From: Rhodococcus triatomae
Lineage (GTDB): Bacteria; Actinomycetota; Actinomycetes; Mycobacteriales; Mycobacteriaceae
Direction of reading: 5' to 3'
DNA length: 64,000 nt
NCBI RefSeq assembly: GCF_014217785.1
Contig: NZ_CP048814.1
Span: 1,054,001 to 1,118,000, forward strand
This document shows, in pieces, positions 1 to 64,000 of this stretch (position 1 is its first letter; each line of letters opens with the position of its first letter). The notes under the pieces are model-generated. The model was given only the letters and a program-made list of their open reading frames with translations. It had not been told where the DNA came from and searched no databases. Both the position numbers and the translations under genes were made by a program.

Positions 1-720
1 AAGACCGAACTCTGCCCGTCTGTCGAGACGATCAGCAATCGCCGACATGGACAGCTCGGCTCCGGACCCGTCAGCGGCACCGTGAATGGCATCGAAGATC
101 TCCGATCCTCGGAGGCGCTTACCGGCCGAGTTGATCCGATCGAAGATCTCGCGCAGAAGCCGTTCGTCGCCCTCGTCGATGACGGCGGCAGGAACCTCGA
201 CGTCTCTCAACAGCCCCGTCACCCGTTGAATATCCTCCGCAAACTCCGCCGCGTCGGGATTCTTCTGAAGCCAGGCGAACGCCCGGCCGAGGTCGAAGAG
301 ATCGGGCAGAGGGATTGCCAGCGAATCCCGCACGTCACGACTTAGGGCGAACTTCCGCTTCGCGAGCACGTAGGAAATCGCGAATCTCTCGTCATCGGAC
401 GCCACCGGATCGACTGCATTGACCAGGCTGGTGATCCGCTGCTGACCGTCGATGACCCACAGTGCATCCGATCTCGCCGCGGCGTCGACCTCGATCGCTC
501 CGATCGTCAGCAGGCCGGCGGGTGCGTCTCGACGCCAGAGGAGTGTGCCACCGAACGGGTAGCCACGGAGAATGCTGTCGAAGAGCGCCAGGACATCACT
601 CGCCGCCCACCGAAACGAGCGTTGGAACTCGGGGATCCTCACCTGCCCGGAACGCACCAAGGACACGAGATCCTGAATCCGGAACTTTTCGTTACGTGAC
701 CTGGTGGTGCTTTCAGTCAT
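1..720 (-). CDS. DUF262 (GmrSD N-terminal-like) protein, 3' end off window
   Basis: The reading frame is open from an ATG at 720 to the left edge, so the C-terminus is missing. The N-terminus begins MTESTTRSRNEKFRIQDLVS and carries the family hallmarks: an IPEFQRSFRW segment, a YPFGG segment and the DGQQRIT motif near residue 90, followed by an EIFDRINSAGKRL segment. DUF262 domains occur in GmrS/GmrSD-type modification-dependent restriction enzymes and in related ParB-like NTPases; the DGQQR motif is the presumed nucleotide-binding or hydrolysis element. Whether this copy is a defence enzyme cannot be judged because the partner domain (often DUF1524, HNH-like) would lie outside the window. 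It is separated by 111 bp from the ABC-F gene on the same strand and is probably not part of that operon. Confidence 0.85.
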   Translation of the reverse strand, partial: MTESTTRSRNEKFRIQDLVSLVRSGQVRIPEFQRSFRWAASDVLALFDSILRGYPFGGTLLWRRDAPAGLLTIGAIEVDAAARSDALWVIDGQQRITSLVNAVDPVASDDERFAISYVLAKRKFALSRDVRDSLAIPLPDLFDLGRAFAWLQKNPDAAEFAEDIQRVTGLLRDVEVPAAVIDEGDERLLREIFDRINSAGKRLRGSEIFDAIHGAADGSGAELSMSAIADRLDRRAEFGL

Positions 721-831
721 AGCAAATCCTCTCGCATACAGGCCATTATGGCATCTGTCACTCACATTTCCGGCTGCGCGGAAACCGCAAGAGACCTCCT
801 GCGACAGCATCCACGAAGGTGACGTATCCGA

Positions 832-2622
832 TCACTCGAGCTCTGCGGCGAGCTCCATCCAGCGTTCCTCCGTCGACTCCTTCTCCGCGACGACGCTCTT
901 GAGTTCGCCGTCGAGGCGTTGCAGCCGCTCGGGATCGGTCGCCGCCTCGGCCAGGCTCGCGTGCAGAGCGGTCTCCCGCTGGTCGAGCTTCGCGACGGCA
1001 CGTTCGAGGCGTGCCAGTTCCTTGCGCGCAGCTCGGTCGGCCGCCCCGTCCCGCACCGATTTCGTGGCGGAGCCGGCGGCCTGCGATGCCACGGACGGTG
1101 CCGCACTCGCCCCGGCTGCGGCGCGACGGCGCAGATACTCCTCGATCCCACCGGGGAGGTTGGTGAGCCGCCCGTCTCCGAACAGAGCCCAGGTCGAGTC
1201 CGCGATCCTCTCGATCAGGTACCGGTCGTGGCTGATCACCACCAGGGTCCCGGCCCACCCGTCGAGCAGATCCTCCAGTTGCTGGAGAGTGTCGATGTCG
1301 AGGTCGTTGGTCGGCTCGTCGAGCAGCAGCACGTTCGGTTCCGCCATCAACACCCGGGTGAGTTGCAGACGACGGCGCTCACCACCGGACAGGTCGCCCA
1401 CCGGAGTTCTCTGCCGAGCGGGCGTGAACCCGAGCCGCTCGGCCAGTTGCCCTGCCGACATCTCCTTGTCCCCCAGAGTGATCCGCTCGGCCACGTCCTT
1501 GACGGCATCGAGCACACGCATGTCGGTCGGCAGATCGTCCAACTCCTGACGGAGCCATCCGATGTGGACGGTCTGGCCCTGGATACGGCGACCGGCGACA
1601 GGTGAGGTGGCACCGGCCAGTGCCCGCAACAGCGTCGTCTTGCCCGAACCGTTGACGCCGACCAGGCCCACCCGTTCACCCGGACCCAGACGCCAGGTCA
1701 GATCGTCGACCAGAACACGCCCGTCCGGCGTCTCCAACCGCGCGTCCTCGAGCTCGACGACCACCCGGCCCAGACGGCGCTGAGCGAACGCCGCCAACTG
1801 GACGGAATCGCGCGGTGCGGGAACATCGGCGATCAGGGCCTCCGCGGCCTCGACCCGGTATCGCGGCTTGGACGTCCGGGCCTGCGGACCTCGACGCAGC
1901 CACGCGAGCTCCTTGCGAGCCAGGTTCCTCCGGCGTTCCTCCGACGCGTCGGCCTGCCGGGAGCGCTCGGCCCGGGCGAAGATCCAGTCGTTGTAGCCAC
2001 CCTCGTAACTCTCGACCTTGCCGCCCACCACCTCCCACGTGCGGGTGGCGACGGTGTCGAGGAACCAGCGGTCGTGGGTGACGACGACGAGCGCGCTGCG
2101 CCGCGACACCAGATGCTCGGCGAGCCACTGCACTCCCTCGACATCCAGGTGGTTGGTGGGCTCGTCGAGGACCAACAGATCCAGGTCCTGGACCAACGCC
2201 GCGGCGAGTGCCACTCGCCGGCGCTCGCCCCCCGACAGATTGTCGACCTCCGCATCCAGCCCGAGTTCGTCGATGCCGATTCCGGTGAGGATCGAACGGA
2301 TCCGGGCGTCGCCTGCCCACTCGTGATGCTCCACCCCGAGTGGACCGAGCACGATCTCGCCCACGGTCGAACCGGGCGGGAGGCTGCCTCGCTGGGTGAC
2401 GACCGCCATCCGCATTCCACCGACCCGGCTGACCCGACCCGAATCCGGCTGTTCGACACCGGCCAACACCTCGAGCATCGTCGTCTTGCCGCCGCCGTTG
2501 AGGCCCACGACCCCGATCCGCTCGCCCTCTTCGACGCCGAGCGACACCGAATCGAGCAGCGGGGCGATGCCGAAGGACTTCGACACCTGCTCGAGGTTGA
2601 TCAGATTGGCCATCGTCGTCAC
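832..2622 (-). CDS. ABC-F family ATP-binding protein
   Basis: Soluble protein of 596 residues with two ABC ATPase domains and no membrane segment, the ABC-F layout (EttA/Uup/ARE type) that acts on ribosomes rather than in transport. Visible motifs are Walker A GLNGGGKTT and GVNGSGKTT, signature LSGGERRR twice, and Walker B LLVLDEPTNHLD and VLLLDEPTNDLD. An Ala-rich linker leads to a charged C-terminal coiled coil of about 65 residues, typical of Uup-like members. The frame opens with GTG at 2622; an ATG at 2613 (MANLINLEQ) is an equally good start. It lies 45 bp downstream of ispE on the same strand, so the two are probably cotranscribed. A translation-factor or stress role is more likely than drug resistance, but the sequence alone cannot tell. 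Confidence 0.93.
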   Translation of the reverse strand: MTTMANLINLEQVSKSFGIAPLLDSVSLGVEEGERIGVVGLNGGGKTTMLEVLAGVEQPDSGRVSRVGGMRMAVVTQRGSLPPGSTVGEIVLGPLGVEHHEWAGDARIRSILTGIGIDELGLDAEVDNLSGGERRRVALAAALVQDLDLLVLDEPTNHLDVEGVQWLAEHLVSRRSALVVVTHDRWFLDTVATRTWEVVGGKVESYEGGYNDWIFARAERSRQADASEERRRNLARKELAWLRRGPQARTSKPRYRVEAAEALIADVPAPRDSVQLAAFAQRRLGRVVVELEDARLETPDGRVLVDDLTWRLGPGERVGLVGVNGSGKTTLLRALAGATSPVAGRRIQGQTVHIGWLRQELDDLPTDMRVLDAVKDVAERITLGDKEMSAGQLAERLGFTPARQRTPVGDLSGGERRRLQLTRVLMAEPNVLLLDEPTNDLDIDTLQQLEDLLDGWAGTLVVISHDRYLIERIADSTWALFGDGRLTNLPGGIEEYLRRRAAAGASAAPSVASQAAGSATKSVRDGAADRAARKELARLERAVAKLDQRETALHASLAEAATDPERLQRLDGELKSVVAEKESTEERWMELAAELE

Positions 2623-2667
2623 ATCTTCTTTCTCTGGAGTTGCAGACCGGAATGCGGGTTCACGCCG

Positions 2668-3597
2668 TCAGTGCTGCGATTCGTCGTCGTCGAGCCGCGC
2701 GCCGTGCACCGGGCCGTCCGCGACCCGCACCGTGCGGGCCACCCCGGCCCCGGCCAGTTCGGCACTCACCTCCACCGCGGTGTCGCGATCGGCACACAGG
2801 AACGCGCACGTGGGACCGGAGCCGGAGACGATGCCCGCGAGGGCACCCGCGGCCACACCGGCGCGCAGGGTGCGCCGCAGACCCGGCTGCAGGGACAGTG
2901 CCGCCGCCTGCAGGTCGTTGCCGAGCAGGGGGGCGAGCGCCGCCGCGTCGCCCACCGCCAGCGCCTGCATCAACGCCTGGGGATCGTCGACTCGGGGCGG
3001 GTCACCCGCGGCACGGAGCCGGTCCAGCTCGCGGAACACCGCGGGAGTGCTCAGGCCGTCCTTCGCCAGAGCCAGCACCCAGTGGAAGGTGTTACGGGCG
3101 AGCACCGGCAGCAGCTTCTCGCCCCTGCCGGTTCCCAGGGCCGTACCGCCGTGCAGGCAGAAGGGGACATCGCTGCCGAGGCGTGCCGCATAGCGGTCGA
3201 GTTCGAGCCGTGTGAGGCCCAGGCTCCACAGTTCGTCGAGTGCGACGAGGGTGGCCGCGGCGTCGGCGCTGCCCCCCGCCATGCCGCCCGCGACCGGGAT
3301 GCCCTTGTCGATCGTGATCGCCACGTGCGGGGGCCGCCCGGACGCCTCGGCGAGCATCTCCGCCGCCTGCCAGACCAGGTTCGTGTGATCGGACGGCACC
3401 TGCGCCGCGTCCTCACCCCGCACCTCGACCCGCAGCTCCGCCGCAGGGACGACCGCGACCGTGTCCGCGAGCGAGAGCGCCTGGAACACCGTCGTCAGCT
3501 CGTGGTAGCCGTCGTCGCGCAGGTCACCCACGGACAGGTGGAGATTGACCTTGGACGGAGCCCGGACGACCACGGGGCGATGAACGACGGAAAGCAC
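2668..3597 (-). CDS. ispE: 4-diphosphocytidyl-2-C-methyl-D-erythritol kinase
   Basis: GHMP kinase of the non-mevalonate isoprenoid pathway; it phosphorylates the 2-hydroxyl of CDP-methylerythritol with ATP. The 309-residue product shows APSKVNLHL near the N-terminus, the ATP-loop [27 protein letters not shown] and a C-terminal [10 protein letters not shown] motif, all characteristic of IspE. The start is GTG at 3597 because an AAGGTGG ribosome site lies 6 bases upstream and the homologous N-terminus begins there; the same frame stays open far upstream, but only as a high-GC artefact. In mycobacteria ispE follows rsmA directly; here about 2.5 kb (WYL regulator, membrane protein, csp) separates them. 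Confidence 0.95.
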
Positions 3598-3714
3598 AAT
3601 GATCCACCTTAGTTCCCCCAGGTGAGCCTCGCCGAACCGACGAACGCGGGAAGACACCGACGAACCGGTCAACGAGGACGGGAATCGTCCGCATTCTCTG
3701 GCAGGGTGACCCTC

Positions 3715-4683
3715 ATGCGCGAGACGTCGGCGAGATTGCTCAGGATGTTGTCCCTGTTGCAGATGCGGAAGGAATGGTCCGGCTCCGAACTCGCGGAGCG
3801 GCTGGCCATCACTCCCCGCACGGTGCGACGGGACATCGAGAAGCTGCGTGACCTCGGCTATCCGGTGGACTCGGCCGTCGGAGTCGGTGGGGGCTACCGC
3901 CTGGGTGCGGGCGCCGAGATGCCGCCGCTCCTCCTCGACGACGACGAGGTGGTCGCTGTCGCCTTCGGCCTGCAGTCCGGCGCCTCCGGCTCCGTGGTCG
4001 GTATCGGCGACGCGTCGATGCGTGCCCTGGCGAAGCTCCGGCAGGTGATGCCGTCCCGGCTTCGGCATCGCCTGGCCGCCCTCGAGGTGGACGTCGTCGC
4101 GCGCGGGCCCGCCGCGAGCGCCGTGGACGCGTCGACGCTCGCCGCGGTCGCCTCGGTGTGCCACAACCGCGAACGGCTCCGTTTCGACTACCGCACGTAC
4201 GACGGGCAGGAGAGCCGCCGTGAGGTGGAGCCCTACCGGCTGGTGCGCTCGGGTATGCGCTGGTATCTCGTGGCGTGGGACCTCGACCGGGAGGACTGGC
4301 GCTCGTTCCGCATCGATCGGCTGACTCCGAAGATCCCGACCGGCCCCCGGTACGTCCCGCGCGAGCTTCCGGACGGCGGCGCTGCCGCTTTCGTCGCCCG
4401 CGGCATCGAGCGGGCAACCACCCACGCTCAGGCGCAGATCCTGCTCCATGCCCCGTTCGAGCGCATCGCGCCGATGATCCACGAGGACTGGGCAACCCTG
4501 GAGGAACGTCCCGACGACCGCTGTGCCGTCCACCTCCGCGGCGAGTCTCTGCGCTCGATTGCCAACTGGCTCAGCGCATTCGAGGTCGATTTCACCATCG
4601 AGAGCCCGGAGGAGCTGCGTGTCGAGGCCCGAGCGGTGGCCGAGGAACACCGCCGGCTGGCGGACCGTTACGGTGGCGCGTGA
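3715..4683 (+). CDS. WYL-domain transcriptional regulator (DeoR-type HTH)
   Basis: Protein of 322 residues with an N-terminal winged helix ([20 protein letters not shown], then an [20 protein letters not shown] recognition segment). A WYL domain follows around residues 140-230, with [19 protein letters not shown] and [21 protein letters not shown], and a C-terminal extension closes it. WYL domains sense small molecules or nucleic acid ligands, and actinobacterial members include PafBC-like DNA-damage regulators, although this protein looks like the generic single-HTH type. ATG at 3715 is chosen with AGGGTG 7 bases upstream; in-frame codons further upstream lack a ribosome site. It is divergent from ispE with a 117-bp shared promoter region, so autoregulation or control of ispE is possible but not shown. 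Confidence 0.9.
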
Positions 4684-4725
4684 TCGCAGCCACGCACGGT
4701 TCACGGAAAGGTCGGTACATCGGGG

Positions 4726-5223
4726 ATGTCGGGGATGTCGGGTACCCGAAACGTTGTCGGGAACGTCACTGCCGAAGGAGTCGCGGCGCCGCGGGCGCCG
4801 GGGGCGCCGGGGCCGCCGGCCCACCGGGACAGGGCGTTGCGGTGGGGCCATGCCGCACTCGGCGCGACCACCGTGGTGATCGCAGCATGCTCGCTCGCCT
4901 TCCTCTGCACGATCGAAGATGACGCGGGAGCAACCGAATGGGTGTGGCCGCAACCGTATTCGCCGTCCTGGTTCGCCGCGGCCGCCGCGGTGGCCGTCGC
5001 GGGATGGGCAGTACTCGTCACCCGCCTGTTGCTCGGCCGCGACGCGAGCCCGCGTCCCACCGCCGCCGCTCTCACCCTGGCAGCGGCCGCGACACTCGGC
5101 GCCTGCGGGGTCTACGCCCTCGCGGTTCCGACGGCGCCGGCCGGGATGCAACTGTGGCTCGTCTGCGCGATGAACCTGGGATACCAAGGCGCGCATCTAC
5201 GTTCGTTGCCGCCACGGTCGTGA
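4726..5223 (+). CDS. Small integral membrane protein, unknown
   Basis: I do not recognise the family. The 165-residue product has a Pro/Ala/Gly-rich cytoplasmic head, then about three hydrophobic segments at residues 45-62, 83-103 and 115-135, with a Trp/Pro-rich loop (WVWPQPYSP) between the first two. The sequence is strongly Ala-rich. Two tandem start options, 4726 and 4735, lie inside a repeated GGGGATGTC motif, each preceded by GGGG. It follows the WYL regulator by 42 bp on the same strand and may be cotranscribed. Codon third positions are GC-rich like the neighbours, which supports a real gene. Confidence 0.6.
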
Positions 5224-5260
5224 CCGCCCGAACGTGACCGACTCACGTTCTCCGAAGACA

Positions 5261-5295
5261 ACTCAGGCCCCGCTCGATTCGAGCGGGGCCTGAGT
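5261..5295. terminator. Strong hairpin terminator between convergent genes
   Basis: A 17-bp perfect stem, ACTCAGGCCCCGCTCGA and its complement around a single T, sits 14 bp past the csp stop and 38 bp past the membrane protein stop. It can end transcription from both sides. Confidence 0.85.
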
Positions 5296-5308
5296 GTGGA
5301 TCAGCGAA

Positions 5309-5512
5309 TCAGATCGCGGTCACGCCGGTGGCCTGCGGGCCCTTCTGGCCCTGGCCGATCTCGAACGAGACGCGCTGGTTCTCGTCGAGCGAGCGGAAGC
5401 CGCCGCTCTGGATCTCCGAGTAGTGAACGAAGACGTCGGCGCTGCCGTCGTCGGGAGCAATGAAGCCGAACCCCTTCTCGGAGTTGAACCACTTCACGGT
5501 GCCCTCAGCCAT
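5309..5512 (-). CDS. Cold shock protein, CspA family
   Basis: A complete 67-residue cold shock domain: [20 protein letters not shown] with RNP1 (KGFGFI) and RNP2 (VFVHYSEI). It is a single-stranded nucleic acid binding RNA chaperone. A GAGAGG ribosome site lies 8 bases before the ATG. A bidirectional hairpin terminator follows and a long AT-richer leader precedes it, so it is a monocistronic gene. The leader contains an inverted repeat described separately. Confidence 0.95.
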
Positions 5513-5610
5513 TTTTGTAACCTCTCTGGCATGTCACGGCGGGCGGCCGGTCGGCCACCCGAGTCGTCTCATACGAGACGTTTGCGGAACTTCCAGGGGA
5601 GGATGTCCAA

Positions 5611-5637
5611 ACGCTCGCACTATCGATTTGCGAGCGT
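5611..5637 (-). promoter_or_regulatory. Inverted repeat in the csp leader
   Basis: ACGCTCGCA and TGCGAGCGT form perfect 9-bp arms around a 9-base spacer, about 100 bases before the csp start codon. It could be an mRNA leader stem-loop or an operator. Cold-shock mRNAs often carry structured leaders; this particular role is inference. Confidence 0.45.
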
Positions 5638-5759
5638 GGGAAACACAACACAAAACTTACGACCACGCATAGTCAACCACATCTGCGGCGCCTTGGCGAG
5701 CCCAACCCGGAAAAACGCCGGGACCAGGCCCCCTGGGCCCCTCCACACCCGGAAATCCC

Positions 5760-5803
5760 GTCAAGGAACCTCGTTGACGTAGTCAAGGAATCTCGTTGAC
5801 GTA
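5760..5803. repeat. 22-bp tandem direct repeat, two copies
   Basis: Two head-to-tail 22-bp units (5760-5781 and 5782-5803) differ at one base. The second unit encodes the last residues and stop of the small minus-strand reading frame at 5783-6049, so its 3' end has been duplicated. Confidence 0.8.
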
Positions 5804-6049
5804 GATGCTCAGCGCGACGGGAGCAGCGATCGACAGTCCCGGAACGATCGACGGCTGACCCGGGAGCGCCGTGAGCACTCGTGCGACGGTGACCACCACG
5901 TTTCCGGCCCCGGTGTCGACGACCCGCTCGTCCCGGTTCCCGATCGCGGAGCCGAAGTCCTCCGGCACTCGGTACCCACCGGACGCACCCGTGGACACGT
6001 TGTACCACTGGACCGCGAGATCGCCGTGCACGTCGACGACAGAGGCCAC
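5783..6049 (-). CDS. Short reading frame, possible remnant of a secreted protein
   Basis: An 88-residue frame starting at GTG 6049 contains AVQWYNVSTGASG and an LPGQPSIVPGLSIAAP segment, reminiscent of small exported Nocardiaceae proteins, but no signal peptide is present. Upstream the frame continues without a stop to the rsmA stop codon at 6101, adding only FVPDVPCADCAALHR. It may be a 5'-truncated pseudogene of an exported protein or a genuine small gene in the rsmA transcript. No convincing ribosome site was seen. Its C-terminal end is duplicated in the adjacent tandem repeat. Confidence 0.35.
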   Translation of the reverse strand: MASVVDVHGDLAVQWYNVSTGASGGYRVPEDFGSAIGNRDERVVDTGAGNVVVTVARVLTALPGQPSIVPGLSIAAPVALSIYVNEIP

Positions 6050-6100
6050 CCGGTGAAGAGCAGCGCAGTCAGCGCAGGGGACGTCCGGGACGAATTCCGT

Positions 6101-7015
6101 TCACTCGGTTCCGGCGAGGCGCACGAAGGCCTCGACGTCGAGTTTCTCTCCCCGCTCGGTGGGATCGATCCCGGCTGCGCGCAGCCTGCGCTCGGCCTCG
6201 GCGGGCGACCCGGCCCAACCGGAGAGGGCGGCCCGCAGCGTCTTGCGCCGCTGAGCGAAGGCCGCATCGACCACGGTGAACACCGAGCGCCGGTGCGCCG
6301 CATCCTGCGGCCACGGCGCCTCGGGATAGCGATCGATACGTACCAGCCCGGATTCCACCTGCGGCACCGGCCAGAACACGGCTCGCCCCACCGCGCCGGC
6401 ACGCTTCACGCGTCCGAAGAAGTTCGCCTTCACGCTCGGAATCCCGTAGATCTTGCCGCCAGGGGTGGCGGCGAGCCGATCCGCCACCTCGGACTGCACC
6501 ATCACCAGTGCGGTGCGCAGCGAAGGCACCTCCGCGAGCAGGTGCAGCAGGACGGGGACGGCGACGTTGTAGGGCAGATTCGCGACCAGTGCCGTCGGCG
6601 CTCCGGGAATCCGCTCCGCACTCACCCGCATTGCGTCCTCGCCGACGACCGACAGGCGGTCCGCCAGTTCCGGCGCACGGTCCGCGACGGTGTTCGGCAG
6701 GCGCGCAGCAAGATTCGGGTCGATCTCCACCGCGACGACCCGGTCGACGACGTCGAGCAACGCCAGCGTGAGTGAACCCAGACCGGGACCCACCTCGAGG
6801 ACGACGTCGTCCCGCCCCACGCCGGCCGCCGCGACGATACGCCGGACGGTGTTCGCGTCGTGGACGAAGTTCTGGCCGAGGGTCTTGGTCGGACGGACAC
6901 CGAACTCCTCGGCGAGCGTGCGGACCTCGGCGGGGCCCAGCAGTGCTGCCCGCCCACGCGGGGCGGTCGGATCGGCGGCGGGTGTGCTGCCGGCGGTGGA
7001 TTCGGCGTCGGTCAC
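6101..7015 (-). CDS. rsmA: 16S rRNA dimethyladenosine transferase RsmA/KsgA
   Basis: Dimethylates the two adjacent adenosines near the 3' end of 16S rRNA using SAM, a late step of 30S maturation. The 304-residue product shows [10 protein letters not shown], the SAM site [15 protein letters not shown], the VAVEIDP acidic loop, and the catalytic NLPYNVAVP motif, and its C-terminal domain is of the usual length. An N-terminal extension of about 28 residues is Ala/Pro-rich. The start is GTG at 7015. It is 25 bp behind rpfB, so the rpfB-rpfB-rsmA genes form an operon, as in mycobacteria. Confidence 0.96.
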
Positions 7016-7040
7016 CCGGAGAACTTAACCCACGCGCCGG

Positions 7041-9365
<2,325 letters not shown>

Positions 9366-9528
9366 TTATCTGGCAACTGGGTGCGTTCTACCAGGCTGTT
9401 CGATAACGAAACGGACATCACGGGCCGATGAAACGTCACCGTCCGAGATCGGCGCGTTCGCCTGCAGCTGGGCGAGTCGGCAGTAGGTTCTCGGAGGTTC
9501 CACTCGAGTACGTGTCCGACGAAAGCTG

Positions 9529-11007
9529 GTGTCACCCGTGAGCACAGGAAGCGCTCCTCCCACTCCCCCGTCCCGCCCCCGCAGGCGCCCGACGTGGCTT
9601 CTGCCCCTGCTCGTCCTGGCTCTGCTCACCGGGTTCTTCGCCCCGCACCTCGCCGCGGCCCAGCCGGGACGCACCTACACGATCGCGACCGACATCACCT
9701 TCGCGCCGTTCGAGTTCCAGGACGAGAGCGGCAACTTCGTCGGCATCGACATCGATCTGCTCGAAGCGATCGCGGACGACCAGGGTTTCCAGGTCGACAT
9801 CCGACCGCTCGGGTTCGACGCAGCCCTCCAGGCGGTGCAGTCCGGGCAGGCGGACGGGGTGATCGCCGGCATGTCGATCACCGACGAGCGACGGAGCGTC
9901 TTCGATTTCTCGGATCCGTACTTCGAGTCCGGCACCCAGATGGCAGTGCTCGAGTCGAACGACGCCGTGACCTCGTACGCGGACCTGCGCGGACAGCGCG
10001 TCGCGGTGAAGAACGGCACCGAGGGGGCCGCGTTCGCCGAGTCCATCAAGGACGAGTTCGGCTTCTCCACCATCTACTTCGCCGACTCGGCGAGCATGTA
10101 CGACGAGGTGCGTACGGGAAACTCGGTGGCGATCTTCGACGACTACCCCGTTCTCGCGTACGGCATCACCCAGGGCAACGGCTTCAAGACCGTCACCGAG
10201 AAGGAGGCCGGCAGCGAGTACGGCTTCGCCGTCAACCGGGGCCAGAACGCCGAGCTCCTGGAGATGTTCGATGCGGGGCTGCAGAACCTGCGGGATTCCG
10301 GTGAGTACGACGAGATCGTCGACCGCTACCTCGGAGCCGGTGCGAGCTCGGCCGACAACTCGATTCTCGGGCTGCTGAAGAGCACGTATCCGCAGTTGCT
10401 GAAGGGCCTGTGGCTGACGATCGTGCTGTCGGTGGTCTCGATCGCCATCGCACTGGTGCTGGGCGGGATCTTCGGGCTGATGCGCGTGTCACGCCACATC
10501 GTGCTCCGCGGCATCGGCACCACCTACGTGGACATCTTCCGAGGCACTCCACTGCTGGTCCAGGCGTTCTTCATCTACTTCGGCATACCCGCGGCCATGG
10601 GATTCCAGATGTCGGCGTTCACCGCGGGAATCATCACCCTCTCGCTCAACGCCGGCGCCTACATGGCCGAGATCGTGCGCGGCGGCATCCTGTCGGTCGA
10701 CAAGGGCCAGATGGAGGCGTCCCGCAGCCTGGGGATCAGCTACCTCAAGTCCATGCGCAAGGTCGTGATGCCGCAGGCGATCCGCACGATGATCCCGTCG
10801 TACATCAATCAGTTCGTCATCACGCTCAAGGACACGTCGATCCTGTCCGTGATCGGACTGGCCGAACTCACCCAGACCGGGCGCATCATCATCGCCCGCA
10901 ACTTCCAGTCCTTCAACATGTGGCTCATCATCGCTGTGATGTACTTCATCATCATCATGGCCCTGACGAAGCTGTCGAACCGCCTCGAGAAGAGGATCAA
11001 CACATGA
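9529..11007 (+). CDS. Amino acid ABC transporter, substrate-binding and permease fusion
   Basis: Single 492-residue polypeptide joining a family 3 solute-binding domain to a polar amino acid permease, as in GlnP-type proteins. A signal/anchor segment lies near residues 23-42. The binding domain at about 47-265 shows [15 protein letters not shown] and [14 protein letters not shown]. The permease part at about 285-490 carries the EAA loop [20 protein letters not shown]. The substrate is probably glutamine or another polar amino acid; a C4-dicarboxylate amino acid is not excluded. The start is GTG at 9529 or GTG at 9538. It overlaps the ATPase gene by 4 bp (ATGA). Confidence 0.93.
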
Positions 11008-11768
11008 CCGCGCCGAACGAGTCGTCACCGGTGACGGCCGAACCCAAGATCCGCGTCCGCGGCCTGAAGAAGGCCTTCGGCGACAACTTGGTCCTGGACG
11101 GAATCGACATCGACATCGCCTCCGGCGAGGTCGTGTGCGTCATCGGCCCGTCCGGCTCCGGGAAGAGCACCTTCCTCCGCTGCCTCAACCGCCTCGAGGA
11201 CATCACCGGCGGCTCGGTGATCGTCGACGGCACCGATGTGAGCGATCCCAAGGTGGACATCGACCGGGTACGCCAGCACATCGGCATGGTGTTCCAGCAC
11301 TTCAATCTGTTTCCGCACATGACAGCCGTCGAGAACGTGATGCTGGGCCCGGTGCAGACCAAGACAGCGACCAAGGACGAGGCCCGCGAGCGCGCCGTAC
11401 GCCTGCTCGGTCAGGTCGGTCTCGCGGAGAAGGTCGACGCGAGACCGGCCCAGCTGTCGGGCGGACAGAAGCAGCGGGTGGCCATCGCCCGCGCGCTCGC
11501 GATGCAGCCCGAGGTCATGCTCTTCGACGAGGCCACCAGTGCTCTGGACCCGGAGATGGTCGGCGAGGTACTCCAGGTCCTCCGCGACCTCGCACAGGGC
11601 GGCATGACGATGGTCGTCGTCACCCACGAGATGGGGTTCGCGCGTGAGGTCTCGGACCGGGTGATCTTCATGGCCGACGGGAACATCGTGGAGGAGGCGC
11701 CGCCGGCCGCCCTCTTCGGCGACCCCCAGCAACCACGCACGCGGGACTTCCTCGCGAAGGTGCTCTGA
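11004..11768 (+). CDS. Polar amino acid ABC transporter ATPase (GlnQ-like)
   Basis: A 254-residue ATPase with Walker [11 protein letters not shown]-loop [14 protein letters not shown], signature [15 protein letters not shown], Walker [15 protein letters not shown] and the switch His in VVVTHEM. It energises the preceding fused binding-permease protein. Its ATG at 11004 overlaps the upstream stop, so translation is coupled. It ends opposite the doxX gene, with a cruciform repeat between them. Confidence 0.95.
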
Positions 11769-11830
11769 CCGGGGCCTCGCGAGATCCTCTCGAGCCCCTT
11801 CCCTCCACTCCCGCTCCCCACCCCCTCGTG

Positions 11831-11879
11831 GGTGAATGGACCATTCGCCTCGTCAGACCGGGCGAATGGTCCACTCACC
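11831..11879. terminator. Long inverted repeat between convergent genes
   Basis: Arms of 19 bp (GGTGAATGGACCATTCGCC and its near complement, 18 of 19 matching) enclose an 11-base loop. Each arm contains its own palindrome, GAATGG-A-CCATTC, so a cruciform is possible. Its position between the glnQ-like and doxX stops fits a bidirectional terminator or a dispersed intergenic repeat. Confidence 0.65.
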
Positions 11880-11940
11880 CAGGAGATCAGGGGGGCGGGG
11901 ATCAGGGGGCGGGACCAGGCGAGAGGGAGAGCGTGAGGGG

Positions 11941-12366
11941 TCAGGCGGAGACGCGGGAGCGACCGCGGAACAGGATCGCGTCGAGGCTGAACTTGCCGGC
12001 GCCGACCGCGGCGAGCAGCAACGCGCCCATACCGAGGGCCAGGACCAGTTCGTATCCGCCGTCGGCGACCCAGATGCCGTTGTCGATGTGCACAATGAAG
12101 AACGCGCCCGCCATCACCAGGAACAGCAGGATTCCGGCGAGGGGGACGAGCAAGCCGGCGATCAGGGCGATACCACCGATGGTCTCGATGAACGCGGCGG
12201 CGTACGCACTCGCCGTGGGGGCCGGAACCTCCATCTGTTCGAAGGACGCGGCCGTGCCGTCCAGCCCCCACACCCGGAACTTCTGCAGTCCGTGCGCGAG
12301 GAAGATGACGCCGATGCCGATGCGGGCGATGAGGATGCCGATGCTGGGGACGACGGGAGTCTTCAT
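11941..12366 (-). CDS. DoxX family membrane protein
   Basis: A 141-residue protein with four hydrophobic segments. The DoxX signature is RIGIGVIFLAHGLQKF followed by AAAFIETIGGIALIAGLLVPLAGI. DoxX-like proteins of actinobacteria are linked to redox homeostasis and membrane-associated oxidoreductase complexes (as for DoxX of M. tuberculosis), but the substrate here is unknown. ATG at 12366 is preceded by an AAAGG site. Upstream lies a short palindrome that could be its operator. Confidence 0.88.
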   Translation of the reverse strand: MKTPVVPSIGILIARIGIGVIFLAHGLQKFRVWGLDGTAASFEQMEVPAPTASAYAAAFIETIGGIALIAGLLVPLAGILLFLVMAGAFFIVHIDNGIWVADGGYELVLALGMGALLLAAVGAGKFSLDAILFRGRSRVSA

Positions 12367-12450
12367 GGGGTGCTGGCCTTTCGTCGGGGGCAGCCGGTCG
12401 GAAACCAGCCTTCTGGTGGGGAACCCGCAACGAATCCTACGAGAGTTTAG

Positions 12451-12464
12451 GTTGAAGGTTCAAC
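12451..12464. promoter_or_regulatory. Palindrome upstream of doxX
   Basis: GTTGAAGGTTCAAC has perfect 6-bp arms (GTTGAA/TTCAAC) around GG, 85 bp upstream of the doxX start and touching the tatD stop codon. Its AT-rich surroundings suit a promoter/operator for doxX. No cognate regulator is evident nearby. Confidence 0.4.
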
Positions 12465-13307
12465 TTAATCGCGGAGCTGTCCCCATCCGTATACCCGCTC
12501 CGCGGTCGATGTAGCAGCGCGGGCGAGTTCCTCCGCGTCCTCTCCGCGCAACTCGGCGAGCGCACGGGCCGTGTACGGCAGGCAGTAGGGCTCGTTCGGG
12601 GCACCCCGGAACGGGTGCGGCGTCAGGAACGGCGCGTCGGTCTCCAGGAGCAATTGCCCCGGCGGCACCAGCGGTGCGGCCTCACGCAGCGCCTTGGCGT
12701 TCTTGAAGCTCACCGTGCCGGCGAAGCTGAGGACGTAGCCCGCGTCGATGCACTCACGCGCGGTCTCCGGCCCCGAGGAGAAACAGTGGAAGACCACCGT
12801 CTCCGGCGCTCCCTCCTCCCGCAGTACGCGCAGGACGTCGGCGTCCGCGTCCCGGTTGTGGATCATCAGCGTCTTGCCCAGCCGCTTGGCCAGGTCGATG
12901 TGCCAGCGGAAGCCCTCGATCTGCTCGTCGACCTCGGCGCAGCCGTCGAGTTTTCCCGGCCAGAAGTAGTCGAGCCCCGTCTCCCCCACCGCGACCACGC
13001 GCGGATCGCCGGCGAGGTGTTCGATCTCGCGGCGGGTGGCCTCGTCCAGCACGTCGGCCCGCGTGGGGTGGATGGCCACCGCGGCGAAGACCCGGTCGTC
13101 CCAGTGCGCCGCGTCCACCGCGAACCGCGCCGCATCGAGATCGTCCGCCACCGTCACCACGCGGCCCACTCCGACGCCGGCGGCCCGGTCGACGATCTCC
13201 TTCACCCCGGCCGCGTCGGTGGCACCGCACGCATCGAGGTGCGTGTGCGCGTCGACGAGTGGAGCCAGCGGTGCGGGCAGGGCCGGGGCGGGACGATCTG
13301 CGCTCAT
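12465..13307 (-). CDS. tatD: TatD family metal-dependent DNase
   Basis: TIM-barrel metal-dependent hydrolase of 280 residues. Metal-binding motifs are LVDAHTHLD at the N-terminus, the Glu in AVGETGLDYFW, HNRDADAD, and FHCFSSG, closing with LLLETDAPFL TPHP. TatD acts as a 3'-5' exonuclease or D-aminoacyl-tRNA-type hydrolase in different bacteria. ATG at 13307 is chosen because homology begins there; the frame upstream is non-homologous. It sits next to metG as in mycobacteria, although here a divergent SDR gene separates them. Confidence 0.93.
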   Translation of the reverse strand: MSADRPAPALPAPLAPLVDAHTHLDACGATDAAGVKEIVDRAAGVGVGRVVTVADDLDAARFAVDAAHWDDRVFAAVAIHPTRADVLDEATRREIEHLAGDPRVVAVGETGLDYFWPGKLDGCAEVDEQIEGFRWHIDLAKRLGKTLMIHNRDADADVLRVLREEGAPETVVFHCFSSGPETARECIDAGYVLSFAGTVSFKNAKALREAAPLVPPGQLLLETDAPFLTPHPFRGAPNEPYCLPYTARALAELRGEDAEELARAATSTAERVYGWGQLRD

Positions 13308-13380
13308 ACCGCCATTGTGATGGACAGCGGCGGCGTCGACCGCGGCGACCGCACCGACCCGCGGCACACGGCACGAGTGC

Positions 13381-14274
13381 ATGCGCCACAATCACGTCGT
13401 GACGAACACCCGTGAGAAAGACCACATCCACGGCGCCGTGATCGCCGTGACCGGCGGTGCGCGAGGGATCGGCCGCGACATCGCACGACAACTCGCGGCA
13501 CGGGGTGCTCGGGTCGCGATCGGAGACCTCGACGGCGACGCGGCGACGGCCACCGCGGACGAGTTGTCCGGCGAGCTGCACGGCCACCGAGTCGACGTCG
13601 CCGATCAGGCGTCGTTCCGCAGCTTCCTCGAGGCCGTCACGGCGCAGTGGGGCGCACCGGACGTCGTGGTGGCCAACGCGGGAGTCATGTGGGTCGGCCC
13701 GTTCGACGAGGAACCCGAGGCGGCACAGCGACGCCAGTTCGACGTCAACGTGCACGGCGTGATCAACGCGGTGAAGCTCGCCGCCCCCGCGATGCGGGCC
13801 CGCGGATCCGGTCACATCGTCACGGTCGCCTCGGCCGCGGCCAAGCTGGTGCCGCCCGGCGAGTCCACCTACGCCGCCACCAAGCACGCCGTTCTCGGGT
13901 ACCTCACGGGGGTTCGTGCGGAACTACGCGGCAGCGGGGTCCACATCTCCGCGATCATGCCCGCCGTCGTCGACACCGAACTCGCCGCGGGAACGGCCAC
14001 CGGGGCGGCGCACATGCTCCAGCCCGCCGACGTCGCCCGCGCCGTCGTCTCGGTGATCGAACGTCCCCGATTCCAGGTGACCGTGCCGCGCTACATCGGC
14101 CCACTCGTCGCCGTCGTCGGCCTGCTCCCCCAGTCACTGCGCGACTTCGCCCTGCGCCGCGCCGTTCCGAACCAGGTGGAAGCGGTCCGCGGCGACACAT
14201 CGCGCCGTGGCTACGAACAGCGCGTCGTCGACTCGGGAGGCCACGCCGACCCGGAATCACGGCAGATAGAGTAG
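13381..14274 (+). CDS. Short-chain dehydrogenase/reductase
   Basis: Classical SDR of 297 residues. The cofactor motif is [13 protein letters not shown] (TGxxxGIG), followed by D-L-D after strand 2, NAG in [11 protein letters not shown], and catalytic Ser-Tyr-Lys as VASAAAK and [11 protein letters not shown]. The C-terminal extension contains a hydrophobic patch ([14 protein letters not shown]) seen in lipid-related SDRs. ATG 13381 or GTG 13399 could start it; the latter is 6 codons in. It ends 8 bp before metG. The substrate is unknown. Confidence 0.88.
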
Positions 14275-14281
14275 TGCCACC

Positions 14282-15841
14282 ATGACTGCTGCAGCGCACC
14301 CCCACCGGCCCCCGTTCTACATCACGACGGCGATCGCGTACCCCAACGGCGCACCGCACATCGGCCATGCCTACGAGTACATCTCCTCGGACGCCATCGC
14401 CCGGTTCAAGCGCCTCGACGGTCACGAGGTCTTCTTCCTCACCGGCACGGACGAGCACGGGCTGAAGATGCAGCAGACGGCCACTCGCGAGGGCATCCAC
14501 GTCCGCGACCTCGCCGCGCGCAACTCGGACAACTTCCAGGCGCTCGACAAGGCACTGAACATCTCGTACGACCGGTTCATCCGGACCACGGACGCGGACC
14601 ACCACGAGGCCAGCAAGGCGATCTGGCAGAAGATGGTCGACGCCGGAGACATCTACCTCGACTCCTACTCGGGGTGGTACTCGGTGCGGGACGAGGCGTT
14701 CTACACCGAGGGCGAGACGACGCTGCAGGACGACGGCAGCCGGATCGCGACCGAGTCGGGGACCCCGGTGGAGTGGACGGAGGAGTCCACCTACTTCTTC
14801 CGCCTCTCCCGGTACCAGGATCGCCTGCTCGATCTCTACGAGAGCCGGCCGGAGTTCATCGCCCCCACCACCCGGCGCAACGAGATCGTCAGCTTCGTCA
14901 AGGGCGGGCTGAAGGACCTCTCGATCTCCCGGACCACCTTCGACTGGGGCGTCCCGGTCCCCGGCGATCCCGAGCACGTGATGTACGTCTGGGTGGACGC
15001 GCTCACCAACTACCTCACCGGGGTCGGCTACCCGGACACCGATTCGGCGAAGTTCACGACGTTCTGGCCGGCGAACCTGCACATCATCGGCAAGGACATC
15101 ACCCGGTTCCACACCGTGTACTGGCCTGCGTTCCTCATGTCCGCGGGCATCGAACTGCCGGACCGGGTGTTCGTCCACGGATTCCTCTACAACAAGGGCG
15201 AGAAGATGTCGAAGTCGGTCGGCAACGTCGTCGACCCGATCGCGATGGTGGAACAGTACGGGCTCGACGCCGTCCGCTTCTTCCTGCTGCGCGAGATCTC
15301 CTACGGGCAGGACGGCAGCTACAGCCACGAGGCGATCGTCACGCGGATGAACACCGATCTGGCGAACGAACTGGGCAACCTCGCCCAGCGTTCGCTGTCG
15401 ATGGTGGCCAAGAACTGCGACGGCAAGGTGCCGGTGCCGGGGCCGATGTCCGGCGCGGACGAGGCGCTGCTGGTGCAGGCCGACGCCCTCGTGGACACCG
15501 TGCGTGAACATGTCGACGTCCAGGCCCTGCACTTGGCGCTGGAGGCGATCTGGTCGGTCCTCGGGGAGACGAACCGGTACTTCTCGGCACAGGAGCCGTG
15601 GGTACTGCGCAAGACCGACCCGGCGCGCATGGAGACCGTCCTGTACGTGACGCTCGAGGTGGTGCGGATCGTGGGCATCCTGGTGCAGCCGGTGATGCCC
15701 GACGCCGCCGCGAAGATCCTCGACCTGGTCGGCCAGCCCGAGAACGCGCGTCAGTTCACGGACCTCGGTAAGCGGCTGGTGCCGCAGACCGCGCTTCCGG
15801 CCCCGACCGGGGTCTTCCCGCGTTACGTCGACGAGGACTGA
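14282..15841 (+). CDS. metG: Methionyl-tRNA synthetase
   Basis: Class I aminoacyl-tRNA synthetase of 519 residues charging tRNA-Met. Motifs are [14 protein letters not shown] (HIGH), [14 protein letters not shown], and [13 protein letters not shown] (KMSKS). The length matches the short MetG1-like form without the C-terminal tRNA-binding domain and without the four-Cys zinc knuckle, as in mycobacteria. It begins with ATG at 14282. Confidence 0.97.
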
Positions 15842-15896
15842 GACCGGCCGCGACGTCCGCAACATCTCTGTCGGACCCGTCGGGCACACTGCCGGC

Positions 15897-17081
15897 ATGT
15901 CAGATAGAACAGGTGTTCGACAATTGCGAGGTGGCATGTTCGACGGCGAGGTCGGCGCGCAGGCCGTGGCGGTCGTGGAGGAGGCACTCGCGGCCCTCGA
16001 CGATATCTACGAACGTGGTTGGCAGCCGGCCGATCTCCTCCATGTGGCCCGCCGGTCCGGCGACTACGACCACACCGATCTGACGGCGGGGCTGGTGCTG
16101 CACCACGCCCGATGCGCCCGGGCGCACGAGCGCGCGCCGTGGGAGTGGGTCGGCCAGCTCCGATCCGCCGAGGAGCAGCATCCCCGCGCTGCGCAGGTGG
16201 CCACCGGCGAGCAGTCCCCGCGGGCGCTCGCGGCGAGGCTGTTGTTCGAGGATCCGTATCACTCGGTGGACGAGATCAGGCTGCTGGCACTCACCTGGCG
16301 GTGCGCCGGTTCGTGGCAGCTTCTGGACGATCCCCCCTCCCGGTGGCCGCACCACCGAGTCGACGACACCAGCGCCGCGGGCCGCGCCCGGAGCGCGGAT
16401 CCGAAGCTGCTCAACCGAATCCGCGGCCTGCTCGCCAAGGCCGAGGCCACGGATTTCGCCGAGGAGGCGGAGACCTTCACCGCCAAGGCTCAGGAACTGA
16501 TGTCCCGCTATTCGATCGGTGTCGCGATGCTCGCGGGCGAGCGTGGCGAGAATCCCACCGTCCGTGCGCGGCGCATCCACCTGGAGAACCCGTACGTGAA
16601 GGAGAAGGTGCATCTCCTCAGCGAGATCGCCGCCGCCAACCGAGTGCGCGTGGTCTGGGCGGACACTCTGGCCACCGCGACGGTGGTGGGCACGCCGGTG
16701 GATCTCGAGCAGGTCGACGTGCTGTTCACGTCGCTGCTGCTGCAGGCCACCCGGGCGATGCAACACTCCGACGCCGGCTCCCGCAAGGGCAGCCGCACCA
16801 CGTCGTTCCGGAAGGCGTTCCTGGCCGGATATGCAGCCCGGATCGGCCAGCGCCTGCGCGACGCGGACACCCGCGCCACCCTCGAGGCCGCGGACGCGGC
16901 ACGTATCAGCGTGGACGATCTGCTGCCGGTCCTGGCCGACACCTCCGCGGCGGTGGACGCCGAGTTCCAGCGCCTGTTCCCGGTGACACGCGCCAAGCGC
17001 ACCGGCCGGTCGGTGGACGCCGAGGGCTGGTATGCCGGGCGCGCCGCGGCGGACGAGGCACGGCTGGCCGCGGGCGGCTGA
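15897..17081 (+). CDS. DUF2786 domain protein
   Basis: A 394-residue soluble protein of unknown function. The DUF2786 signature is LLNRIRGLLAKAEATDFAEE AETFTAKAQELM around residues 170-205, followed by a C-terminal domain with RKGSRTTSFRKAFLAGYAARI. Many actinobacterial proteins of this type exist and some phage proteins share the DUF2786 helix pair. It is monocistronic, ending at a strong hairpin. ATG at 15897 has no obvious ribosome site; the next Met (residue 14) is also possible. Confidence 0.85.
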   Translation: MSDRTGVRQLRGGMFDGEVGAQAVAVVEEALAALDDIYERGWQPADLLHVARRSGDYDHTDLTAGLVLHHARCARAHERAPWEWVGQLRSAEEQHPRAAQVATGEQSPRALAARLLFEDPYHSVDEIRLLALTWRCAGSWQLLDDPPSRWPHHRVDDTSAAGRARSADPKLLNRIRGLLAKAEATDFAEEAETFTAKAQELMSRYSIGVAMLAGERGENPTVRARRIHLENPYVKEKVHLLSEIAAANRVRVVWADTLATATVVGTPVDLEQVDVLFTSLLLQATRAMQHSDAGSRKGSRTTSFRKAFLAGYAARIGQRLRDADTRATLEAADAARISVDDLLPVLADTSAAVDAEFQRLFPVTRAKRTGRSVDAEGWYAGRAAADEARLAAGG

Positions 17082-17102
17082 ACGAAGAGGGATCCCGCGG
17101 GG

Positions 17103-17139
17103 TGCGGTGGCCCGGAGCCTCCAGATCCGGGCCACCGCA
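17103..17139 (+). terminator. Hairpin terminator after the DUF2786 gene
   Basis: TGCGGTGGCCCGGA and its exact complement (14-bp arms, 9-base loop) begin 22 bp after the stop codon. Confidence 0.8.
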
Positions 17140-17204
17140 GATGTGGACTCCTCGCGGGATGAGGCGGGCACGTACTGTTCGCCCGAACGGTCAAGGAAGG
17201 GATC

Positions 17205-17738
17205 ATGTCAGACAGTTGGCAAATGATCGTGGGGCTGGACGTGGGAGCAGACCGAGCGATCGACGTGATCGGAACACTCGCACACGACTTGTGTGCCCGT
17301 GGAATCGTAGCGCCCGACACCACCAACGACTGGGAGTTCGTCCCTGGACCTCGCGCTGCCGACGTGGTGGATCCCGAGTGGGCAGCCATTCAGGGATTCC
17401 GCCCGAACAACGTTGTCCGGCTAGACCTCGGTCACCAGGTGTTCGCGTCGAACGGAAACTACGAGCCACCACCGTGCCCGACCTGCGACCGCGCGGTTGA
17501 ACCGGACGAGCACATCCGCGGTATCGAGCGCTGGTGGGCGACTCGGATCGAGCCCTCATTGCAGTGCAACGGCTGTGGATACCACGCGGCCATGGGTGAC
17601 TGGGCACACCATTTCTCGCTGTATGTCGGGTGCGTCGGTATCTCGTTCATGAATTGGCCACCGCTGACCGATGTCTTCCTCACGGAGACAGGTACGCGGC
17701 TCAGCCAAAGATGGCGCCTCATCCACTCCCACATTTGA
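17205..17738 (+). CDS. Hypothetical protein with zinc-ribbon-like Cys pairs
   Basis: I do not recognise this 177-residue protein. It has two CxxC knuckles, CPTC near residue 88 and CNGC near residue 124, spaced as in a zinc ribbon, flanked by Trp- and His-rich stretches (ERWWATRIEPSL, WAHHFSLYVGC). Base composition is visibly less GC-rich than its neighbours, hinting at recent acquisition or relaxed codon use. ATG at 17205 has a GGAAGG site just upstream. It is monocistronic between two terminator/promoter regions. Confidence 0.75.
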   Translation: MSDSWQMIVGLDVGADRAIDVIGTLAHDLCARGIVAPDTTNDWEFVPGPRAADVVDPEWAAIQGFRPNNVVRLDLGHQVFASNGNYEPPPCPTCDRAVEPDEHIRGIERWWATRIEPSLQCNGCGYHAAMGDWAHHFSLYVGCVGISFMNWPPLTDVFLTETGTRLSQRWRLIHSHI

Positions 17739-17870
17739 GCTCCCCGCATAGCGATTCGGGATCCGCACACGTAGTAGCACCCTATTTCGTGCGCAGATCC
17801 CGACGCGCTGCGCGGATCCACGACGTCGGCGGTGTCGGCGAGGAACTCCTGAACGTGCAGGGTCAGTCAC

Positions 17871-17897
17871 TGTCACATTTCGGGGCCGGTCGGTGTC
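17871..17897 (+). promoter_or_regulatory. Candidate ECF41-type promoter
   Basis: TGTCACA (17871-17877) is followed after 16 bases by TGTC (17894-17897). The published ECF41 target consensus, recalled from work on this sigma group, is TGTCACA at -35 and CGTC at -10. It lies 36 bp before the start of the oxidoreductase-sigma operon, consistent with autoregulation. Confidence 0.65.
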
Positions 17898-17932
17898 CCA
17901 GGGGTGTCACCGACACGAGGGAGGTCTCTGCA

Positions 17933-19075
17933 ATGACCAGGAACGTGATCGTGCTGGGCGGTGGATACGCCGGCACGATGGCAGCCAACCGGATACTCGC
18001 CACAGGGCGTGACGACGTGACCGTCACCGTCGTCAATGCCCGGCCACGATTCGTCGAGCGCATCCGCCTACACCAGGTCGCCGCGGGAACGGCGAGCGGC
18101 GAGCAGGAGTTCGACGATCTGCTCCACCCCGCCGCCCGGGTGCGGATCGCGACAGCGCAGCGCATCGTCGGCAGGGTGATCGAGATCGAAGGCGGCGAAC
18201 GGTTGCCGTTCGACATCCTCGTCCTCGCCGTCGGGTCGCGGGGCAGGCCCCTCGTCGAGGGAGCCCTCGACGTCTCCGACCACGGCGAGGCCTCCCGGGC
18301 TCGGGAGATCCTGGCCGGGCTCCCGGCGGGAGAGTGGGTGAGCGTGATCGGCGGCGGTCTGACCGCCCTCGAAACCGTTACCGAGATCGCCGAGACGCAC
18401 CCTCGCCTTCGGGTGCGCCTCGTCGCCGACACACCCCCGGTCGCGGGTATTCCGGCACGAACCCGGCGAAAGATGCTGCGACGGTTGGACCGCCTGGACG
18501 TCGAGGTGGTCACGGGCAAGGCCACGCGAACCCAGCACGCTCGGCTGGAGCTTGCCGACGGGGCGGGATTCGATTCCGCGTGCACGCTGTGGGCGGCAGG
18601 TGCCCAGGCACCCGACCTCGCCCGGGTCAGCGGATTCACGGTCGACCGTTTCGGTCGGATGGTCACCGACGACGCTCTCGTGTCCGTCGACCGCCCAGAC
18701 GTCGTCGGCGTGGGCGACGCAGCCCTGCCGCCGCAGGCACCGCGCCCGAGTTGCCAGGCAGCACTACCGATGGGCGCGCACGGCGCCGAAACGGTCCTGG
18801 CCCTGCTCGACGGCACGGCACCCACCCGATTCGATCTCGGATTCGTCGCGCAGTGCGTCTCGCTGGGACGGCACTACGGTGTCGTCCAGCCGACGCATCG
18901 CGACGACACCCTCCGCCCGACAGCGCTCCGTGGCAGGATCGGAGCCGTGGGCAAGGAGCAGGTGGTGCGGATGACGCTGCGGTGGATTCGCAAGCAGCGC
19001 AGCGCCCGCGACGCCTACAGCTGGCCGCACGGTGGACCGGACGCGAGCGAACCGACGGGCACCGCGGTCCGGTGA
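17933..19075 (+). CDS. FAD-dependent NAD(P)H oxidoreductase (ECF41 partner)
   Basis: Pyridine nucleotide-disulfide-type flavoprotein of 380 residues resembling type II NADH dehydrogenases. The FAD motif is VIVLGGGYAGTMAANRI at the N-terminus, the NAD motif VSVIGGGLTALETVTEIAE near residue 140, and a second FAD contact RPDVVGVGDAALPP near 255. No redox-active CxxC is visible. ATG 17933 follows a GAGGT site. Its stop overlaps the start of the ECF41 sigma gene (GTGA). ECF41 sigma genes are typically next to a carboxymuconolactone decarboxylase, oxidoreductase or epimerase, and this gene fills that slot. Confidence 0.9.
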   Translation: MTRNVIVLGGGYAGTMAANRILATGRDDVTVTVVNARPRFVERIRLHQVAAGTASGEQEFDDLLHPAARVRIATAQRIVGRVIEIEGGERLPFDILVLAVGSRGRPLVEGALDVSDHGEASRAREILAGLPAGEWVSVIGGGLTALETVTEIAETHPRLRVRLVADTPPVAGIPARTRRKMLRRLDRLDVEVVTGKATRTQHARLELADGAGFDSACTLWAAGAQAPDLARVSGFTVDRFGRMVTDDALVSVDRPDVVGVGDAALPPQAPRPSCQAALPMGAHGAETVLALLDGTAPTRFDLGFVAQCVSLGRHYGVVQPTHRDDTLRPTALRGRIGAVGKEQVVRMTLRWIRKQRSARDAYSWPHGGPDASEPTGTAVR

Positions 19076-19947
19076 ACGCCGCGGACCTGTTCGCCGAGTA
19101 CCGACCGCTGCTGTTCACCGTCGCGTACGAGATCACCGGCTCCGCCACCGATGCGGAGGACGTACTCCAGGAGAGCTACCTTCGGGTCACGGAGGTGGAT
19201 ACCGACACCGTCGACAACGTCCGCGCCTACCTTGCCCAGGTCGTCACCCGACAGTCGCTCAACCTGCTGCGCAGCGCCCGGCGGCGCCGCGAGGAGTACG
19301 TGGGCAACTGGCTCCCCGAGCCGGTGCGCACCGGCCCCGACGCGGCCGCCGACGTGCTGCTGGCCGAATCGGTCTCGGTGGCCATGCTTCTGGTGCTCGA
19401 GACGCTCGGACCCGACGAACGCGCCGTGTTCGTGCTTCGGGAGGTCTTCGGATTCGGGTACGACGAGATCGCGCAGTCGATCGGGAAGAACACCGCCGCC
19501 GCACGGCAGATCGGTCACCGTGCACGCGAACACGTTCGGGCTCGACGCAAGCGGTTCGATCCGCCCGACGCCGAGACCGAGAAGATCACCGGCAAGTTCC
19601 TCGAGGTGGGGCTGACCGGAGACGTGCAGGGGCTCATGGATCTGCTCGCCCCGGACGCGGTGCAACTCTCCGACGGCGGCGGAAAGGTCTCCGCAGCACG
19701 AGTTCCCGTCGTCGGCGCCGAGCGAGTGGCACGTTTCGTCGCCGGCCTCGTCCGGATCGGCCTGCCCGACATGCGGGTCGAATCCACCCGTCTCAACGCG
19801 ATGCCCGCGCTGCTGGTGTACTCCGCGGAGGTGCTGGACGTGGCGATGATGTTCGAGGTGACCGGGGGCTTGATCACCGGCCTCTACATGGTCCGCAATC
19901 CGGACAAACTGACCGGCCTCGGACGGGACGTCGTCCTGGCGCGGTGA
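19072..19947 (+). CDS. ECF41-group RNA polymerase sigma factor (SigJ-like)
   Basis: A 291-residue sigma factor with region 2 (LFTVAYEITGSATDAEDVLQ) and region 4 (VFVLREVFGFGYDEIAQSIG), plus a C-terminal SnoaL-like domain. Three motifs diagnostic of ECF41 are present: NWLPEP in the linker, DGGGK in the SnoaL domain and NPDKL near the end. In this group the fused SnoaL domain replaces a separate anti-sigma factor and both activates and restrains the protein. It starts at GTG 19072, overlapping the oxidoreductase stop, so the two proteins are co-expressed. A matching promoter lies upstream of the pair. Confidence 0.93.
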   Translation: MNAADLFAEYRPLLFTVAYEITGSATDAEDVLQESYLRVTEVDTDTVDNVRAYLAQVVTRQSLNLLRSARRRREEYVGNWLPEPVRTGPDAAADVLLAESVSVAMLLVLETLGPDERAVFVLREVFGFGYDEIAQSIGKNTAAARQIGHRAREHVRARRKRFDPPDAETEKITGKFLEVGLTGDVQGLMDLLAPDAVQLSDGGGKVSAARVPVVGAERVARFVAGLVRIGLPDMRVESTRLNAMPALLVYSAEVLDVAMMFEVTGGLITGLYMVRNPDKLTGLGRDVVLAR

Positions 19948-19958
19948 CGCCCCTGTGT

Positions 19959-19995
19959 TTCCGACCCCCTGCTGTTCCGACCCCCTGCTGTTCCG
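19959..19995. repeat. 16-bp tandem repeat
   Basis: TTCCGACCCCCTGCTG occurs twice head to tail plus a partial third unit, filling the gap between the convergent sigma factor and rsmI stops. Confidence 0.8.
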
Positions 19996-20823
19996 CTACC
20001 GACGGGCGGCGAGGACGGCGTCGTAGAGCTCGCGTTTGGACACACCCTCGGTGGCGACGAGAGCGCAGGCATCCTTGAGCCGGGTGCCGTCGGCGACGAG
20101 CCGTTCGACGTCGTCGACGAGGTCCTCCGGTTCGGCGGCGACCATCGTCGCGCCCTCGAGGACGACGGTGATCTCACCCCGAACGCCGTCCGCGGCCCAC
20201 TCGGCGAGCTCGGCGAGCGTCCCGCGACGCACCTGTTCGTACGTCTTCGTCAGTTCGCGGCACACGGCGGCCCGCCGCTCGCCGCCGAGGACCTCGACGG
20301 CGTCGGCGAGCGAGTCCGCGAGTCGGTGCGGGGCCTCGAAGAACACCACCGCACGCTGCTCGGTGCGCAGCGTGCGCAGCCAGGCCTTCCGCTGGCCGGA
20401 CTTGCGGGGCGGGAAGCCGTCGAAACAGAAACGCTCGACCGGCAGGCCCGACAGTGCCAGCGCCGTGGTCACCGCGGACGGTCCGGGGAGACAGGTCACG
20501 GCCAACTCCTCCGCCACGCAGGCGGCGACGAGGCGGTACCCCGGATCGCTCACCGACGGCATGCCCGCGTCGGTGACCAGCAGGACCGTCTTTCCGGCTG
20601 CGACGTCGGCGACCAGAGCCGGGAGCCGCGCGGTTTCCACCTGATCGTAGAAACTGACCACCTTGCCGGTGATGCTGACATCCAGTGCGGAAGCCAGCGA
20701 CCTGGTCCGGCGGGTGTCCTCGGCCGCGACCACGTCGGCGCCACCGAGCGCCTCACGCAGCCTCGGCGACGCGTCGTCCACGTTTCCCATCGGAGTTGCC
20801 GCGAGCACCAGACGACCAGTCAT
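19996..20823 (-). CDS. rsmI: 16S rRNA 2'-O-ribose C1402 methyltransferase
   Basis: SAM-dependent tetrapyrrole-methylase-fold enzyme of 275 residues. Motifs are VLAATPMGNVDDASPR at the N-terminus, VAAEDTRRTR, VLLVTDAGMPSVSDPGYRLV and LPGPSAVTTALALSGLP, the full RsmI pattern. It modifies C1402 in the decoding centre together with RsmH. It is divergent from pmt with only 23 bp between the starts, so the promoters must overlap the coding ends. Confidence 0.96.
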   Translation of the reverse strand: MTGRLVLAATPMGNVDDASPRLREALGGADVVAAEDTRRTRSLASALDVSITGKVVSFYDQVETARLPALVADVAAGKTVLLVTDAGMPSVSDPGYRLVAACVAEELAVTCLPGPSAVTTALALSGLPVERFCFDGFPPRKSGQRKAWLRTLRTEQRAVVFFEAPHRLADSLADAVEVLGGERRAAVCRELTKTYEQVRRGTLAELAEWAADGVRGEITVVLEGATMVAAEPEDLVDDVERLVADGTRLKDACALVATEGVSKRELYDAVLAARR

Positions 20824-20846
20824 ACCCGACAGCCTACGATTGCCCC

Positions 20847-22406
20847 GTGACGATGCTGTCGGATGCGCGCCCCAGTCCCCCCGGGCACGAGTCGTCGGTC
20901 ACCTCTCCCGCACCGCGGGTACCGCTGCCGGACTTCGGTCCGGTCGACCGTCTCCGCGGATGGATCGTCACCCTCTTCCTCACCGCGGTCGCCGCGATCA
21001 CCCGGTTCACGATGCTGAACTACCCGACCGATGCCGGCACCCCGGTCTTCGACGAGAAGCACTACGCGCCGCAGGGCTGGCAGGTACTCACCGGCGGCGG
21101 TATCGAGGACAACCCCGGCTACGGGCTGGTGGTCCACCCTCCGGTCGGCAAGCAGATGATCGCGATCGGCGAGGCGCTGTTCGGCTACAACGGCTGGGGC
21201 TGGCGATTCTCCGCCGCTGTCGCCGGAACGCTCCTGGTGCTGCTGGTGATTCGGATCGTCCGACGGCTGAGCCGGTCGACGCTGATCGGTGCGCTCGCCG
21301 GGATCCTGATGATCGCCGACGGGGTGACGTTCGTGTCGTCCCGCCTCGGAATGCTCGACATCTTCCTCGCGCTGTTCGTCGTCGCCGCCCTCGGCTGCCT
21401 CGTCGTCGACCGCGATCAAGTACGCGAACGCATGGCCCGGGTCCACGCCGAAGGACGGATCGCGGTCACCGACTGGGGTCCGCGGCTGGGTGTGCGCTGG
21501 TGGCGATTCGGGGCCGGGGTACTCCTGGGCCTGGCCTGCGGTACGAAGTGGTCCGGGGTCTACTTCATCGTCTTCTTCGGCCTCCTCAGCGTCGCGTTCG
21601 ACGTCTCCGCCCGACGCGCGTACGGGGTGCGACGGCCCTGGTTCGGCACCGCACTGCGCGACATCGGGCCTGCGCTGTACGCGCTCGTACTCGTCCCGCT
21701 CGGCGTCTACCTGGCGACGTACTGGGCGTGGTTCGCCAGCGAGGTCGGCGTGGACCGGCACGCGGTGGGCAACCAGATCGGTACCGACGGCACCTGGTCC
21801 TTCGTCCCGGACGCCCTGCGCTCGCTCTGGTACTACAGCGGCAACGTCCTGACGTTCCATTCCGGGCTCACGAACTCGGCCGGCAACGTACACCCGTGGG
21901 AGTCGAAACCGTGGACGTGGCCGATGGGGCTGCGGCCGATGCTCTACTACTTCGCCGACGGCGAGCAGGTCACCGGCTGCGACGCGTCGAGTTGCGTCAA
22001 GGCGATCATGCTGATCGGCACGCCGGCACTGTGGTGGCTCGCCGTCCCCATGCTGGCGTGGGCCCTGTGGCAGACCCTCGTCCGCCGCGACTGGCGTTAC
22101 GCCACGGTCCTCACCGGGTACGCCGCCGCCTACCTGCCGTGGTTCGCCACCCTCGACCGGCAGATGTACTACTTCTACGCGGTCGCGCTCGCCCCGTTCC
22201 TGGTGATGGGGATGGCGCTGGTGCTCGGCGACATTCTCGGGAAGGCGAACGCGTCCCTCGAGCGCCGTTCCACGGGGCTGCTCGCGGTGTGTCTCTACGT
22301 GGGCCTGGTCGTGGCCAACTTCGTCTGGCTCTGGCCGATACTCACCGCGTTGCCGATCACTCCGGAGACGTGGCAGCAACAGCTGTGGCTGCCCAGCTGG
22401 CGCTGA
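20847..22406 (+). CDS. pmt: Polyprenol-phosphate-mannose:protein mannosyltransferase
   Basis: GT39-type membrane glycosyltransferase that transfers mannose from polyprenyl phosphomannose to Ser/Thr of exported proteins. The 519-residue product has about ten hydrophobic segments. The catalytic acidic pair VFDEKHYAPQGWQ lies in the first large extracytoplasmic loop and HPPVGKQMIAIGEALFGYNGWGWR follows, both typical of actinobacterial Pmt. The start is GTG 20847 or ATG 20853. The position between rsmI and arcA matches M. tuberculosis (Rv1003-Rv1002c-Rv1001). Confidence 0.95.
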   Translation: MTMLSDARPSPPGHESSVTSPAPRVPLPDFGPVDRLRGWIVTLFLTAVAAITRFTMLNYPTDAGTPVFDEKHYAPQGWQVLTGGGIEDNPGYGLVVHPPVGKQMIAIGEALFGYNGWGWRFSAAVAGTLLVLLVIRIVRRLSRSTLIGALAGILMIADGVTFVSSRLGMLDIFLALFVVAALGCLVVDRDQVRERMARVHAEGRIAVTDWGPRLGVRWWRFGAGVLLGLACGTKWSGVYFIVFFGLLSVAFDVSARRAYGVRRPWFGTALRDIGPALYALVLVPLGVYLATYWAWFASEVGVDRHAVGNQIGTDGTWSFVPDALRSLWYYSGNVLTFHSGLTNSAGNVHPWESKPWTWPMGLRPMLYYFADGEQVTGCDASSCVKAIMLIGTPALWWLAVPMLAWALWQTLVRRDWRYATVLTGYAAAYLPWFATLDRQMYYFYAVALAPFLVMGMALVLGDILGKANASLERRSTGLLAVCLYVGLVVANFVWLWPILTALPITPETWQQQLWLPSWR

Positions 22407-22427
22407 CAGCCGTGGCGCCGGATCCGC

Positions 22428-22787
22428 TCATGCGCCTCGCAACGCCGCCGCGACCAGGTCGAGTACCTCGCTGTCCCGGAGTCCGAGAGCACGCAGGTCG
22501 CGGACCAGTTCCGTCGCGGCCCGCTCCGCACGGGCCCGGGTCGGGTCCCCCGCCGAGGCGATGAATGTGCCCTGCTTCCCCCGGGTTTCGATGACACCCG
22601 CCTCCGCCAGTTCGCGATAGGCCTTGGCGACGGTGTTCGGCGCGAGACCGATCTCCGCGGCCAGTGCCCGGACCGTCGGGATCTTGGTGCCCGCGATCAA
22701 CTGCCCGCCTCTCACCTGGGCGATGATCTGCAGCCGAAGCTGATCGAACGGGGCCTGCGGCGCACTGGGGTCGATCTGGATGTCCAC
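22428..22787 (-). CDS. GntR family regulator, short YtrA-like form
   Basis: A 119-residue protein: a winged helix (APFDQLRLQIIAQVRGGQLI, then ALAAEIGLAPNTVAKAYREL) followed by a short helical tail, without a large effector domain. This is the YtrA subgroup, which often controls ABC transporters. GTG at 22787 is selected because AGAGGTGA lies 6 bases upstream; starts further upstream would place the ribosome site inside the gene. It is convergent with pmt. It follows the NAD(P)-binding protein gene by 69 bp on the same strand. Confidence 0.88.
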   Translation of the reverse strand: MDIQIDPSAPQAPFDQLRLQIIAQVRGGQLIAGTKIPTVRALAAEIGLAPNTVAKAYRELAEAGVIETRGKQGTFIASAGDPTRARAERAATELVRDLRALGLRDSEVLDLVAAALRGA

Positions 22788-22856
22788 GCGGACGTCACCT
22801 CTCACCTCTCTCCGGCCGCGCACTCGACCGGATTCCGGGACGGTAGCGTGCTCGGG

Positions 22857-23558
22857 TCACAACTCGGCAACAGCCTCGTCGACGGGCGTCGATCCGGACG
22901 TGAGCACGAGGGTCTTGCCGATCGTGTTCGGTGCACCGATCAGTGCGAACACCACCGCGGCGACGTCTCCTCGCGAGACCTCCCCGGCGTCGGCGGGTGG
23001 TTCCGACAACGTGACCAGCCCGGTCGCGTCGGTGTCCTGCAGCCGACCGGGACGAAGGATCGTCCACTCCAGGCCGGTACGGCCACGCAGGTCGTCCTCG
23101 GCGGCCGTCTTGGCTCGCAGGTATGCGGCGAACACCTCGTCCGTGCCCTCGGGGATCGCCTCCCCCGCACCCATGGAACTGATCTGGACGAATCGGGGCA
23201 CGCCCGCCGCCTCGGCCGCATCCGCCAGAAGCACCGCGCCGGCACGGTCGACCGAGTCCTTGCGTGCAGCACCGCTTCCGGCGCCGGATCCCGCGGCGAA
23301 CACGGCCGCGTCGGCATGTCCGAGTGCGGCGACGACCTCGTCGACCTCGGCGTTCTCCAGATCGAGCACCACAGAGAGTGCACCGAACGCCTCCACCTCG
23401 TGTGCCTGAGCCGGATCGCGAATGAGCGCGACCGCCCGGTCTCCGTGGGCGGTGAGCGCTTTGATCAGATACCGGGCCACCTTTCCGTGCCCGCCGGCGA
23501 TCACGACCCGACGCGGCGCGATCTCCCGGTCCTCGACTGTCTCGATCTGCTCGGACAT
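22857..23558 (-). CDS. NAD(P)-binding atypical SDR
   Basis: A 233-residue Rossmann protein of the YwnB/NmrA-like atypical SDR type, with RRVVIAGGHGKVARYLIKAL at the N-terminus, VFAAGSGAGSG, and VQISSMGAGEA. A catalytic YxxxK is seen as YLRAK. Such proteins act as NAD(P)H-dependent reductases or redox sensors; the substrate is unknown. ATG at 23558 has a GGAG site 5 bases upstream. It diverges from the arsC-like gene. Confidence 0.87.
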   Translation of the reverse strand: MSEQIETVEDREIAPRRVVIAGGHGKVARYLIKALTAHGDRAVALIRDPAQAHEVEAFGALSVVLDLENAEVDEVVAALGHADAAVFAAGSGAGSGAARKDSVDRAGAVLLADAAEAAGVPRFVQISSMGAGEAIPEGTDEVFAAYLRAKTAAEDDLRGRTGLEWTILRPGRLQDTDATGLVTLSEPPADAGEVSRGDVAAVVFALIGAPNTIGKTLVLTSGSTPVDEAVAEL

Positions 23559-23634
23559 GGCGTCTCCTTCGATCCGGTCGGCCCCGTGCAGGGTGTACCC
23601 ACGAGACCACCGGAACACACCGCATCGCCGGGCC

Positions 23635-23668
23635 GCGGACGTCACTGCACAGCGGACGTCACGGCACA
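23635..23668 (+). repeat. 17-bp tandem repeat abutting a start codon
   Basis: GCGGACGTCACTGCACA (23635-23651) is repeated with one change at 23652-23668 and ends exactly at the ATG of the next gene, leaving no ribosome site there. Confidence 0.8.
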
Positions 23669-24076
23669 ATGGACTCCGTGACCGACCAGACGACAGCGAC
23701 CGACCAGACGACAGCGACCGACCATTCGACACCGACCGACACGGTGATCTACCACAACCCCCGCTGCAACACCTCCCGCACCGCCCTGGCCGCACTGCGC
23801 GAGGCGGGGATCGAACCGACGGTGATCAAGTACCTCGACACACCGCCGACCCGCGACGAACTGCGTTCCCTCCTCGAGGCTGCCGGCCTGAAGCCGAGCG
23901 AGGCGGTCCGTCGCAGGGAATCGGTGTTCCGCGAACTGGGGCTCGGCGACGCCACCGAGGACGAGATCCTGGACGCGATGGCGGCGAACCCGATTCTTAT
24001 CGAGCGCCCGATCGTCGTCACCGCCAAGGGCACGGTGCTGGCGCGTCCGGCGACCAGGGTCGACGACGTCCTCTGA
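23669..24076 (+). CDS. arsC: ArsC/Spx-family arsenate reductase-like protein
   Basis: Thioredoxin-fold protein of the glutaredoxin-dependent arsenate reductase family. The domain starts near residue 25 with TVIYHNPRCNTSRTALAAL, where the Cys of NPRC is catalytic, and continues with YLDTPPTRDEL and NPILIERPIVV. Ahead of it lies a 24-residue Thr/Asp-rich tail encoded by 18-bp tandem repeats. ATG 23669 and GTG 23678 are both possible. Single chromosomal copies without other ars genes are often YffB-like proteins of uncertain substrate, so arsenate reduction is plausible, not shown. Confidence 0.9.
   Translation: MDSVTDQTTATDQTTATDHSTPTDTVIYHNPRCNTSRTALAALREAGIEPTVIKYLDTPPTRDELRSLLEAAGLKPSEAVRRRESVFRELGLGDATEDEILDAMAANPILIERPIVVTAKGTVLARPATRVDDVL
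23681..23734 (+). repeat. In-frame 18-bp tandem repeat in the arsC-like gene
   Basis: Two identical copies of ACCGACCAGACGACAGCG and a third diverged copy encode TDQTTA, TDQTTA and TDHSTP before the conserved domain. Because the unit is 18 bp, copy-number change would keep the frame. Confidence 0.85.
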
Positions 24077-24097
24077 CCGACCGGTCCTCCGGGTCCG

Positions 24098-25363
24098 TCA
24101 GGACGGCTCGCTCGCCGGGGTGAGTGAGTCCCTGGCCACCGGACACGACATGCAGCGGGGCCCGCCCCGGCCGGACCCGAGTTCCGAACCCGCGATCCGC
24201 AGGACCTCGATCCCGGAATCCTCGAGGCGGGCGTTGGTCTCGACGTTGCGCTCGTAGGCGACCACGACGCCGGGGGCGAGCGCGAGGGTGTTGTTCCCGT
24301 CGTCCCATTGCTCACGTTCGGCGGTCACGTGGTCGAGCCCGGTGTCGATCACGCGCAGCTTTCCGATGCCCATCGCCTCGGCGGCGGCGACGAGGAACGG
24401 TTCCGCACCACGGATGCTCACCGAGCCCGACTCGTCTCGCCGGATCGTGAAGGCACACAGGGTGTCCTGCACCGCCGGATACATCACGACGGCGTCGACG
24501 TCGACCATCGTGCACACCGTGTCCAGATGCATCGTGGCCCGAGCCTGCGCGATCGGCACCACCAGCACCGTGTGGGCGAGGCCGTCGTCGAACACACTGC
24601 GCGCCAGAGCCTCCGCGCCGGCCGGTGTGGTGCGCTCCCCCACACCGACCGCGAGAACCCCCGGGCCGAGGAGCAGGACGTCACCGCCCTCCACCGGCGC
24701 GGTATGGGATTCGTAGGCACGCCGCGCACCGCGGAACCGGGGATGGTGGGCGTAGATCAGATCGGTCAACGACGTCTCCCGGGCGCGGGCGGGCATCGCC
24801 AGGGAGGTGATCGCCACGCGGGGACCGATCCAGAAGGACGAGTCGCGCGTGAACAACAGATTCGGCAGCGGGTCGATGACGAAATCCGCGCCGTGGTGCA
24901 TCCTGCGCACCAGTGACGAGGATGCGGCGGCCACCGGCAGCTCGTCGAACGTCATCCCCGCGGTGAGGACCAGCGACAGGTCCGCGGCGGGCAGACCGCG
25001 CAGGTAGCCCGCCAGATCCTCCGCCAGCGCATGGCCCAGACGGCGAGGATCGACGGCAGCGGCGATCCCCTGCATCCGCGCCGCCCCACTCGCCACCAAC
25101 GCCTCGGTGAGCAGGTCGGAGAGCAACAGCACCTCGACGCCGCGTCCACGCAGGACGTCCGCGAAGGCGTCGTGCTCCTCCTGGGCGCGGCCCACCCACG
25201 GCAGACCGTCGAAGAGCAGCTGGTCGTTGTTGCGGGGAGTCAGGCGCTCGAGTTCCGCGCCGGGGCGATGCAGGAGCACGGTGCGCAGGACACCGACCTC
25301 CGAATCCACGCCGTACGTCGGCGGTGCGCCACGTCCCGGCGCGGGCGATCCCGAGTCCGTCAT
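24098..25363 (-). CDS. arcA: Arginine deiminase
   Basis: Converts arginine to citrulline and ammonia. The 421-residue product has the guanidino-modifying fold: [52 protein letters not shown] with the catalytic His and Asp, and the nucleophile Cys in [16 protein letters not shown] at 25363 is used since homology begins there. No arcB or arcC is adjacent, so it probably serves arginine catabolism or acid tolerance alone. It is divergent from soxR, 119 bp from the SoxR box. Confidence 0.96.
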
Positions 25364-25482
25364 GTACCAACGGTAGATCCGACGGTGCCCTGCGGCATCT
25401 CGGACACACCGCCGACCCTCACACCGCGTCCCGAACCCGACACACCCACTACCCTCGACAGCATCCTCCACCGATGTCGATA

Positions 25483-25502
25483 ACCTCTACTAATATCGAG
25501 GT
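25483..25502 (+). promoter_or_regulatory. SoxR operator (soxbox)
   Basis: ACCTCTACTAATATCGAGGT keeps the exact ACCTC...GAGGT arms and 10-bp centre of the classical SoxR site (arms CCTC/GAGG). It lies 58 bp before the soxR start, within an AT-rich stretch, fitting an autoregulated MerR-type promoter. Confidence 0.8.
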
Positions 25503-25560
25503 TCGCGACGTGCCCCGGACCCGGTCACGTCGACAGTCACCGGCGACCGTGGAGGTAGCG

Positions 25561-26025
25561 ATGGAGATGCCGGAGTGGAAGGCCAAGGAGCTCACCCCCG
25601 GCCAGCTGTCCGAGCGGAGCGGGGTCGCGGTCTCGGCCCTGCACTTCTACGAGCGCGAGGGGCTCATCTCCAGCCGGCGCACAAGCGGCAACCAGCGCCG
25701 GTACCGGCGGGACACGCTGCGCCGGGTCGCCTTCATCCGGATCTCGCAACGAGTCGGGATCCCCCTCGCCGAGATCCGCGATGCACTCGCCACCCTCCCC
25801 GACGGTCGTACTCCCACCCGCAAGGACTGGGAACGCCTGTCCACGGCATGGCACACGGATCTGGACCGTCGCATCGAGCAACTGATCCGGCTGCGCGACA
25901 ATCTCACCGGCTGTATCGGATGCGGCTGCCTCTCGTTGGGAAGCTGCGCGCTGGTCAATACGCACGACCGACTCGGCGAACTCGGCCCGGGAGCGCGCAC
26001 CTTCGACGTGGAGTACACCGACTGA
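25561..26025 (+). CDS. soxR: Redox-sensitive MerR regulator SoxR
   Basis: MerR family protein of 154 residues. It has a winged helix ([26 protein letters not shown]), a dimerisation helix, and the 2Fe-2S ligand cluster [12 protein letters not shown] near residue 122. SoxR senses redox-cycling compounds through oxidation of this cluster. ATG 25561 is preceded by GGAGG at ideal spacing. Actinobacterial SoxR proteins usually regulate a few oxygenases or exporters; apart from its own promoter, no adjacent gene shows a SoxR site. It ends 4 bp from the convergent DUF2505 gene. Confidence 0.96.
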
Positions 26026-26029
26026 CCGG

Positions 26030-26518
26030 TCACTCGCGAGCGAGCCACTCCTCGATCGCATCTCGATCACGGGTGACCATGTCCGCCACCATCTTCCGCA
26101 CCATCACCTCGATCTGGCCACCGATCAGCGGGATCTTCACCGCCACCGAACCGGTGGCCCGCAGCTCGGCTCCTCCCCCGGCCGGTGCGAGTCGGAGAGC
26201 GCCGTCGATGGCCACGGGAATGCCGGTCGCCCGGGCCGTCACGGTGCCCGCCACGCGATCTCCGTCCAGCGGACCCCAGACGTCGACCCGCTCGGCGGTG
26301 ATCTCACCCGACACGACCTTGCGCACCACGGACGGCAGCCCGTCCGCCCCGATTCTGTCCCGCACCGTGATCCCGAAGGCGCCGGGGACCGGATCGAGCT
26401 CGTACTTCTCCGGCACCTCGGCGAACCGCCGCCGCCAGTAGTCGGGGTCGGTGATCACCGCATACGCGATGTCCACGGGGCAGCTGAGCTGCTCGGAGAA
26501 CTCGAACGTCTTGGGCAT
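26030..26518 (-). CDS. DUF2505 (SRPBCC-like) protein
   Basis: A 162-residue protein whose start, MPKTFEFSEQLSCPVDIAYA, and pattern YWRRRFAEVP match the DUF2505 family, a START/Bet v1-like fold common in mycolic-acid actinobacteria. Function unknown, perhaps lipid or hydrophobic ligand binding. ATG at 26518; the stop abuts that of soxR, so the two are convergent with almost no gap and no visible terminator. Confidence 0.85.
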   Translation of the reverse strand: MPKTFEFSEQLSCPVDIAYAVITDPDYWRRRFAEVPEKYELDPVPGAFGITVRDRIGADGLPSVVRKVVSGEITAERVDVWGPLDGDRVAGTVTARATGIPVAIDGALRLAPAGGGAELRATGSVAVKIPLIGGQIEVMVRKMVADMVTRDRDAIEEWLARE

Positions 26519-26579
26519 GAAGAACAGCCTAAGCGGCGGACGGGCCCCGCTCGTCGCGAAGCCCGCCCGCCGCCCGCGC

Positions 26580-27698
26580 CTACTTCTCGGACACGGCCAG
26601 CAGATGGAATGCCGTCTGTCCGGCCACACCGAAATTGTCGTCCGACACCACCACGAGGCTGCGGCGGCCGTCCGGAAGCCTCGGCCCCCAGGTCATGCCC
26701 TCGACACACTGCGGATCGACACCCGCCGAAGCGAAGTCGAAGAGCAACCTCTTGTCCATCCGCACCGTGTCCGGCGACACCGCGAATTCCCCGGCCACGT
26801 TCTCCGCCTCCGCGGTGGAGGTCTCGTAGATCCGGCCGGTGAACAGTCCGGTCTCCGGGAACAGACTGCGTTCGAGTGTGAGATAGCTGCGGTCGCCGAC
26901 CGCGAGCACCTCGGATACCCCGGTCGCCTGCGGCAGCGCTCCCGGAGCGACCCGGTCCACCGGATAGATGTACTCACCGAGGACGGCGCCGCTGCCGCGA
27001 TCGATCTCGAGCAACCGAGCCGGACTCTCGACGTCCGGGCCGGCTTCCGGCCCGTCCTGTACGAGAGCGTTCTCGGTGACCGCGACCACCGCGGCACCGT
27101 CTCGCACCAGATCCATCGCCTCGAATCCCAGGTTGTCCCGAATCCCGGACACCAGACCGCCACTCTCGTCCAGCCGGGGCGTATACGCATCTGGCAGCGG
27201 GACCTCTGTGCGATACCCGCCGTCGAGGCCCGCTTCTCGGACGAACCCCGCCAGGCCGGCCTGCGCCTCACCCTCGCTGGTGTAGAGGACACCGTCAGCG
27301 CCGGGAGCCCAGCGCACGGACTCGGTGTCCGCCGAGCGTGGCGGGAAAGGCGCTCCGTCCCGATCGAGCAGATCGATCCGCGTCAGGAATTGCGGTTCAC
27401 CGAGAACACCGTCGTCGATCGGCAGCGACAGCGTGTACATCCGCACCGGTCCGACCTCACCGCGGTCATCGCTGATCACGACGAACCCGGCCTCGGGGGT
27501 GTAGTCGATGCCCGAGAGTCCGCCGACAGGGACCCCGTCCAGTGCAGTTCCCGGAGGAAGGATCAGCGTGTCCAGGTGGTCGATCCGGCCGACACGGTCG
27601 TCACCCACCCCGCTGCCCGTGGAACCCGCATCGAGCGAGCCGATACCGAACGGGAGCACGGACAGCAGAACCGTGACCAGAATGCGAGAGGTCGACAT
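26580..27698 (-). CDS. Secreted esterase-like phytase-family protein
   Basis: A 372-residue protein with an N-terminal signal segment (MSTSRILVTVLLSVLPFGIG) and a propeller-type 'esterase-like activity of phytase' domain. Typical patterns are GLSGIDYTPEAGFVVISDD, DTESVRWAPG, GFEAMDL, LLEIDRGSGAVLGEYIYPVD and KRLLFDF...CVEGMTWGPRL. Its substrate is unknown; homologues hydrolyse phosphate or carboxyl esters outside the cell. It lies 12 bp after the tyrosine phosphatase gene on the same strand, so both exported phosphoester-active proteins form an operon. Confidence 0.87.
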   Translation of the reverse strand: MSTSRILVTVLLSVLPFGIGSLDAGSTGSGVGDDRVGRIDHLDTLILPPGTALDGVPVGGLSGIDYTPEAGFVVISDDRGEVGPVRMYTLSLPIDDGVLGEPQFLTRIDLLDRDGAPFPPRSADTESVRWAPGADGVLYTSEGEAQAGLAGFVREAGLDGGYRTEVPLPDAYTPRLDESGGLVSGIRDNLGFEAMDLVRDGAAVVAVTENALVQDGPEAGPDVESPARLLEIDRGSGAVLGEYIYPVDRVAPGALPQATGVSEVLAVGDRSYLTLERSLFPETGLFTGRIYETSTAEAENVAGEFAVSPDTVRMDKRLLFDFASAGVDPQCVEGMTWGPRLPDGRRSLVVVSDDNFGVAGQTAFHLLAVSEK

Positions 27699-27710
27699 GC
27701 GAGCCCTTTC

Positions 27711-28625
27711 TCAGCCGAGAAGCTTGTGCCTCAACGCGTCCAGGGTGTCGGTGCTCAGGCCCAGTCCCTCGGTCAGGTACGCATCCACGGACCCGTACCG
27801 GGCGTCGATCTCGTCGAGACCGGCTTGCAGGTAGCTGTCCTCGACACCGAGAAGGGGCTCGAACAGAATCGCTGCTTCCTCACCCTGGGTGGCGGCGATG
27901 TGCGCACGCGTCTTCGCGGCCCACTCCCGGTTGTACTCGTTGGTGAGCAGGTAGTCCTGCACGATCGTCGCGCGGTCGACACCCGCGAGGGACAGCAACA
28001 GCATCGACGTCCACCCGGTACGGTCCTTGCCCGCCGTGCAGTGGAACACCTGCCGTCCGTCGTTCTGGGCGAGTTCGGTGAGGAGACGAGTGAACCCGGC
28101 GCGCTCGGCGTCCCCGGCCACGAATGCACGGTTCATGTCCCGCATCATGTTCCGCGAGTCCTCGACGGAACCGATCTGGTCGATCATGTCCGCGATGTTC
28201 CCGGAGAGGATCGGGATACGGACGTATTCCACGCCCGCGGGCAGCCGATCCGGCTTCTCGGCGACCTCGTCGTCCGCGCGCAGGTCGTAGACGGCTGCCA
28301 GGCCGAGACGTTCGAGCGCCGCCAGGTCCGCGTCGTCCGGCACGATCGTGTCGGCTCGGTAGAGCACTCCCTTGTTCAGGTGGGTACCGCCGTGTCCGAC
28401 GTAGCCGGACCCGGTTCCCGCCACATCCCGGAAATTCGGGACGCTCGCCAGCCGGGGCGCGTCCGGGGCCGGTATCCCCAGGCTGCCGAACGAGAGCGAC
28501 CCCAGATCGAGTACGGGAGGTAGCGGTGGCGCCGGGGGCTGAGCCTGCGCGACTCCGGTGGTCACGGCTCCGAGCAGGGCGCTCGTCACGACGGCGGCGG
28601 CGAGGGTGGTCCGGGTTCGATTCAT
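27711..28625 (-). CDS. Secreted tyrosine/serine phosphatase (PtpB-like)
   Basis: A 304-residue protein with a cleavable signal peptide (ending VAQAQP) and a Pro-rich linker. The phosphatase domain begins VPNFRDVAGTGSG and has LYRADTI, VYDLRADDEV and the P-loop HCTAGKDRTGWTS with the catalytic Cys. This is the MptpB/LipA-like dual-specificity family, which includes exported phosphatases of M. tuberculosis. ATG at 28625. Two strong hairpins upstream separate it from the amine operon. Confidence 0.93.
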   Translation of the reverse strand: MNRTRTTLAAAVVTSALLGAVTTGVAQAQPPAPPLPPVLDLGSLSFGSLGIPAPDAPRLASVPNFRDVAGTGSGYVGHGGTHLNKGVLYRADTIVPDDADLAALERLGLAAVYDLRADDEVAEKPDRLPAGVEYVRIPILSGNIADMIDQIGSVEDSRNMMRDMNRAFVAGDAERAGFTRLLTELAQNDGRQVFHCTAGKDRTGWTSMLLLSLAGVDRATIVQDYLLTNEYNREWAAKTRAHIAATQGEEAAILFEPLLGVEDSYLQAGLDEIDARYGSVDAYLTEGLGLSTDTLDALRHKLLG

Positions 28626-28747
28626 CGTGCACCTTCCGAATGTGGGGTATGCCACACGGAAGGTAGAGCGGGGTGTTCGCCCAGCGCGCCGGGTTCTCCC
28701 GCCCAATGGAACACCGGGAACCGAACAGAATCGGCAGCCGCACAACG

Positions 28748-28799
28748 ATTCGGCAGCCACGCGGCGAATATGACCCTGTTCGCCGTGCGGCTGCCGAAT
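28748..28799 (-). terminator. Terminator hairpin after the amine dehydrogenase operon
   Basis: Arms of 21 bp beginning ATTCGGCAGCC pair except for a 3-base internal mismatch, around a 10-base loop. It lies about 50 bp downstream of the mauF-like stop and upstream of the phosphatase gene. Confidence 0.7.
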
Positions 28800-28821
28800 G
28801 CCTGTGCGGGTGTTCTCAGCA

Positions 28822-28856
28822 GGTCTGATCCGGTCCGGTCCGGTCCGGATCAGACC
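28822..28856 (-). terminator. Hairpin overlapping the mauF-like stop codon
   Basis: GGTCTGATCCGG and CCGGATCAGACC form perfect 12-bp arms around an 11-base loop made of TCCGG repeats. The right arm covers the stop codon at 28850-28852. Confidence 0.6.
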
Positions 28857-29704
28857 AGGACGGCCACTGCAGCGAACGCGGCCAGCCCCACCAGCACCGC
28901 GCCGGTCAGCGTCTGCACCCGACGGTCGACCACGCACATCGCCGACAGGAAGCCGGGCATCGAGCCGCCACGACGCGTGTGGACGACGGCCAGCAGGCTC
29001 GGCATGCACCGGCCCAGCGATACGAGGGTGAACAGCGCGGCGCCCCACAGCGGAGACCCGGCAGCCACCACTCCCAGCACGAGCAGGTAGTACGCGCTGG
29101 AGCGGATGAAGATCACGAAGCCGGGGCCGATCATCGCACCGAACAGCAGCGACACCTTCCACGGCTGCATGGATCGGCGCAGCTCACGGGGCAGCTGACG
29201 CCGACGCATCGGCGTCGGCATCCGCACCAGGCCCAACTCGTGCAGCCCGTACGCGAAGGCCAGGGCCGCCCAGACCACCAGCGCCGCGGACAGGGACATC
29301 CACCCGGCGGCGACCGCGCCGAACGCGCCGAGCAACGCGCCGGTCGGGGCTCCCGTCGCGACGGAACCGAGGGCGTGCCAGCCGAGTCGGCGGACCGGCG
29401 TCGAGGCCCCCTCGCGATCGGGCTGCTTGGGCGCCGCCACGACACCGGCGACCGACATCCCGCACGTCGACCAGTTGGCGGCGAGCGCGGTCACCGATCC
29501 CGCCCCGACGAGGGAAGCAGTGAGCGCCGCCGCCGTGGTCGGGGCGGTGAGAGCGGCGGCCCCTGCGCCCAGCAGGCCCGCCCCCACGACGAGTACCGCC
29601 CGCGCCGAGGCGGGAACCGCGGCGGCGAGGCCGGGCCGGATGTCAGGGAGGTCGGTGGCCAGGGGTGGGTGGGACAGCGCTCGGGGTGGCAGAACTGTGG
29701 TCAT
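28850..29704 (-). CDS. mauF: MauF-like polytopic membrane protein
   Basis: A 284-residue protein with about six to seven hydrophobic segments and a Cys at WSTCGMSVAGVVA, then SLLFGAMIGPGFVIFIRSSAYYLLVL and SLGRCMPSLLAVVHTR. The layout is that of MauF, a CcdA/DsbD-like membrane protein needed for amine dehydrogenase maturation. It is the last gene of the mau operon, 96 bp after the second cupredoxin. The family call leans on context as well as on the sequence. Confidence 0.7.
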   Translation of the reverse strand: MTTVLPPRALSHPPLATDLPDIRPGLAAAVPASARAVLVVGAGLLGAGAAALTAPTTAAALTASLVGAGSVTALAANWSTCGMSVAGVVAAPKQPDREGASTPVRRLGWHALGSVATGAPTGALLGAFGAVAAGWMSLSAALVVWAALAFAYGLHELGLVRMPTPMRRRQLPRELRRSMQPWKVSLLFGAMIGPGFVIFIRSSAYYLLVLGVVAAGSPLWGAALFTLVSLGRCMPSLLAVVHTRRGGSMPGFLSAMCVVDRRVQTLTGAVLVGLAAFAAVAVLV

Positions 29705-29800
29705 GGGAATCTCCTCCGAAGATGTTGTCGATGTGGGACTTCCGGCCGCGGAGGCCGGTCTCGGCGGGCACCTCGTGCCCGGTGGCGGGTCGGTGGCGGG

Positions 29801-30148
29801 TCAGTCGTCGGTGACTGTCACGGCGCCGACCATGTATCGGTGGACGGAGCAGGTGTACTCGTAGACGCCCGGCCGCTCGAAGGTGTGGGTGAAACTGCCC
29901 GCACCGGTGACCCCACTGTCGAACTCTCCCGGCGCCCCGACCTGGTGGAGCAGACCACCGTCCTCGAACTCCCAGCGCACGCTCCCACCCGTGGGAATCG
30001 TGACCTCCGACGGCCCGAAGGCCAGGTGTCCGACCGTCACGACGGCATCCGGTTCGGCCGCGCCCGGCCCGCAGGCCACCGCGGACACGAGCGCCACGGA
30101 GAGCACGAACGTCACCTCGCCGCGCCGAACCGGACGACACCCGCTCAT
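29801..30148 (-). CDS. Lipoprotein cupredoxin (second copper protein)
   Basis: A 115-residue protein with lipobox AVAC near residue 26 and one cupredoxin domain. The type 1 copper ligands are visible as His68 (LLHQV), Cys100, His103 and Met106 in CSVHRYM. It likely carries electrons outside the membrane, alongside the amicyanin encoded just upstream, whose stop it overlaps (ATGA). The ligand loop CxxHxxM has the short spacing of amicyanin. Confidence 0.88.
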   Translation of the reverse strand: MSGCRPVRRGEVTFVLSVALVSAVACGPGAAEPDAVVTVGHLAFGPSEVTIPTGGSVRWEFEDGGLLHQVGAPGEFDSGVTGAGSFTHTFERPGVYEYTCSVHRYMVGAVTVTDD

Positions 30149-30489
30149 TGCACGATGACCGTTCCGACCATCGCGGGATGCGGGGTGCAGTGGTACGAGA
30201 ACGTTCCTGCCTCCTCGAATGTGTACGAATACGTTCCCTCGGTGAGTAATTCGCTCCTCAGCGTCTCGCCGAGCGCGCCGTCCCCGACGACGTCGTGGGG
30301 CAGTCCGCTGTCGTCGAACTGCCATTGCACCGTCTGCCCCTTCTCGATCGTCACGGTGGCCGGCGAGTACGCCATGTTCTTCACCTCGACGACGACGGCC
30401 GGTTCGGCCGAGGACGCGTCCGCTCCGGAGCACGCGGACACGGTGAACGCGGCCAGGGAGGCGACGAGCAGAGCGAGCAGCTTCTTCAT
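30145..30489 (-). CDS. mauC: Amicyanin-like lipoprotein
   Basis: A 114-residue type 1 copper protein. After the lipobox VSAC (Cys20) comes a cupredoxin domain with His65 (LPHDVV), and Cys101, His104, Met107 in YHCTPHPAMVG. That loop is very close to the Paracoccus amicyanin end, YHCTPHPFMRG (from memory). Amicyanin is the direct electron acceptor of TTQ amine dehydrogenase. The lipobox indicates anchoring to the outer membrane face, unlike the soluble periplasmic amicyanin of proteobacteria. It follows the multicopper oxidase gene by 10 bp. Confidence 0.9.
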   Translation of the reverse strand: MKKLLALLVASLAAFTVSACSGADASSAEPAVVVEVKNMAYSPATVTIEKGQTVQWQFDDSGLPHDVVGDGALGETLRSELLTEGTYSYTFEEAGTFSYHCTPHPAMVGTVIVQ

Positions 30490-30499
30490 GACGATCCTC

Positions 30500-32101
30500 T
30501 CAACGGATGTACCGCAGGTTCGCGGTCATTCCGGCTTCGAAGTGATATGCGTTGTGGCAATGGAACATCCATTCACCCGGGTTGTCGGCGTCGAACTCGA
30601 TCGCGAGTTCCGTCCCGGGCAGGACGTTGACCGTGTCCCGGCGAAGACCCCCGTACTCTCCGACGGCGAAGGTGTGGCCGTGAGTGTGCATCGGATGCCA
30701 CATGGTGGAGGTGTTCGTCATCGTGATCCGAATCCGCTCGCCCTCACGCATGATCAGCTTTCCGGCATCCACCCCCGCCATCCCCCAGACGTAGCGGTCG
30801 CCCGCCTGGATCAGTTCCACCCGATAGTCACGATCGGGCTCGCGGCGCTCGAGCGTCACCGACTCCGCGGGGCGCAGTTCACTCTCTGCCAGCAGCCGAC
30901 CGGCGAGCTCCGGGATCGAGCCCCCCACATCGGGATTCGCCATCGGTGCGGCATCGTCGGTACGCAGGACCGTGGAGGCATAGCCGTCCCGACCCTCGAC
31001 CTTCGCGACGACCGGCCACGTGCCGGATGCCACCGTCACCAGCACGTCGTACCGTTGCGCCATACCGATGATCAAGGTGTCCGTCGTCCGGGGAACAGTG
31101 TCGAACCCGTCGGCCGCGACCACCGTCATCTCGTGGCCGGCCACCGCGAAACGGTACGGAGTCTCCGCGGCGGCGTTGACGACACGCAGCCGGAGCCGGC
31201 TGCCCGGGGGCACCACGATCGGATCCGGATCATTCGGCGGGCGGCCGTTGATCAGGTGCAGCGGATAGGCGACGTGCTGGGTCATCCCACCCAGCGGCAC
31301 CGAGTTCCCGTGCCCGGCCGAGATGAGCTCGACGGCGACGGCCATCTCGGAGTCGGTATGTGTGGCCGGGGTACTCGATCCCCCGTGTCCCCCGTGTCCG
31401 CCGTGTCCCCCCGAGATGTCGGGGTTGAGCGCCATGAGCACGGCCTCGGGCGTGGTACCCATGCCGTCGACCCAGTCGTCGAGAACGAGCACGGCATCGA
31501 CGTCGGCACCGGTCGTGTCGTCCGGGTCCTCCACCACGAAGGCCCCGAACAACCCCCGGTCCGCCTGCAGCCCACTGTGCGAGTGATACCAGTGCGTACC
31601 GGGATCGGGGACGACGAAGCTGTAGTCGAACGTCGTGCCGGGCCGGATCGGCGGCTGGGTGACCGGTGCAGCTCCGTCCATGTCGTTGCGGATCCGGATT
31701 CCGTGCCAGTGCAGCGTGGTGTCGGCATCCAGCCCGTTCGCGACCGTGACGTCGACGCGGTCCCCCTTCGTCATCCGCAACTCGGGAGCGACCGCGTTAC
31801 CCCCGTACGCCCACGTGTCCACCAGCCGGCCGCCCAGGTCCACCGTGGCGAACCCGGCGGACAGCGCGAATGCGGCTACGTCACCGCTCGTCTCGCGCGC
31901 CGCCTCCGCAGCGGCCACTTCCGGGTCGGTCGGCAGGATGTAGTCGAGATCGGCCGCCGCCGACTGTGCCCCGGACGAATCCGGGCTACAGCCGGCGGCG
32001 CCGAACCCGAGGGCACCGAGACCCACCGCCCCGGCACCGAGTGAGCCGAGAGCGAGGAACCGGCGCCGGCCGAGCACCGACCCGTTGTCGGGTCGTGTCA
32101 T
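30500..32101 (-). CDS. Tat-exported multicopper oxidase lipoprotein
   Basis: Three-domain multicopper oxidase of 533 residues. The N-terminus combines a twin-arginine signal (GRRRFLALG) with a lipobox (GAAGC, Cys38). The copper sites are HWHG at 131-134, HWYHSH at 170-175, HPMHTHGHTF and HCHNAYHFEAGM near the C-terminus, giving type 1, 2 and 3 coppers. A GGHGGHGGHGG tract at residues 231-241 could bind extra metal. It overlaps the stop of mauB (ATGA) and precedes amicyanin, so it belongs to the amine operon. It could accept electrons from amicyanin and reduce oxygen, or take part in cofactor maturation; both are inference. Confidence 0.93.
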   Translation of the reverse strand: MTRPDNGSVLGRRRFLALGSLGAGAVGLGALGFGAAGCSPDSSGAQSAAADLDYILPTDPEVAAAEAARETSGDVAAFALSAGFATVDLGGRLVDTWAYGGNAVAPELRMTKGDRVDVTVANGLDADTTLHWHGIRIRNDMDGAAPVTQPPIRPGTTFDYSFVVPDPGTHWYHSHSGLQADRGLFGAFVVEDPDDTTGADVDAVLVLDDWVDGMGTTPEAVLMALNPDISGGHGGHGGHGGSSTPATHTDSEMAVAVELISAGHGNSVPLGGMTQHVAYPLHLINGRPPNDPDPIVVPPGSRLRLRVVNAAAETPYRFAVAGHEMTVVAADGFDTVPRTTDTLIIGMAQRYDVLVTVASGTWPVVAKVEGRDGYASTVLRTDDAAPMANPDVGGSIPELAGRLLAESELRPAESVTLERREPDRDYRVELIQAGDRYVWGMAGVDAGKLIMREGERIRITMTNTSTMWHPMHTHGHTFAVGEYGGLRRDTVNVLPGTELAIEFDADNPGEWMFHCHNAYHFEAGMTANLRYIR

Positions 32102-33423
32102 TCGATCACCTGCGGGGTGAGCAGGGTCCCGAGATCGTCCACGTTGCCGGAGACGTCGGCGGAACTGACCTGTGCGCCGTCCTCCGCGGCGATCCCGACG
32201 ATCTTCTGACCCGATTCGCCGTCCTGTTCCGGACCACTGCCGAGAACGTACAGCGTCTTTCCGTCCACCGAGAAGGTCGTGCTGTCGATGGAAGTGAGCC
32301 CCAGGGCCTCGAGATCGAGGCTCGCGACGGTGGCGAGTCCCTCGGCGTCGAACAACTCGATCCTCACGACGTCTCCGGCGCGCGCCGAGTGTGGATGCAC
32401 CACGGAATCGGTGTACTCGATCGCGATCCGGGTGCCGTCGGCGGAGATCGTGTTCTCGGCGAACCGGCCTCCGTCCCGGCCGGCGTTGCCGATCGGAGCG
32501 ATCTCCGATTCCGGGAGGCCGTCGGAGAAGTCGAAGACGTAGACGTCCCCGTTCGCTCCCACCAGCAGAGCGGAATCGGCGTCCGCCGCCCAGGCCGCCT
32601 TGCGGTTGCTCACGAAGTCGTCCGGGAGCACTGCGCTGCGCGCGGTCTCGGACGGCACACCCGAGTCGTCGATGCCGACGTGCAGCAACTCGCCGGTGTC
32701 CTCGCACACGCTGTACAGCTCGTGTCCGACCATCCAGGTGAACGGACCACAGCCGATCACCTGAAGAGACCCGCTCTCCTCCTTCGCCTCGAGGTCGACG
32801 ACCCTGATGCCGTAGAGGCCGTCGTCCCACGTGACGAAGTACCTGCCGTCCGACGTCACCGCGTTCGAACCCGGGCGCGAATGCACGCGGGCGTAGTCCG
32901 GCAGCAACACCTCGTCGGGTTCGATCAGGTTGCCGGAGTATGTGGTGACGGTGAAGTCCGCGGCGCCACGGGATCCGCGTGGACGCCACACCTCGGCGGC
33001 GAGCACCGCGGGATCGCTCGACTGCTCGCCGACGAAGCCGTGGATGACCGGGTCCCAGATTCCCGGCCCCACCACGATCCGGCTTCCGGCGACGCCGGTG
33101 ACCGGGTCGATGACGTTGACGCCGAGTTCGAGCTTTCCGAAACCTCCTGCCACGGCGAGTAGTTCGTTCGGACCGATCGGATCGATCTCGTTGGTGTAGA
33201 CCTTCTCCGGGATCTCTCCGATCTCCTGGTCCTCGGATCCGACGGTGATGCCGTCCTCGGGCGGAATGACCGGGACCGTCTGATAGGTGACCTCGCCCGA
33301 CGACGACGGCTCGTCGTCGTTCGACCCGCATCCCGTCAGTACCACCAGTGCGGTGACCGGAACGAGAACCGCGGCCGAACGGACGAAGGTCCGTCCGGAC
33401 ACCTGCCGGGAACGACGTGTCAT
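32098..33423 (-). CDS. mauB: Amine dehydrogenase heavy chain (MauB-like), lipoprotein
   Basis: A 441-residue exported beta-propeller protein. It has an RSAAVLVPVTALVVLTGC lipoprotein signal and then repeated blades (AVTSDGRYFVTWDDGLYGIRVVDLEAKEE style). The family pattern includes RPRGSRGAADFTVTTYSG and the final TFSVDGKTLYVLGSG. It forms the large subunit holding the TTQ light chain. It starts at ATG 33423 overlapping the mauA stop and ends overlapping the oxidase start, so A, B and the oxidase are translationally coupled. Substrate could be methylamine or an aralkylamine. Confidence 0.87.
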   Translation of the reverse strand: MTRRSRQVSGRTFVRSAAVLVPVTALVVLTGCGSNDDEPSSSGEVTYQTVPVIPPEDGITVGSEDQEIGEIPEKVYTNEIDPIGPNELLAVAGGFGKLELGVNVIDPVTGVAGSRIVVGPGIWDPVIHGFVGEQSSDPAVLAAEVWRPRGSRGAADFTVTTYSGNLIEPDEVLLPDYARVHSRPGSNAVTSDGRYFVTWDDGLYGIRVVDLEAKEESGSLQVIGCGPFTWMVGHELYSVCEDTGELLHVGIDDSGVPSETARSAVLPDDFVSNRKAAWAADADSALLVGANGDVYVFDFSDGLPESEIAPIGNAGRDGGRFAENTISADGTRIAIEYTDSVVHPHSARAGDVVRIELFDAEGLATVASLDLEALGLTSIDSTTFSVDGKTLYVLGSGPEQDGESGQKIVGIAAEDGAQVSSADVSGNVDDLGTLLTPQVIE

Positions 33424-34085
33424 GATCCCGCCCCCACCTTCGGCCGCACCGCCGGGGTGACCTGGCAGTCCTCGCCGATGATGGGAGCCATCGTGCAGGT
33501 GTAGGACTGGGACTCGTCCGACACGCACCAGATGATCTCCTGGTCGTAGCTGCCCGACACGGGGTTGTACATGATCGCCTGCGTGTCGGGCTCGCCGCAG
33601 AACGCGTTCGAACAGGACGGCGCGCCACAGCAGTCGTAGTAGGCGATGAGATAGGTCTTCCCGTCGTCGGGATCGGTACAGCATCCGACCCAGAACTCGG
33701 CGCCGGGCTTGGAACCCGGAGCGCAGGTGGTGACGCCGCCACCGTTGCAGGCGGCACAGGACGTACCGTCCATGTTGCACCAGCGCCAGTACTCGCATTC
33801 GGCGGGATCGTGTCCGTCGAAGTCGAGCAGTTGAGGCTCGCCCCCGCCTTCCGGCGCGGGCGTCTCCTGGGCGAATGCACTGCGCGTGACGGGAAGTGAG
33901 CTGATCAGCGCGACACCGGACACCCCCATCGTCCAGCGTCCGATGCGGCTGATCATCGACCGCCGCGAGACCCTCTCGGACATCCTCCGGGTGGCTCGGC
34001 TGGCGAACGTTCCGCCCTTTCCCGCCATCCACTCGGACTGTTCCCGGACGGTGTTCTCGTCCACCGGGTAGCGGTTCTCGTACAT
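33420..34085 (-). CDS. mauA: TTQ amine dehydrogenase light chain (MauA-like)
   Basis: A 221-residue precursor with a long leader carrying a twin-arginine element (RRSMISRIGRW near residue 41) and a probable cleavage after AFA. The mature part is Cys-rich with the family signature CEYWRWCNMDGTSC, then FWVGCC, KTYLIAYYDCCG and EIIWCVSDE. Trp132 and Trp186 match the two tryptophans crosslinked to tryptophan tryptophylquinone in Paracoccus. The mature chain has 14 Cys; the classical enzyme has 12 (six disulfides). It makes the catalytic subunit oxidising primary amines to aldehydes and ammonia. It follows mauD by 47 bp. Confidence 0.93.
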   Translation of the reverse strand: MYENRYPVDENTVREQSEWMAGKGGTFASRATRRMSERVSRRSMISRIGRWTMGVSGVALISSLPVTRSAFAQETPAPEGGGEPQLLDFDGHDPAECEYWRWCNMDGTSCAACNGGGVTTCAPGSKPGAEFWVGCCTDPDDGKTYLIAYYDCCGAPSCSNAFCGEPDTQAIMYNPVSGSYDQEIIWCVSDESQSYTCTMAPIIGEDCQVTPAVRPKVGAGS

Positions 34086-34132
34086 GTTTCCGTCGTCCAA
34101 CGACTTCTCCGATCGTGAGTGAGTTCCCCAGG

Positions 34133-34741
34133 TCACGCGGATGCGCGAGCAGTGGCGTGTGAGTGCAGGTGTTGCAGCGACGGCGTACCGGATTCCAGTG
34201 CGTTGAGCAGGCTTTCGACCTGTGCCATGTGATTGCACAATCCCTTGGCGCGGATCTTGCCGTGCTCGTCGAGGATCACCCCGTACGGTGTGGTGCCGAT
34301 CTGGTAGGCGATACCGACGTCGCGGGCATCGACGTAGCCGAGCTCGTCCCCTATATTGCTGCCGGCGAGAAATTCCTCGTGCTCCTCCGACGTACCGTCC
34401 GAGACGATGACGACGTCGATCCCCTTCTCGGCCTTGGCCATCGCTCGGACACCGGGGAGCAGGCTCTTGCAGGTCGAGCACGTCGGCGCGGTGAACAGCA
34501 GCAGTTGCGCCCTGTCGCGGTGGCCACCGACGGCGACCTCACGCCCGAGGTGGTCGACGAGGCCCCGGAAGGACGGGCCGGCCTGTTCGAGCTTCGGGCC
34601 GGTGTCCATCATCCTCGCCCCCAGGGGGCCGAGCCGCACGTGCACCCGGCCGATCTCTCGGGCCAGCGCGAGCACCATGAGGAAGAGGACGGTGACGGCG
34701 ATCGCGAGCACGGCGATCGCGACGAGGAGAAACGTGGTCAT
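34133..34741 (-). CDS. mauD: MauD-like thioredoxin-fold maturation protein
   Basis: A 202-residue protein with an N-terminal membrane anchor (residues 4-28) and an external thioredoxin-like domain containing Cys88 and Cys91 in TAPTCSTCKSLLP. The cis-Pro region is GTTPYGVILDEHGKI. MauD is needed for disulfide formation in the Cys-rich light chain. ATG at 34741 follows mauE by 32 bp. Confidence 0.92.
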   Translation of the reverse strand: MTTFLLVAIAVLAIAVTVLFLMVLALAREIGRVHVRLGPLGARMMDTGPKLEQAGPSFRGLVDHLGREVAVGGHRDRAQLLLFTAPTCSTCKSLLPGVRAMAKAEKGIDVVIVSDGTSEEHEEFLAGSNIGDELGYVDARDVGIAYQIGTTPYGVILDEHGKIRAKGLCNHMAQVESLLNALESGTPSLQHLHSHATARASA

Positions 34742-34773
34742 GGCATCGGTCCTGTCGTCGTGGAGAGTGCGTA

Positions 34774-35352
34774 CTACCGGAGTGGTTCGAGCGCCCGCAG
34801 CGAGGTGGAGGCGGGAGACAGGTGGTCGTCCACCGGCCGTCGGCCGAGGGACACCACCGCGCGCAGCTGCGCGAAAGCCGCTGACGCGGAGAGGAACAAC
34901 GCAGCAGCGGCGACACCGGCGAGATGTTCGAGGACGCCGGCTCCGGCACCTGCCGTCACCGCGAGTGCGACGGACGTCAGCGCGAGGGCACCGGCCCGCG
35001 CGGCATGGAACCAGCCGATACGGGGCACGTCGTCCGAGCCACCGAACGCGAAGCACCCGCAATCGAGGTCCCGGCGACCACGCACGAGGTTGATCGTGAG
35101 ACCGGCGAAGAAGGCCAGGAACAGTGCCGCCGCGGCGAGTGCCGCCCAGGTCCGGGCGATCCCGAGGATCAGCGCTCCTCCGACGACGATCTCGGCGATC
35201 GGGAGCAGCCTCGCGACCGCGGCCTCGACCGGGGCAGGAAGCAGCGCATATCCCTGGACGGCTGTCAGCAGCCCGGCGCGGTCTCGGAGTTTCGGTAGGC
35301 CCGCGAGCACCAGCGTTCCGCCGAGCACCGACGCCACAGTCACCCAGATCAT
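34774..35352 (-). CDS. mauE: MauE-like membrane protein
   Basis: A 192-residue membrane protein of the DoxX-like/MauE fold with four hydrophobic segments and a Cys pair in RDLDCGCFAFGGSDDVPR. MauE works with MauD in light-chain disulfide formation. ATG 35352 is preceded by a GGGAC site. It is the first gene of the amine operon and faces the APC permease across 243 bp. Confidence 0.9.
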   Translation of the reverse strand: MIWVTVASVLGGTLVLAGLPKLRDRAGLLTAVQGYALLPAPVEAAVARLLPIAEIVVGGALILGIARTWAALAAAALFLAFFAGLTINLVRGRRDLDCGCFAFGGSDDVPRIGWFHAARAGALALTSVALAVTAGAGAGVLEHLAGVAAAALFLSASAAFAQLRAVVSLGRRPVDDHLSPASTSLRALEPLR

Positions 35353-35536
35353 GTCGCTGTCCCTTCGCCGTCGATCGGTGTGCCGCACCATCGTGCGAAT
35401 CGAATGCGTCACCCGTGCTTCCCGAACGAAACAAGCGCTCGCACCACGAGTGGAAATGCGCCCCGGAATCGATTTCCACTTGGATGCGACACACCCGTGC
35501 GCGCCGGTAACCGACCCGTAACACGGGGCAGTTAGC

Positions 35537-35548
35537 TTGACCAGTCAA
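35537..35548. promoter_or_regulatory. Palindrome in the permease/mau divergent promoter
   Basis: TTGACCAGTCAA (arms TTGAC/GTCAA) lies 48 bp upstream of the permease start. It could be an operator for the IclR regulator encoded after the permease, or overlap a -35 element (TTGACC). Confidence 0.4.
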
Positions 35549-35595
35549 CCGAGAGCTCTACAGCCTGGTGGGCTCCACCGACGGGGACGAGGGCC

Positions 35596-37128
35596 GTGAC
35601 AGCAGCACTCCGGGCGGCCATCGCCCGATCACACGACGCCGATCGGACTCCGGATCCGGTGTACTCCCCGCTGCATGCCCTCGGGCGAAGGCAGCTGTCA
35701 CCGATCGACCTTCTCGGGCAGTCCCTCTCGACCATCGCCCCCGCCACCGGAATGGTCTTCATCGCCCTGTGGATGGTCTCGCACCAGCCGGGCGTGACGG
35801 GGTTGGCCGCCATCGCCGCCACCACCGCGGTGGTGAGCCTGGTCGCCGTCTGCATCACCCAATTCACCCGACGGCTGGCGGCGGCGGGTTCGCTCTACAG
35901 TTTCGTGTTCCAGGGCCTGAGCGCGCGCGCAACCCTGACCACCGGGACCGCACTGCTGCTCGGCTATCTCGGGATCTCGATCTCGGTACTCGCCAACGCG
36001 GCGGACAGTCTGCTGGGTGTCGCGGTGGCGCTCGGACACCGGCCGCCTCAGCCGGGCGCACAGCTGGCCGTCGTCGCACTGATCGCCGTCACGGTGACAG
36101 TCATCGCGGTCCGTGGGGTGCGGTTCGCGACCCGGGCGATCCTCGTCGTCGAGATCTGCTCCCTCGCACTGATCGTCGCGGTCATGATCGGTTCCCCCGC
36201 GGAGGCGTCCACGGCCGCTGCGGTCCCGCATTCGCCGATGAGCATCATGCCCTTCCTGGCGATGCTCACGGTGCTGAGCATGGCGGGATTCGAGAGTTCC
36301 GCATTCTTCGGCCCCGAGGCGAAACGTCCGCTCGCAACCGTGTCACGGACCGTACTCATCTCCCCGGTGATCTGCGGGGCACTGTTCGTGTTCGCCGCGT
36401 GGGCTGCGCTGGCCGGACACGGCTCCGTCATCGTCGGCGCCTACTTCGAGGGCACCGCGTCGGGGGCGAGCGTCGAACTGGTCCTGGCCGTCAAGATCGG
36501 GATGACCTGCTCCTGGTTCGCTTCCACTCTCGGATGTGCTCAGGCCGGTTCCCGGCTGCTCTACTCGATGGGGGTCGAGCGAGTACTGCCGACGTCGCTG
36601 GCGCGGGTGCACCGCCGCTTCCGCACCCCGTACGTCGCGGTGACGACGTTCACCGTCGCCGGGCTCGGTGGCGCACTGCTCTTCTCGCTCACCGTCCTGG
36701 GTGACGCGGCCGGATTCAACGGTGTCGTCGAGATCGCCTTGGTCTCCGCCTACACTCTCGTCGCCGCGGCGTCCCTGCGATTCCTGAACCGGATCGGCGA
36801 ACACACCGTACTCAGCCGAGCCGCCGCGGTCGCCGTCACCCTGGTGGGCGGGTCGCTGCTGGTGTACATCGTCGTCGACGGAGTGGCGCACCGATTCTGG
36901 GCGGTTCCCGCCGCGCTGGTGACGATCGCCCTGTCCGGGACCGTCTGGTACCGCATCCTCCGCAGGGTCCGCCCCGACAGCCTCGCGACCATCGGAGCAT
37001 TCGACAGCGTCGAGACCGCGGACATCCTTCCCGGCGCGGGACGGCTCGTCATCGACGACGACGGCCGCAGACGCATCCTGCCCGACCCCGGGCCGGGGCC
37101 CCACGTGGCCGGCGGGGATCGGCCGTGA
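35596..37128 (+). CDS. APC family amino acid/amine permease
   Basis: A 510-residue protein with about twelve hydrophobic segments in the amino acid-polyamine-organocation pattern: SPIDLLGQSLSTIAPATGMVF, then GFESSAFFGPEAKRPLATVSRTVLISP in the middle. The C-terminal 40 residues are hydrophilic. GTG 35596 has a GACGAGG site. Its stop overlaps the IclR start (GTGA). Divergence from the amine dehydrogenase operon suggests import of the primary amine substrate or its amino acid precursor. Confidence 0.9.
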   Translation: MTAALRAAIARSHDADRTPDPVYSPLHALGRRQLSPIDLLGQSLSTIAPATGMVFIALWMVSHQPGVTGLAAIAATTAVVSLVAVCITQFTRRLAAAGSLYSFVFQGLSARATLTTGTALLLGYLGISISVLANAADSLLGVAVALGHRPPQPGAQLAVVALIAVTVTVIAVRGVRFATRAILVVEICSLALIVAVMIGSPAEASTAAAVPHSPMSIMPFLAMLTVLSMAGFESSAFFGPEAKRPLATVSRTVLISPVICGALFVFAAWAALAGHGSVIVGAYFEGTASGASVELVLAVKIGMTCSWFASTLGCAQAGSRLLYSMGVERVLPTSLARVHRRFRTPYVAVTTFTVAGLGGALLFSLTVLGDAAGFNGVVEIALVSAYTLVAAASLRFLNRIGEHTVLSRAAAVAVTLVGGSLLVYIVVDGVAHRFWAVPAALVTIALSGTVWYRILRRVRPDSLATIGAFDSVETADILPGAGRLVIDDDGRRRILPDPGPGPHVAGGDRP

Positions 37129-37916
37129 CGTCGGCGTCGCCGGGGCATTCGCCGAGTGGCACCGGGCGTGGTAGCGGCTCCACGGCACAGCATTTCAGTG
37201 GGCAGCAGCCACGAGCGGTGCAGAAGGCGCTCGGCATGCTCGAGGCCGTCGCGCGGCTCGGGCCCGGCACGTCGGCGAAGGAGATCGCGAAGTTCGCCGG
37301 AGTACCCACCACCACGGCGTACCGGATGCTGAACCTCCTCGTCGCAGACGGTTTCCTGGTCCGGGTACCCGATCTGTCCGGCTTCGCCCTGGGGCGACGT
37401 ACCGCCGAGCTCGCACACGCCGCGACGGAGAGCGAACCGGACATCTCGCTCCACGACGTGGTCGAGGAACTGCGCGGCCACACCCGATTCGGGCTGCACG
37501 TCGCCTCGTTCGGAGGCGGCCGGCTCCGGCTCGTGGACAAGGACCCCGACCACGAGATCATCGCGATCTCGACTCTTGCGAAGGACCTGCACGCCAACGC
37601 CCTGGGCAAGCTCCTCCTCGCCCACGACCCGAGCGTGCGGCCCGACCCCGAGTTGAGGCGTCTCACCGAGCACACCGTCGACGACCCCGTTCTGCTCGAC
37701 CGGGAACTGTCGACCATCCGATGCGACGGATATGCGGTGGAGAACCAGGAGTCACGGCTCGGACGCGCGGCTCTGGCGGTCCCGATCCGGGACCAGCTCG
37801 CCGTCGTCGTCGGCGGCCTCTACGTGCAGGGTTCGGTCGAGCGCGTCACCGCCCGCGATCGCGAACTCGTGCAGTTCCTCTTCGACGGAGCCCGTCGGCT
37901 GACCGGCCTGATCTGA
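37125..37916 (+). CDS. IclR family regulator
   Basis: A 263-residue regulator with a winged helix (VQKALGMLEAVARLGPGTSA, EIAKFAGVPTTTAYRMLNLL) and an IclR effector domain ending AVPIRDQLAVVVGGLYVQG. It overlaps the permease stop by 4 bp and so is co-expressed with it. It likely controls the permease operon and the divergent mau operon in response to an amine-derived metabolite. The first 25 residues are Gly/Ser-rich and poorly conserved in type. Confidence 0.9.
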   Translation: MTSASPGHSPSGTGRGSGSTAQHFSGQQPRAVQKALGMLEAVARLGPGTSAKEIAKFAGVPTTTAYRMLNLLVADGFLVRVPDLSGFALGRRTAELAHAATESEPDISLHDVVEELRGHTRFGLHVASFGGGRLRLVDKDPDHEIIAISTLAKDLHANALGKLLLAHDPSVRPDPELRRLTEHTVDDPVLLDRELSTIRCDGYAVENQESRLGRAALAVPIRDQLAVVVGGLYVQGSVERVTARDRELVQFLFDGARRLTGLI

Positions 37917-37956
37917 ACGCCACGTTCGGGCCCCGCCGGTGCCACGGGTGGGCACG

Positions 37957-40071
37957 ATGAACGGTATGTCCTCCGACCTCGCCCGGCACGATCGCCTCGA
38001 CCCGTCCGACCGTGAGCCGCCGGTCCTGCCCCGGGTCTGGGGATTGTTGCGTCCCTATCGAGGACGGCTGGCGGTCGTCGCCGGCGCGATCGTGGTGTCC
38101 TCGCTCCTGGGAATCGTCAATCCCTTTCTCACCCAGGCCGTGTTCGATCGAGCACTGTTCCCCGCGGACGGCAGTGGCGTCCATCTCGCCCTGCTCGCCT
38201 GGCTGGTGACGGCGATGATCGCGGTGACCCTCGTCAGCTCGGCGATCGGCGTCTACCAGACCTACCTGACCACCAGGATCGGCAACCTGTCGATGGCCGA
38301 TCTCCGGCAACGGCTGTTCGAGCACCTCGAGAAGATGGAACTGGCCTTCTTCACCTCGACGAAGACCGGTTCCATCCAGTCCCGGCTCGCCAACGACGTC
38401 GGCGGTGTCCGGTCCGTCCTCACCACCACCGCGTCCGGAATCCTGTCGAACGTCGTCACGGTGACCGCCTCGCTGATCGCGATGCTGTTGCTGTCCTGGC
38501 AGCTGACGTTGGTCGCGGTGGCTCTGCTGCCCGGATTCGTCTATCTGCAGCGGCGGGTCGGCGAACGTCGCCGCCGGTGGGCCCGCAAGACCCAGGAGTC
38601 GTTGTCGGACATGACCGCGATCACGCAGGAAGCATTGAGTGTCTCCGGGGTTCTGCTGACGAAGGTCTTCAACCAGTCGGAGGCCGAACTCGTCCGCTAC
38701 CGGCAGGAGAACGACCGCCAGACGGAACTGCAGGTGCGGCAGGCGATGACCGGCCAAGGCTTCTTCGCCGTCCTCAACGCGTTCATGGCGATCACCCCGG
38801 CGTTGGTGTACCTCGCGGCGGGATACCTGATCGGCAGTGGTGGGGGCGCGGCGATCTCGGCGGGCACGCTCGTCGCCTTCTCCACGTTGCAGGCCCGACT
38901 CCTCCAGCCGATGGTGTCGCTGATGCGTGTCGCGCTCGACGTCCAGACGTCGATGGCGCTGTTCCGGCGCATCTTCGAATACCTCGATCTGACCCCGGCG
39001 ATCGTCGACGCTCCCGACGCGGCCCCCCTTCCACCGGACAGCCCCGGGCTGGTGGAGTTGGACGACGTGTACTTCGCCTATCCCCCTCCCGTGCGGTTGA
39101 CCACCGCGGATCCCGACCCGATCGCGTTGCGTGGGATCGGGCGCGGCAGCGGAGGAGGACGAGGCGGCGGCGGACTGGGCGGAGGAGGACTGGGTTCCGT
39201 CGCGAGGGTCACGCCCGCACCCGGGCCTGCCCCCGGCTCGGCGGAGCCGCCGGACGGCCTCGAGGACAGCGGCGGCGACGGCAATGGCGACAGCGGTGGC
39301 GACGGCGCGCTCCCCCGTCGGACATGGGCCGTGGCCGGGACGTCGTTGCGTATCGAGCCCGGCCGGTTGGCCGCGTTCGTCGGACCGTCCGGAGCGGGAA
39401 AGACCACGCTGTGCTATCTCGTCCCCCGCCTGTACGAGGTCGATCGGGGCGCGGTGCGCATCGACGGCCTGGACGTCCGTGAGGTGACGATGAGCTCGCT
39501 CGCCGACGCGGTGGGGATGGTGACGCAGGATCCGTACCTGTTCCACGCGTCGATCGCGGACAACCTCCGATACGCCCGTCCGGATGCCACCGACGAGGAA
39601 CTCCGGTCGGCCGCCCGGGCCGCGAACATCCACGAGCGGATCGTCTCGTTCGGCGAGGGGTACGACACTCTGGTCGGCGAACGCGGGTTCCGGCTCTCCG
39701 GCGGCGAGAAACAGCGACTCGCGATTGCCCGGGTCCTGTTGAAGAATCCCCGCATCCTCATTCTCGACGAAGCGACCTCGGCGCTCGACACGGTGTCCGA
39801 GCGTCTCGTCCAGCGCGCTCTCGACGAGGTGATGCGGGATCGGACGACGCTCGCGATCGCACACCGGCTCTCGACCGTCCGGCACGCCGACGTCATCTTC
39901 GTCATCGACGAGGGCCGGTTGGTGGAACAGGGCACCCACGAGGAACTGGTCGGTGCCGAGGGCGGCCTCTACTCCCGCCTGTACGCCGAACAGTTCGGCT
40001 CCGGCCGGATCGAGTGCCGGTGCCGTGACGGGGTCCGCTTCACCGACGGTGAGGTGCTCACCAGGCAGTGA
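37957..40071 (+). CDS. ABC exporter (MsbA/LmrA type) with Gly-rich insertion
   Basis: Half-transporter of about 704 residues: a six-helix membrane domain (residues 20-320) and an ATPase domain with Walker A GPSGAGKTT, Q-loop VTQDPYLFHASI, signature LSGGEKQRLAIARVL, Walker [13 protein letters not shown] and the H-loop AIAHRLSTV. A Gly/Asp/Pro-rich insertion of roughly 60 residues (about 393-454) separates the A-loop strand (DDVYFAYPPP) from the core, which is unusual. ATG 37957 with GGGTGGG upstream is preferred; 37939 and 37966 are alternatives. The substrate is unknown, drug or lipid. Confidence 0.92.
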   Translation: MNGMSSDLARHDRLDPSDREPPVLPRVWGLLRPYRGRLAVVAGAIVVSSLLGIVNPFLTQAVFDRALFPADGSGVHLALLAWLVTAMIAVTLVSSAIGVYQTYLTTRIGNLSMADLRQRLFEHLEKMELAFFTSTKTGSIQSRLANDVGGVRSVLTTTASGILSNVVTVTASLIAMLLLSWQLTLVAVALLPGFVYLQRRVGERRRRWARKTQESLSDMTAITQEALSVSGVLLTKVFNQSEAELVRYRQENDRQTELQVRQAMTGQGFFAVLNAFMAITPALVYLAAGYLIGSGGGAAISAGTLVAFSTLQARLLQPMVSLMRVALDVQTSMALFRRIFEYLDLTPAIVDAPDAAPLPPDSPGLVELDDVYFAYPPPVRLTTADPDPIALRGIGRGSGGGRGGGGLGGGGLGSVARVTPAPGPAPGSAEPPDGLEDSGGDGNGDSGGDGALPRRTWAVAGTSLRIEPGRLAAFVGPSGAGKTTLCYLVPRLYEVDRGAVRIDGLDVREVTMSSLADAVGMVTQDPYLFHASIADNLRYARPDATDEELRSAARAANIHERIVSFGEGYDTLVGERGFRLSGGEKQRLAIARVLLKNPRILILDEATSALDTVSERLVQRALDEVMRDRTTLAIAHRLSTVRHADVIFVIDEGRLVEQGTHEELVGAEGGLYSRLYAEQFGSGRIECRCRDGVRFTDGEVLTRQ

Positions 40072-40083
40072 GCCGAGGGCCGC

Positions 40084-40935
40084 CTACAGGAATTTGCTGA
40101 ACTGATCGTTCGCCTTCTGCATCACGAACTCGTACGGGGGCGCGAACTTGCGCGCCCACCAGTACCCGAACCGGATATCCGGGGACGTGTACACGAGATA
40201 CCGGTTCTTGCGGATACCGGTGAGGATGCAGTCCGCCACCTTCTCGGGGGTGACCGCCCGACGTTCGAAGAGTCCGATGGCCCGGTGCACCCGGGGATCG
40301 TCGCGGTCGACGCCGGCGATCTCCACCGTGCCCACGAGCGGGGTCTTCACCGCGCCGGGCACGACGAGTGACACCCCGATGCCGTGGCGCCGGAGATCGA
40401 AGCGGAGCACCTCGGACACCCCTCGCAGGCCGAACTTGCTGGCGCTGTACGCCGCATGCCAGGGCAGGGCGAGCAGACCGGCGGCCGAGGAGACGTTGAC
40501 GAGATGACCACCGCGGCCGGCGCGGACCATCGGCGGGAGGAAGTTCTCGATGATGTGGATCGGCCCCATCAGGTTGACGTCGACCATCGACTTCCAGTGG
40601 CGGTGTTCGAGATTCTCCACCGTGCCCCACGCCGAGATCCCGGCGACGTTCATGACGATGTCGAGACTGCCGAACTGGCGGTCGATGTCCTGCGCGAAGG
40701 CGGTGACGGCCTCGTAGTCCGACACGTCCAGCGCACGGGAGTAACTGACGGTCCCGCCACGGGCACCCGCCTCCGCGACGGTCTCGGCCAGGCCGTTCTC
40801 GTTGATATCGGTGAGGAACAGTTCCGCGCCCTCGGCCGCCGCGGCCAACGCGGTTGCCCGCCCGATCCCGCTGCCTGCCCCGGTGACGAGGGTCTTCCTA
40901 CCGTCCAGTGTCTTCATCGCGGTTCTGATAGCCAT
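40084..40935 (-). CDS. Short-chain dehydrogenase, SDR family
   Basis: A 283-residue classical SDR: TLVTGAGSGIGRATALAAA, NVAGISAWG, NVSSAAGLLALPWHAAYSASKFGL with the Ser-Tyr-Lys triad, and VPGAVKTPLV. The C-terminal region (YWWARKFAPPYEFVMQKAND) is hydrophobic and basic, as in actinobacterial SDRs acting on lipids. ATG 40935 is preceded by GGAGG. It is convergent with the ABC exporter, with 12 bp between the stops. Confidence 0.9.
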   Translation of the reverse strand: MAIRTAMKTLDGRKTLVTGAGSGIGRATALAAAAEGAELFLTDINENGLAETVAEAGARGGTVSYSRALDVSDYEAVTAFAQDIDRQFGSLDIVMNVAGISAWGTVENLEHRHWKSMVDVNLMGPIHIIENFLPPMVRAGRGGHLVNVSSAAGLLALPWHAAYSASKFGLRGVSEVLRFDLRRHGIGVSLVVPGAVKTPLVGTVEIAGVDRDDPRVHRAIGLFERRAVTPEKVADCILTGIRKNRYLVYTSPDIRFGYWWARKFAPPYEFVMQKANDQFSKFL

Positions 40936-41045
40936 GCCCTCCGGTGCCCCCGTCGTCGCCTGTCCGGTCCCGGGCACGGAGTCTACGCACGCCGCACCCC
41001 CCGCACCCCGTCATCGAGACCGGGTGCCCACTACGCCCGCGGGCG

Positions 41046-41201
41046 TCACAGCCGCTCGGACATCTCCTGCTGGTAGTCGCGGATGGTCGATTCGATGCGC
41101 TCGGCATCGTCGCGCCGACCGTGCGCGGCCGCGGAATCGGCCCGGTCACGCAGCACTCGAATCGCCTTCCTGAGCTCGGCGTCACTCATCCTGTGTTCCA
41201 T
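41046..41201 (-). CDS. Small helical protein, unknown
   Basis: A 51-residue product, MEHRMSDAELRKAIRVLRDR then a charged amphipathic helix to the end, with no Cys and no membrane segment. ATG 41201 or 41189 may start it; neither has a clear ribosome site. It lies 110 bp upstream of the SDR on the same strand. The helical, charged composition and regular codon use argue for a real small gene, but no family is recognised. Confidence 0.5.
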   Translation of the reverse strand: MEHRMSDAELRKAIRVLRDRADSAAAHGRRDDAERIESTIRDYQQEMSERL

Positions 41202-41720
41202 GTCACAATAATGACGCACTTCGCCGGTTTCGGCCAGGCCGCGATGCCGCACACCGTGCACGAGGGACCCGCAACACACCGGAATGGTTGCCGCAACAAG
41301 TAGTGACCGCGGCCCGACAGGTGCCTGAGCAGCAAGGATGCCCGGGGGCCGAGCGAAGTTGGACCACTGACCAGCAAGCAGTTAACTGTCGGTAACTATC
41401 TTCGTCCTCACCGGCGCGCACCGCCTCCCACACTAGGCTCCCGAAGCCTGGACCCGGCGATTTTCCGACCACCGATCCCTGTCCTCGGTCGTCGTGGGCG
41501 CCACTCCGGCACCATGCGCACCAGCAGTCTCGAGGCGGGGTCGCCTCTGTCACAGTCGCGGGCTTCCTCTACCATCAAGTAACAAAACATGCATCCTGTC
41601 GACGAGACGGCTACCACCTGTGAGTTATCGGCGGGTTATCCTCGTGGTACTGTATCTCGGCAAGGAACTCAACGCGTCACCATCCCGTTGGCGGACGAGA
41701 GAGGACTACGGCGGCTCACG
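41202..41720. other. Intergenic region upstream of the espR-like gene
   Basis: About 520 bp with lower GC and no convincing gene. It holds GTTAACTGTCGGTAAC-like sequence near 41380 and several TTATC/GTTAACT motifs, as expected of a long regulatory region. A long leader or binding sites for the EspR-like protein itself are possible; nothing else is supported. Confidence 0.5.
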
Positions 41721-42137
41721 ATGGCAGATTTTGCAGAGCGGTTGAACAAACTCTTCGAAACTGTCCACCCCCCTGGACGGAAACCCCATACCAATGCGGA
41801 GGTGGCGGCGGCACTGATCGCCGACGGACACCAGATCTCGAAGCCTTACATCTCTCAGCTTCGGTCCGGGCAACGAACGAACCCGTCGGACGAGACCGTC
41901 GCGGCGTTCGCCCGGTTCTTCAAGGTCAAGCCCGAGTACTTCTTCAACGACATCTACGCGGCGAAGGTCGATCACGATCTCGAGCTCCTGTCCCAATTAC
42001 AGGGCTACGGTCTGCGCAAGCTGTCGAGCCGGGCGTTCGACCTGTCCGAGGAATCACAGAACCTCCTGACGACGATGGCCGAGAAGCTGCGCGTCAGCGA
42101 AGGGCTCCCGGAAGTTCCTCCGGACGCGTCTCGGTGA
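41721..42137 (+). CDS. espR: EspR-like XRE family nucleoid-associated regulator
   Basis: A 138-residue protein with MADFAERLNKLFETVHPPGR, NAEVAAALIADGHQISKPYI SQLRSGQRTNPSDETVAAFA and FFKVKPEYFFND. This matches the helix-turn-helix and layout of M. tuberculosis EspR (recalled), which binds long-range sites and controls ESX-1-related genes. The C-terminal helices mediate dimerisation. ATG 41721 is chosen by homology. Its last 44 bp overlap the 3' end of the convergent membrane protein gene. Confidence 0.9.
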   Translation: MADFAERLNKLFETVHPPGRKPHTNAEVAAALIADGHQISKPYISQLRSGQRTNPSDETVAAFARFFKVKPEYFFNDIYAAKVDHDLELLSQLQGYGLRKLSSRAFDLSEESQNLLTTMAEKLRVSEGLPEVPPDASR

Positions 42138-43134
42138 CCTCCGGAGCATCGGCCGCATACCGCCGGTAGGCGTCCGCGAGAATGCCCACCCAGCGCATCG
42201 CCGACATTCCGTCCGGAGGCATCACCAGATCGGTGCCGAGCATCGGCGACTGCAGGGGATCGTCGATCCAGGGTGCAAGGAAGTCGGCACGCTCCACCGC
42301 CGCCACGGGCGCGTGCCCTCCCCCCGCCTCGAACATCCCCGCCCCCGCCTGGATGTACAGCGCATCCATCACGTGCGCCACGACGTCCGCAGCCGCCAGT
42401 ACCGTCGTGTGAGCCCGGCCGTTCTCGTCCACCACCTCGGGGAAGCGCTCGACGAGTACCGCGTGCAGGGCCCGCGTACGCCGCAGATACAGACGCGACC
42501 GCACCCACGTCTCGCCCAGAACCCACACACATCCGAATGCGATCGCCACCGCTGCCGCCGCATGGGGGACGAGGTCGGACAGGCGCGTCGCCGGCCGGAC
42601 CGGGACGGCGGTGAACAATCCGATCGCCTCGGTCACCAGCACGATGGCCGATCCGGTCACGATCAACGTGATCCCTCGGCCCAGTGGTGACCACTCCACG
42701 TACCGCAGACCGGTGCCCACGACGACCGCGAATGCGACGATCTGGAACACCGAGGCCGGCGACTCCACACCGCCGACGGCGAGAACCCCGCACAGCGCCG
42801 CAAGCGTGTAGACGACGGTGGTCACCACACGCATTCCCCGGCGGGAGATGATCGACCACACCGAGATCGCCCCGGCGGAACTGGCGGCGGCAGCCAGGAG
42901 CCACGCGAGATCGAACACCGTGGCCGGAGCGGCCGACTCGGGCGACGCCGTCGACGAGCCGAGCTCGGCGAGCAGATCCCACACCGGCGGCAACAAGACG
43001 GTGACGGACACGGCGACCGCGACGGCCGCGACGGCCATGGCGCTGCGCAGAGGCGTCGCCTCACGCGCCGCGACGCGACCGACTCGGGCGCCGGCTGCGG
43101 TCCACACGGCCAGCGCGATGATCCAGGCGACCAT
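42094..43134 (-). CDS. Polytopic membrane protein linked to ImmA peptidase
   Basis: A 346-residue protein with an N-terminal half of six to seven hydrophobic segments (from MVAWIIALAVWT) and a cytoplasmic C-terminal half rich in basic and Trp residues. The general form resembles the MAB_1171c-type membrane proteins that accompany ImmA peptidases and XRE regulators in actinobacteria; the name is from memory. Its ATG overlaps the ImmA stop by 1 bp, and its 3' end overlaps espR. It may be the membrane partner or substrate in a peptidase-regulated signalling module. Confidence 0.72.
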   Translation of the reverse strand: MVAWIIALAVWTAAGARVGRVAAREATPLRSAMAVAAVAVAVSVTVLLPPVWDLLAELGSSTASPESAAPATVFDLAWLLAAAASSAGAISVWSIISRRGMRVVTTVVYTLAALCGVLAVGGVESPASVFQIVAFAVVVGTGLRYVEWSPLGRGITLIVTGSAIVLVTEAIGLFTAVPVRPATRLSDLVPHAAAAVAIAFGCVWVLGETWVRSRLYLRRTRALHAVLVERFPEVVDENGRAHTTVLAAADVVAHVMDALYIQAGAGMFEAGGGHAPVAAVERADFLAPWIDDPLQSPMLGTDLVMPPDGMSAMRWVGILADAYRRYAADAPEVTETRPEELPGALR

Positions 43135-43622
43135 CAACCGATGGCCTCGTCGTAGCGTGCGACCGAGATCGAGTTGCCGCGGCCGCGCATCCGCGCGAGC
43201 CGCAACAGAAGCATGGCGGCGAACGTCTCCGCTTCCCACTCGACGACGTCACCCTCGGCCCGGGCAGTGGTCCGCTGGCTGAGCATGTACGAGATCAGGT
43301 CGTCGTCGACGGCGAGAGCGCTGTCGCGGACCTCCACGCCCTCGTGACGGAAGACGATGTGACCCAACTCGTGCGCGAGAGTTCGTTCGCTGTCCGGAAG
43401 GCCGCTCGCGACGACGACCACGTCGCGATCGGGATACACCCGCCGCTGACCGCACACCGCACCGGCCAGGTCCTCCGAGATGTCGAGGTCGATCGGGCGG
43501 CCGCGTTCACGCGCGACCGCGGCGATCACCTCGCTCACGCTCAACGCCTCGACCGACGCGGCCACGTCACACACCGCGTCCACCGCCGCGGCGACGCGAC
43601 GATGTGATCTGACCTTTGCCAT
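43134..43622 (-). CDS. ImmA/IrrE family metallopeptidase
   Basis: A 162-residue protein with the zinc motif HELGH in ERTLAHELGHIVFRHE and the usual VEWEAETFAAMLLL downstream Glu region. ImmA-type peptidases cleave regulators such as XRE repressors. It heads a two-gene operon with the membrane protein and is 22 bp downstream of the Thr-rich wall protein gene. The convergent EspR-like protein is a possible target, but no evidence shows it. Confidence 0.9.
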   Translation of the reverse strand: MAKVRSHRRVAAAVDAVCDVAASVEALSVSEVIAAVARERGRPIDLDISEDLAGAVCGQRRVYPDRDVVVVASGLPDSERTLAHELGHIVFRHEGVEVRDSALAVDDDLISYMLSQRTTARAEGDVVEWEAETFAAMLLLRLARMRGRGNSISVARYDEAIG

Positions 43623-43644
43623 CTCGAACCTCCCTTCCCGGTCG

Positions 43645-44619
43645 TCACGGGCCCGTTGCAGGCCCGAAGAACTCGGCTCGCGCCGCGGCGATCCGCGCCT
43701 GCTGTGCCCGTGCCCCGCGATACGTCATCGCCCCGGCACCCGCACCGCATCCGAGGAGTGCCGTCACGCCCGCGGCAACCGAGACCGGATGCCAGGGCGT
43801 GCTGTGGGCCACCGCTGACGCCGCCGGCACCTCGTCGGCGGTGCCGGCCCCGGCCGCAGGTGCACTCTCGGCACCGGCGTCGATCGGATCCACGGCATCG
43901 ACTGTATCGGCGGGTTCGCCGGGGGGCGCCGGCACCGCGGCGTCTCCCCCGTCCGCGGCCCCTCCCACACCCGGAGCTGCGGGGCCCGGAGTACCCGGAG
44001 CACCAGGAACCGGGGGAACCGGGGCGGGCGCTACGGGCGGCGGCGGCACCGCGGGAAGCGGAACGACCGGCGCGGGCGCGGCGGGAGGTCCCCCACCCGG
44101 CGAACCACCGGGAGCGCCGCCGGAATCGTCGGAGCCGCCGCTCCCACCCGGAACGACGATCTCCGGCCGCGGAGGCAGGTTGCCACCGACCTCGGGAGGA
44201 ATCACGATCGGCGGCCGAGACCGGGTGGTGGTCGTCGTCGTGGTGGTCGGCTCGGTCGTGGACAGGGAACTCGCCGACGTGGAGGACTCCCCGGACGACG
44301 TCACGGCCGGAGTGGAACTCTCGGTGGTCGTGTTCCCGGTCGTCGTGTCCCCGGTCGACGTACCTTCGGTCGTCGTGGCCCCGGTCGACGTGCTCGCCGA
44401 ACTGCTCGTCGTCGGTGGCGCACTCGCCGTCGTGGTGTCGGTGTCGGTCCGGGTGGGTCGACCGTCGCCTCCGCCGTCGCAGGAGCCGCGGTGGCAGTGG
44501 TGCGGATGCGCGTCCGCGTCGGGCGGGCTGATCGACAGCAGCGTCAGCCACCCGGCGACGACGAAGAGGAGAGCTCCGAGCACTCCGGCTGTCGTCCGGG
44601 CACCGTTGGGTGCGTGCAT
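43645..44619 (-). CDS. Thr/Pro-rich wall-spanning membrane protein
   Basis: A 324-residue protein with one hydrophobic segment near residues 12-30 and a second near 280-300. Between them is a long low-complexity region: a Thr/Ser-rich stretch (with TTTTTTTTR) and Pro/Ala/Gly repeats. A metal-binding-looking HPHHCHRGSC lies just after the first segment. The architecture suits a cell-wall spacer with membrane anchors at both ends. The Thr/Pro-rich zone is a natural target for protein O-mannosylation by Pmt. It lies 22 bp upstream of the ImmA gene and may be co-transcribed. Confidence 0.7.
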   Translation of the reverse strand: MHAPNGARTTAGVLGALLFVVAGWLTLLSISPPDADAHPHHCHRGSCDGGGDGRPTRTDTDTTTASAPPTTSSSASTSTGATTTEGTSTGDTTTGNTTTESSTPAVTSSGESSTSASSLSTTEPTTTTTTTTRSRPPIVIPPEVGGNLPPRPEIVVPGGSGGSDDSGGAPGGSPGGGPPAAPAPVVPLPAVPPPPVAPAPVPPVPGAPGTPGPAAPGVGGAADGGDAAVPAPPGEPADTVDAVDPIDAGAESAPAAGAGTADEVPAASAVAHSTPWHPVSVAAGVTALLGCGAGAGAMTYRGARAQQARIAAARAEFFGPATGP

Positions 44620-45110
44620 CGCGCCCCCTCCAGATCGCGGTGTCGTCCGGCTGCTGATTCGGCGCCATCGTAACCAGCGCCGCCACCGGAGGCGCTGGTG
44701 GTGCCGGTGTCGGGGGTCCGGCACCACCAGCGGGTTTCCGAGTCGGGTGGGACTCGGAGTTCTACGAGCGCACCGCAGGCCACCTGCCGTCCATCCAGCA
44801 ACATCGCCGCATCGGGCCTAGCCCGCCCCGATACCTCGAAGCGGGGGATCATTGCTGGGAGTATGACGGCACCCCTGTATGTGGTCTGTCGACCGCTCCG
44901 CTCAGTTAAACGCGTCGGTTACCGATTGGCAACCGAACTCACGGAGAAACCGTGAGATATGAGAAAGGTCACCGACGGATTAGGGCGCCGAATTCGACCA
45001 CGAGGGGTGCAATTCGGCATTCGCGTCTCGCAATCGTGTCTCTGCGGAACGCAGCACCCTTCGCCGCGGATTCACATCCCCGACCGGGAACGAGGGCGTG
45101 TAATGAGCAG
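44620..45110. other. Regulatory region upstream of the MFS gene
   Basis: About 490 bp, AT-richer than the coding surroundings, with no supported gene. An in-frame GTG at 44952 has a GGAG site, but the third codon positions from there to 45111 are not GC-biased. It holds the inverted repeat at 44915-44936 and may be a leader. Confidence 0.5.
44915..44936. promoter_or_regulatory. Inverted repeat upstream of the MFS exporter
   Basis: TCGGTTACC and GGCAACCGA, arms with 8 of 9 matching around GATT, form a candidate operator about 175 bp before the preferred start. Confidence 0.4.
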
Positions 45111-46682
45111 GTGGGAGCGAACGGCGCGGCCCCGGCCCGACCGGTCGCGGTGTTGGTGGTGCTCATCCTGGTCGCCGCGGTCGCCAATCTCAATCTCGCG
45201 GTCGCGAACGTCGCCCTGCCCGACATCGGCCGGGCCTTCGATGCGAGCCAGACGGAACTCAACCTCGTCGCGGTCGGATACTCCGTGGGCCTGGCGGCCT
45301 CGGTGCTGTATCTGGGCGCGCTCGGCGACCGGTACGGACGCAAGCTCATGCTGCTCCTGGGCACGGGCCTCTCGGTCCCGGCGAGCCTGGCCGCCGGATT
45401 CGCACCGAACATCGAAGTCCTCTTCGGGGCTCGACTGGTCGGAGGCGTCGCCGCAGGCCTGGCGTTTCCGACCACGCTCGCACTCATCACGGCGTTGTGG
45501 TCGGGAGCGGGCCGAACCCGGGCGATAGCGCTCTGGTCCGCGATCGGCGGCGGCATCTCGTCGCTCGGGCCGCTGTCGGCGGGAGTTCTGCTCGAGTACT
45601 TCGCGTGGGGCGCGGTCTTCCTGCTGACCGTCCCACTGGCACTCACGGCACTGGTGGCTGCCGCCGTCGTGATCCCCGGCCATGTCAACGAGACCACCGA
45701 CCCGGTGGACAATCTCGGTGGCCTCCTGTCGGTGGTCCTCGTCGCGGCACTGGTGCTGGGCATCAACTTCGCACCCGTCGACGGAATGTGGCCCGTGGCT
45801 CTCGGGCTCCTGCTCGTCGCGGTCGCCGCGGGAATCGTGTTCGTTCTCCGACAACGACGGGCACGCTTCCCGCTCTACGACCTCACGGTCGCCCGACGGC
45901 GGGTCTTCTGGGTCGCCGCGTGCGCCGGGGTGATCGTGTTCGGCACCCTGATGGGGACCCTCTTCATCGGCCAGCAGTTCCTCCAGAACGTCCTCGGATA
46001 CGACAGCTTGGCTGCCGGTTCGGCAGCGCTGCCCGCCGCCGTGGTCATGGTGCTCGTCGCGCCGCAGTCGGCACGGCTGGTCGAACGGCACGGCGCCCGA
46101 TTCACCCTTCTCGCGGGTTACGTGTCCATCCTGGCCGGACTCTCCGTCGCGCTCCTGCTGTGGCGGGAGGGCGCGCAGTACTGGCAGGTGGCGCTCGGCT
46201 ACGCACTGCTCGGCGCAGGCGTAGGACTGGCAGGCACACCTGCCTCCCGATCACTGACCGGCTCGGTTCCCGTGCGCAGGGCGGGCATGGCCTCGGGTAC
46301 GGCGGATCTCCAACGCGACCTGGGTGGAGCGATCATGCAGTCCCTGTTCGGTGCGTTGTTGACCGCCGGATACACCACCTCGTTGACGACGGCGATCGCC
46401 GCGAGCCCGGCCGCCGGCCAGATCGACTCCGAGGTACAGGCGGCGCTGGTCAAGTCGTACTCCGGCGCGGAGACCGTCGCTTCGCGCTATCCGCAGTACG
46501 CCGACCAGATCGTCGACGCCGCGCGCACGGCCTTCCTCGACGGCGACACCCTCGCGTACGCGGTCGCACTGGTGGTCGTGGCGCTGGGGACACTGCTGGT
46601 GTTCTTCGCCTTCCCCGACAGGGATCGGGAACGGGAACTGCTGGCTCGGTACGAGGCGATCGACACCGGCCGTGCTTCCTGA
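45111..46682 (+). CDS. MFS drug exporter, DHA2 type
   Basis: Transporter of about 523 residues with some 14 hydrophobic segments: VALPDIGRAF in helix 1, GALGDRYGRKLML (motif A), and the DHA2 pattern GPLSAGVLLEYFAWGAVFL. The C-terminal part has a proton-coupled antiport-like loop and a hydrophilic tail. GTG 45111 is preferred since the codon bias begins there; an upstream GTG at 44952 has a better ribosome site but a non-coding look. Likely exports drugs or hydrophobic compounds. No regulator is directly adjacent. Confidence 0.88.
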   Translation: MGANGAAPARPVAVLVVLILVAAVANLNLAVANVALPDIGRAFDASQTELNLVAVGYSVGLAASVLYLGALGDRYGRKLMLLLGTGLSVPASLAAGFAPNIEVLFGARLVGGVAAGLAFPTTLALITALWSGAGRTRAIALWSAIGGGISSLGPLSAGVLLEYFAWGAVFLLTVPLALTALVAAAVVIPGHVNETTDPVDNLGGLLSVVLVAALVLGINFAPVDGMWPVALGLLLVAVAAGIVFVLRQRRARFPLYDLTVARRRVFWVAACAGVIVFGTLMGTLFIGQQFLQNVLGYDSLAAGSAALPAAVVMVLVAPQSARLVERHGARFTLLAGYVSILAGLSVALLLWREGAQYWQVALGYALLGAGVGLAGTPASRSLTGSVPVRRAGMASGTADLQRDLGGAIMQSLFGALLTAGYTTSLTTAIAASPAAGQIDSEVQAALVKSYSGAETVASRYPQYADQIVDAARTAFLDGDTLAYAVALVVVALGTLLVFFAFPDRDRERELLARYEAIDTGRAS

Positions 46683-46748
46683 TCCGAGATACTGCCCAGT
46701 CTTCGCCCCGCCACAACCACCGCATCGAGAGCACACGTGCACATAAGT

Positions 46749-46764
46749 ACAAATATATATTTGT
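46749..46764 (+). promoter_or_regulatory. Perfect AT-rich operator before the ArsR operon
   Basis: ACAAATATATATTTGT is a perfect 16-bp palindrome 36 bp before the ArsR start codon. Its AT-rich centre and position overlap the expected -10/-35 zone, as for ArsR-type operators. Confidence 0.75.
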
Positions 46765-46799
46765 GCTAGTCTGGAGGCCGGCCGCACCGGAGGAGTCCC

Positions 46800-47144
46800 A
46801 TGACCGCCGAACGTCACCTCGACCAGGCATTGCGCGCCCTCGCGGACGCCAATCGTCGGGCCATCCTGGCCGCCATTCGGTCCGAGCAACACTCGGTCGG
46901 TGAGATCGCCGACGTGGTCGGGCTGTCCCAGCAGACGACGTCACATCATCTCGGGGTGCTACGCACGGCCGGCCTCGTCCGCGGCACCCGAATCGGCACG
47001 CGACACCTGTTCGCGGTCGACACCGACGGGCTGGCAGCCGTGCGCGGCTACCTGGACGAGTTCTGGCCGAACAAGCTCGCCGCACTGAAAGCGGCCGTGG
47101 AATCCGAGAAGAGCGAATCCGGGAAGGGCACGCGCGATGGCTGA
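46800..47144 (+). CDS. ArsR family regulator
   Basis: A 114-residue winged helix protein: HLDQALRALADANRRAILAAI, EIADVVGLSQQTTSHHLGVL. The metal-binding CxC pair of ArsR/SmtB is absent, so it is of the non-metal type often fused in operons with AHSA1/START proteins. ATG 46800 follows GGAGGAG. It overlaps the SRPBCC gene by 8 bp. A perfect palindrome upstream suggests autorepression. Confidence 0.9.
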   Translation: MTAERHLDQALRALADANRRAILAAIRSEQHSVGEIADVVGLSQQTTSHHLGVLRTAGLVRGTRIGTRHLFAVDTDGLAAVRGYLDEFWPNKLAALKAAVESEKSESGKGTRDG

Positions 47145-47595
47145 GTACGCGACATCGATCGAGATCGACGCCGCACCGGGCGCAGTGTTCGACTTCCTCG
47201 TGACCGAGTCGGGCATGACGGCGTGGATGGGTCGGTGGGCCACCCTGGACCCACGCCCCGGAGGCGAATTCGGTGTCGACATCGCCGGTTACGCCATTCG
47301 GGGCCGATACCTGGAGGTGGAGCGGCCGCGCCGGGTGGTCGTGTCCTGGGGTGTCGCGGGCAGTGCCGACCTCCCGCCGGGAACATCCACGGTGGAGTTC
47401 GTTCTCACGCCCGCCGGCCGGGGCACCCGAGTCGATCTCGTCCACACCGGTCTGCCGGATCCGGAGCTCGCCGGGCACGCCGACGGGTGGACGCATTTCC
47501 TCGCGCGGCTGCGTGTCGCCGCGCATGGTGACGACCCGGGCGCCGACCACTGGACGCCCCTCGGCACCCGCGCACCTGGGAACCGACCATCGTGA
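47137..47595 (+). CDS. SRPBCC (AHSA1-type) domain protein
   Basis: A 152-residue START-like protein: IEIDAAPGAVFDFLVTESG, MTAWMGRWATLDPRPGG, GWTHFLARLRVAAHGDDPG. The family binds hydrophobic ligands or acts as an Hsp90 co-chaperone-like domain. ArsR-AHSA1 gene pairs are widespread and the regulator may sense its own partner's ligand. It starts at ATG 47137, inside the ArsR gene's end, and is followed by a SnoaL gene. Confidence 0.88.
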   Translation: MAEYATSIEIDAAPGAVFDFLVTESGMTAWMGRWATLDPRPGGEFGVDIAGYAIRGRYLEVERPRRVVVSWGVAGSADLPPGTSTVEFVLTPAGRGTRVDLVHTGLPDPELAGHADGWTHFLARLRVAAHGDDPGADHWTPLGTRAPGNRPS

Positions 47596-47606
47596 AGGAG
47601 CCAGTC

Positions 47607-47975
47607 GTGAATGCAACGCCCCACTCCCCCGCACTGAATCTCGTGCTCGACTATCACCGTGCCTGGACCGGTGGAGACGTCGACCGCGCCATGGACTATG
47701 TCTCGGACGACGTCTTCTGTCGCGCACCGGGAATCGACCTCACCGGCAAGGAGGCCTATCGCGGGTACCTGGCGGGATTCGCACCGAACCTGACCGGCCT
47801 GACCGACGTGGCGAGCTTCGCCGACGGCGATCACGTCGCGCTGTTCTACTATCCGCACACCGCAGCCACCAGCAGCGCACCCGCCGCCGAGTACTTCACC
47901 GTCCGAGACGGAGCGATCACGGAAAGCCTGCTGCTGTTCGATCGCCTGTCGTACGCACCACCCACCGGACCGTGA
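47607..47975 (+). CDS. SnoaL/NTF2-like protein
   Basis: A 122-residue NTF2-fold protein: LNLVLDYHRAWTGGDVDRAM, YVSDDVFCRAPGIDLTGKEA, ending with a C-terminal strand. GTG 47607 is chosen because AAGGAG lies 6 bases upstream. Function unknown; these domains bind or isomerise small molecules. It overlaps the TfoX start (GTGA). Confidence 0.85.
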   Translation: MNATPHSPALNLVLDYHRAWTGGDVDRAMDYVSDDVFCRAPGIDLTGKEAYRGYLAGFAPNLTGLTDVASFADGDHVALFYYPHTAATSSAPAAEYFTVRDGAITESLLLFDRLSYAPPTGP

Positions 47976-48301
47976 ACGGCGACGGATCCGCGCTCGCCGA
48001 TCGCGTCCGCGCGCTACTCACCGCACACTCGACGCGCGAAGTACCGATGTTCGGCGGACTGTCGTTCATGGTCGACGAGAAGATGGTCGTGAGTGTCCGC
48101 CCCGGCGCCGAGCTGCTGGCGCATGTCGACCCCGAGCGGAGTCCCCATCTGGTCACCCTGCCGGGAGCCCGCCCGGCCGAGATGGGGGCGGGGCGGGCGA
48201 TGGGTCCGGGCTGGATCTCGGTCTCCGCGGACGTAATCGAGGACGACGAGCGACTGGCCTTCTGGGTCGGAGAAGCGGTGGAGTACGTCGGAAATCGGTG
48301 A
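47972..48301 (+). CDS. TfoX N-terminal domain protein
   Basis: A 109-residue protein with the TfoX/Sxy N-terminal signature REVPMFGGLSFMVDEKMVVSV and GWISVSADVIEDDERLAFWV. In actinobacteria this domain occurs alone; competence regulation is not implied. It begins at GTG 47972, overlapping the SnoaL stop, so it is the last gene of the ArsR operon. Confidence 0.87.
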   Translation: MNGDGSALADRVRALLTAHSTREVPMFGGLSFMVDEKMVVSVRPGAELLAHVDPERSPHLVTLPGARPAEMGAGRAMGPGWISVSADVIEDDERLAFWVGEAVEYVGNR

Positions 48302-48549
48302 TCCGAAAGAACCGCCACCACCGGGAAACGGACATCTCGCGCCCGTATGGATTTCGTAATTCCATCGCCCCGGCGATTCATGTCGCGGAGCGATTTCACA
48401 ACTCACTTTCCATTGAGTAGTGTCCTTTCACAGGTGCCGACCACTCCTCTCGATGTCGCCGCTCGGCCGAGTGCGAATACACGCCTTGCGGTATCTTCCG
48501 TCGCGACGGACATCGAGTACGCGAGAATGTATTCGGAAGGATCGACCAG

Positions 48550-48900
48550 ATGGCCACACGCCAGATCATCGAGTTCGTGGACGATATCGACGAGACCCCG
48601 ATTGCCGACGGAAAAGGCGAAACGATCCGATTCGCCGTCAACGGCGTCGAGTACGAGATCGACCTCAATGACAAGAACGCCAAGGAATTCCACCGCAAGC
48701 TCGACTATTACATCTCGCACGGCACGCGCGTCGGCGGAAAGCGTAAGACCGCCGCACGCTCCGGTGGCCGCTCCGCCACGAAGCGCGACCCCTCGCAGAC
48801 CAAGGCGATTCGCGAATGGGCCGTCGCCAACGGTTACGACATTTCCCCGCGCGGCCGAATCCCCGCAGAGATCGAAGAGGCCTACCAGACGTCCGGGTAA
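48550..48900 (+). CDS. lsr2: Lsr2 nucleoid-associated protein
   Basis: A 116-residue H-NS-like protein: VDDIDETPIADGKGETIRFAVNG in the dimerisation domain, a basic linker (GGKRKTAARSGGRSATKRDP), and the C-terminal AT-hook-like IREWAVANGYDISPRGRIP with the RGR minor-groove reader. It silences AT-rich and foreign DNA. ATG 48550 has a GGAAGG site. The 248-bp AT-rich upstream region (48302-48549) probably contains its promoter and its own binding sites. Confidence 0.97.
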   Translation: MATRQIIEFVDDIDETPIADGKGETIRFAVNGVEYEIDLNDKNAKEFHRKLDYYISHGTRVGGKRKTAARSGGRSATKRDPSQTKAIREWAVANGYDISPRGRIPAEIEEAYQTSG

Positions 48901-48935
48901 CCGCACCCGTTCCCTGTTTTCCGAATTCTGTTCGG

Positions 48936-49484
48936 TCAGGGCGTTCCCGCGGCGCCGTAGAGCTGCACCAGTTCGCTGATCCGGGCATCCCGGGCGTCGG
49001 TGCGCAGACGGCCTCCGCGCTCGAGTTCGGCGAGCCCGTGCAGCGTTCCCCAGAACAGTTCGGCACGCGTCTCGTCCCCGCCGACCGCTTCGGCGATCGC
49101 ACCGAAGGCGCGCTGCAGCGCGTTGGGCGCCTTCGGTGTCGCGAAGGCCAGCCCGCGCGCCCGGCTGGAGATGGCCTCGTACAACGCCGGCTGGTCGCGG
49201 GCGAGGTCCAGGTAGGCGCGGGCCACGTTCTCGATGGGCTCGGACGCTGATGCGCTGCGCTGCAACGCATCAGCGATCTCCTCACTCCCCTGGACCGCCA
49301 CGGCGGTCACGATCGCGTCCATGGACGCGAAGTGCGAGTAGAGGACCGGCTGGCTGTAGCCGACCTCTGCCGACAGCCGGCGCGTGGTGATCGCAGCCCA
49401 TCCCTCGCGCTCGGCGATATCCCGGGCGGTCGCCACGATCGCCGCTTCACGGACTCTCCGGCGTTCCTGTTGCTGCTCCGACAC
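48936..49484 (-). CDS. TetR family regulator
   Basis: A 182-residue repressor with an N-terminal helix-turn-helix (VREAAIVATARDIAEREGWA, TTRRLSAEVGYSQPVLYSHF) and a ligand domain with WGTLHGLAELERG. GTG 49484 is preferred: an upstream start at 49517 would translate through a perfect operator-like palindrome. It diverges from the DUF4267 gene, which is its likely target. Confidence 0.88.
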   Translation of the reverse strand: MSEQQQERRRVREAAIVATARDIAEREGWAAITTRRLSAEVGYSQPVLYSHFASMDAIVTAVAVQGSEEIADALQRSASASEPIENVARAYLDLARDQPALYEAISSRARGLAFATPKAPNALQRAFGAIAEAVGGDETRAELFWGTLHGLAELERGGRLRTDARDARISELVQLYGAAGTP

Positions 49485-49489
49485 GGACC

Positions 49490-49512
49490 TGATGCTAGCA
49501 GCGCTAGCATCA
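49490..49512. promoter_or_regulatory. Perfect TetR-type operator
   Basis: TGATGCTAGC-AGC-GCTAGCATCA: perfect 10-bp arms with a 3-base centre, directly before the TetR start. Confidence 0.75.
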
Positions 49513-49527
49513 GACACATCGCCGTGC

Positions 49528-49556
49528 TAGCGTTGCTAGAAAATCTAGCGACGCTA
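49528..49556. promoter_or_regulatory. Second palindrome with the same CTAGC core
   Basis: TAGCGTTGCTAGA and TCTAGCGACGCTA (12 of 13 matching) flank AAA, 15 bp before the DUF4267 start. The shared CTAGC core suggests that one TetR protein binds both sites. Confidence 0.7.
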
Positions 49557-49571
49557 CAACCAGGAGCTCGC

Positions 49572-49940
49572 ATGAGTGCAGTCGCCACCATCCTCACCGT
49601 CATCGGCGCCGCCTTCATCATCGGAATCGGCCTGAGTTATCTGATCCGGCCCTACCCGATCGCCCAGGGATTCGGCTTTCGCCGGCTACCGGGCCGCGAC
49701 GACCCGTACTACCGGGTGAAGGGCATCCGGGACCTCGCCAGCGGGCTGGGCGCATTGGCACTGCTCCTGATCGCCCCACCGCACGTGCTGGGCGTGTTCA
49801 TGCTCGTCTCGGCATTGGTGCCACTCGGTGACATGCTGATCGTCTGGGGCTATCGCGGGCGACGCGCCTACGCGGCGGCCGTACACGGACTGACCGCGGT
49901 GGCCGTCGTCGGCACCGGAATCCTCTGGTTGCTCGTCTGA
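49572..49940 (+). CDS. DUF4267 small membrane protein
   Basis: A 122-residue protein with four hydrophobic segments and the DUF4267 pattern GFGFRRLPGRDDPYYRVKGI RDLASGLGALALL. Function unknown. ATG 49572 is preceded by CAGGAG. It is divergent from a TetR gene and flanked by palindromic operators, so its expression is likely inducible. Confidence 0.85.
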   Translation: MSAVATILTVIGAAFIIGIGLSYLIRPYPIAQGFGFRRLPGRDDPYYRVKGIRDLASGLGALALLLIAPPHVLGVFMLVSALVPLGDMLIVWGYRGRRAYAAAVHGLTAVAVVGTGILWLLV

Positions 49941-49979
49941 CAACCAGCGAAGTCGCCCAGCCGCTCTCCCCTGACGCGC

Positions 49980-49996
49980 GGCTAACTGTGTTAGCC
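49980..49996 (+). promoter_or_regulatory. Perfect palindrome before a TetR-linked operon
   Basis: GGCTAAC-TGT-GTTAGCC (7-bp arms) lies 54 bp upstream of the membrane protein start and is the likely site of the TetR protein encoded downstream. Confidence 0.7.
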
Positions 49997-50049
49997 TGCA
50001 GCGGGAGCTCGGTACTGTTCGCCGCACGATTCACCGGAGGTCGAGCGAA

Positions 50050-50688
50050 ATGAGAGATCAGATCAATCCCGCGATCGCCCTTGTCGCGGCCGGGATCCTG
50101 TTCGCGGTCTACCCGGCGCTGCGGCCCTACTCCAGCGAAGTCGGCACCGAGGGTGCCGAAGCGTTCGCATCCTGGGAATGGGTGGTCGCCCACCTCTGCG
50201 GGATCGCCGGGTTCATCCTCCTCACCTATGCGGCTACCCGATTGTGGCCTGGAATTACCTCGACGACAACACTTTTCGGAACAGCACTGGTGCTTCCCTA
50301 CTATGGCGCCGAGACTTTCGGGTTGTACGCGCTCGGCCGCAACGCCGCGGCGGAGGAGATCGAGCCCGGGGCGGAGACGATCCGCTACTTCGGACCGGCG
50401 GTGGCAACCTTCGGCGCGGGGCTCCTGCTCCTCGCAGTGGCCGGCGTGCTGATCGCCCGCCGGCTGTGGGCAGACGACCTGCGGGTGGCGGCGATCCTGG
50501 TGGGCGTCGGCCTCCTCGGCTACCTGCCGCAGTTCTTCACCCCGGCGCCCGTGCGAATCCTGCACGGCATCATCCTCGGACTCGGTCTGCTGGTCACGGG
50601 AATCGCGGTCTTCACCCGCGCGCGCCGGGCGCCGGGCGACACCACACCGCTCAGGCGGGAGGGCGGCGCGTCGACGGTCAACCCATGA
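50050..50688 (+). CDS. Six-segment membrane protein, unknown
   Basis: A 212-residue protein with about six hydrophobic segments and the motif LPYYGAETFGLYALGRNAAA in the middle. The family is not recognised. ATG 50050 has GGAGG 9 bases upstream. It overlaps the following TetR gene (ATGA), and a palindromic operator lies upstream, so the pair forms an autoregulated operon. Confidence 0.82.
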   Translation: MRDQINPAIALVAAGILFAVYPALRPYSSEVGTEGAEAFASWEWVVAHLCGIAGFILLTYAATRLWPGITSTTTLFGTALVLPYYGAETFGLYALGRNAAAEEIEPGAETIRYFGPAVATFGAGLLLLAVAGVLIARRLWADDLRVAAILVGVGLLGYLPQFFTPAPVRILHGIILGLGLLVTGIAVFTRARRAPGDTTPLRREGGASTVNP

Positions 50689-51257
50689 GCAGCGACGAGG
50701 CATCCTGCCCGACCGAGTTCGATCCCCGACGGCTGCTGACGCCGAGGGCCGCGCAGATCGTCGGGTGCGCGCGTGCGCTGCTCGAAGACACCACCTGGGA
50801 TTCGGTGACCATGCGGGCGGTGGCCGAGGCACTGGGCATTCGAGCTCCCTCGTTGTACAAGCACTTCCGGGACAAGGCGGCATTGCAGGACGCCCTGATC
50901 GCCCAGGCGCTGAAGGAGATGGGCGAGGCGACTCGTCCGGTCGAGTCCGTCGCCGGGCTCGTCGCCGACTACCGGGACACTGCGCGCGCGCATCCGAATC
51001 TGTATCGACTCGCGACCTCGGGTCCACTGCGGCGCGATTCGCTACCCCCGGGTTTGGAGGACTGGTCCGGCGCTCCGTTCCTGATGGCCACCGGCGAGCC
51101 CTTTCTGGCACAAGCACTGTGGGCCGCCACTCACGGCGCGGTGATCCTCGACCTCGACGGGCGCTACCCGACCGGACGCGCACCGGAGCAGACGTGGCAT
51201 GAACTGGCAGCCACGTTCAGCAGCCGTGCGGACCGACCGCGACGCCACGGCCGGTGA
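50685..51257 (+). CDS. TetR/AcrR family regulator
   Basis: A 190-residue regulator with helix-turn-helix AAQIVGCARALLEDTTWDSV, TMRAVAEALGIRAPSLYKHF and a C-terminal WHG-type domain (ALWAATHGAVILDLDGRYP). It starts at ATG 50685 over the membrane protein's stop and probably represses its own operon through the GGCTAAC palindrome. Confidence 0.9.
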   Translation: MSSDEASCPTEFDPRRLLTPRAAQIVGCARALLEDTTWDSVTMRAVAEALGIRAPSLYKHFRDKAALQDALIAQALKEMGEATRPVESVAGLVADYRDTARAHPNLYRLATSGPLRRDSLPPGLEDWSGAPFLMATGEPFLAQALWAATHGAVILDLDGRYPTGRAPEQTWHELAATFSSRADRPRRHGR

Positions 51258-51388
51258 ATCGCTCGTCGCGTAGCCCTTGCGCGATTCGCGGACGTTTTCC
51301 GCGCCGCGCTCTCGAACCTTCGAGGGCACGGTGCACAGAATGTCCGCGGATGGTCGGCGACCCGGCAAGGCTTCCTCGCCTACGAGAA

Positions 51389-51421
51389 AACCCCCGACTG
51401 CGTTTTCGGCAGTCGGGGGTT
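51389..51421 (-). terminator. Terminator of the tRNA-Ala gene
   Basis: Perfect 13-bp arms AACCCCCGACTGC/GCAGTCGGGGGTT with a 7-base loop, 17 bp after the tRNA 3' end, followed on the minus strand by TTTTCTCG. Confidence 0.85.
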
Positions 51422-51438
51422 CTCGTCGGTTCTCCGGT

Positions 51439-51511
51439 GGAGCTGAGGGGAATCGAACCCCTGACCTCTTCGATGCGAACGAAGCGCGCTACCAACTGCG
51501 CCACAGCCCCG
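51439..51511 (-). tRNA. tRNA-Ala (CGC)
   Basis: A 73-base cloverleaf on the minus strand, starting GGGGCTGTGGCGCAG at 51511 and ending CTCCA at 51439. The anticodon arm is CTTCG-TTCGCAT-CGAAG, anticodon CGC reading GCG. The T arm is AGGGG-TTCGATT-CCCCT. CCA is not encoded. It lies between a TetR gene and glpR, with its own terminator. Confidence 0.95.
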
Positions 51512-51593
51512 GGCACCGCTCTCGCGGACCGCTCGCAAACCTTAGCAGGACGCTCCGCGTGAAGGCGAATCAGCCCTCGACCAGCGGCGACGG

Positions 51594-52343
51594 CTACTCG
51601 CCTGCGGCGCGCCGCCATTCGACCTCGGCCTCGGCCTCCTCGTAGTGATCGAGGTGATCGAAGGCCGGGTCCTCGTCATCCGTCTCCATGACCACGGCAC
51701 CGGGACGGCGCAGACGGGCCGGGACGAGCCGTAGCTCGTCGTCACTACGGGACTCGACGCCCAGGCGAGAACGCTGCAACCGCTGGGTCCGCCGGCGACG
51801 GATCTCCTGCTCGATCCGCACCTGTCGACGCAGATAGGCCAGGTAGCCACCCAGCACGAGCACGGAGGCCGCGGTCAGCCACCACACCGTCGAGGACAGG
51901 ATCACGGCCAGCGCCGCCGACATCAACGAAACGAACACCAGCGCGAGCATCATCCGCTGCCGGAAGGAGTAGCGGGCCTCGCGGGCGATCGCATCCGCCT
52001 CCGGGTCGAACCCGCCGCGGCCACGTCGGTGCACGATGTACTCGTCCACCGGCGCTCGATCGCCGTGCTCGTCGTAGCCGTCTCGGGCCTCGTCCTCGGC
52101 GTGAGTCTCCATGGGGTCCTCCGCGTGGTAGCCGTAGTGGTCCTCGGGTTGCCAGTCCGGGTCGCTGCGGTGGCCGACGGCCGGTCCGCGCTGCACACGC
52201 CGCGTGTCACCGCGGTGCAGGACGCGGGTCGCGAGGGCCGCGTCGCTGGTCTGCCTGATCCGTGGACGGTTCGACGCCAGCATCGGGACCAGAACGAACA
52301 GCCACACGGCAACGAGCCCGATCCACAAGAACGAATTCGGCAT
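51594..52343 (-). CDS. glpR: Divisome membrane protein GlpR (SepX)
   Basis: A 249-residue protein: an N-terminal membrane segment (MPNSFLWIGLVAVWLFVLVP), a charged His/Asp/Glu-rich linker, a second helical pair near residues 130-165, and an acidic C-terminal tail. The pattern matches the actinobacterial GlpR/SepX family, the membrane receptor of the gephyrin-like protein Glp in corynebacterial division. Its position two genes from glp supports this. It acts at the septum with FtsZ-bound Glp. ATG 52343. Confidence 0.88.
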   Translation of the reverse strand: MPNSFLWIGLVAVWLFVLVPMLASNRPRIRQTSDAALATRVLHRGDTRRVQRGPAVGHRSDPDWQPEDHYGYHAEDPMETHAEDEARDGYDEHGDRAPVDEYIVHRRGRGGFDPEADAIAREARYSFRQRMMLALVFVSLMSAALAVILSSTVWWLTAASVLVLGGYLAYLRRQVRIEQEIRRRRTQRLQRSRLGVESRSDDELRLVPARLRRPGAVVMETDDEDPAFDHLDHYEEAEAEVEWRRAAGE

Positions 52344-52598
52344 GTGCGGCCTCCTCCCAACCGTCTACCAGCATCGATAAGGTGCATGCCCGTCCGGGCC
52401 GGAGCGGGAACAACCGATCCGGCCGTCGACGCGCTGATCCCCACAATACTCAGCTGTCACACGCGTAACTCCGCGAATCGCCGGACACACAGCGAGAAAT
52501 CAGGAAAGTCCATCCGATCGAGTGTGATGTCGACCATAGTTTCGAAAAGTTGTGAGTTGCACTACCTGCCGTTAACCGTCGTGTAACTGTCCGGCCGA

Positions 52599-53234
52599 TC
52601 AGGCCCAGGACGCCTTGCCGCTGCGCACCAGGACGTCCACCACCGTCGCCGGCACCTCCTCGACCGTCATGGCCACCAGCAGGTGGTCGCGCCACTGCCC
52701 GTCGACGTCGAGGTAGCGCTCGAGCGTCCCCTCCTCACGAAAGCCGACATTGCGCAGTACCGCCCGGCTCGCCACGTTCTCCGGCCGCACCGTGGCCTCG
52801 ATCCGGTGCAAGCCGACCGGGCCGAACCCGTGATCCAGGCCGAGCGCGAGCGCCCCGGTCGCCACCCCGAGCCCGTTGACGTCCTTGTCCACCCAGTACC
52901 CGATCCATGCCGACCGCAGCGCCCCCCGCACGATGTTCCCGATCGTCAACTGGCCGCAGTACTGGCCGTCGAGTTCGATGGCCATCGGAATCATCCGGCC
53001 CTTCCTGGCCTCTGCCCGCAGCCCCGCACACAGCCCGGGCCACGACGCGATGTGGTGCCGGGACTCCCACGGGGAGTAGCCGGTCGGCTCCCAGGGCTCG
53101 AGGTGCTCCCGGTCGCGGATCCGGATGCGACTCCACGCCGCCGCATCGCGCAGCCGGATGGCTCGGACGGTGACGACCCCGCCACCGACCCGCAGCGGAC
53201 CCAGGTGCGGCGGCCAACCCGGATGGCGGCTCAC
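52599..53234 (-). CDS. rimJ: GNAT acetyltransferase, RimJ-like
   Basis: A 211-residue GNAT enzyme with WVDKDVNGLGVATGALALGL (acetyl-CoA binding) and LHRIEATVRPENVASRAVL, the RimJ/RimL pattern of N-terminal ribosomal protein acetyltransferases. GTG 53234 is preferred, with GGGAGC 8 bases upstream; the TTG at 53249 is less likely. It lies 21 bp after glp in the same operon. The substrate is assumed from the family. Confidence 0.9.
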   Translation of the reverse strand: MSRHPGWPPHLGPLRVGGGVVTVRAIRLRDAAAWSRIRIRDREHLEPWEPTGYSPWESRHHIASWPGLCAGLRAEARKGRMIPMAIELDGQYCGQLTIGNIVRGALRSAWIGYWVDKDVNGLGVATGALALGLDHGFGPVGLHRIEATVRPENVASRAVLRNVGFREEGTLERYLDVDGQWRDHLLVAMTVEEVPATVVDVLVRSGKASWA

Positions 53235-53255
53235 GTTCGCGGCTCCCAACGCGCG

Positions 53256-54515
53256 TCAGCCGCGCTGCGCCAGGAACGCGACGTCCACCTCGTCGCCGGT
53301 CCGCACGTCCGTGACGTCCGGGTCGATGACGACCAGGCAGTTCGCCTCCGCCAACGACGCGAGCAGATGCGACGAGGCACCGGGCGCGCCACCCAGCGCC
53401 TGCACCAGATACTCGCCCGTCGACTCGTCCCGCATCAGCTGCCCGCGCAGGAACCCCTTGCGCCGTTCGATCGATGTGATGGGGGCGACCGTGCGGGCGG
53501 TGACCACGCGGCGCATCGGCTGCCGCCGACCCAGCGCGATCCGGATCAGTGGCCGCACCATCACCTCGAACACGACCAGGGCACCGACGGGGTTGGAGGG
53601 CAGCAGGAAGGTGGGCACCTCGTCGCGACCCAGCTGGCCGAAGCCCTGGACCGAGCCGGGGTGCATGGCGACCCGCTCGATCTCGAGCGTGCCGAGTTCG
53701 GCGAGCGCCTCACAGACCTCCTCGCCCGCTCCCCCGCCGACAGCGCCCGCGATGACGACGATCTCCGAACGGATCAACTGCCCCTCGACGACCTCACGGA
53801 GGCGGCGCGGGTCGCCGTCGGCGATGCCGACCCGATTGACGTCGGCGCCCGCATCCCGGGCAGCGGCCGCCAGCGCGTACGAGTTGACGTCGTAGACCTG
53901 CCCCGGCCCGGGAGTGCGGTCGACGTCGACGAGTTCGCCCCCGAGCGAGATCACGGACAACCGGGGCCGAGGGTGCACGAGCACCTTGTCCCTACCGACG
54001 GCGGCGAGCAGACCGACCTGCGCGGCACCGATGATGGTGCCCGCCCGCACGGCGACGTCGCCGGGCTGGACGTCGTCGCCGGCTCGACGGACGTAGTCGC
54101 CGGAGCGCACCGGCCGCAGCACCGTGACCCGCGCACCGCCACCGTCGGTGCGGTCGAGCGGCAGGACGGCATCGGCGAGCGTGGGCATGGGGGCGCCGGT
54201 GTCGACGCGCACCGCCTGCCGCGGCTGCAACCGGATCGGCTGGCGGGAACCGGCACCGACCTCGCCGACGACCGGCAACGTCACCACGGGCAGCGCTCCG
54301 TCCTCGTTCGGGACGTCGCTACCGGCGTCGGCGACGTCGACGCTGCGGACCGCGTACCCGTCGATGGCCGCCTGGTCGAATCCCGGGAGCGGACGCTCCG
54401 TCACCACCTCTTCGGCGCACAGCAATCCCTGCGCCTCGGAGATCGCGACCCGGACGGGACGCGGCGCCACCGCAGCAGCCGTCACGATCGCCTGCTGCTC
54501 CTCGACCGACCGCAT
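53256..54515 (-). CDS. glp: Gephyrin-like molybdotransferase Glp (MoeA family)
   Basis: A 419-residue MoeA/gephyrin E-domain protein: EEVVTERPLPGFDQAAIDGY AVRS at the N-terminus, GAPMPTLADAVLP, and the catalytic domain VISLGGELVDVDRTPGPGQVYDVNSYAL and LPSNPVGALVVFEVMVRPLI. In corynebacteria this family member binds FtsZ and the GlpR membrane protein, linking molybdenum-cofactor-type enzymes to division. No moaA-E genes are nearby, which suits a divisome role. It is followed by rimJ and glpR on the same strand, and galU lies upstream. Confidence 0.92.
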   Translation of the reverse strand: MRSVEEQQAIVTAAAVAPRPVRVAISEAQGLLCAEEVVTERPLPGFDQAAIDGYAVRSVDVADAGSDVPNEDGALPVVTLPVVGEVGAGSRQPIRLQPRQAVRVDTGAPMPTLADAVLPLDRTDGGGARVTVLRPVRSGDYVRRAGDDVQPGDVAVRAGTIIGAAQVGLLAAVGRDKVLVHPRPRLSVISLGGELVDVDRTPGPGQVYDVNSYALAAAARDAGADVNRVGIADGDPRRLREVVEGQLIRSEIVVIAGAVGGGAGEEVCEALAELGTLEIERVAMHPGSVQGFGQLGRDEVPTFLLPSNPVGALVVFEVMVRPLIRIALGRRQPMRRVVTARTVAPITSIERRKGFLRGQLMRDESTGEYLVQALGGAPGASSHLLASLAEANCLVVIDPDVTDVRTGDEVDVAFLAQRG

Positions 54516-54587
54516 GTGGCTTCTTTCCTCCTGCGCTCCCGGGATTGTCCGACGGGCTGGTGTCCTGACCGGCTGATGTCCGACCGG

Positions 54588-55508
54588 TCAGGAATCCGTC
54601 TGCTTCAAGCGTTCGGCCAGCCAGTCCCTCAGCGAGGGGCCGTACTCGTCGCTGCTCAAGGCAAAGTCAACCGCAGCACGCAGGTACCCGCCGGGATTTC
54701 CGAGATCGTGTCTCGTGCCCCGGTGCACGACCACGTGCACCGGGTGGCCCTCCTCGATGAGCAGGGCGATGGCATCGGTGAGTTGGAGTTCGCCGCCGGC
54801 TCCACGGCCGATCCGGCGCAGCGCGTCGAAGATCGCCCGGTCGAGCAGGTAGCGGCCCGCGGCGGCATAGGTCGACGGCGCATCTTCCATGGCCGGCTTC
54901 TCCACCATGCCGGTGACCTTGAGGACGTCCGGGTTGACCGCGTCGGGGACCTTCTCCACCTCGAACACGCCGTACGCACTGACCTGGTCCTTGGGTACGT
55001 CGATGGCGCAGAGCACACTGCCGCCGCGCTTGGCCCGGACCCGGGCCATGGTCTCGAGGACGCCCTGGGGCATCACCAGATCGTCGGGGAGCAAGACGGC
55101 GACGGCCTCCTCGTCGTCGTCGAGCGCGGATTCCACGCAGCCGACGGCGTGGCCGAGGCCGAGCGGCTCGACCTGTACCACCGACTCGACCTGCAGCAAC
55201 CCGGGCGCCTTGCGCACCTTCTCCAACAGATGGTGCTTGCCACTCGCTTCGAGCTTGCTCTCGAGCACCAGGTCCTCGACGAAGTGCGCGACGACACCGT
55301 CCTTGCCCGGCGAGGTGACGATGATCAGGCGGTTCGCGCCGGAATCGGCGGCCTCCCCCGCGACCAGTTCGATACCCGGGGTGTCGACGACGGGCAGCAG
55401 TTCCTTGGGCACCGTCTTCGTGGCAGGGAGGAAGCGCGTCCCCATGCCCGCAGCAGGCACGATTGCCGTGCGAAAGGGCTTGTCGATGTGCGAGGAAGCG
55501 TCCGTCAT
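54588..55508 (-). CDS. galU: UTP-glucose-1-phosphate uridylyltransferase
   Basis: A 306-residue nucleotidyltransferase making UDP-glucose. Motifs are AIVPAAGMGTRFLPATKTVP KELLPVVD at the N-terminus, VVQVEPLGLGHAVGCVESAL, DDLVMPQG and VTGMVEKPAMEDAPST. ATG 55508 is chosen since homology begins at TDASSHIDKPFRTA. It is divergent from the 5-FCL gene with 59 bp between the starts. It supplies wall and glycan precursors. Confidence 0.96.
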   Translation of the reverse strand: MTDASSHIDKPFRTAIVPAAGMGTRFLPATKTVPKELLPVVDTPGIELVAGEAADSGANRLIIVTSPGKDGVVAHFVEDLVLESKLEASGKHHLLEKVRKAPGLLQVESVVQVEPLGLGHAVGCVESALDDDEEAVAVLLPDDLVMPQGVLETMARVRAKRGGSVLCAIDVPKDQVSAYGVFEVEKVPDAVNPDVLKVTGMVEKPAMEDAPSTYAAAGRYLLDRAIFDALRRIGRGAGGELQLTDAIALLIEEGHPVHVVVHRGTRHDLGNPGGYLRAAVDFALSSDEYGPSLRDWLAERLKQTDS

Positions 55509-55567
55509 GCAGCACACCATAACCGTGCGGGCCTACGGGCGAGTCACCACGATCCTAGGCTGGGGAC

Positions 55568-56251
55568 ATGGAACGGCCCCCAGATGTGTCCGCGAAAGCA
55601 GATGTGTCCGCGAAAGCAGATGTGTCCGCGAAAGCAGATGTGTCCGCGAAAGCCCGGTGGCGTGAGCGCGCCCTCAGCTCGCGGCGGGCACTCGACGCCC
55701 GGCGACGGGACGCGGAGAATCGGGCGCTCGTCGACTTCGTCACAGGGAGATGGCCGGGGGGCGGCACCGTGTGCGCGTACGTTCCGCTGCCGAGCGAGCC
55801 GGGTTCTCCCGCCCTCCTGGCCGCGCTCCGCGCCGGGGGCTCCCGCGTGTTGGTGCCCGTGACGGGTGATCCCGGGCCGCTGTCCTGGGCCGAGTACACC
55901 GGTCCGGACTCGCTCGTCGCCGGGCAGTACGGGATCCCCCGGCCGACCGGTCCGGTTCTCGCACCCGACGAGATCCGTTCTGCAGAAGTGGTCCTCGTGC
56001 CCGCGCTCGGAGTCGACCGACGGGGAGTACGGCTCGGCCGTGGCGCCGGCTTCTACGATCGCACTCTGCCGATCGCCTCTGCCGGGACCCGGCTGATCGC
56101 CGTGGTGCGAGACGAGGAACTGGTCGAGGCGCTGCCGGAAGAGGCCCACGACGTGCGGATGCACGAGGCACTGACGCCCGCTCGGGGGTTCGTCACCCTC
56201 GGTGGGGCGGGCACCGGGACGCGGAGGGGCGACGCACGGGAACAGGAATAA
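55568..56251 (+). CDS. 5-formyltetrahydrofolate cyclo-ligase with repeat tail
   Basis: Converts 5-formyl-THF to 5,10-methenyl-THF. The domain begins near residue 30 (RWRERALSSRRALDARRRD) and shows VCAYVPLPSEPGSP, LVPALGVDRRGVRLGRGAGFYDRTL and a basic ATP-binding loop. The first 28 residues are encoded by four tandem 18-bp units (DVSAKA each). ATG 55568 is used, but each repeat contains an in-frame GTG that could initiate instead. It is divergent from galU, as in mycobacteria. Confidence 0.92.
   Translation: MERPPDVSAKADVSAKADVSAKADVSAKARWRERALSSRRALDARRRDAENRALVDFVTGRWPGGGTVCAYVPLPSEPGSPALLAALRAGGSRVLVPVTGDPGPLSWAEYTGPDSLVAGQYGIPRPTGPVLAPDEIRSAEVVLVPALGVDRRGVRLGRGAGFYDRTLPIASAGTRLIAVVRDEELVEALPEEAHDVRMHEALTPARGFVTLGGAGTGTRRGDAREQE
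55583..55654 (+). repeat. Four in-frame 18-bp tandem repeats at the start of a gene
   Basis: GATGTGTCCGCGAAAGCA occurs three times and a fourth time with one base changed (55583, 55601, 55619, 55637). Each encodes DVSAKA and contains an in-frame GTG. Copy-number change keeps the frame, so it would alter N-terminal length and possible start sites only. Confidence 0.95.
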
Positions 56252-56334
56252 AGTCGACGATTGGCGCTGTTGGCACTGTCGACTGTAGAGTGCTAAAGCT
56301 CGCGGTTTGATCTAGCCAGTGTGGAGGTAGCGCA

Positions 56335-56640
56335 GTGCCCACCTATTCCTACGCGTGCACCGAATGCGACAACCGCTTCGACATCGTGCAGTCGTTTTCG
56401 GACGACTCCCTGACGGTCTGCCCGGAATGCACCGGGAAACTGCGCAAGCTGTTCAACTCCGTCGGCATCGTCTTCAAGGGCAGCGGCTTCTACCGCACCG
56501 ACAGCCGTGGCAGTTCCGGCACGGCGAGCGAACCCGCCAAGTCCGACGCCGGCTCGTCCTCCTCCTCGGAGAGCTCGGGCAGCTCCTCCGGCACCTCCAC
56601 CCCGGCTGCCTCGGCACCCGCGAAGGCCGCCGCGAGCTGA
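56335..56640 (+). CDS. FmdB family zinc-ribbon protein
   Basis: A 101-residue protein whose first 55 residues form a zinc ribbon, PTYSYACTECDNRFDIVQSF and CPECTGKLRKLFNSVG, followed by a Ser/Gly/Ala-rich tail. This is the FmdB-type regulatory family of unknown molecular role. The start is GTG 56335 with GGAGG upstream. It lies between 5-FCL and the SAF protein, monocistronic in appearance. Confidence 0.92.
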   Translation: MPTYSYACTECDNRFDIVQSFSDDSLTVCPECTGKLRKLFNSVGIVFKGSGFYRTDSRGSSGTASEPAKSDAGSSSSSESSGSSSGTSTPAASAPAKAAAS

Positions 56641-56733
56641 CTCCCCGGCCGGGGTTCATCCACAGGTTTTTCCTATCCACAGCCAAGCGGCTCATGCCGC
56701 CACGCGGTGGCGGCGTGGACCTAGCGTGTGGCC

Positions 56734-57438
56734 ATGCCACCCACTCACTCCACGCGTCCGGCCACGCGGAGCCTCGAGCCGAACTGGGCTGATCGTGTCT
56801 CGCTGCTGTGGCAGCCGGCGAGGGGACGCGGCGTCCTCGCCCGCAGGGCGGCCGCCGGAGCGTGCGTCGTCGCGGCAGCCGTCCTGCTCGTACGAGGCGA
56901 TCCGAGTGCCGAACACCTCTCCGTCGTCGTCGCGGCCCGCGATCTGCCGTCCGGCACGGTTCTCACCGCCACCGATCTGCGCACCGCCTCCCTGGCCCGC
57001 TCCGCGGTCCCGGACGGCGCAGTGACCGCCGTCGAGGACACCGCCGGGCGCACGGTGGCGGGCCCGATCCGAGCCGGGGAAGCCCTCACCGATGTCCGGG
57101 TACTGGGGCCACGACTGGCCGCCGCGGCCGTCGGCAGCGACGACGCCCGCATCGTGCCCCTCGAACTCGCGGACGCCGCCGTCGCCGACGTCCTGCGCGA
57201 GGGCGACGTCGTGGACGTCCTCGCGGTCGCCCAGGGAGCCGGTGGCGACCGGAGCGGCACCCTCCCCGACCCTGCGGCCACACTGCTCGCGTCCGGCGCC
57301 GTGGTCGTGCTGGTCAATCGCCCGGAAGGCGACCGCGGAGGGAGGGAGAGACTCGTCCTGCTGGCGCTCCCGCGCGAGAAGGCCCACGCCGTCGCCGTGA
57401 CGTCCTTGACTCACGCCGTCACCGTCACGGTGCAGTGA
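56734..57438 (+). CDS. SAF domain protein (CpaB/RcpC-like)
   Basis: A 234-residue protein with an N-terminal membrane segment (residues 41-58) and an SAF domain: LSVVVAARDLPSGTVLTATDLRTASL, AVEDTAGRTVAGPIRAGEALTDVRVL, then ELADAAVADVLREGDVVDVLAV. The C-terminal RcpC/CpaB-type part occurs in Flp-pilus assembly proteins. No other pilus genes are in the window, so the role is unknown. A GTG at 56728 is an alternative start. The same gene lies before mscL in mycobacteria. Confidence 0.87.
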   Translation: MPPTHSTRPATRSLEPNWADRVSLLWQPARGRGVLARRAAAGACVVAAAVLLVRGDPSAEHLSVVVAARDLPSGTVLTATDLRTASLARSAVPDGAVTAVEDTAGRTVAGPIRAGEALTDVRVLGPRLAAAAVGSDDARIVPLELADAAVADVLREGDVVDVLAVAQGAGGDRSGTLPDPAATLLASGAVVVLVNRPEGDRGGRERLVLLALPREKAHAVAVTSLTHAVTVTVQ

Positions 57439-57567
57439 CGCTCACCACTTCCGGGTAGACCGTCCCGTCCGACCAGCCCGATCCGGCACTATTCCTCCTT
57501 TACTCTTCTGTTCAGACCGACGTTCCTGTTCGAGAAGAACTGTTTCCGACCCGAAGGAGATACCGGC

Positions 57568-58011
57568 ATGCTGAAAGGCTTCAAGGACTTCCTGCTCCGT
57601 GGCAACGTGCTGGACCTGGCAGTAGCGGTCGTCGTCGGTGCCGCGTTCACCGCGATCGTCACCGCGTTCACGACCAACATCGTCAATCCGCTCATCGCGG
57701 TTCTCGGCGGCGACAACGAGATGGGCTGGGGATTCCAGATCCTCGGCGACAATCCCGCGACGTTCGTGAACATCGGCGCGGTGATCACGGCGGCCGTCAA
57801 CTTCGTCATCATCGCGGCGGTCGTCTACTTCGTACTGATCGTTCCTGCCAATGCGGCGAAGAAGCGCTTCACGAAGCCCAGCGAGAAGGCCGTGTCGGAC
57901 ACCGACCTGCTCACGGAGATCCGCGACATCCTCAAGACCGGCGCCGCGAACGCCCAGCAGACCGGCGCGCACGCCAAGGTCGCGGACACCCCGCCTCCGC
58001 CGAGCATCTGA
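57568..58011 (+). CDS. mscL: Large-conductance mechanosensitive channel
   Basis: A 147-residue channel: MLKGFKDFLLRGNVLDLAVAV VVGAAFTAIV in helix 1 and a second segment near residues 70-94, with the conserved RGNVLDLAVAVVVGAAF motif. It forms a pentamer that releases osmolytes under hypo-osmotic shock. ATG 57568 is preceded by AAGGAGAT. It is convergent with the DUF368 gene. Confidence 0.97.
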   Translation: MLKGFKDFLLRGNVLDLAVAVVVGAAFTAIVTAFTTNIVNPLIAVLGGDNEMGWGFQILGDNPATFVNIGAVITAAVNFVIIAAVVYFVLIVPANAAKKRFTKPSEKAVSDTDLLTEIRDILKTGAANAQQTGAHAKVADTPPPPSI

Positions 58012-58032
58012 CGCGAGCGGGCCGCGCCGGAA

Positions 58033-58962
58033 TCAGGGGACGAGCTGAGGCTTCCGCTTGGTCGCGGCCCGCCGGGCCGCGACCAGCATGACCACGACGA
58101 GCGCGAAGCCGACCGCCATGAGACCGAACGTGGCGAGATAGTCGCCGTCGGGCGCACGGAGATCGCGGCTGTCACCGTCATCCCACGGCTGGTAGGGCCA
58201 CAGCGCGCGGAGCGAGCCGACGAGAAGGCCGGTCATCACCACCAGCGTGATGTGGTGATGGTGCTCGAGGAGCCATTGGAGCAGCTTGACGAACACGGAC
58301 AGCCCCAGGACCGCGCCGAGGGCGAACAGGCCGATGTAGCCGAGATCGCGGTCGTTGAGCGCGTTCAGCGTCACGGTGTACATCCCGAATCCGACCAGCA
58401 GGAAGGATCCGGAGAGGCCCGGCATCGCGAGTGCGCACACGGCGATCGCGGCCACTCCCACGATCATCCAGGGAGCGGGGTCTTCGACCTCGGACGGCGG
58501 CATCCCGAAGACGAAGAACGCGGCGACCGCGCAGGCTCCGGCGAGCGCGTAGTCCAGCCCCGACCATGTCCGTCCGGACTGGGTGTACGGGATGTAGATC
58601 GAGGCGAGCACGAGGCCGAAGAACAGCGCATACGACCGTTGCGGGTGATCCTCGACGAGCGGAGCGACGACCTGGGCCGCGATCACCAGCATGCTGAGCA
58701 TCCCGACCACCACGCACACGACGAACGGCCAGTCCACCCGGCGGAACTCGCCGCGTGCCCGTTCCGTCCCCTGTCCGCGGGGAACGTCGGTGACGAGCAG
58801 CCGAGCACCGCTCACGAAGTGGCCGACAGCGGAGATCAGCTGGTCGTACATGCCCGTGATGAGTGCCACGGTCCCGCCGCTGACTCCGGGAATCACTTCC
58901 GCTGTTCCCATGAGTCCGCCGCGGACCAGATTGAGCGCGTGTGTGCGCGTGCCGTTCGCCAT
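58033..58962 (-). CDS. DUF368 (PopT-like) polyprenyl-phosphate transporter family
   Basis: A 309-residue membrane protein with about nine hydrophobic segments. The family pattern is ALNLVRGGLMGTAEVIPGVSGGTVALITGMYDQLI and a repeat later, MPGLSGSFLLVGFGMYTVTL. DUF368 proteins have recently been described as PopT, which recycle undecaprenyl phosphate across the membrane (literature recalled). ATG 58962; a GTG at 58971 is an alternative. It is convergent with mscL. Confidence 0.9.
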   Translation of the reverse strand: MANGTRTHALNLVRGGLMGTAEVIPGVSGGTVALITGMYDQLISAVGHFVSGARLLVTDVPRGQGTERARGEFRRVDWPFVVCVVVGMLSMLVIAAQVVAPLVEDHPQRSYALFFGLVLASIYIPYTQSGRTWSGLDYALAGACAVAAFFVFGMPPSEVEDPAPWMIVGVAAIAVCALAMPGLSGSFLLVGFGMYTVTLNALNDRDLGYIGLFALGAVLGLSVFVKLLQWLLEHHHHITLVVMTGLLVGSLRALWPYQPWDDGDSRDLRAPDGDYLATFGLMAVGFALVVVMLVAARRAATKRKPQLVP

Positions 58963-59144
58963 CCGGAACACCGTAGACGGCGGTCGCGGAATCCGAAAAT
59001 GTGCCCGATCGGCGGTTCGTTCGATTGCTCACGTTCGTCCAGCTAGCGCGCCCGTACCCGACGGATCCGGGCACTCCCGGTGTGAGATAGATCGCGCGGG
59101 TCCCGGTGCACGGATCGGCGAACGCGCCGGGCCGGGCACACGAC

Positions 59145-59185
59145 GACGCGGGGGGCGCGCGCACTCGGCGCGCACCCCCCGCGTC
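59145..59185 (-). terminator. Terminator after porin pair 1
   Basis: GACGCGGGGGGCGCGC pairs with GCGCACCCCCCGCGTC except for one base, 20 bp past the stop of the last porin gene. Confidence 0.8.
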
Positions 59186-59204
59186 AGGGTGTGACTGTGT
59201 TTTC

Positions 59205-59873
59205 TCAGCCCAGGCTGAAGGGCTGGCCGTACAGCGTGACGGTGCTCGACACCGAATCGGTCGAGACGTCCACCTTCACGTACGAGCGGGCCTGTGCGTA
59301 CCCGGCGCAGCCGGAGACACCGAAGGTCTCGTCCGCGTAGGTGAACCCACCCCGGTTGCCCTCGAAGTCGAAATCACTCTTGTACGCCTCGGAGCCGTAG
59401 CTGTCCTCGTACTCGATGTCGAGGATGGACACCGCCGTCGCCTCACCCGGCCCGATGGTGAGTCCACCGGAAGCGCCCGCCGAGGGCGCGGGCGTTCCCC
59501 AGTCCTCGGATTCGCCACCGGCCTCGCCACCGGCCTCGGCGCCGAAGCTCAACTGGCAGGCCACGATGTAGCCGGCATCGATGGAACCGCCCTCGGCGGT
59601 ATCGCCCGACAGGGTGACGTCGATGCTGCCCGAGGCCCACACGTTGCGATGCAGCGGAGTGGAACCCATCGACGGGCTGATCAGGGCCGAGTTCCCGGTC
59701 TGACGCACCGTCACCACCGTGCCGTCGAGCAGCGTCTGGGTGATCTCACCGTCCTGCAACGGGACGAAGGTGTCGGCATGAGCCGCACCGGTCGAGAAGA
59801 GACCGATCGCGACGGTGGCGGAGCCCACCACCGCAGCGGCCTTGGCGCCGTGGCGCAGGGTCTTGCTGTTCAT
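59205..59873 (-). CDS. MspA family porin, A type, pair 1
   Basis: A 222-residue exported porin: signal peptide ending AHA near residue 33, then DTFVPLQDGEITQTLLDGT. Typical MspA-family elements include RNVWASGSIDVTLSG, DAGYIVACQLSFG and the ending CAGYAQARSYVKVDVSTDS. Two Cys (IVACQL and SGCAGY) probably form a disulfide. The central segment (residues 109-137) is acidic. Homologous Nocardia NfpA/NfpB form hetero-oligomeric mycolate-membrane channels (from memory). It is the second gene of its pair and the most diverged A copy. Confidence 0.92.
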   Translation of the reverse strand: MNSKTLRHGAKAAAVVGSATVAIGLFSTGAAHADTFVPLQDGEITQTLLDGTVVTVRQTGNSALISPSMGSTPLHRNVWASGSIDVTLSGDTAEGGSIDAGYIVACQLSFGAEAGGEAGGESEDWGTPAPSAGASGGLTIGPGEATAVSILDIEYEDSYGSEAYKSDFDFEGNRGGFTYADETFGVSGCAGYAQARSYVKVDVSTDSVSSTVTLYGQPFSLG

Positions 59874-59951
59874 TGTTCCCCTTCAGGATTCGAGGTCGCG
59901 GAACGCGAGTAGCGCGAGGTCGCGAGAGTTGACTGGCGTGAGCGTGGGCGA

Positions 59952-60563
59952 TCAGCCGATGCTGAAGGGCTGGCCGTACAGCGTGCCCTTCACGTAGTGG
60001 TCACCCGGGACCTCGACCACGGTGTACGCGCGGGCCTGGGCGTAGCCACCGCAACCCTGCACCTCGATCTCGGCATCCTTGTACTGGATGGCGGACACGC
60101 CTTCGGACAGGTCACTCTTGCTCTTGATCTTGGCGAACTTCACCTCGCCGGGGGCGATCGGCAGGCTCAGCGAACCCGACAGATCCGCACCGGTCAGCGA
60201 GAGACCACCGCTCAGTCCGGCCTCGAGGCCGGTGATGTCGACCTGGCAGCCGACGATGTATCCCGTGGTGAGGGTTGCACCCTCAGCACCCTGGACGTCC
60301 GCGAAGACGTCGCCCGTCACCCACGCGACCCGGCCGGCGCCGTTGGCCGCCAGGGACGGGGAGATCAGAGCGCTCTCGGCGTTGCGCGCGATCTTGACGC
60401 TGACGCCGCCCCCGTTGACGATCCTCTCGCCGCCGGGCAGTGGCACGAAGGTATCGGCATGGGCAGCACCGGTGGACATCAGACCCAGTGCCATCGCTGC
60501 AGCGGCACCGAGACCTGCGATGCGGGCGGAGCGGCGCAGGCCGGACTTACGGTTCTCGCTCAT
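59952..60563 (-). CDS. MspA family porin, B type, pair 1
   Basis: A 203-residue porin with signal peptide MSENRKSGLRRSARIAGLGA then AHA cleavage, and DTFVPLPGGERIVNGGGVSVK. The pore region has GYIVGCQVDITGLEAGLSGG and the end is CGGYAQARAYTVVEVPGDH. Two Cys as in the A type. The ribosome site GGGGAACGA precedes ATG 60563. It is the first gene of pair 1; the A-type gene follows after 78 bp. It differs from the pair 2 and 3 B genes at many positions (for example AEGATLTTGYI instead of DFEEATLKTGYI). Confidence 0.92.
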   Translation of the reverse strand: MSENRKSGLRRSARIAGLGAAAAMALGLMSTGAAHADTFVPLPGGERIVNGGGVSVKIARNAESALISPSLAANGAGRVAWVTGDVFADVQGAEGATLTTGYIVGCQVDITGLEAGLSGGLSLTGADLSGSLSLPIAPGEVKFAKIKSKSDLSEGVSAIQYKDAEIEVQGCGGYAQARAYTVVEVPGDHYVKGTLYGQPFSIG

Positions 60564-60735
60564 TCGTTCCCCTCATCAAGCGCTCGCGCCCCGACCTTCG
60601 GAGCGGGAGTTCAACTCGTGATGGGGAGAAGGTAGTTGAAACGTTGTTCGATCGAGACCCCAGAACGCTCGTTTAACAATCCCTTTACGTGATCGACCCA
60701 CAGCGTGACGGCTTTGTGACCCGATGTAACGAAAC

Positions 60736-60767
60736 GGGAGGTGTGCAGCGTGAGCTGCACACCTCCC
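60736..60767 (-). terminator. Terminator after porin pair 2
   Basis: Perfect 14-bp arms GGGAGGTGTGCAGC/GCTGCACACCTCCC around GTGA, 40 bp past the A2 stop. Confidence 0.88.
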
Positions 60768-60807
60768 GAGGCGGTGAAATCCGGGGCGACCCCGGTTGCC
60801 GGTCCGA

Positions 60808-61494
60808 TCAGCCGAGGCTGAAGGGCTGTCCCCACAGGGTGACGTTGCCGTCGACCGAGTCGGTCGAGACGTTGACCTTCACGTACGAGCGGGCCTGGGC
60901 GTACCCGGCGCAGCCGGAGACACCGAAGGTCTCGTCCGCGTAGGTGAAGCCACCGCTGTTACCCGTGAAGCTGAAGTTGCTCTTGTTCGCCTTGGCGCCG
61001 TAGCTGTCCTCGTACTCGATGTCGAGGATCGACACGGCCGTCGCCTCGCCGGGCCCGATGGTTATTCCCGCGCCTGCATTGGCCTTGGGATCCTGGACGC
61101 CAGCTTCCCATCCTTGCTGCGCGTTGCCTACAGCCTGTTCGGCTCCACCGTTCACACTGCCACCGAAATTCAGCTGGCAGGCCACGATGTAGCCGGCATC
61201 GATGGTGCCGCCCTTGGCCGACCCACCCGACAGGGTGACGTCGACGGTGCCCGAAGCCCACACATTGCGGTGCAACGGAGTGGAACCGAGCGACGGATTG
61301 ATCAGAGCGGTGTTCCCGGTCTGCTTGACGGTCACCACCGTGCCGTCGAGCAGCGTCTGGGTGACCTCACCGTCCTGCAACGGGACGAAGGTGTCGGCAT
61401 GAGCCGCACCGGTCGAGAAGAGACCGATCGCGACGGTGGCGGAGCCCACCACCGCAGCGGCCTTGGCGCCGTGGCGCAGGGTCTTGCTGTTCAT
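60808..61494 (-). CDS. MspA family porin, A type, pair 2
   Basis: A 228-residue porin, near identical to the pair 3 A gene outside residues 109-144. That segment (NFGGSVNGGAEQAVGNAQ...) is longer by six residues, Gln/Asn-rich and less acidic. Signal peptide, two Cys and C-terminal CAGYAQARSYVKVNVSTDSVDG are as in the other A genes. It follows the B2 gene by 93 bp. In MspA the aligned stretch forms the constriction-facing part of the pore, so channel selectivity may differ. Confidence 0.92.
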   Translation of the reverse strand: MNSKTLRHGAKAAAVVGSATVAIGLFSTGAAHADTFVPLQDGEVTQTLLDGTVVTVKQTGNTALINPSLGSTPLHRNVWASGTVDVTLSGGSAKGGTIDAGYIVACQLNFGGSVNGGAEQAVGNAQQGWEAGVQDPKANAGAGITIGPGEATAVSILDIEYEDSYGAKANKSNFSFTGNSGGFTYADETFGVSGCAGYAQARSYVKVNVSTDSVDGNVTLWGQPFSLG

Positions 61495-61587
61495 TGTTCC
61501 CCTCGAGGGTTGCTCCCCGGGACGATCGGGATCTCGTACGAGACCGAAGGCGCCGGAAGAGAAGTGTGGATAGCGAAGTGAGAGTGA

Positions 61588-62202
61588 TCAGCCGATGCTG
61601 AAGGGCTGGCCGTACAGCGTGCCCTTCACGTAGTGGTTACCGGGAACCTCCACCACGGTGTAGGCGCGGGCCTGGGCGTAGCCGCCGCAACCCTGCACCT
61701 GGATCTCGGCATCCTTGTACTGGATGGCCGCGACACCCGGCTCCTTCAGCTTCTTGCTCTTGATGCTCGCGAATTTCACCTCACCCGGCTTGATCGGCAG
61801 GCTCAGCGAACCCGACAGATCCGCACCGGACAGCGACAGGCCGCCGCTCAGCCCGGCCTCGAGACCGGTGATGTCCACCTGGCAGCCCACGATGTACCCG
61901 GTCTTCAACGTCGCTTCCTCGAAATCGCCCTGGACGTCGGCGAACACGTCGCCCGTCACCCACGCGACCCGGCCGGCACCATTGGCCGCCAGCGACGGAG
62001 AGATCAACGCGCTCTCGGCATTGCGCGCGATCTTCACGGACACATCACCGGCATTCACGACACGCTCGCCACCGGGCAGCGGCACGAAGGTGTCTGCATG
62101 CGCAGCGCCGGTGGACATCAGGCCCAGACCGACGGCTGCCGCAGCGCCGAGACCCGCGATACGGGCGGAGCGGCGCAGACCGGACTTACGGTTCTCGCTC
62201 AT
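61588..62202 (-). CDS. MspA family porin, B type, pair 2
   Basis: A 204-residue porin with the same signal peptide and pore pattern as B1. Its protein is identical to the pair 3 B gene, and the DNA is identical over the gene and 15 bp upstream. It starts at ATG 62202 with GGGGAACGA upstream. It pairs with the A2 gene. Confidence 0.92.
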   Translation of the reverse strand: MSENRKSGLRRSARIAGLGAAAAVGLGLMSTGAAHADTFVPLPGGERVVNAGDVSVKIARNAESALISPSLAANGAGRVAWVTGDVFADVQGDFEEATLKTGYIVGCQVDITGLEAGLSGGLSLSGADLSGSLSLPIKPGEVKFASIKSKKLKEPGVAAIQYKDAEIQVQGCGGYAQARAYTVVEVPGNHYVKGTLYGQPFSIG

Positions 62203-62217
62203 TCGTTCCCCTCATCA
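61588..62217. repeat. 630-bp block duplicated exactly at 63233-63862
   Basis: The B2 and B3 genes and their ribosome sites read as identical by eye over about 630 bp, ending at the CCCCTCA just upstream of the start. Flanking DNA then diverges. This is a recent duplication or gene conversion tract. Confidence 0.85.
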
Positions 62218-62371
62218 AGGGCTCGTCGCCCCGACCTTCGGGGCGGGAGTTCTACCCTGTGATGGGGAACAAGTTAGCTGAAACAACATCTGAATGTTAC
62301 CCCTACGTTGCACATTCCTTTGCGGTGAGAGATCCCGTTGCCCAGGCGTGACATGCGGTGGCCGACATAGA

Positions 62372-62418
62372 ACGAGGTCGGGGGTGTGTGACGTCGTCAC
62401 ATACACCCCCGACCTCGT
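62372..62418 (-). terminator. Terminator after porin pair 3
   Basis: Long hairpin: ACGAGGTCGGGGGTGT pairs with ACACCCCCGACCTCGT, with a further GTGACG/CGTCAC region inside. It starts 56 bp past the A3 stop. Confidence 0.88.
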
Positions 62419-62474
62419 CGGAGAAATTGTTCGGTTGTGGCGAGCGTCTCGCCGCATTCCTGTAACGAATCCGA

Positions 62475-63143
62475 TCAGCCGAGGCTGAAGGGCTGTCCCC
62501 ACAGGGTGACGTTGCCGTCGACCGAATCGGTCGAGACGTTGACCTTCACGTACGAGCGAGCCTGGGCGTACCCGGCGCAGCCGGAGACACCGAAGGTCTC
62601 GTCCGCGTAGGTGAAGCCACCGCTGTTGCCGGTGAAGCTGAAGTTGCTCTTGTTCGCCTTGGCGCCGTAGCTGTCCTCGTACTCGATGTCGAGAATGGAC
62701 ACCGCTTTCGCCTCGCCGGGCCCGATGGTGAGACCCGCGGAAGCCTCAGCAGAGGGCGCGGGGTCGCCCCACTCCTTGGATTCGGCACCCACCTCGCCAC
62801 CGGTCTTGGCACCGAAGCTCAGCTGGCAGGCCACGATGTAGCCGGCATCGATGGTGCCGCCCTTGGCCGACCCACCCGACAGGGTGACGTCGACGGTGCC
62901 CGAAGCCCACACATTGCGGTGCAACGGAGTGGAACCGAGCGACGGATTGATCAGAGCGGTGTTCCCGGTCTGCTTGACGGTCACCACCGTGCCGTCGAGC
63001 AGCGTCTGGGTGACCTCACCGTCCTGCAACGGGACGAAGGTGTCGGCATGAGCCGCACCGGTCGAGAAGAGACCGATCGCGACGGTGGCGGAGCCCACCA
63101 CCGCAGCGGCCTTGGCGCCGTGGCGCAGGGTCTTGCTGTTCAT
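62475..63143 (-). CDS. MspA family porin, A type, pair 3
   Basis: A 222-residue porin. Its first 108 residues and its last 85 match the pair 2 A gene nearly throughout, while its central segment (SFGAKTGGEVGAESKEWGDP) matches the pair 1 A gene in pattern. ATG 63143 follows AGGGGAACA. It lies 89 bp after the B3 gene. Confidence 0.92.
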   Translation of the reverse strand: MNSKTLRHGAKAAAVVGSATVAIGLFSTGAAHADTFVPLQDGEVTQTLLDGTVVTVKQTGNTALINPSLGSTPLHRNVWASGTVDVTLSGGSAKGGTIDAGYIVACQLSFGAKTGGEVGAESKEWGDPAPSAEASAGLTIGPGEAKAVSILDIEYEDSYGAKANKSNFSFTGNSGGFTYADETFGVSGCAGYAQARSYVKVNVSTDSVDGNVTLWGQPFSLG

Positions 63144-63232
63144 TGTTCCCCTCCGGGGGTGTCGCCGCTGACGCGGACGGGAGTGTGACCGCTGACGCGG
63201 ACGTGGTCGAAGATGCTGTTACGCAACAATTC

Positions 63233-63847
63233 TCAGCCGATGCTGAAGGGCTGGCCGTACAGCGTGCCCTTCACGTAGTGGTTACCGGGAACCTCCACCA
63301 CGGTGTAGGCGCGGGCCTGGGCGTAGCCGCCGCAACCCTGCACCTGGATCTCGGCATCCTTGTACTGGATGGCCGCGACACCCGGCTCCTTCAGCTTCTT
63401 GCTCTTGATGCTCGCGAATTTCACCTCACCCGGCTTGATCGGCAGGCTCAGCGAACCCGACAGATCCGCACCGGACAGCGACAGGCCGCCGCTCAGCCCG
63501 GCCTCGAGACCGGTGATGTCCACCTGGCAGCCCACGATGTACCCGGTCTTCAACGTCGCTTCCTCGAAATCGCCCTGGACGTCGGCGAACACGTCGCCCG
63601 TCACCCACGCGACCCGGCCGGCACCATTGGCCGCCAGCGACGGAGAGATCAACGCGCTCTCGGCATTGCGCGCGATCTTCACGGACACATCACCGGCATT
63701 CACGACACGCTCGCCACCGGGCAGCGGCACGAAGGTGTCTGCATGCGCAGCGCCGGTGGACATCAGGCCCAGACCGACGGCTGCCGCAGCGCCGAGACCC
63801 GCGATACGGGCGGAGCGGCGCAGACCGGACTTACGGTTCTCGCTCAT
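63233..63847 (-). CDS. MspA family porin, B type, pair 3
   Basis: A 204-residue porin identical in protein to the pair 2 B gene. It is the first gene of the leftmost-transcribed pair; its promoter lies in 63848-64000. Signal peptide, two Cys and the CGGYAQARAYTVVEVPGNH ending are as described for the family. Confidence 0.92.
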   Translation of the reverse strand: MSENRKSGLRRSARIAGLGAAAAVGLGLMSTGAAHADTFVPLPGGERVVNAGDVSVKIARNAESALISPSLAANGAGRVAWVTGDVFADVQGDFEEATLKTGYIVGCQVDITGLEAGLSGGLSLSGADLSGSLSLPIKPGEVKFASIKSKKLKEPGVAAIQYKDAEIQVQGCGGYAQARAYTVVEVPGNHYVKGTLYGQPFSIG

Positions 63848-64000
63848 TCGTTCCCCTCAAAGGATGTCTAACTCTTTCCCGGCCGGTCTGACCGGGCAGT
63901 GGTCCGTAACGGGCCCAGCGCAGTATTCACAGTCTCGATGACCGCAGCGTGAATTCACGATGATCACAGGATGATTACCGACCCGGCAGGACAGTAACGG
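63848..64000. other. Upstream region of porin pair 3
   Basis: About 150 bp that must hold the promoter for pair 3; the upstream neighbour is beyond the window. It is less GC-rich than the genes. No clear hexamers or palindromes were recognised. Confidence 0.4.

Follow-up and report, generated by a model that had tools for sequence, protein, structure and literature searches.

An actinobacterial operon for a putative TTQ amine dehydrogenase with a multicopper oxidase gene and no MauG gene

Gene content of the operon

The window, a stretch of 64,000 nucleotides from Rhodococcus triatomae (contig NZ_CP048814.1), carries an eight-gene operon on the minus strand at positions 35352-28850. The genes run in the order mauE, mauD, mauA, mauB, a multicopper oxidase gene, two genes for blue-copper proteins and a mauF-like gene. 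This one-strand arrangement had been described in an earlier note on the same DNA and was confirmed, as were the three ATGA overlaps placed there at mauA/mauB, mauB/oxidase and amicyanin/second cupredoxin. The mauB, oxidase, amicyanin and second cupredoxin genes are consecutive, with two of these overlaps and one 10-base gap.

The MauA light chain (33420..34085, 221 residues from its ATG) bears a twin-arginine-like signal. It matched PF02975 in a profile search (E 1.2e-31) and the MADH and AADH light chains of the PDB, and scored below the cut-off of the MADH light chain equivalog TIGR02659 (123.2 bits against 196.85). Alignment placed residues at all four of MADH Trp57, Trp108, Asp32 and Asp76, which bears out the claim of the earlier note that both TTQ tryptophans are retained. 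The Trp57 stretch was found in 51/51 actinobacterial MauA sequences and the Trp108 stretch in 50/51; in the exception, L065, a 3 kb draft contig, it is encoded out of frame. Weak PF02975 matches in three further genomes (G070, G236 and G446) were all below the curated cut-off. MauB (32098..33423, 441 residues) is a beta-propeller heavy chain of the MADH type, with a predicted fold like that of Paracoccus MauB. It has a lipobox-like signal, a motif present in 50 of 51 MauB sequences. Sequence and predicted fold together point to MauAB being a TTQ-type amine dehydrogenase.

The helper proteins were assigned with varying ease. The MauE-like membrane protein (34774..35352, 192 residues) matched PF07291 at E 2.2e-23, using a query with a longer start. 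MauE homologues (44-62% identity) occur in 36 of 37 named actinobacterial loci, and the remaining locus, L066, starts at mauA. The MauD-like thiol-disulfide protein (34133..34741, 202 residues) is 42% identical to Paracoccus MauD and reached E 4.7e-50 with TIGR02661 (169.7 bits, cut-off 188.6). The MauF-like membrane protein (28850..29704, 284 residues) gave no match to Pfam and NCBIfam profiles; it was named from its position and from weak alignments to the MauF proteins of Indioceanicola (28% over 242 residues) and Paracoccus (31% over 84 residues). Its gene is present in every locus of sufficient length.

The amicyanin-like type 1 copper protein (30145..30489, 114 residues) matched PF00127 (E 4.1e-13) and PDB amicyanin (E 1.6e-16), and remained below the amicyanin equivalog cut-off. 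The operon thus holds both MADH-type partners, amicyanin and MauF, the latter by weak alignment and position. The second cupredoxin (29801..30148, 115 residues) matched PF00127 at E 1.3e-6, and its translation shows a Cys-x2-His-x2-Met copper loop; it was not seen in loci L058 and L064. Both proteins carry lipobox-like signals, and the amicyanin motif was found in 46/49 sequences.

The multicopper oxidase (30500..32101, 533 residues) has three laccase-like domains behind a twin-arginine and lipobox-like signal. The ligands of one type 1 copper and of a trinuclear centre are present, and the axial Met of the type 1 copper is conserved. The ligand motifs HWH, HSH, HPMHxH and HCHxxxHxxxxM occur in 48/48 oxidase sequences, including two pattern misses with intact ligands, and the lipobox-like motif is found in all 48 as well.

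On the plus strand beside the operon lie genes for a divergent APC-family permease (35596..37128; TIGR00909 E 2.5e-10, far below cut-off) and an IclR-family regulator (37125..37916; TIGR02431 E 2e-20, below cut-off). Wherever the flank was long enough, the Nocardiaceae loci have the permease; it is also in L058, is weak in L063 and was not found in L062, L064, L097 or L102. The regulator is distributed across the loci in the same way; it is a candidate regulator of the operon, with which the permease is perhaps co-regulated. Among recurring neighbours outside the operon only these two stood out, and they indicate no substrate; one of the counts behind this used crude gene calls and runs low, missing the oxidase and MauD of the window itself.

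Absence of MauG and inheritance of the oxidase

In the usual account, based on Paracoccus, TTQ is formed by the dihaem enzyme MauG. The portions available of PMC7876137 and PMC6405878 agree with this. The earlier note had reported no MauG in the operon, which proved correct, and had named a whole-genome search for it beforehand as the test on which its reading could fall. This search, performed on the complete R. triatomae genome with the PF03150 profile of the MauG/CCP family, returned no homologue. The profile detected its positive controls, Paracoccus MauG (8.2e-45) and an Indioceanicola protein (4.6e-54). Paracoccus MauG used as a query against the same genome also gave nothing, in a search run without a positive control. 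A MauG-family match was found in 0/51 distinct mau-bearing actinobacterial genomes (44, R. triatomae included, plus 10, minus 3 repeated between both sets). Being without MauG inside the operon is nothing special in itself: a tblastn search with two MauG-family proteins as queries also found none in eight stretches of 12-18 kb from proteobacterial plasmids that bear aau-type or similar clusters. Since actinobacteria of several families keep the TTQ tryptophans and none of the 51 genomes has a MauG-family match, either an alternative path leads to TTQ or the residues have a different function. We consider that TTQ is presumably formed by a route free of any MauG-family protein.

The oxidase lies within the operon in 47 of the 48 distinct further loci that extend far enough to reveal it. 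These loci belong to Rhodococcus, Prescottella, Nocardia, Dietzia, Kineococcus, Microbacterium and Actinacidiphila. A chance neighbourhood of oxidase and mau genes was rejected, as the oxidase follows mauB in 47/48 loci. Oxidase divergence correlated with MauB divergence (r 0.91 over 47 sequences, with 0/2000 permutations as high), and the oxidase is inherited together with MauA and MauB. Shared inheritance by itself would give the same value of r.

The single exception is Planctomonas (L064), which has lost the oxidase and the second cupredoxin, while its sister Microbacterium (L063) keeps the oxidase. As judged from the genes of one draft genome, L064 retains intact MauE, MauD, MauA, MauB, amicyanin and MauF genes and both tryptophans. 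No MauG-family match was found in this genome, and the one Cu-oxidase_2 protein encoded there shares 25% identity with the mau oxidase in an alignment covering half the length. The 398 genomes surveyed from its family held no other mau loci.

Finally, soluble c-type cytochromes were sought in the R. triatomae genome with PF13442 and PF00034, and only QcrC exceeded the cut-off. Matches below it lay at G000:C1:1286129 (E 0.13), 1286132 (0.14), 2689362 (0.22) and 1443845 (0.6). At the first of these, none of three ORFs of at least 200 residues resembles a cytochrome by eye.

Possible roles of the multicopper oxidase

We consider it more probable than not, reasoning from sequence, that the oxidase is an oxygen-reducing outlet, with electrons running from amine through TTQ, amicyanin and oxidase to O2, and that TTQ is made without MauG. 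A MauAB-type enzyme outside the cell membrane would oxidise a primary amine. MauD and MauE, probably with MauF, would serve the folding and oxidation of the disulfide-rich light chain, in which TTQ would arise without a MauG-family protein. Single electrons would leave TTQ for the amicyanin-like protein, and for the second cupredoxin in loci that have one; a membrane-anchored multicopper oxidase would take them up from there to reduce O2 to water. The second cupredoxin would be no obligatory link, because the Actinacidiphila locus L058 has the oxidase without it. Such a built-in outlet would suit R. triatomae, whose genome yielded no soluble c-type cytochrome.

The earlier note had proposed that the oxidase either replaces MauG or acts as an O2-reducing acceptor. 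The acceptor part gains from QcrC being the only c-type cytochrome found, from the intact copper ligands and from inheritance with MauA and MauB; the replacement part is weakened by Planctomonas. As a substitute for MauG, the oxidase would perform the crosslink, the second oxygen insertion and the quinone oxidations that turn two light-chain tryptophans into TTQ. The 51 genomes with no MauG-family match, the place of the oxidase after mauB and its common history with MauB all agree with this. However, a maturase replacing MauG should be kept wherever the dehydrogenase lacks MauG, and the Planctomonas dehydrogenase genes are intact with neither the oxidase nor a MauG-family match, the only Cu-oxidase_2 protein there being a distant one. 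Moreover, an axial Met goes with a low-potential type 1 copper. The conserved Met thus suggests a low potential, whereas MauG tryptophan oxidation is put at about 1 V in the available part of PMC6405878. We regard this substitution as distinctly unlikely; Planctomonas favours an outlet over it, and the joint loss of oxidase and second cupredoxin with the dehydrogenase kept fits a dispensable outlet. A double role, in which the oxidase uses O2 to finish TTQ on the light chain after export and also drains electrons from the mature enzyme, standing in for both MauG and a cytochrome chain, is given a similarly small chance; in that case Planctomonas would have to rely on some other replacement.

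With the oxidase as sole outlet the Planctomonas system would not function, and amicyanin would there need access to the bcc-aa3 chain or another acceptor. The missing oxidase of Planctomonas and the presence of QcrC in R. triatomae agree with a respiration-like route in which amicyanin hands electrons to QcrC or the CuA site of the bcc-aa3 supercomplex, the oxidase being only a branch line that takes overflow or gives protection. That route leaves the retention of the oxidase in 47/48 operons unexplained, and we consider it unlikely. A copper-related role is also possible, because the closest oxidase paralogue in the genome (42% identical) adjoins two copper-type P-ATPases, named by eye. The oxidase would then oxidise Cu(I) or supply copper to the cupredoxins, taking no electrons from the dehydrogenase. 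Its best NCBIfam model, copper_res_A (below cut-off), and a Gly/His-rich stretch where the paralogue is Met-rich are in line with this. But cuprous oxidases carry a Met-rich stretch, which the mau oxidase lacks, its operon place beside an amine dehydrogenase is fixed across several families, and an oxidase in a copper island is present in the genome in any case. The chance that the protein is a copper handler therefore appears slim.

No prior description of the actinobacterial mau-oxidase operon was found in the open-licence literature, although it may be described elsewhere. This literature likewise yielded nothing on methylamine dehydrogenase light chain together with Rhodococcus, or on aralkylamine dehydrogenase together with multicopper oxidase. 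The one paper in it that combines amicyanin, multicopper oxidase and methylamine dehydrogenase deals with Acidihalobacter (PMC5216662). Some rhodococci with the operon are open to laboratory culture and mutation, and Planctomonas is a natural case without the oxidase; how much TTQ synthesis truly needs MauG thereby becomes directly askable. An amine dehydrogenase with its own O2-reducing oxidase might also serve as a cytochrome-free amine-sensing module.

Comparison with known systems

The operon shares MauE, MauD, MauA, MauB, amicyanin and MauF homologues with the Paracoccus denitrificans mau cluster (L070), as well as the TTQ tryptophans, the active-site aspartates and the MauB fold. In contrast, it has no MauG, and no mauJ-like or ferredoxin genes were seen beside it; it adds the multicopper oxidase, the second cupredoxin and lipobox-like signals. 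Identity between the actinobacterial and the MADH light chains is 33-38%; in the tree a long branch of their own separates the actinobacterial ones from those of methylamine and aromatic amine dehydrogenases.

The aau clusters, such as that of a P. aeruginosa plasmid (L069), share the heavy and light chains, MauE and MauD, and also lack MauG in the stretch examined. Unlike the actinobacterial operon they carry small c-type cytochromes, and their light chains lie across the long branch. By tblastn, the eight stretches with aau and similar clusters contained no amicyanin and no MauF, and an oxidase in L074 only. There, in Chimaeribacter arupi, an oxidase gene directly follows the TTQ dehydrogenase cluster, as a likeness; this oxidase is distant from the one in the window (35% over 141 residues and 24% over 256), and the cluster differs in its two cytochrome-like genes and aau-type light chain.

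A further likeness is a peptidyl tryptophylquinone made without MauG in quinohaemoprotein amine dehydrogenase (CTQ; flavoprotein QhpG), according to the available part of PMC7876137. Judged by its sequences, the enzyme most likely represents an actinobacterial branch within the TTQ amine dehydrogenase family.

Layout of the operon and its light chain

The operon runs on the minus strand of the window and comprises mauE (35352-34774), mauD (34741-34133), mauA (34085-33420, counted from its ATG), mauB (33423-32098), a multicopper oxidase gene (32101-30500), an amicyanin-like gene (30489-30145), a second cupredoxin gene (30148-29801) and a mauF-like gene (29704-28850). The three ATGA overlaps claimed in the earlier note were found on the sequence. 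In Nocardiaceae loci with sufficient flanking sequence, as well as in the Actinacidiphila locus L058, genes for an APC permease and an IclR regulator are oriented divergently to the operon. By eye, a secreted tyrosine-phosphatase-like protein, without NCBIfam matches, is encoded just downstream of mauF (27711-28640).

MauA was identified by profile search as a protein of the light-chain family PF02975 (E 1.2e-31). It scored below the NCBIfam cut-off for methylamine dehydrogenase (123.2 vs 196.85 bits), and its top PDB matches were light chains of methylamine and aromatic amine dehydrogenases. Aligned to methylamine dehydrogenase (MADH), it has tryptophan at MADH positions 57 and 108, and aspartate at positions 32 and 76. 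The Trp-57 stretch and both aspartate stretches were conserved in 51/51 light chains compared, and the Trp-108 stretch in 50/51, the exception being L065, a 3 kb draft contig that has it in a shifted frame. The alignment and this conservation bear out the claim that the light chain holds both TTQ tryptophans. In an unrooted light-chain tree (26 rows), whose deeper order is unsafe because of long branches, one long, fully supported branch parts 17 actinobacterial rows from 9 proteobacterial rows of the MADH or aromatic amine dehydrogenase (aau) type. The light chain of L049, a Rhodococcus record, groups with Rhodococcus, and its database label, Cyanobacteriota (Chroococcidiopsidaceae), looks wrong.

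Distribution of the loci and absence of MauG

Among 401 genomes of the R. triatomae family, its own counted, 44 had PF02975 above cut-off; the same was true of one of 396 sampled across the phylum (R. triatomae itself) and of one of 398 from the Planctomonas family (Planctomonas). Scanning named genomes yielded 37 mau loci. Loci were fetched for 40 of the 43 other family genomes; 27 duplicate named loci, as do the remaining three, so 13 additional loci bring the set to 50 distinct loci besides the window's. Since L065 and L067 stop after mauB, 48 could be scored for the oxidase, which lies directly 3' of mauB in 47 of them. The full order mauE-D-A-B-oxidase-amicyanin-cupredoxin-mauF was seen in complete loci of Rhodococcus, Prescottella, Nocardia and Microbacterium and in two loci grouping with Dietzia (L097, L102). 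In Kineococcus, mauF is placed between mauA and mauB. L058 has the oxidase and only one cupredoxin; thus the second cupredoxin looks optional. L035 (R. erythropolis) and L036 (Rhodococcus sp. P-2) carry another oxidase gene paired with a cupredoxin gene, on the opposite strand and a few kb downstream of the mau operon; this pair (from 19565) is truncated where the locus stops.

The R. triatomae genome, with a completeness rating of 100%, consists of one contig of 4.77 Mb. The whole-genome search for MauG proposed in the earlier note was run with the MauG/CCP profile PF03150, which detects Paracoccus MauG at 8.2e-45, and gave no match. Paracoccus MauG as query, in a search without positive control, also gave none at E up to 10. 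MauG-family proteins were likewise absent from all 44 family genomes, own included, and from ten further entries; as three of the ten repeat the 44, none of 51 distinct mau-bearing actinobacterial genomes, some of them drafts, had a match. The original observation of a mau operon with a multicopper oxidase and without MauG therefore stands, and the finding is wider: a MauG-free TTQ-type dehydrogenase system occurs across several actinobacterial families. No prior description of it was found in searches of the open-licence literature.

In the R. triatomae genome, the sole c-type cytochrome above the PF13442 and PF00034 cut-offs was a protein with two haem motifs, QcrC, encoded between genes read as ctaE and qcrA. 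Thus, these profiles show no soluble cytochrome c acceptor in this genome. In the Microbacterium stercoris locus L063, a QcrC-resembling protein with two CxxCH motifs is encoded about 8 kb from mauA (18764-19564).

Role of the multicopper oxidase

The copper ligands of the oxidase, axial methionine included, were invariant in sequence comparison, so the enzyme should reduce O2. Lipobox-like motifs were present in 48/48 oxidases, 50/51 MauB, 46/49 amicyanins and 41/49 second cupredoxins (for the second cupredoxin, three of the loci counted are ones in which the query matched the amicyanin gene); such motifs would keep the chain anchored at the membrane face. Oxidase pairwise divergence tracks that of MauB (r 0.91; 0/2000 permutations as high) and MauA (r 0.92) over 47 sequences; strain relatedness adds to these values, which therefore show shared inheritance, not function. 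The nearest paralogue in the genome (42% identical) is a neighbour of two copper-type P-ATPases; a Met-rich stretch in it corresponds to a Gly/His-rich one in the window's oxidase. By eye, its surroundings, outside the window (L130, 4545-14001), form a copper island with a response regulator, this Met-rich multicopper oxidase, a DUF305-like protein and the two P-ATPases.

The earlier note had offered two roles for the oxidase, replacement of MauG or oxygen-reducing terminal acceptor bypassing cytochromes. The most useful single result here came from Planctomonas deserti, whose locus (L064, about 8200-13299) contains mauE, mauD, mauA, mauB, one amicyanin and mauF. Both the oxidase and the second cupredoxin are absent from this locus, about 95 bases separating mauB from amicyanin. 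The genome, a single draft, has no PF03150 match, and its one Cu-oxidase_2 protein, encoded away from the locus, aligns with the mau oxidase over half the length at 25% identity. In a four-protein tree with weak deeper nodes (40/54 in one case), L064 is sister to the oxidase-bearing L063 (support 100/97) among oxidase-bearing lineages; the absence is thus most simply a loss. That the dehydrogenase stayed intact after this loss, in one draft genome whose enzyme may be inactive, is difficult to reconcile with a TTQ-making oxidase and fits readily with an oxidase that is one of several electron outlets. Replacement of MauG is therefore disfavoured; of the two proposed roles, that of oxygen-reducing acceptor has the better support.

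PMC7876137 gives the MauG substrate as a mono-hydroxylated precursor, the first hydroxylation being thought autocatalytic. For the later TTQ steps in these actinobacteria, MauD, MauE and MauF, present wherever a locus extends far enough to include them, are the remaining candidates within the operon; a catalyst encoded outside it is possible.

Comparison with MADH and aau systems

Two MauG-family tblastn queries found no match within eight proteobacterial plasmid stretches of 12-18 kb carrying aau-type or similar clusters (L069, L071-L074, L125, L126, L128; the unannotated L073 is of unsure type). Only one of the eight, from a Chimaeribacter arupi plasmid (L074, 6574-11890), gave a match to the oxidase queries: a gene for a distant multicopper oxidase comes after its aau-type TTQ cluster, which may be a dehydrogenase-oxidase pairing of independent origin and counts as a lead only. 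On a Thermomicrobium roseum plasmid (L129, 780-8197), an annotated PF02975 protein and an unannotated MauA-like stretch both lie near a 596 aa protein with MauE at its end; no mauB is annotated within this 12 kb stretch. Unlike the actinobacterial operon, both MADH-type clusters examined (L070, from Paracoccus denitrificans, and L127) encode a MauG-family protein. The actinobacterial operon thus has a partner set of the MADH kind, amicyanin and MauF, and shares the absence of MauG with the aau kind.
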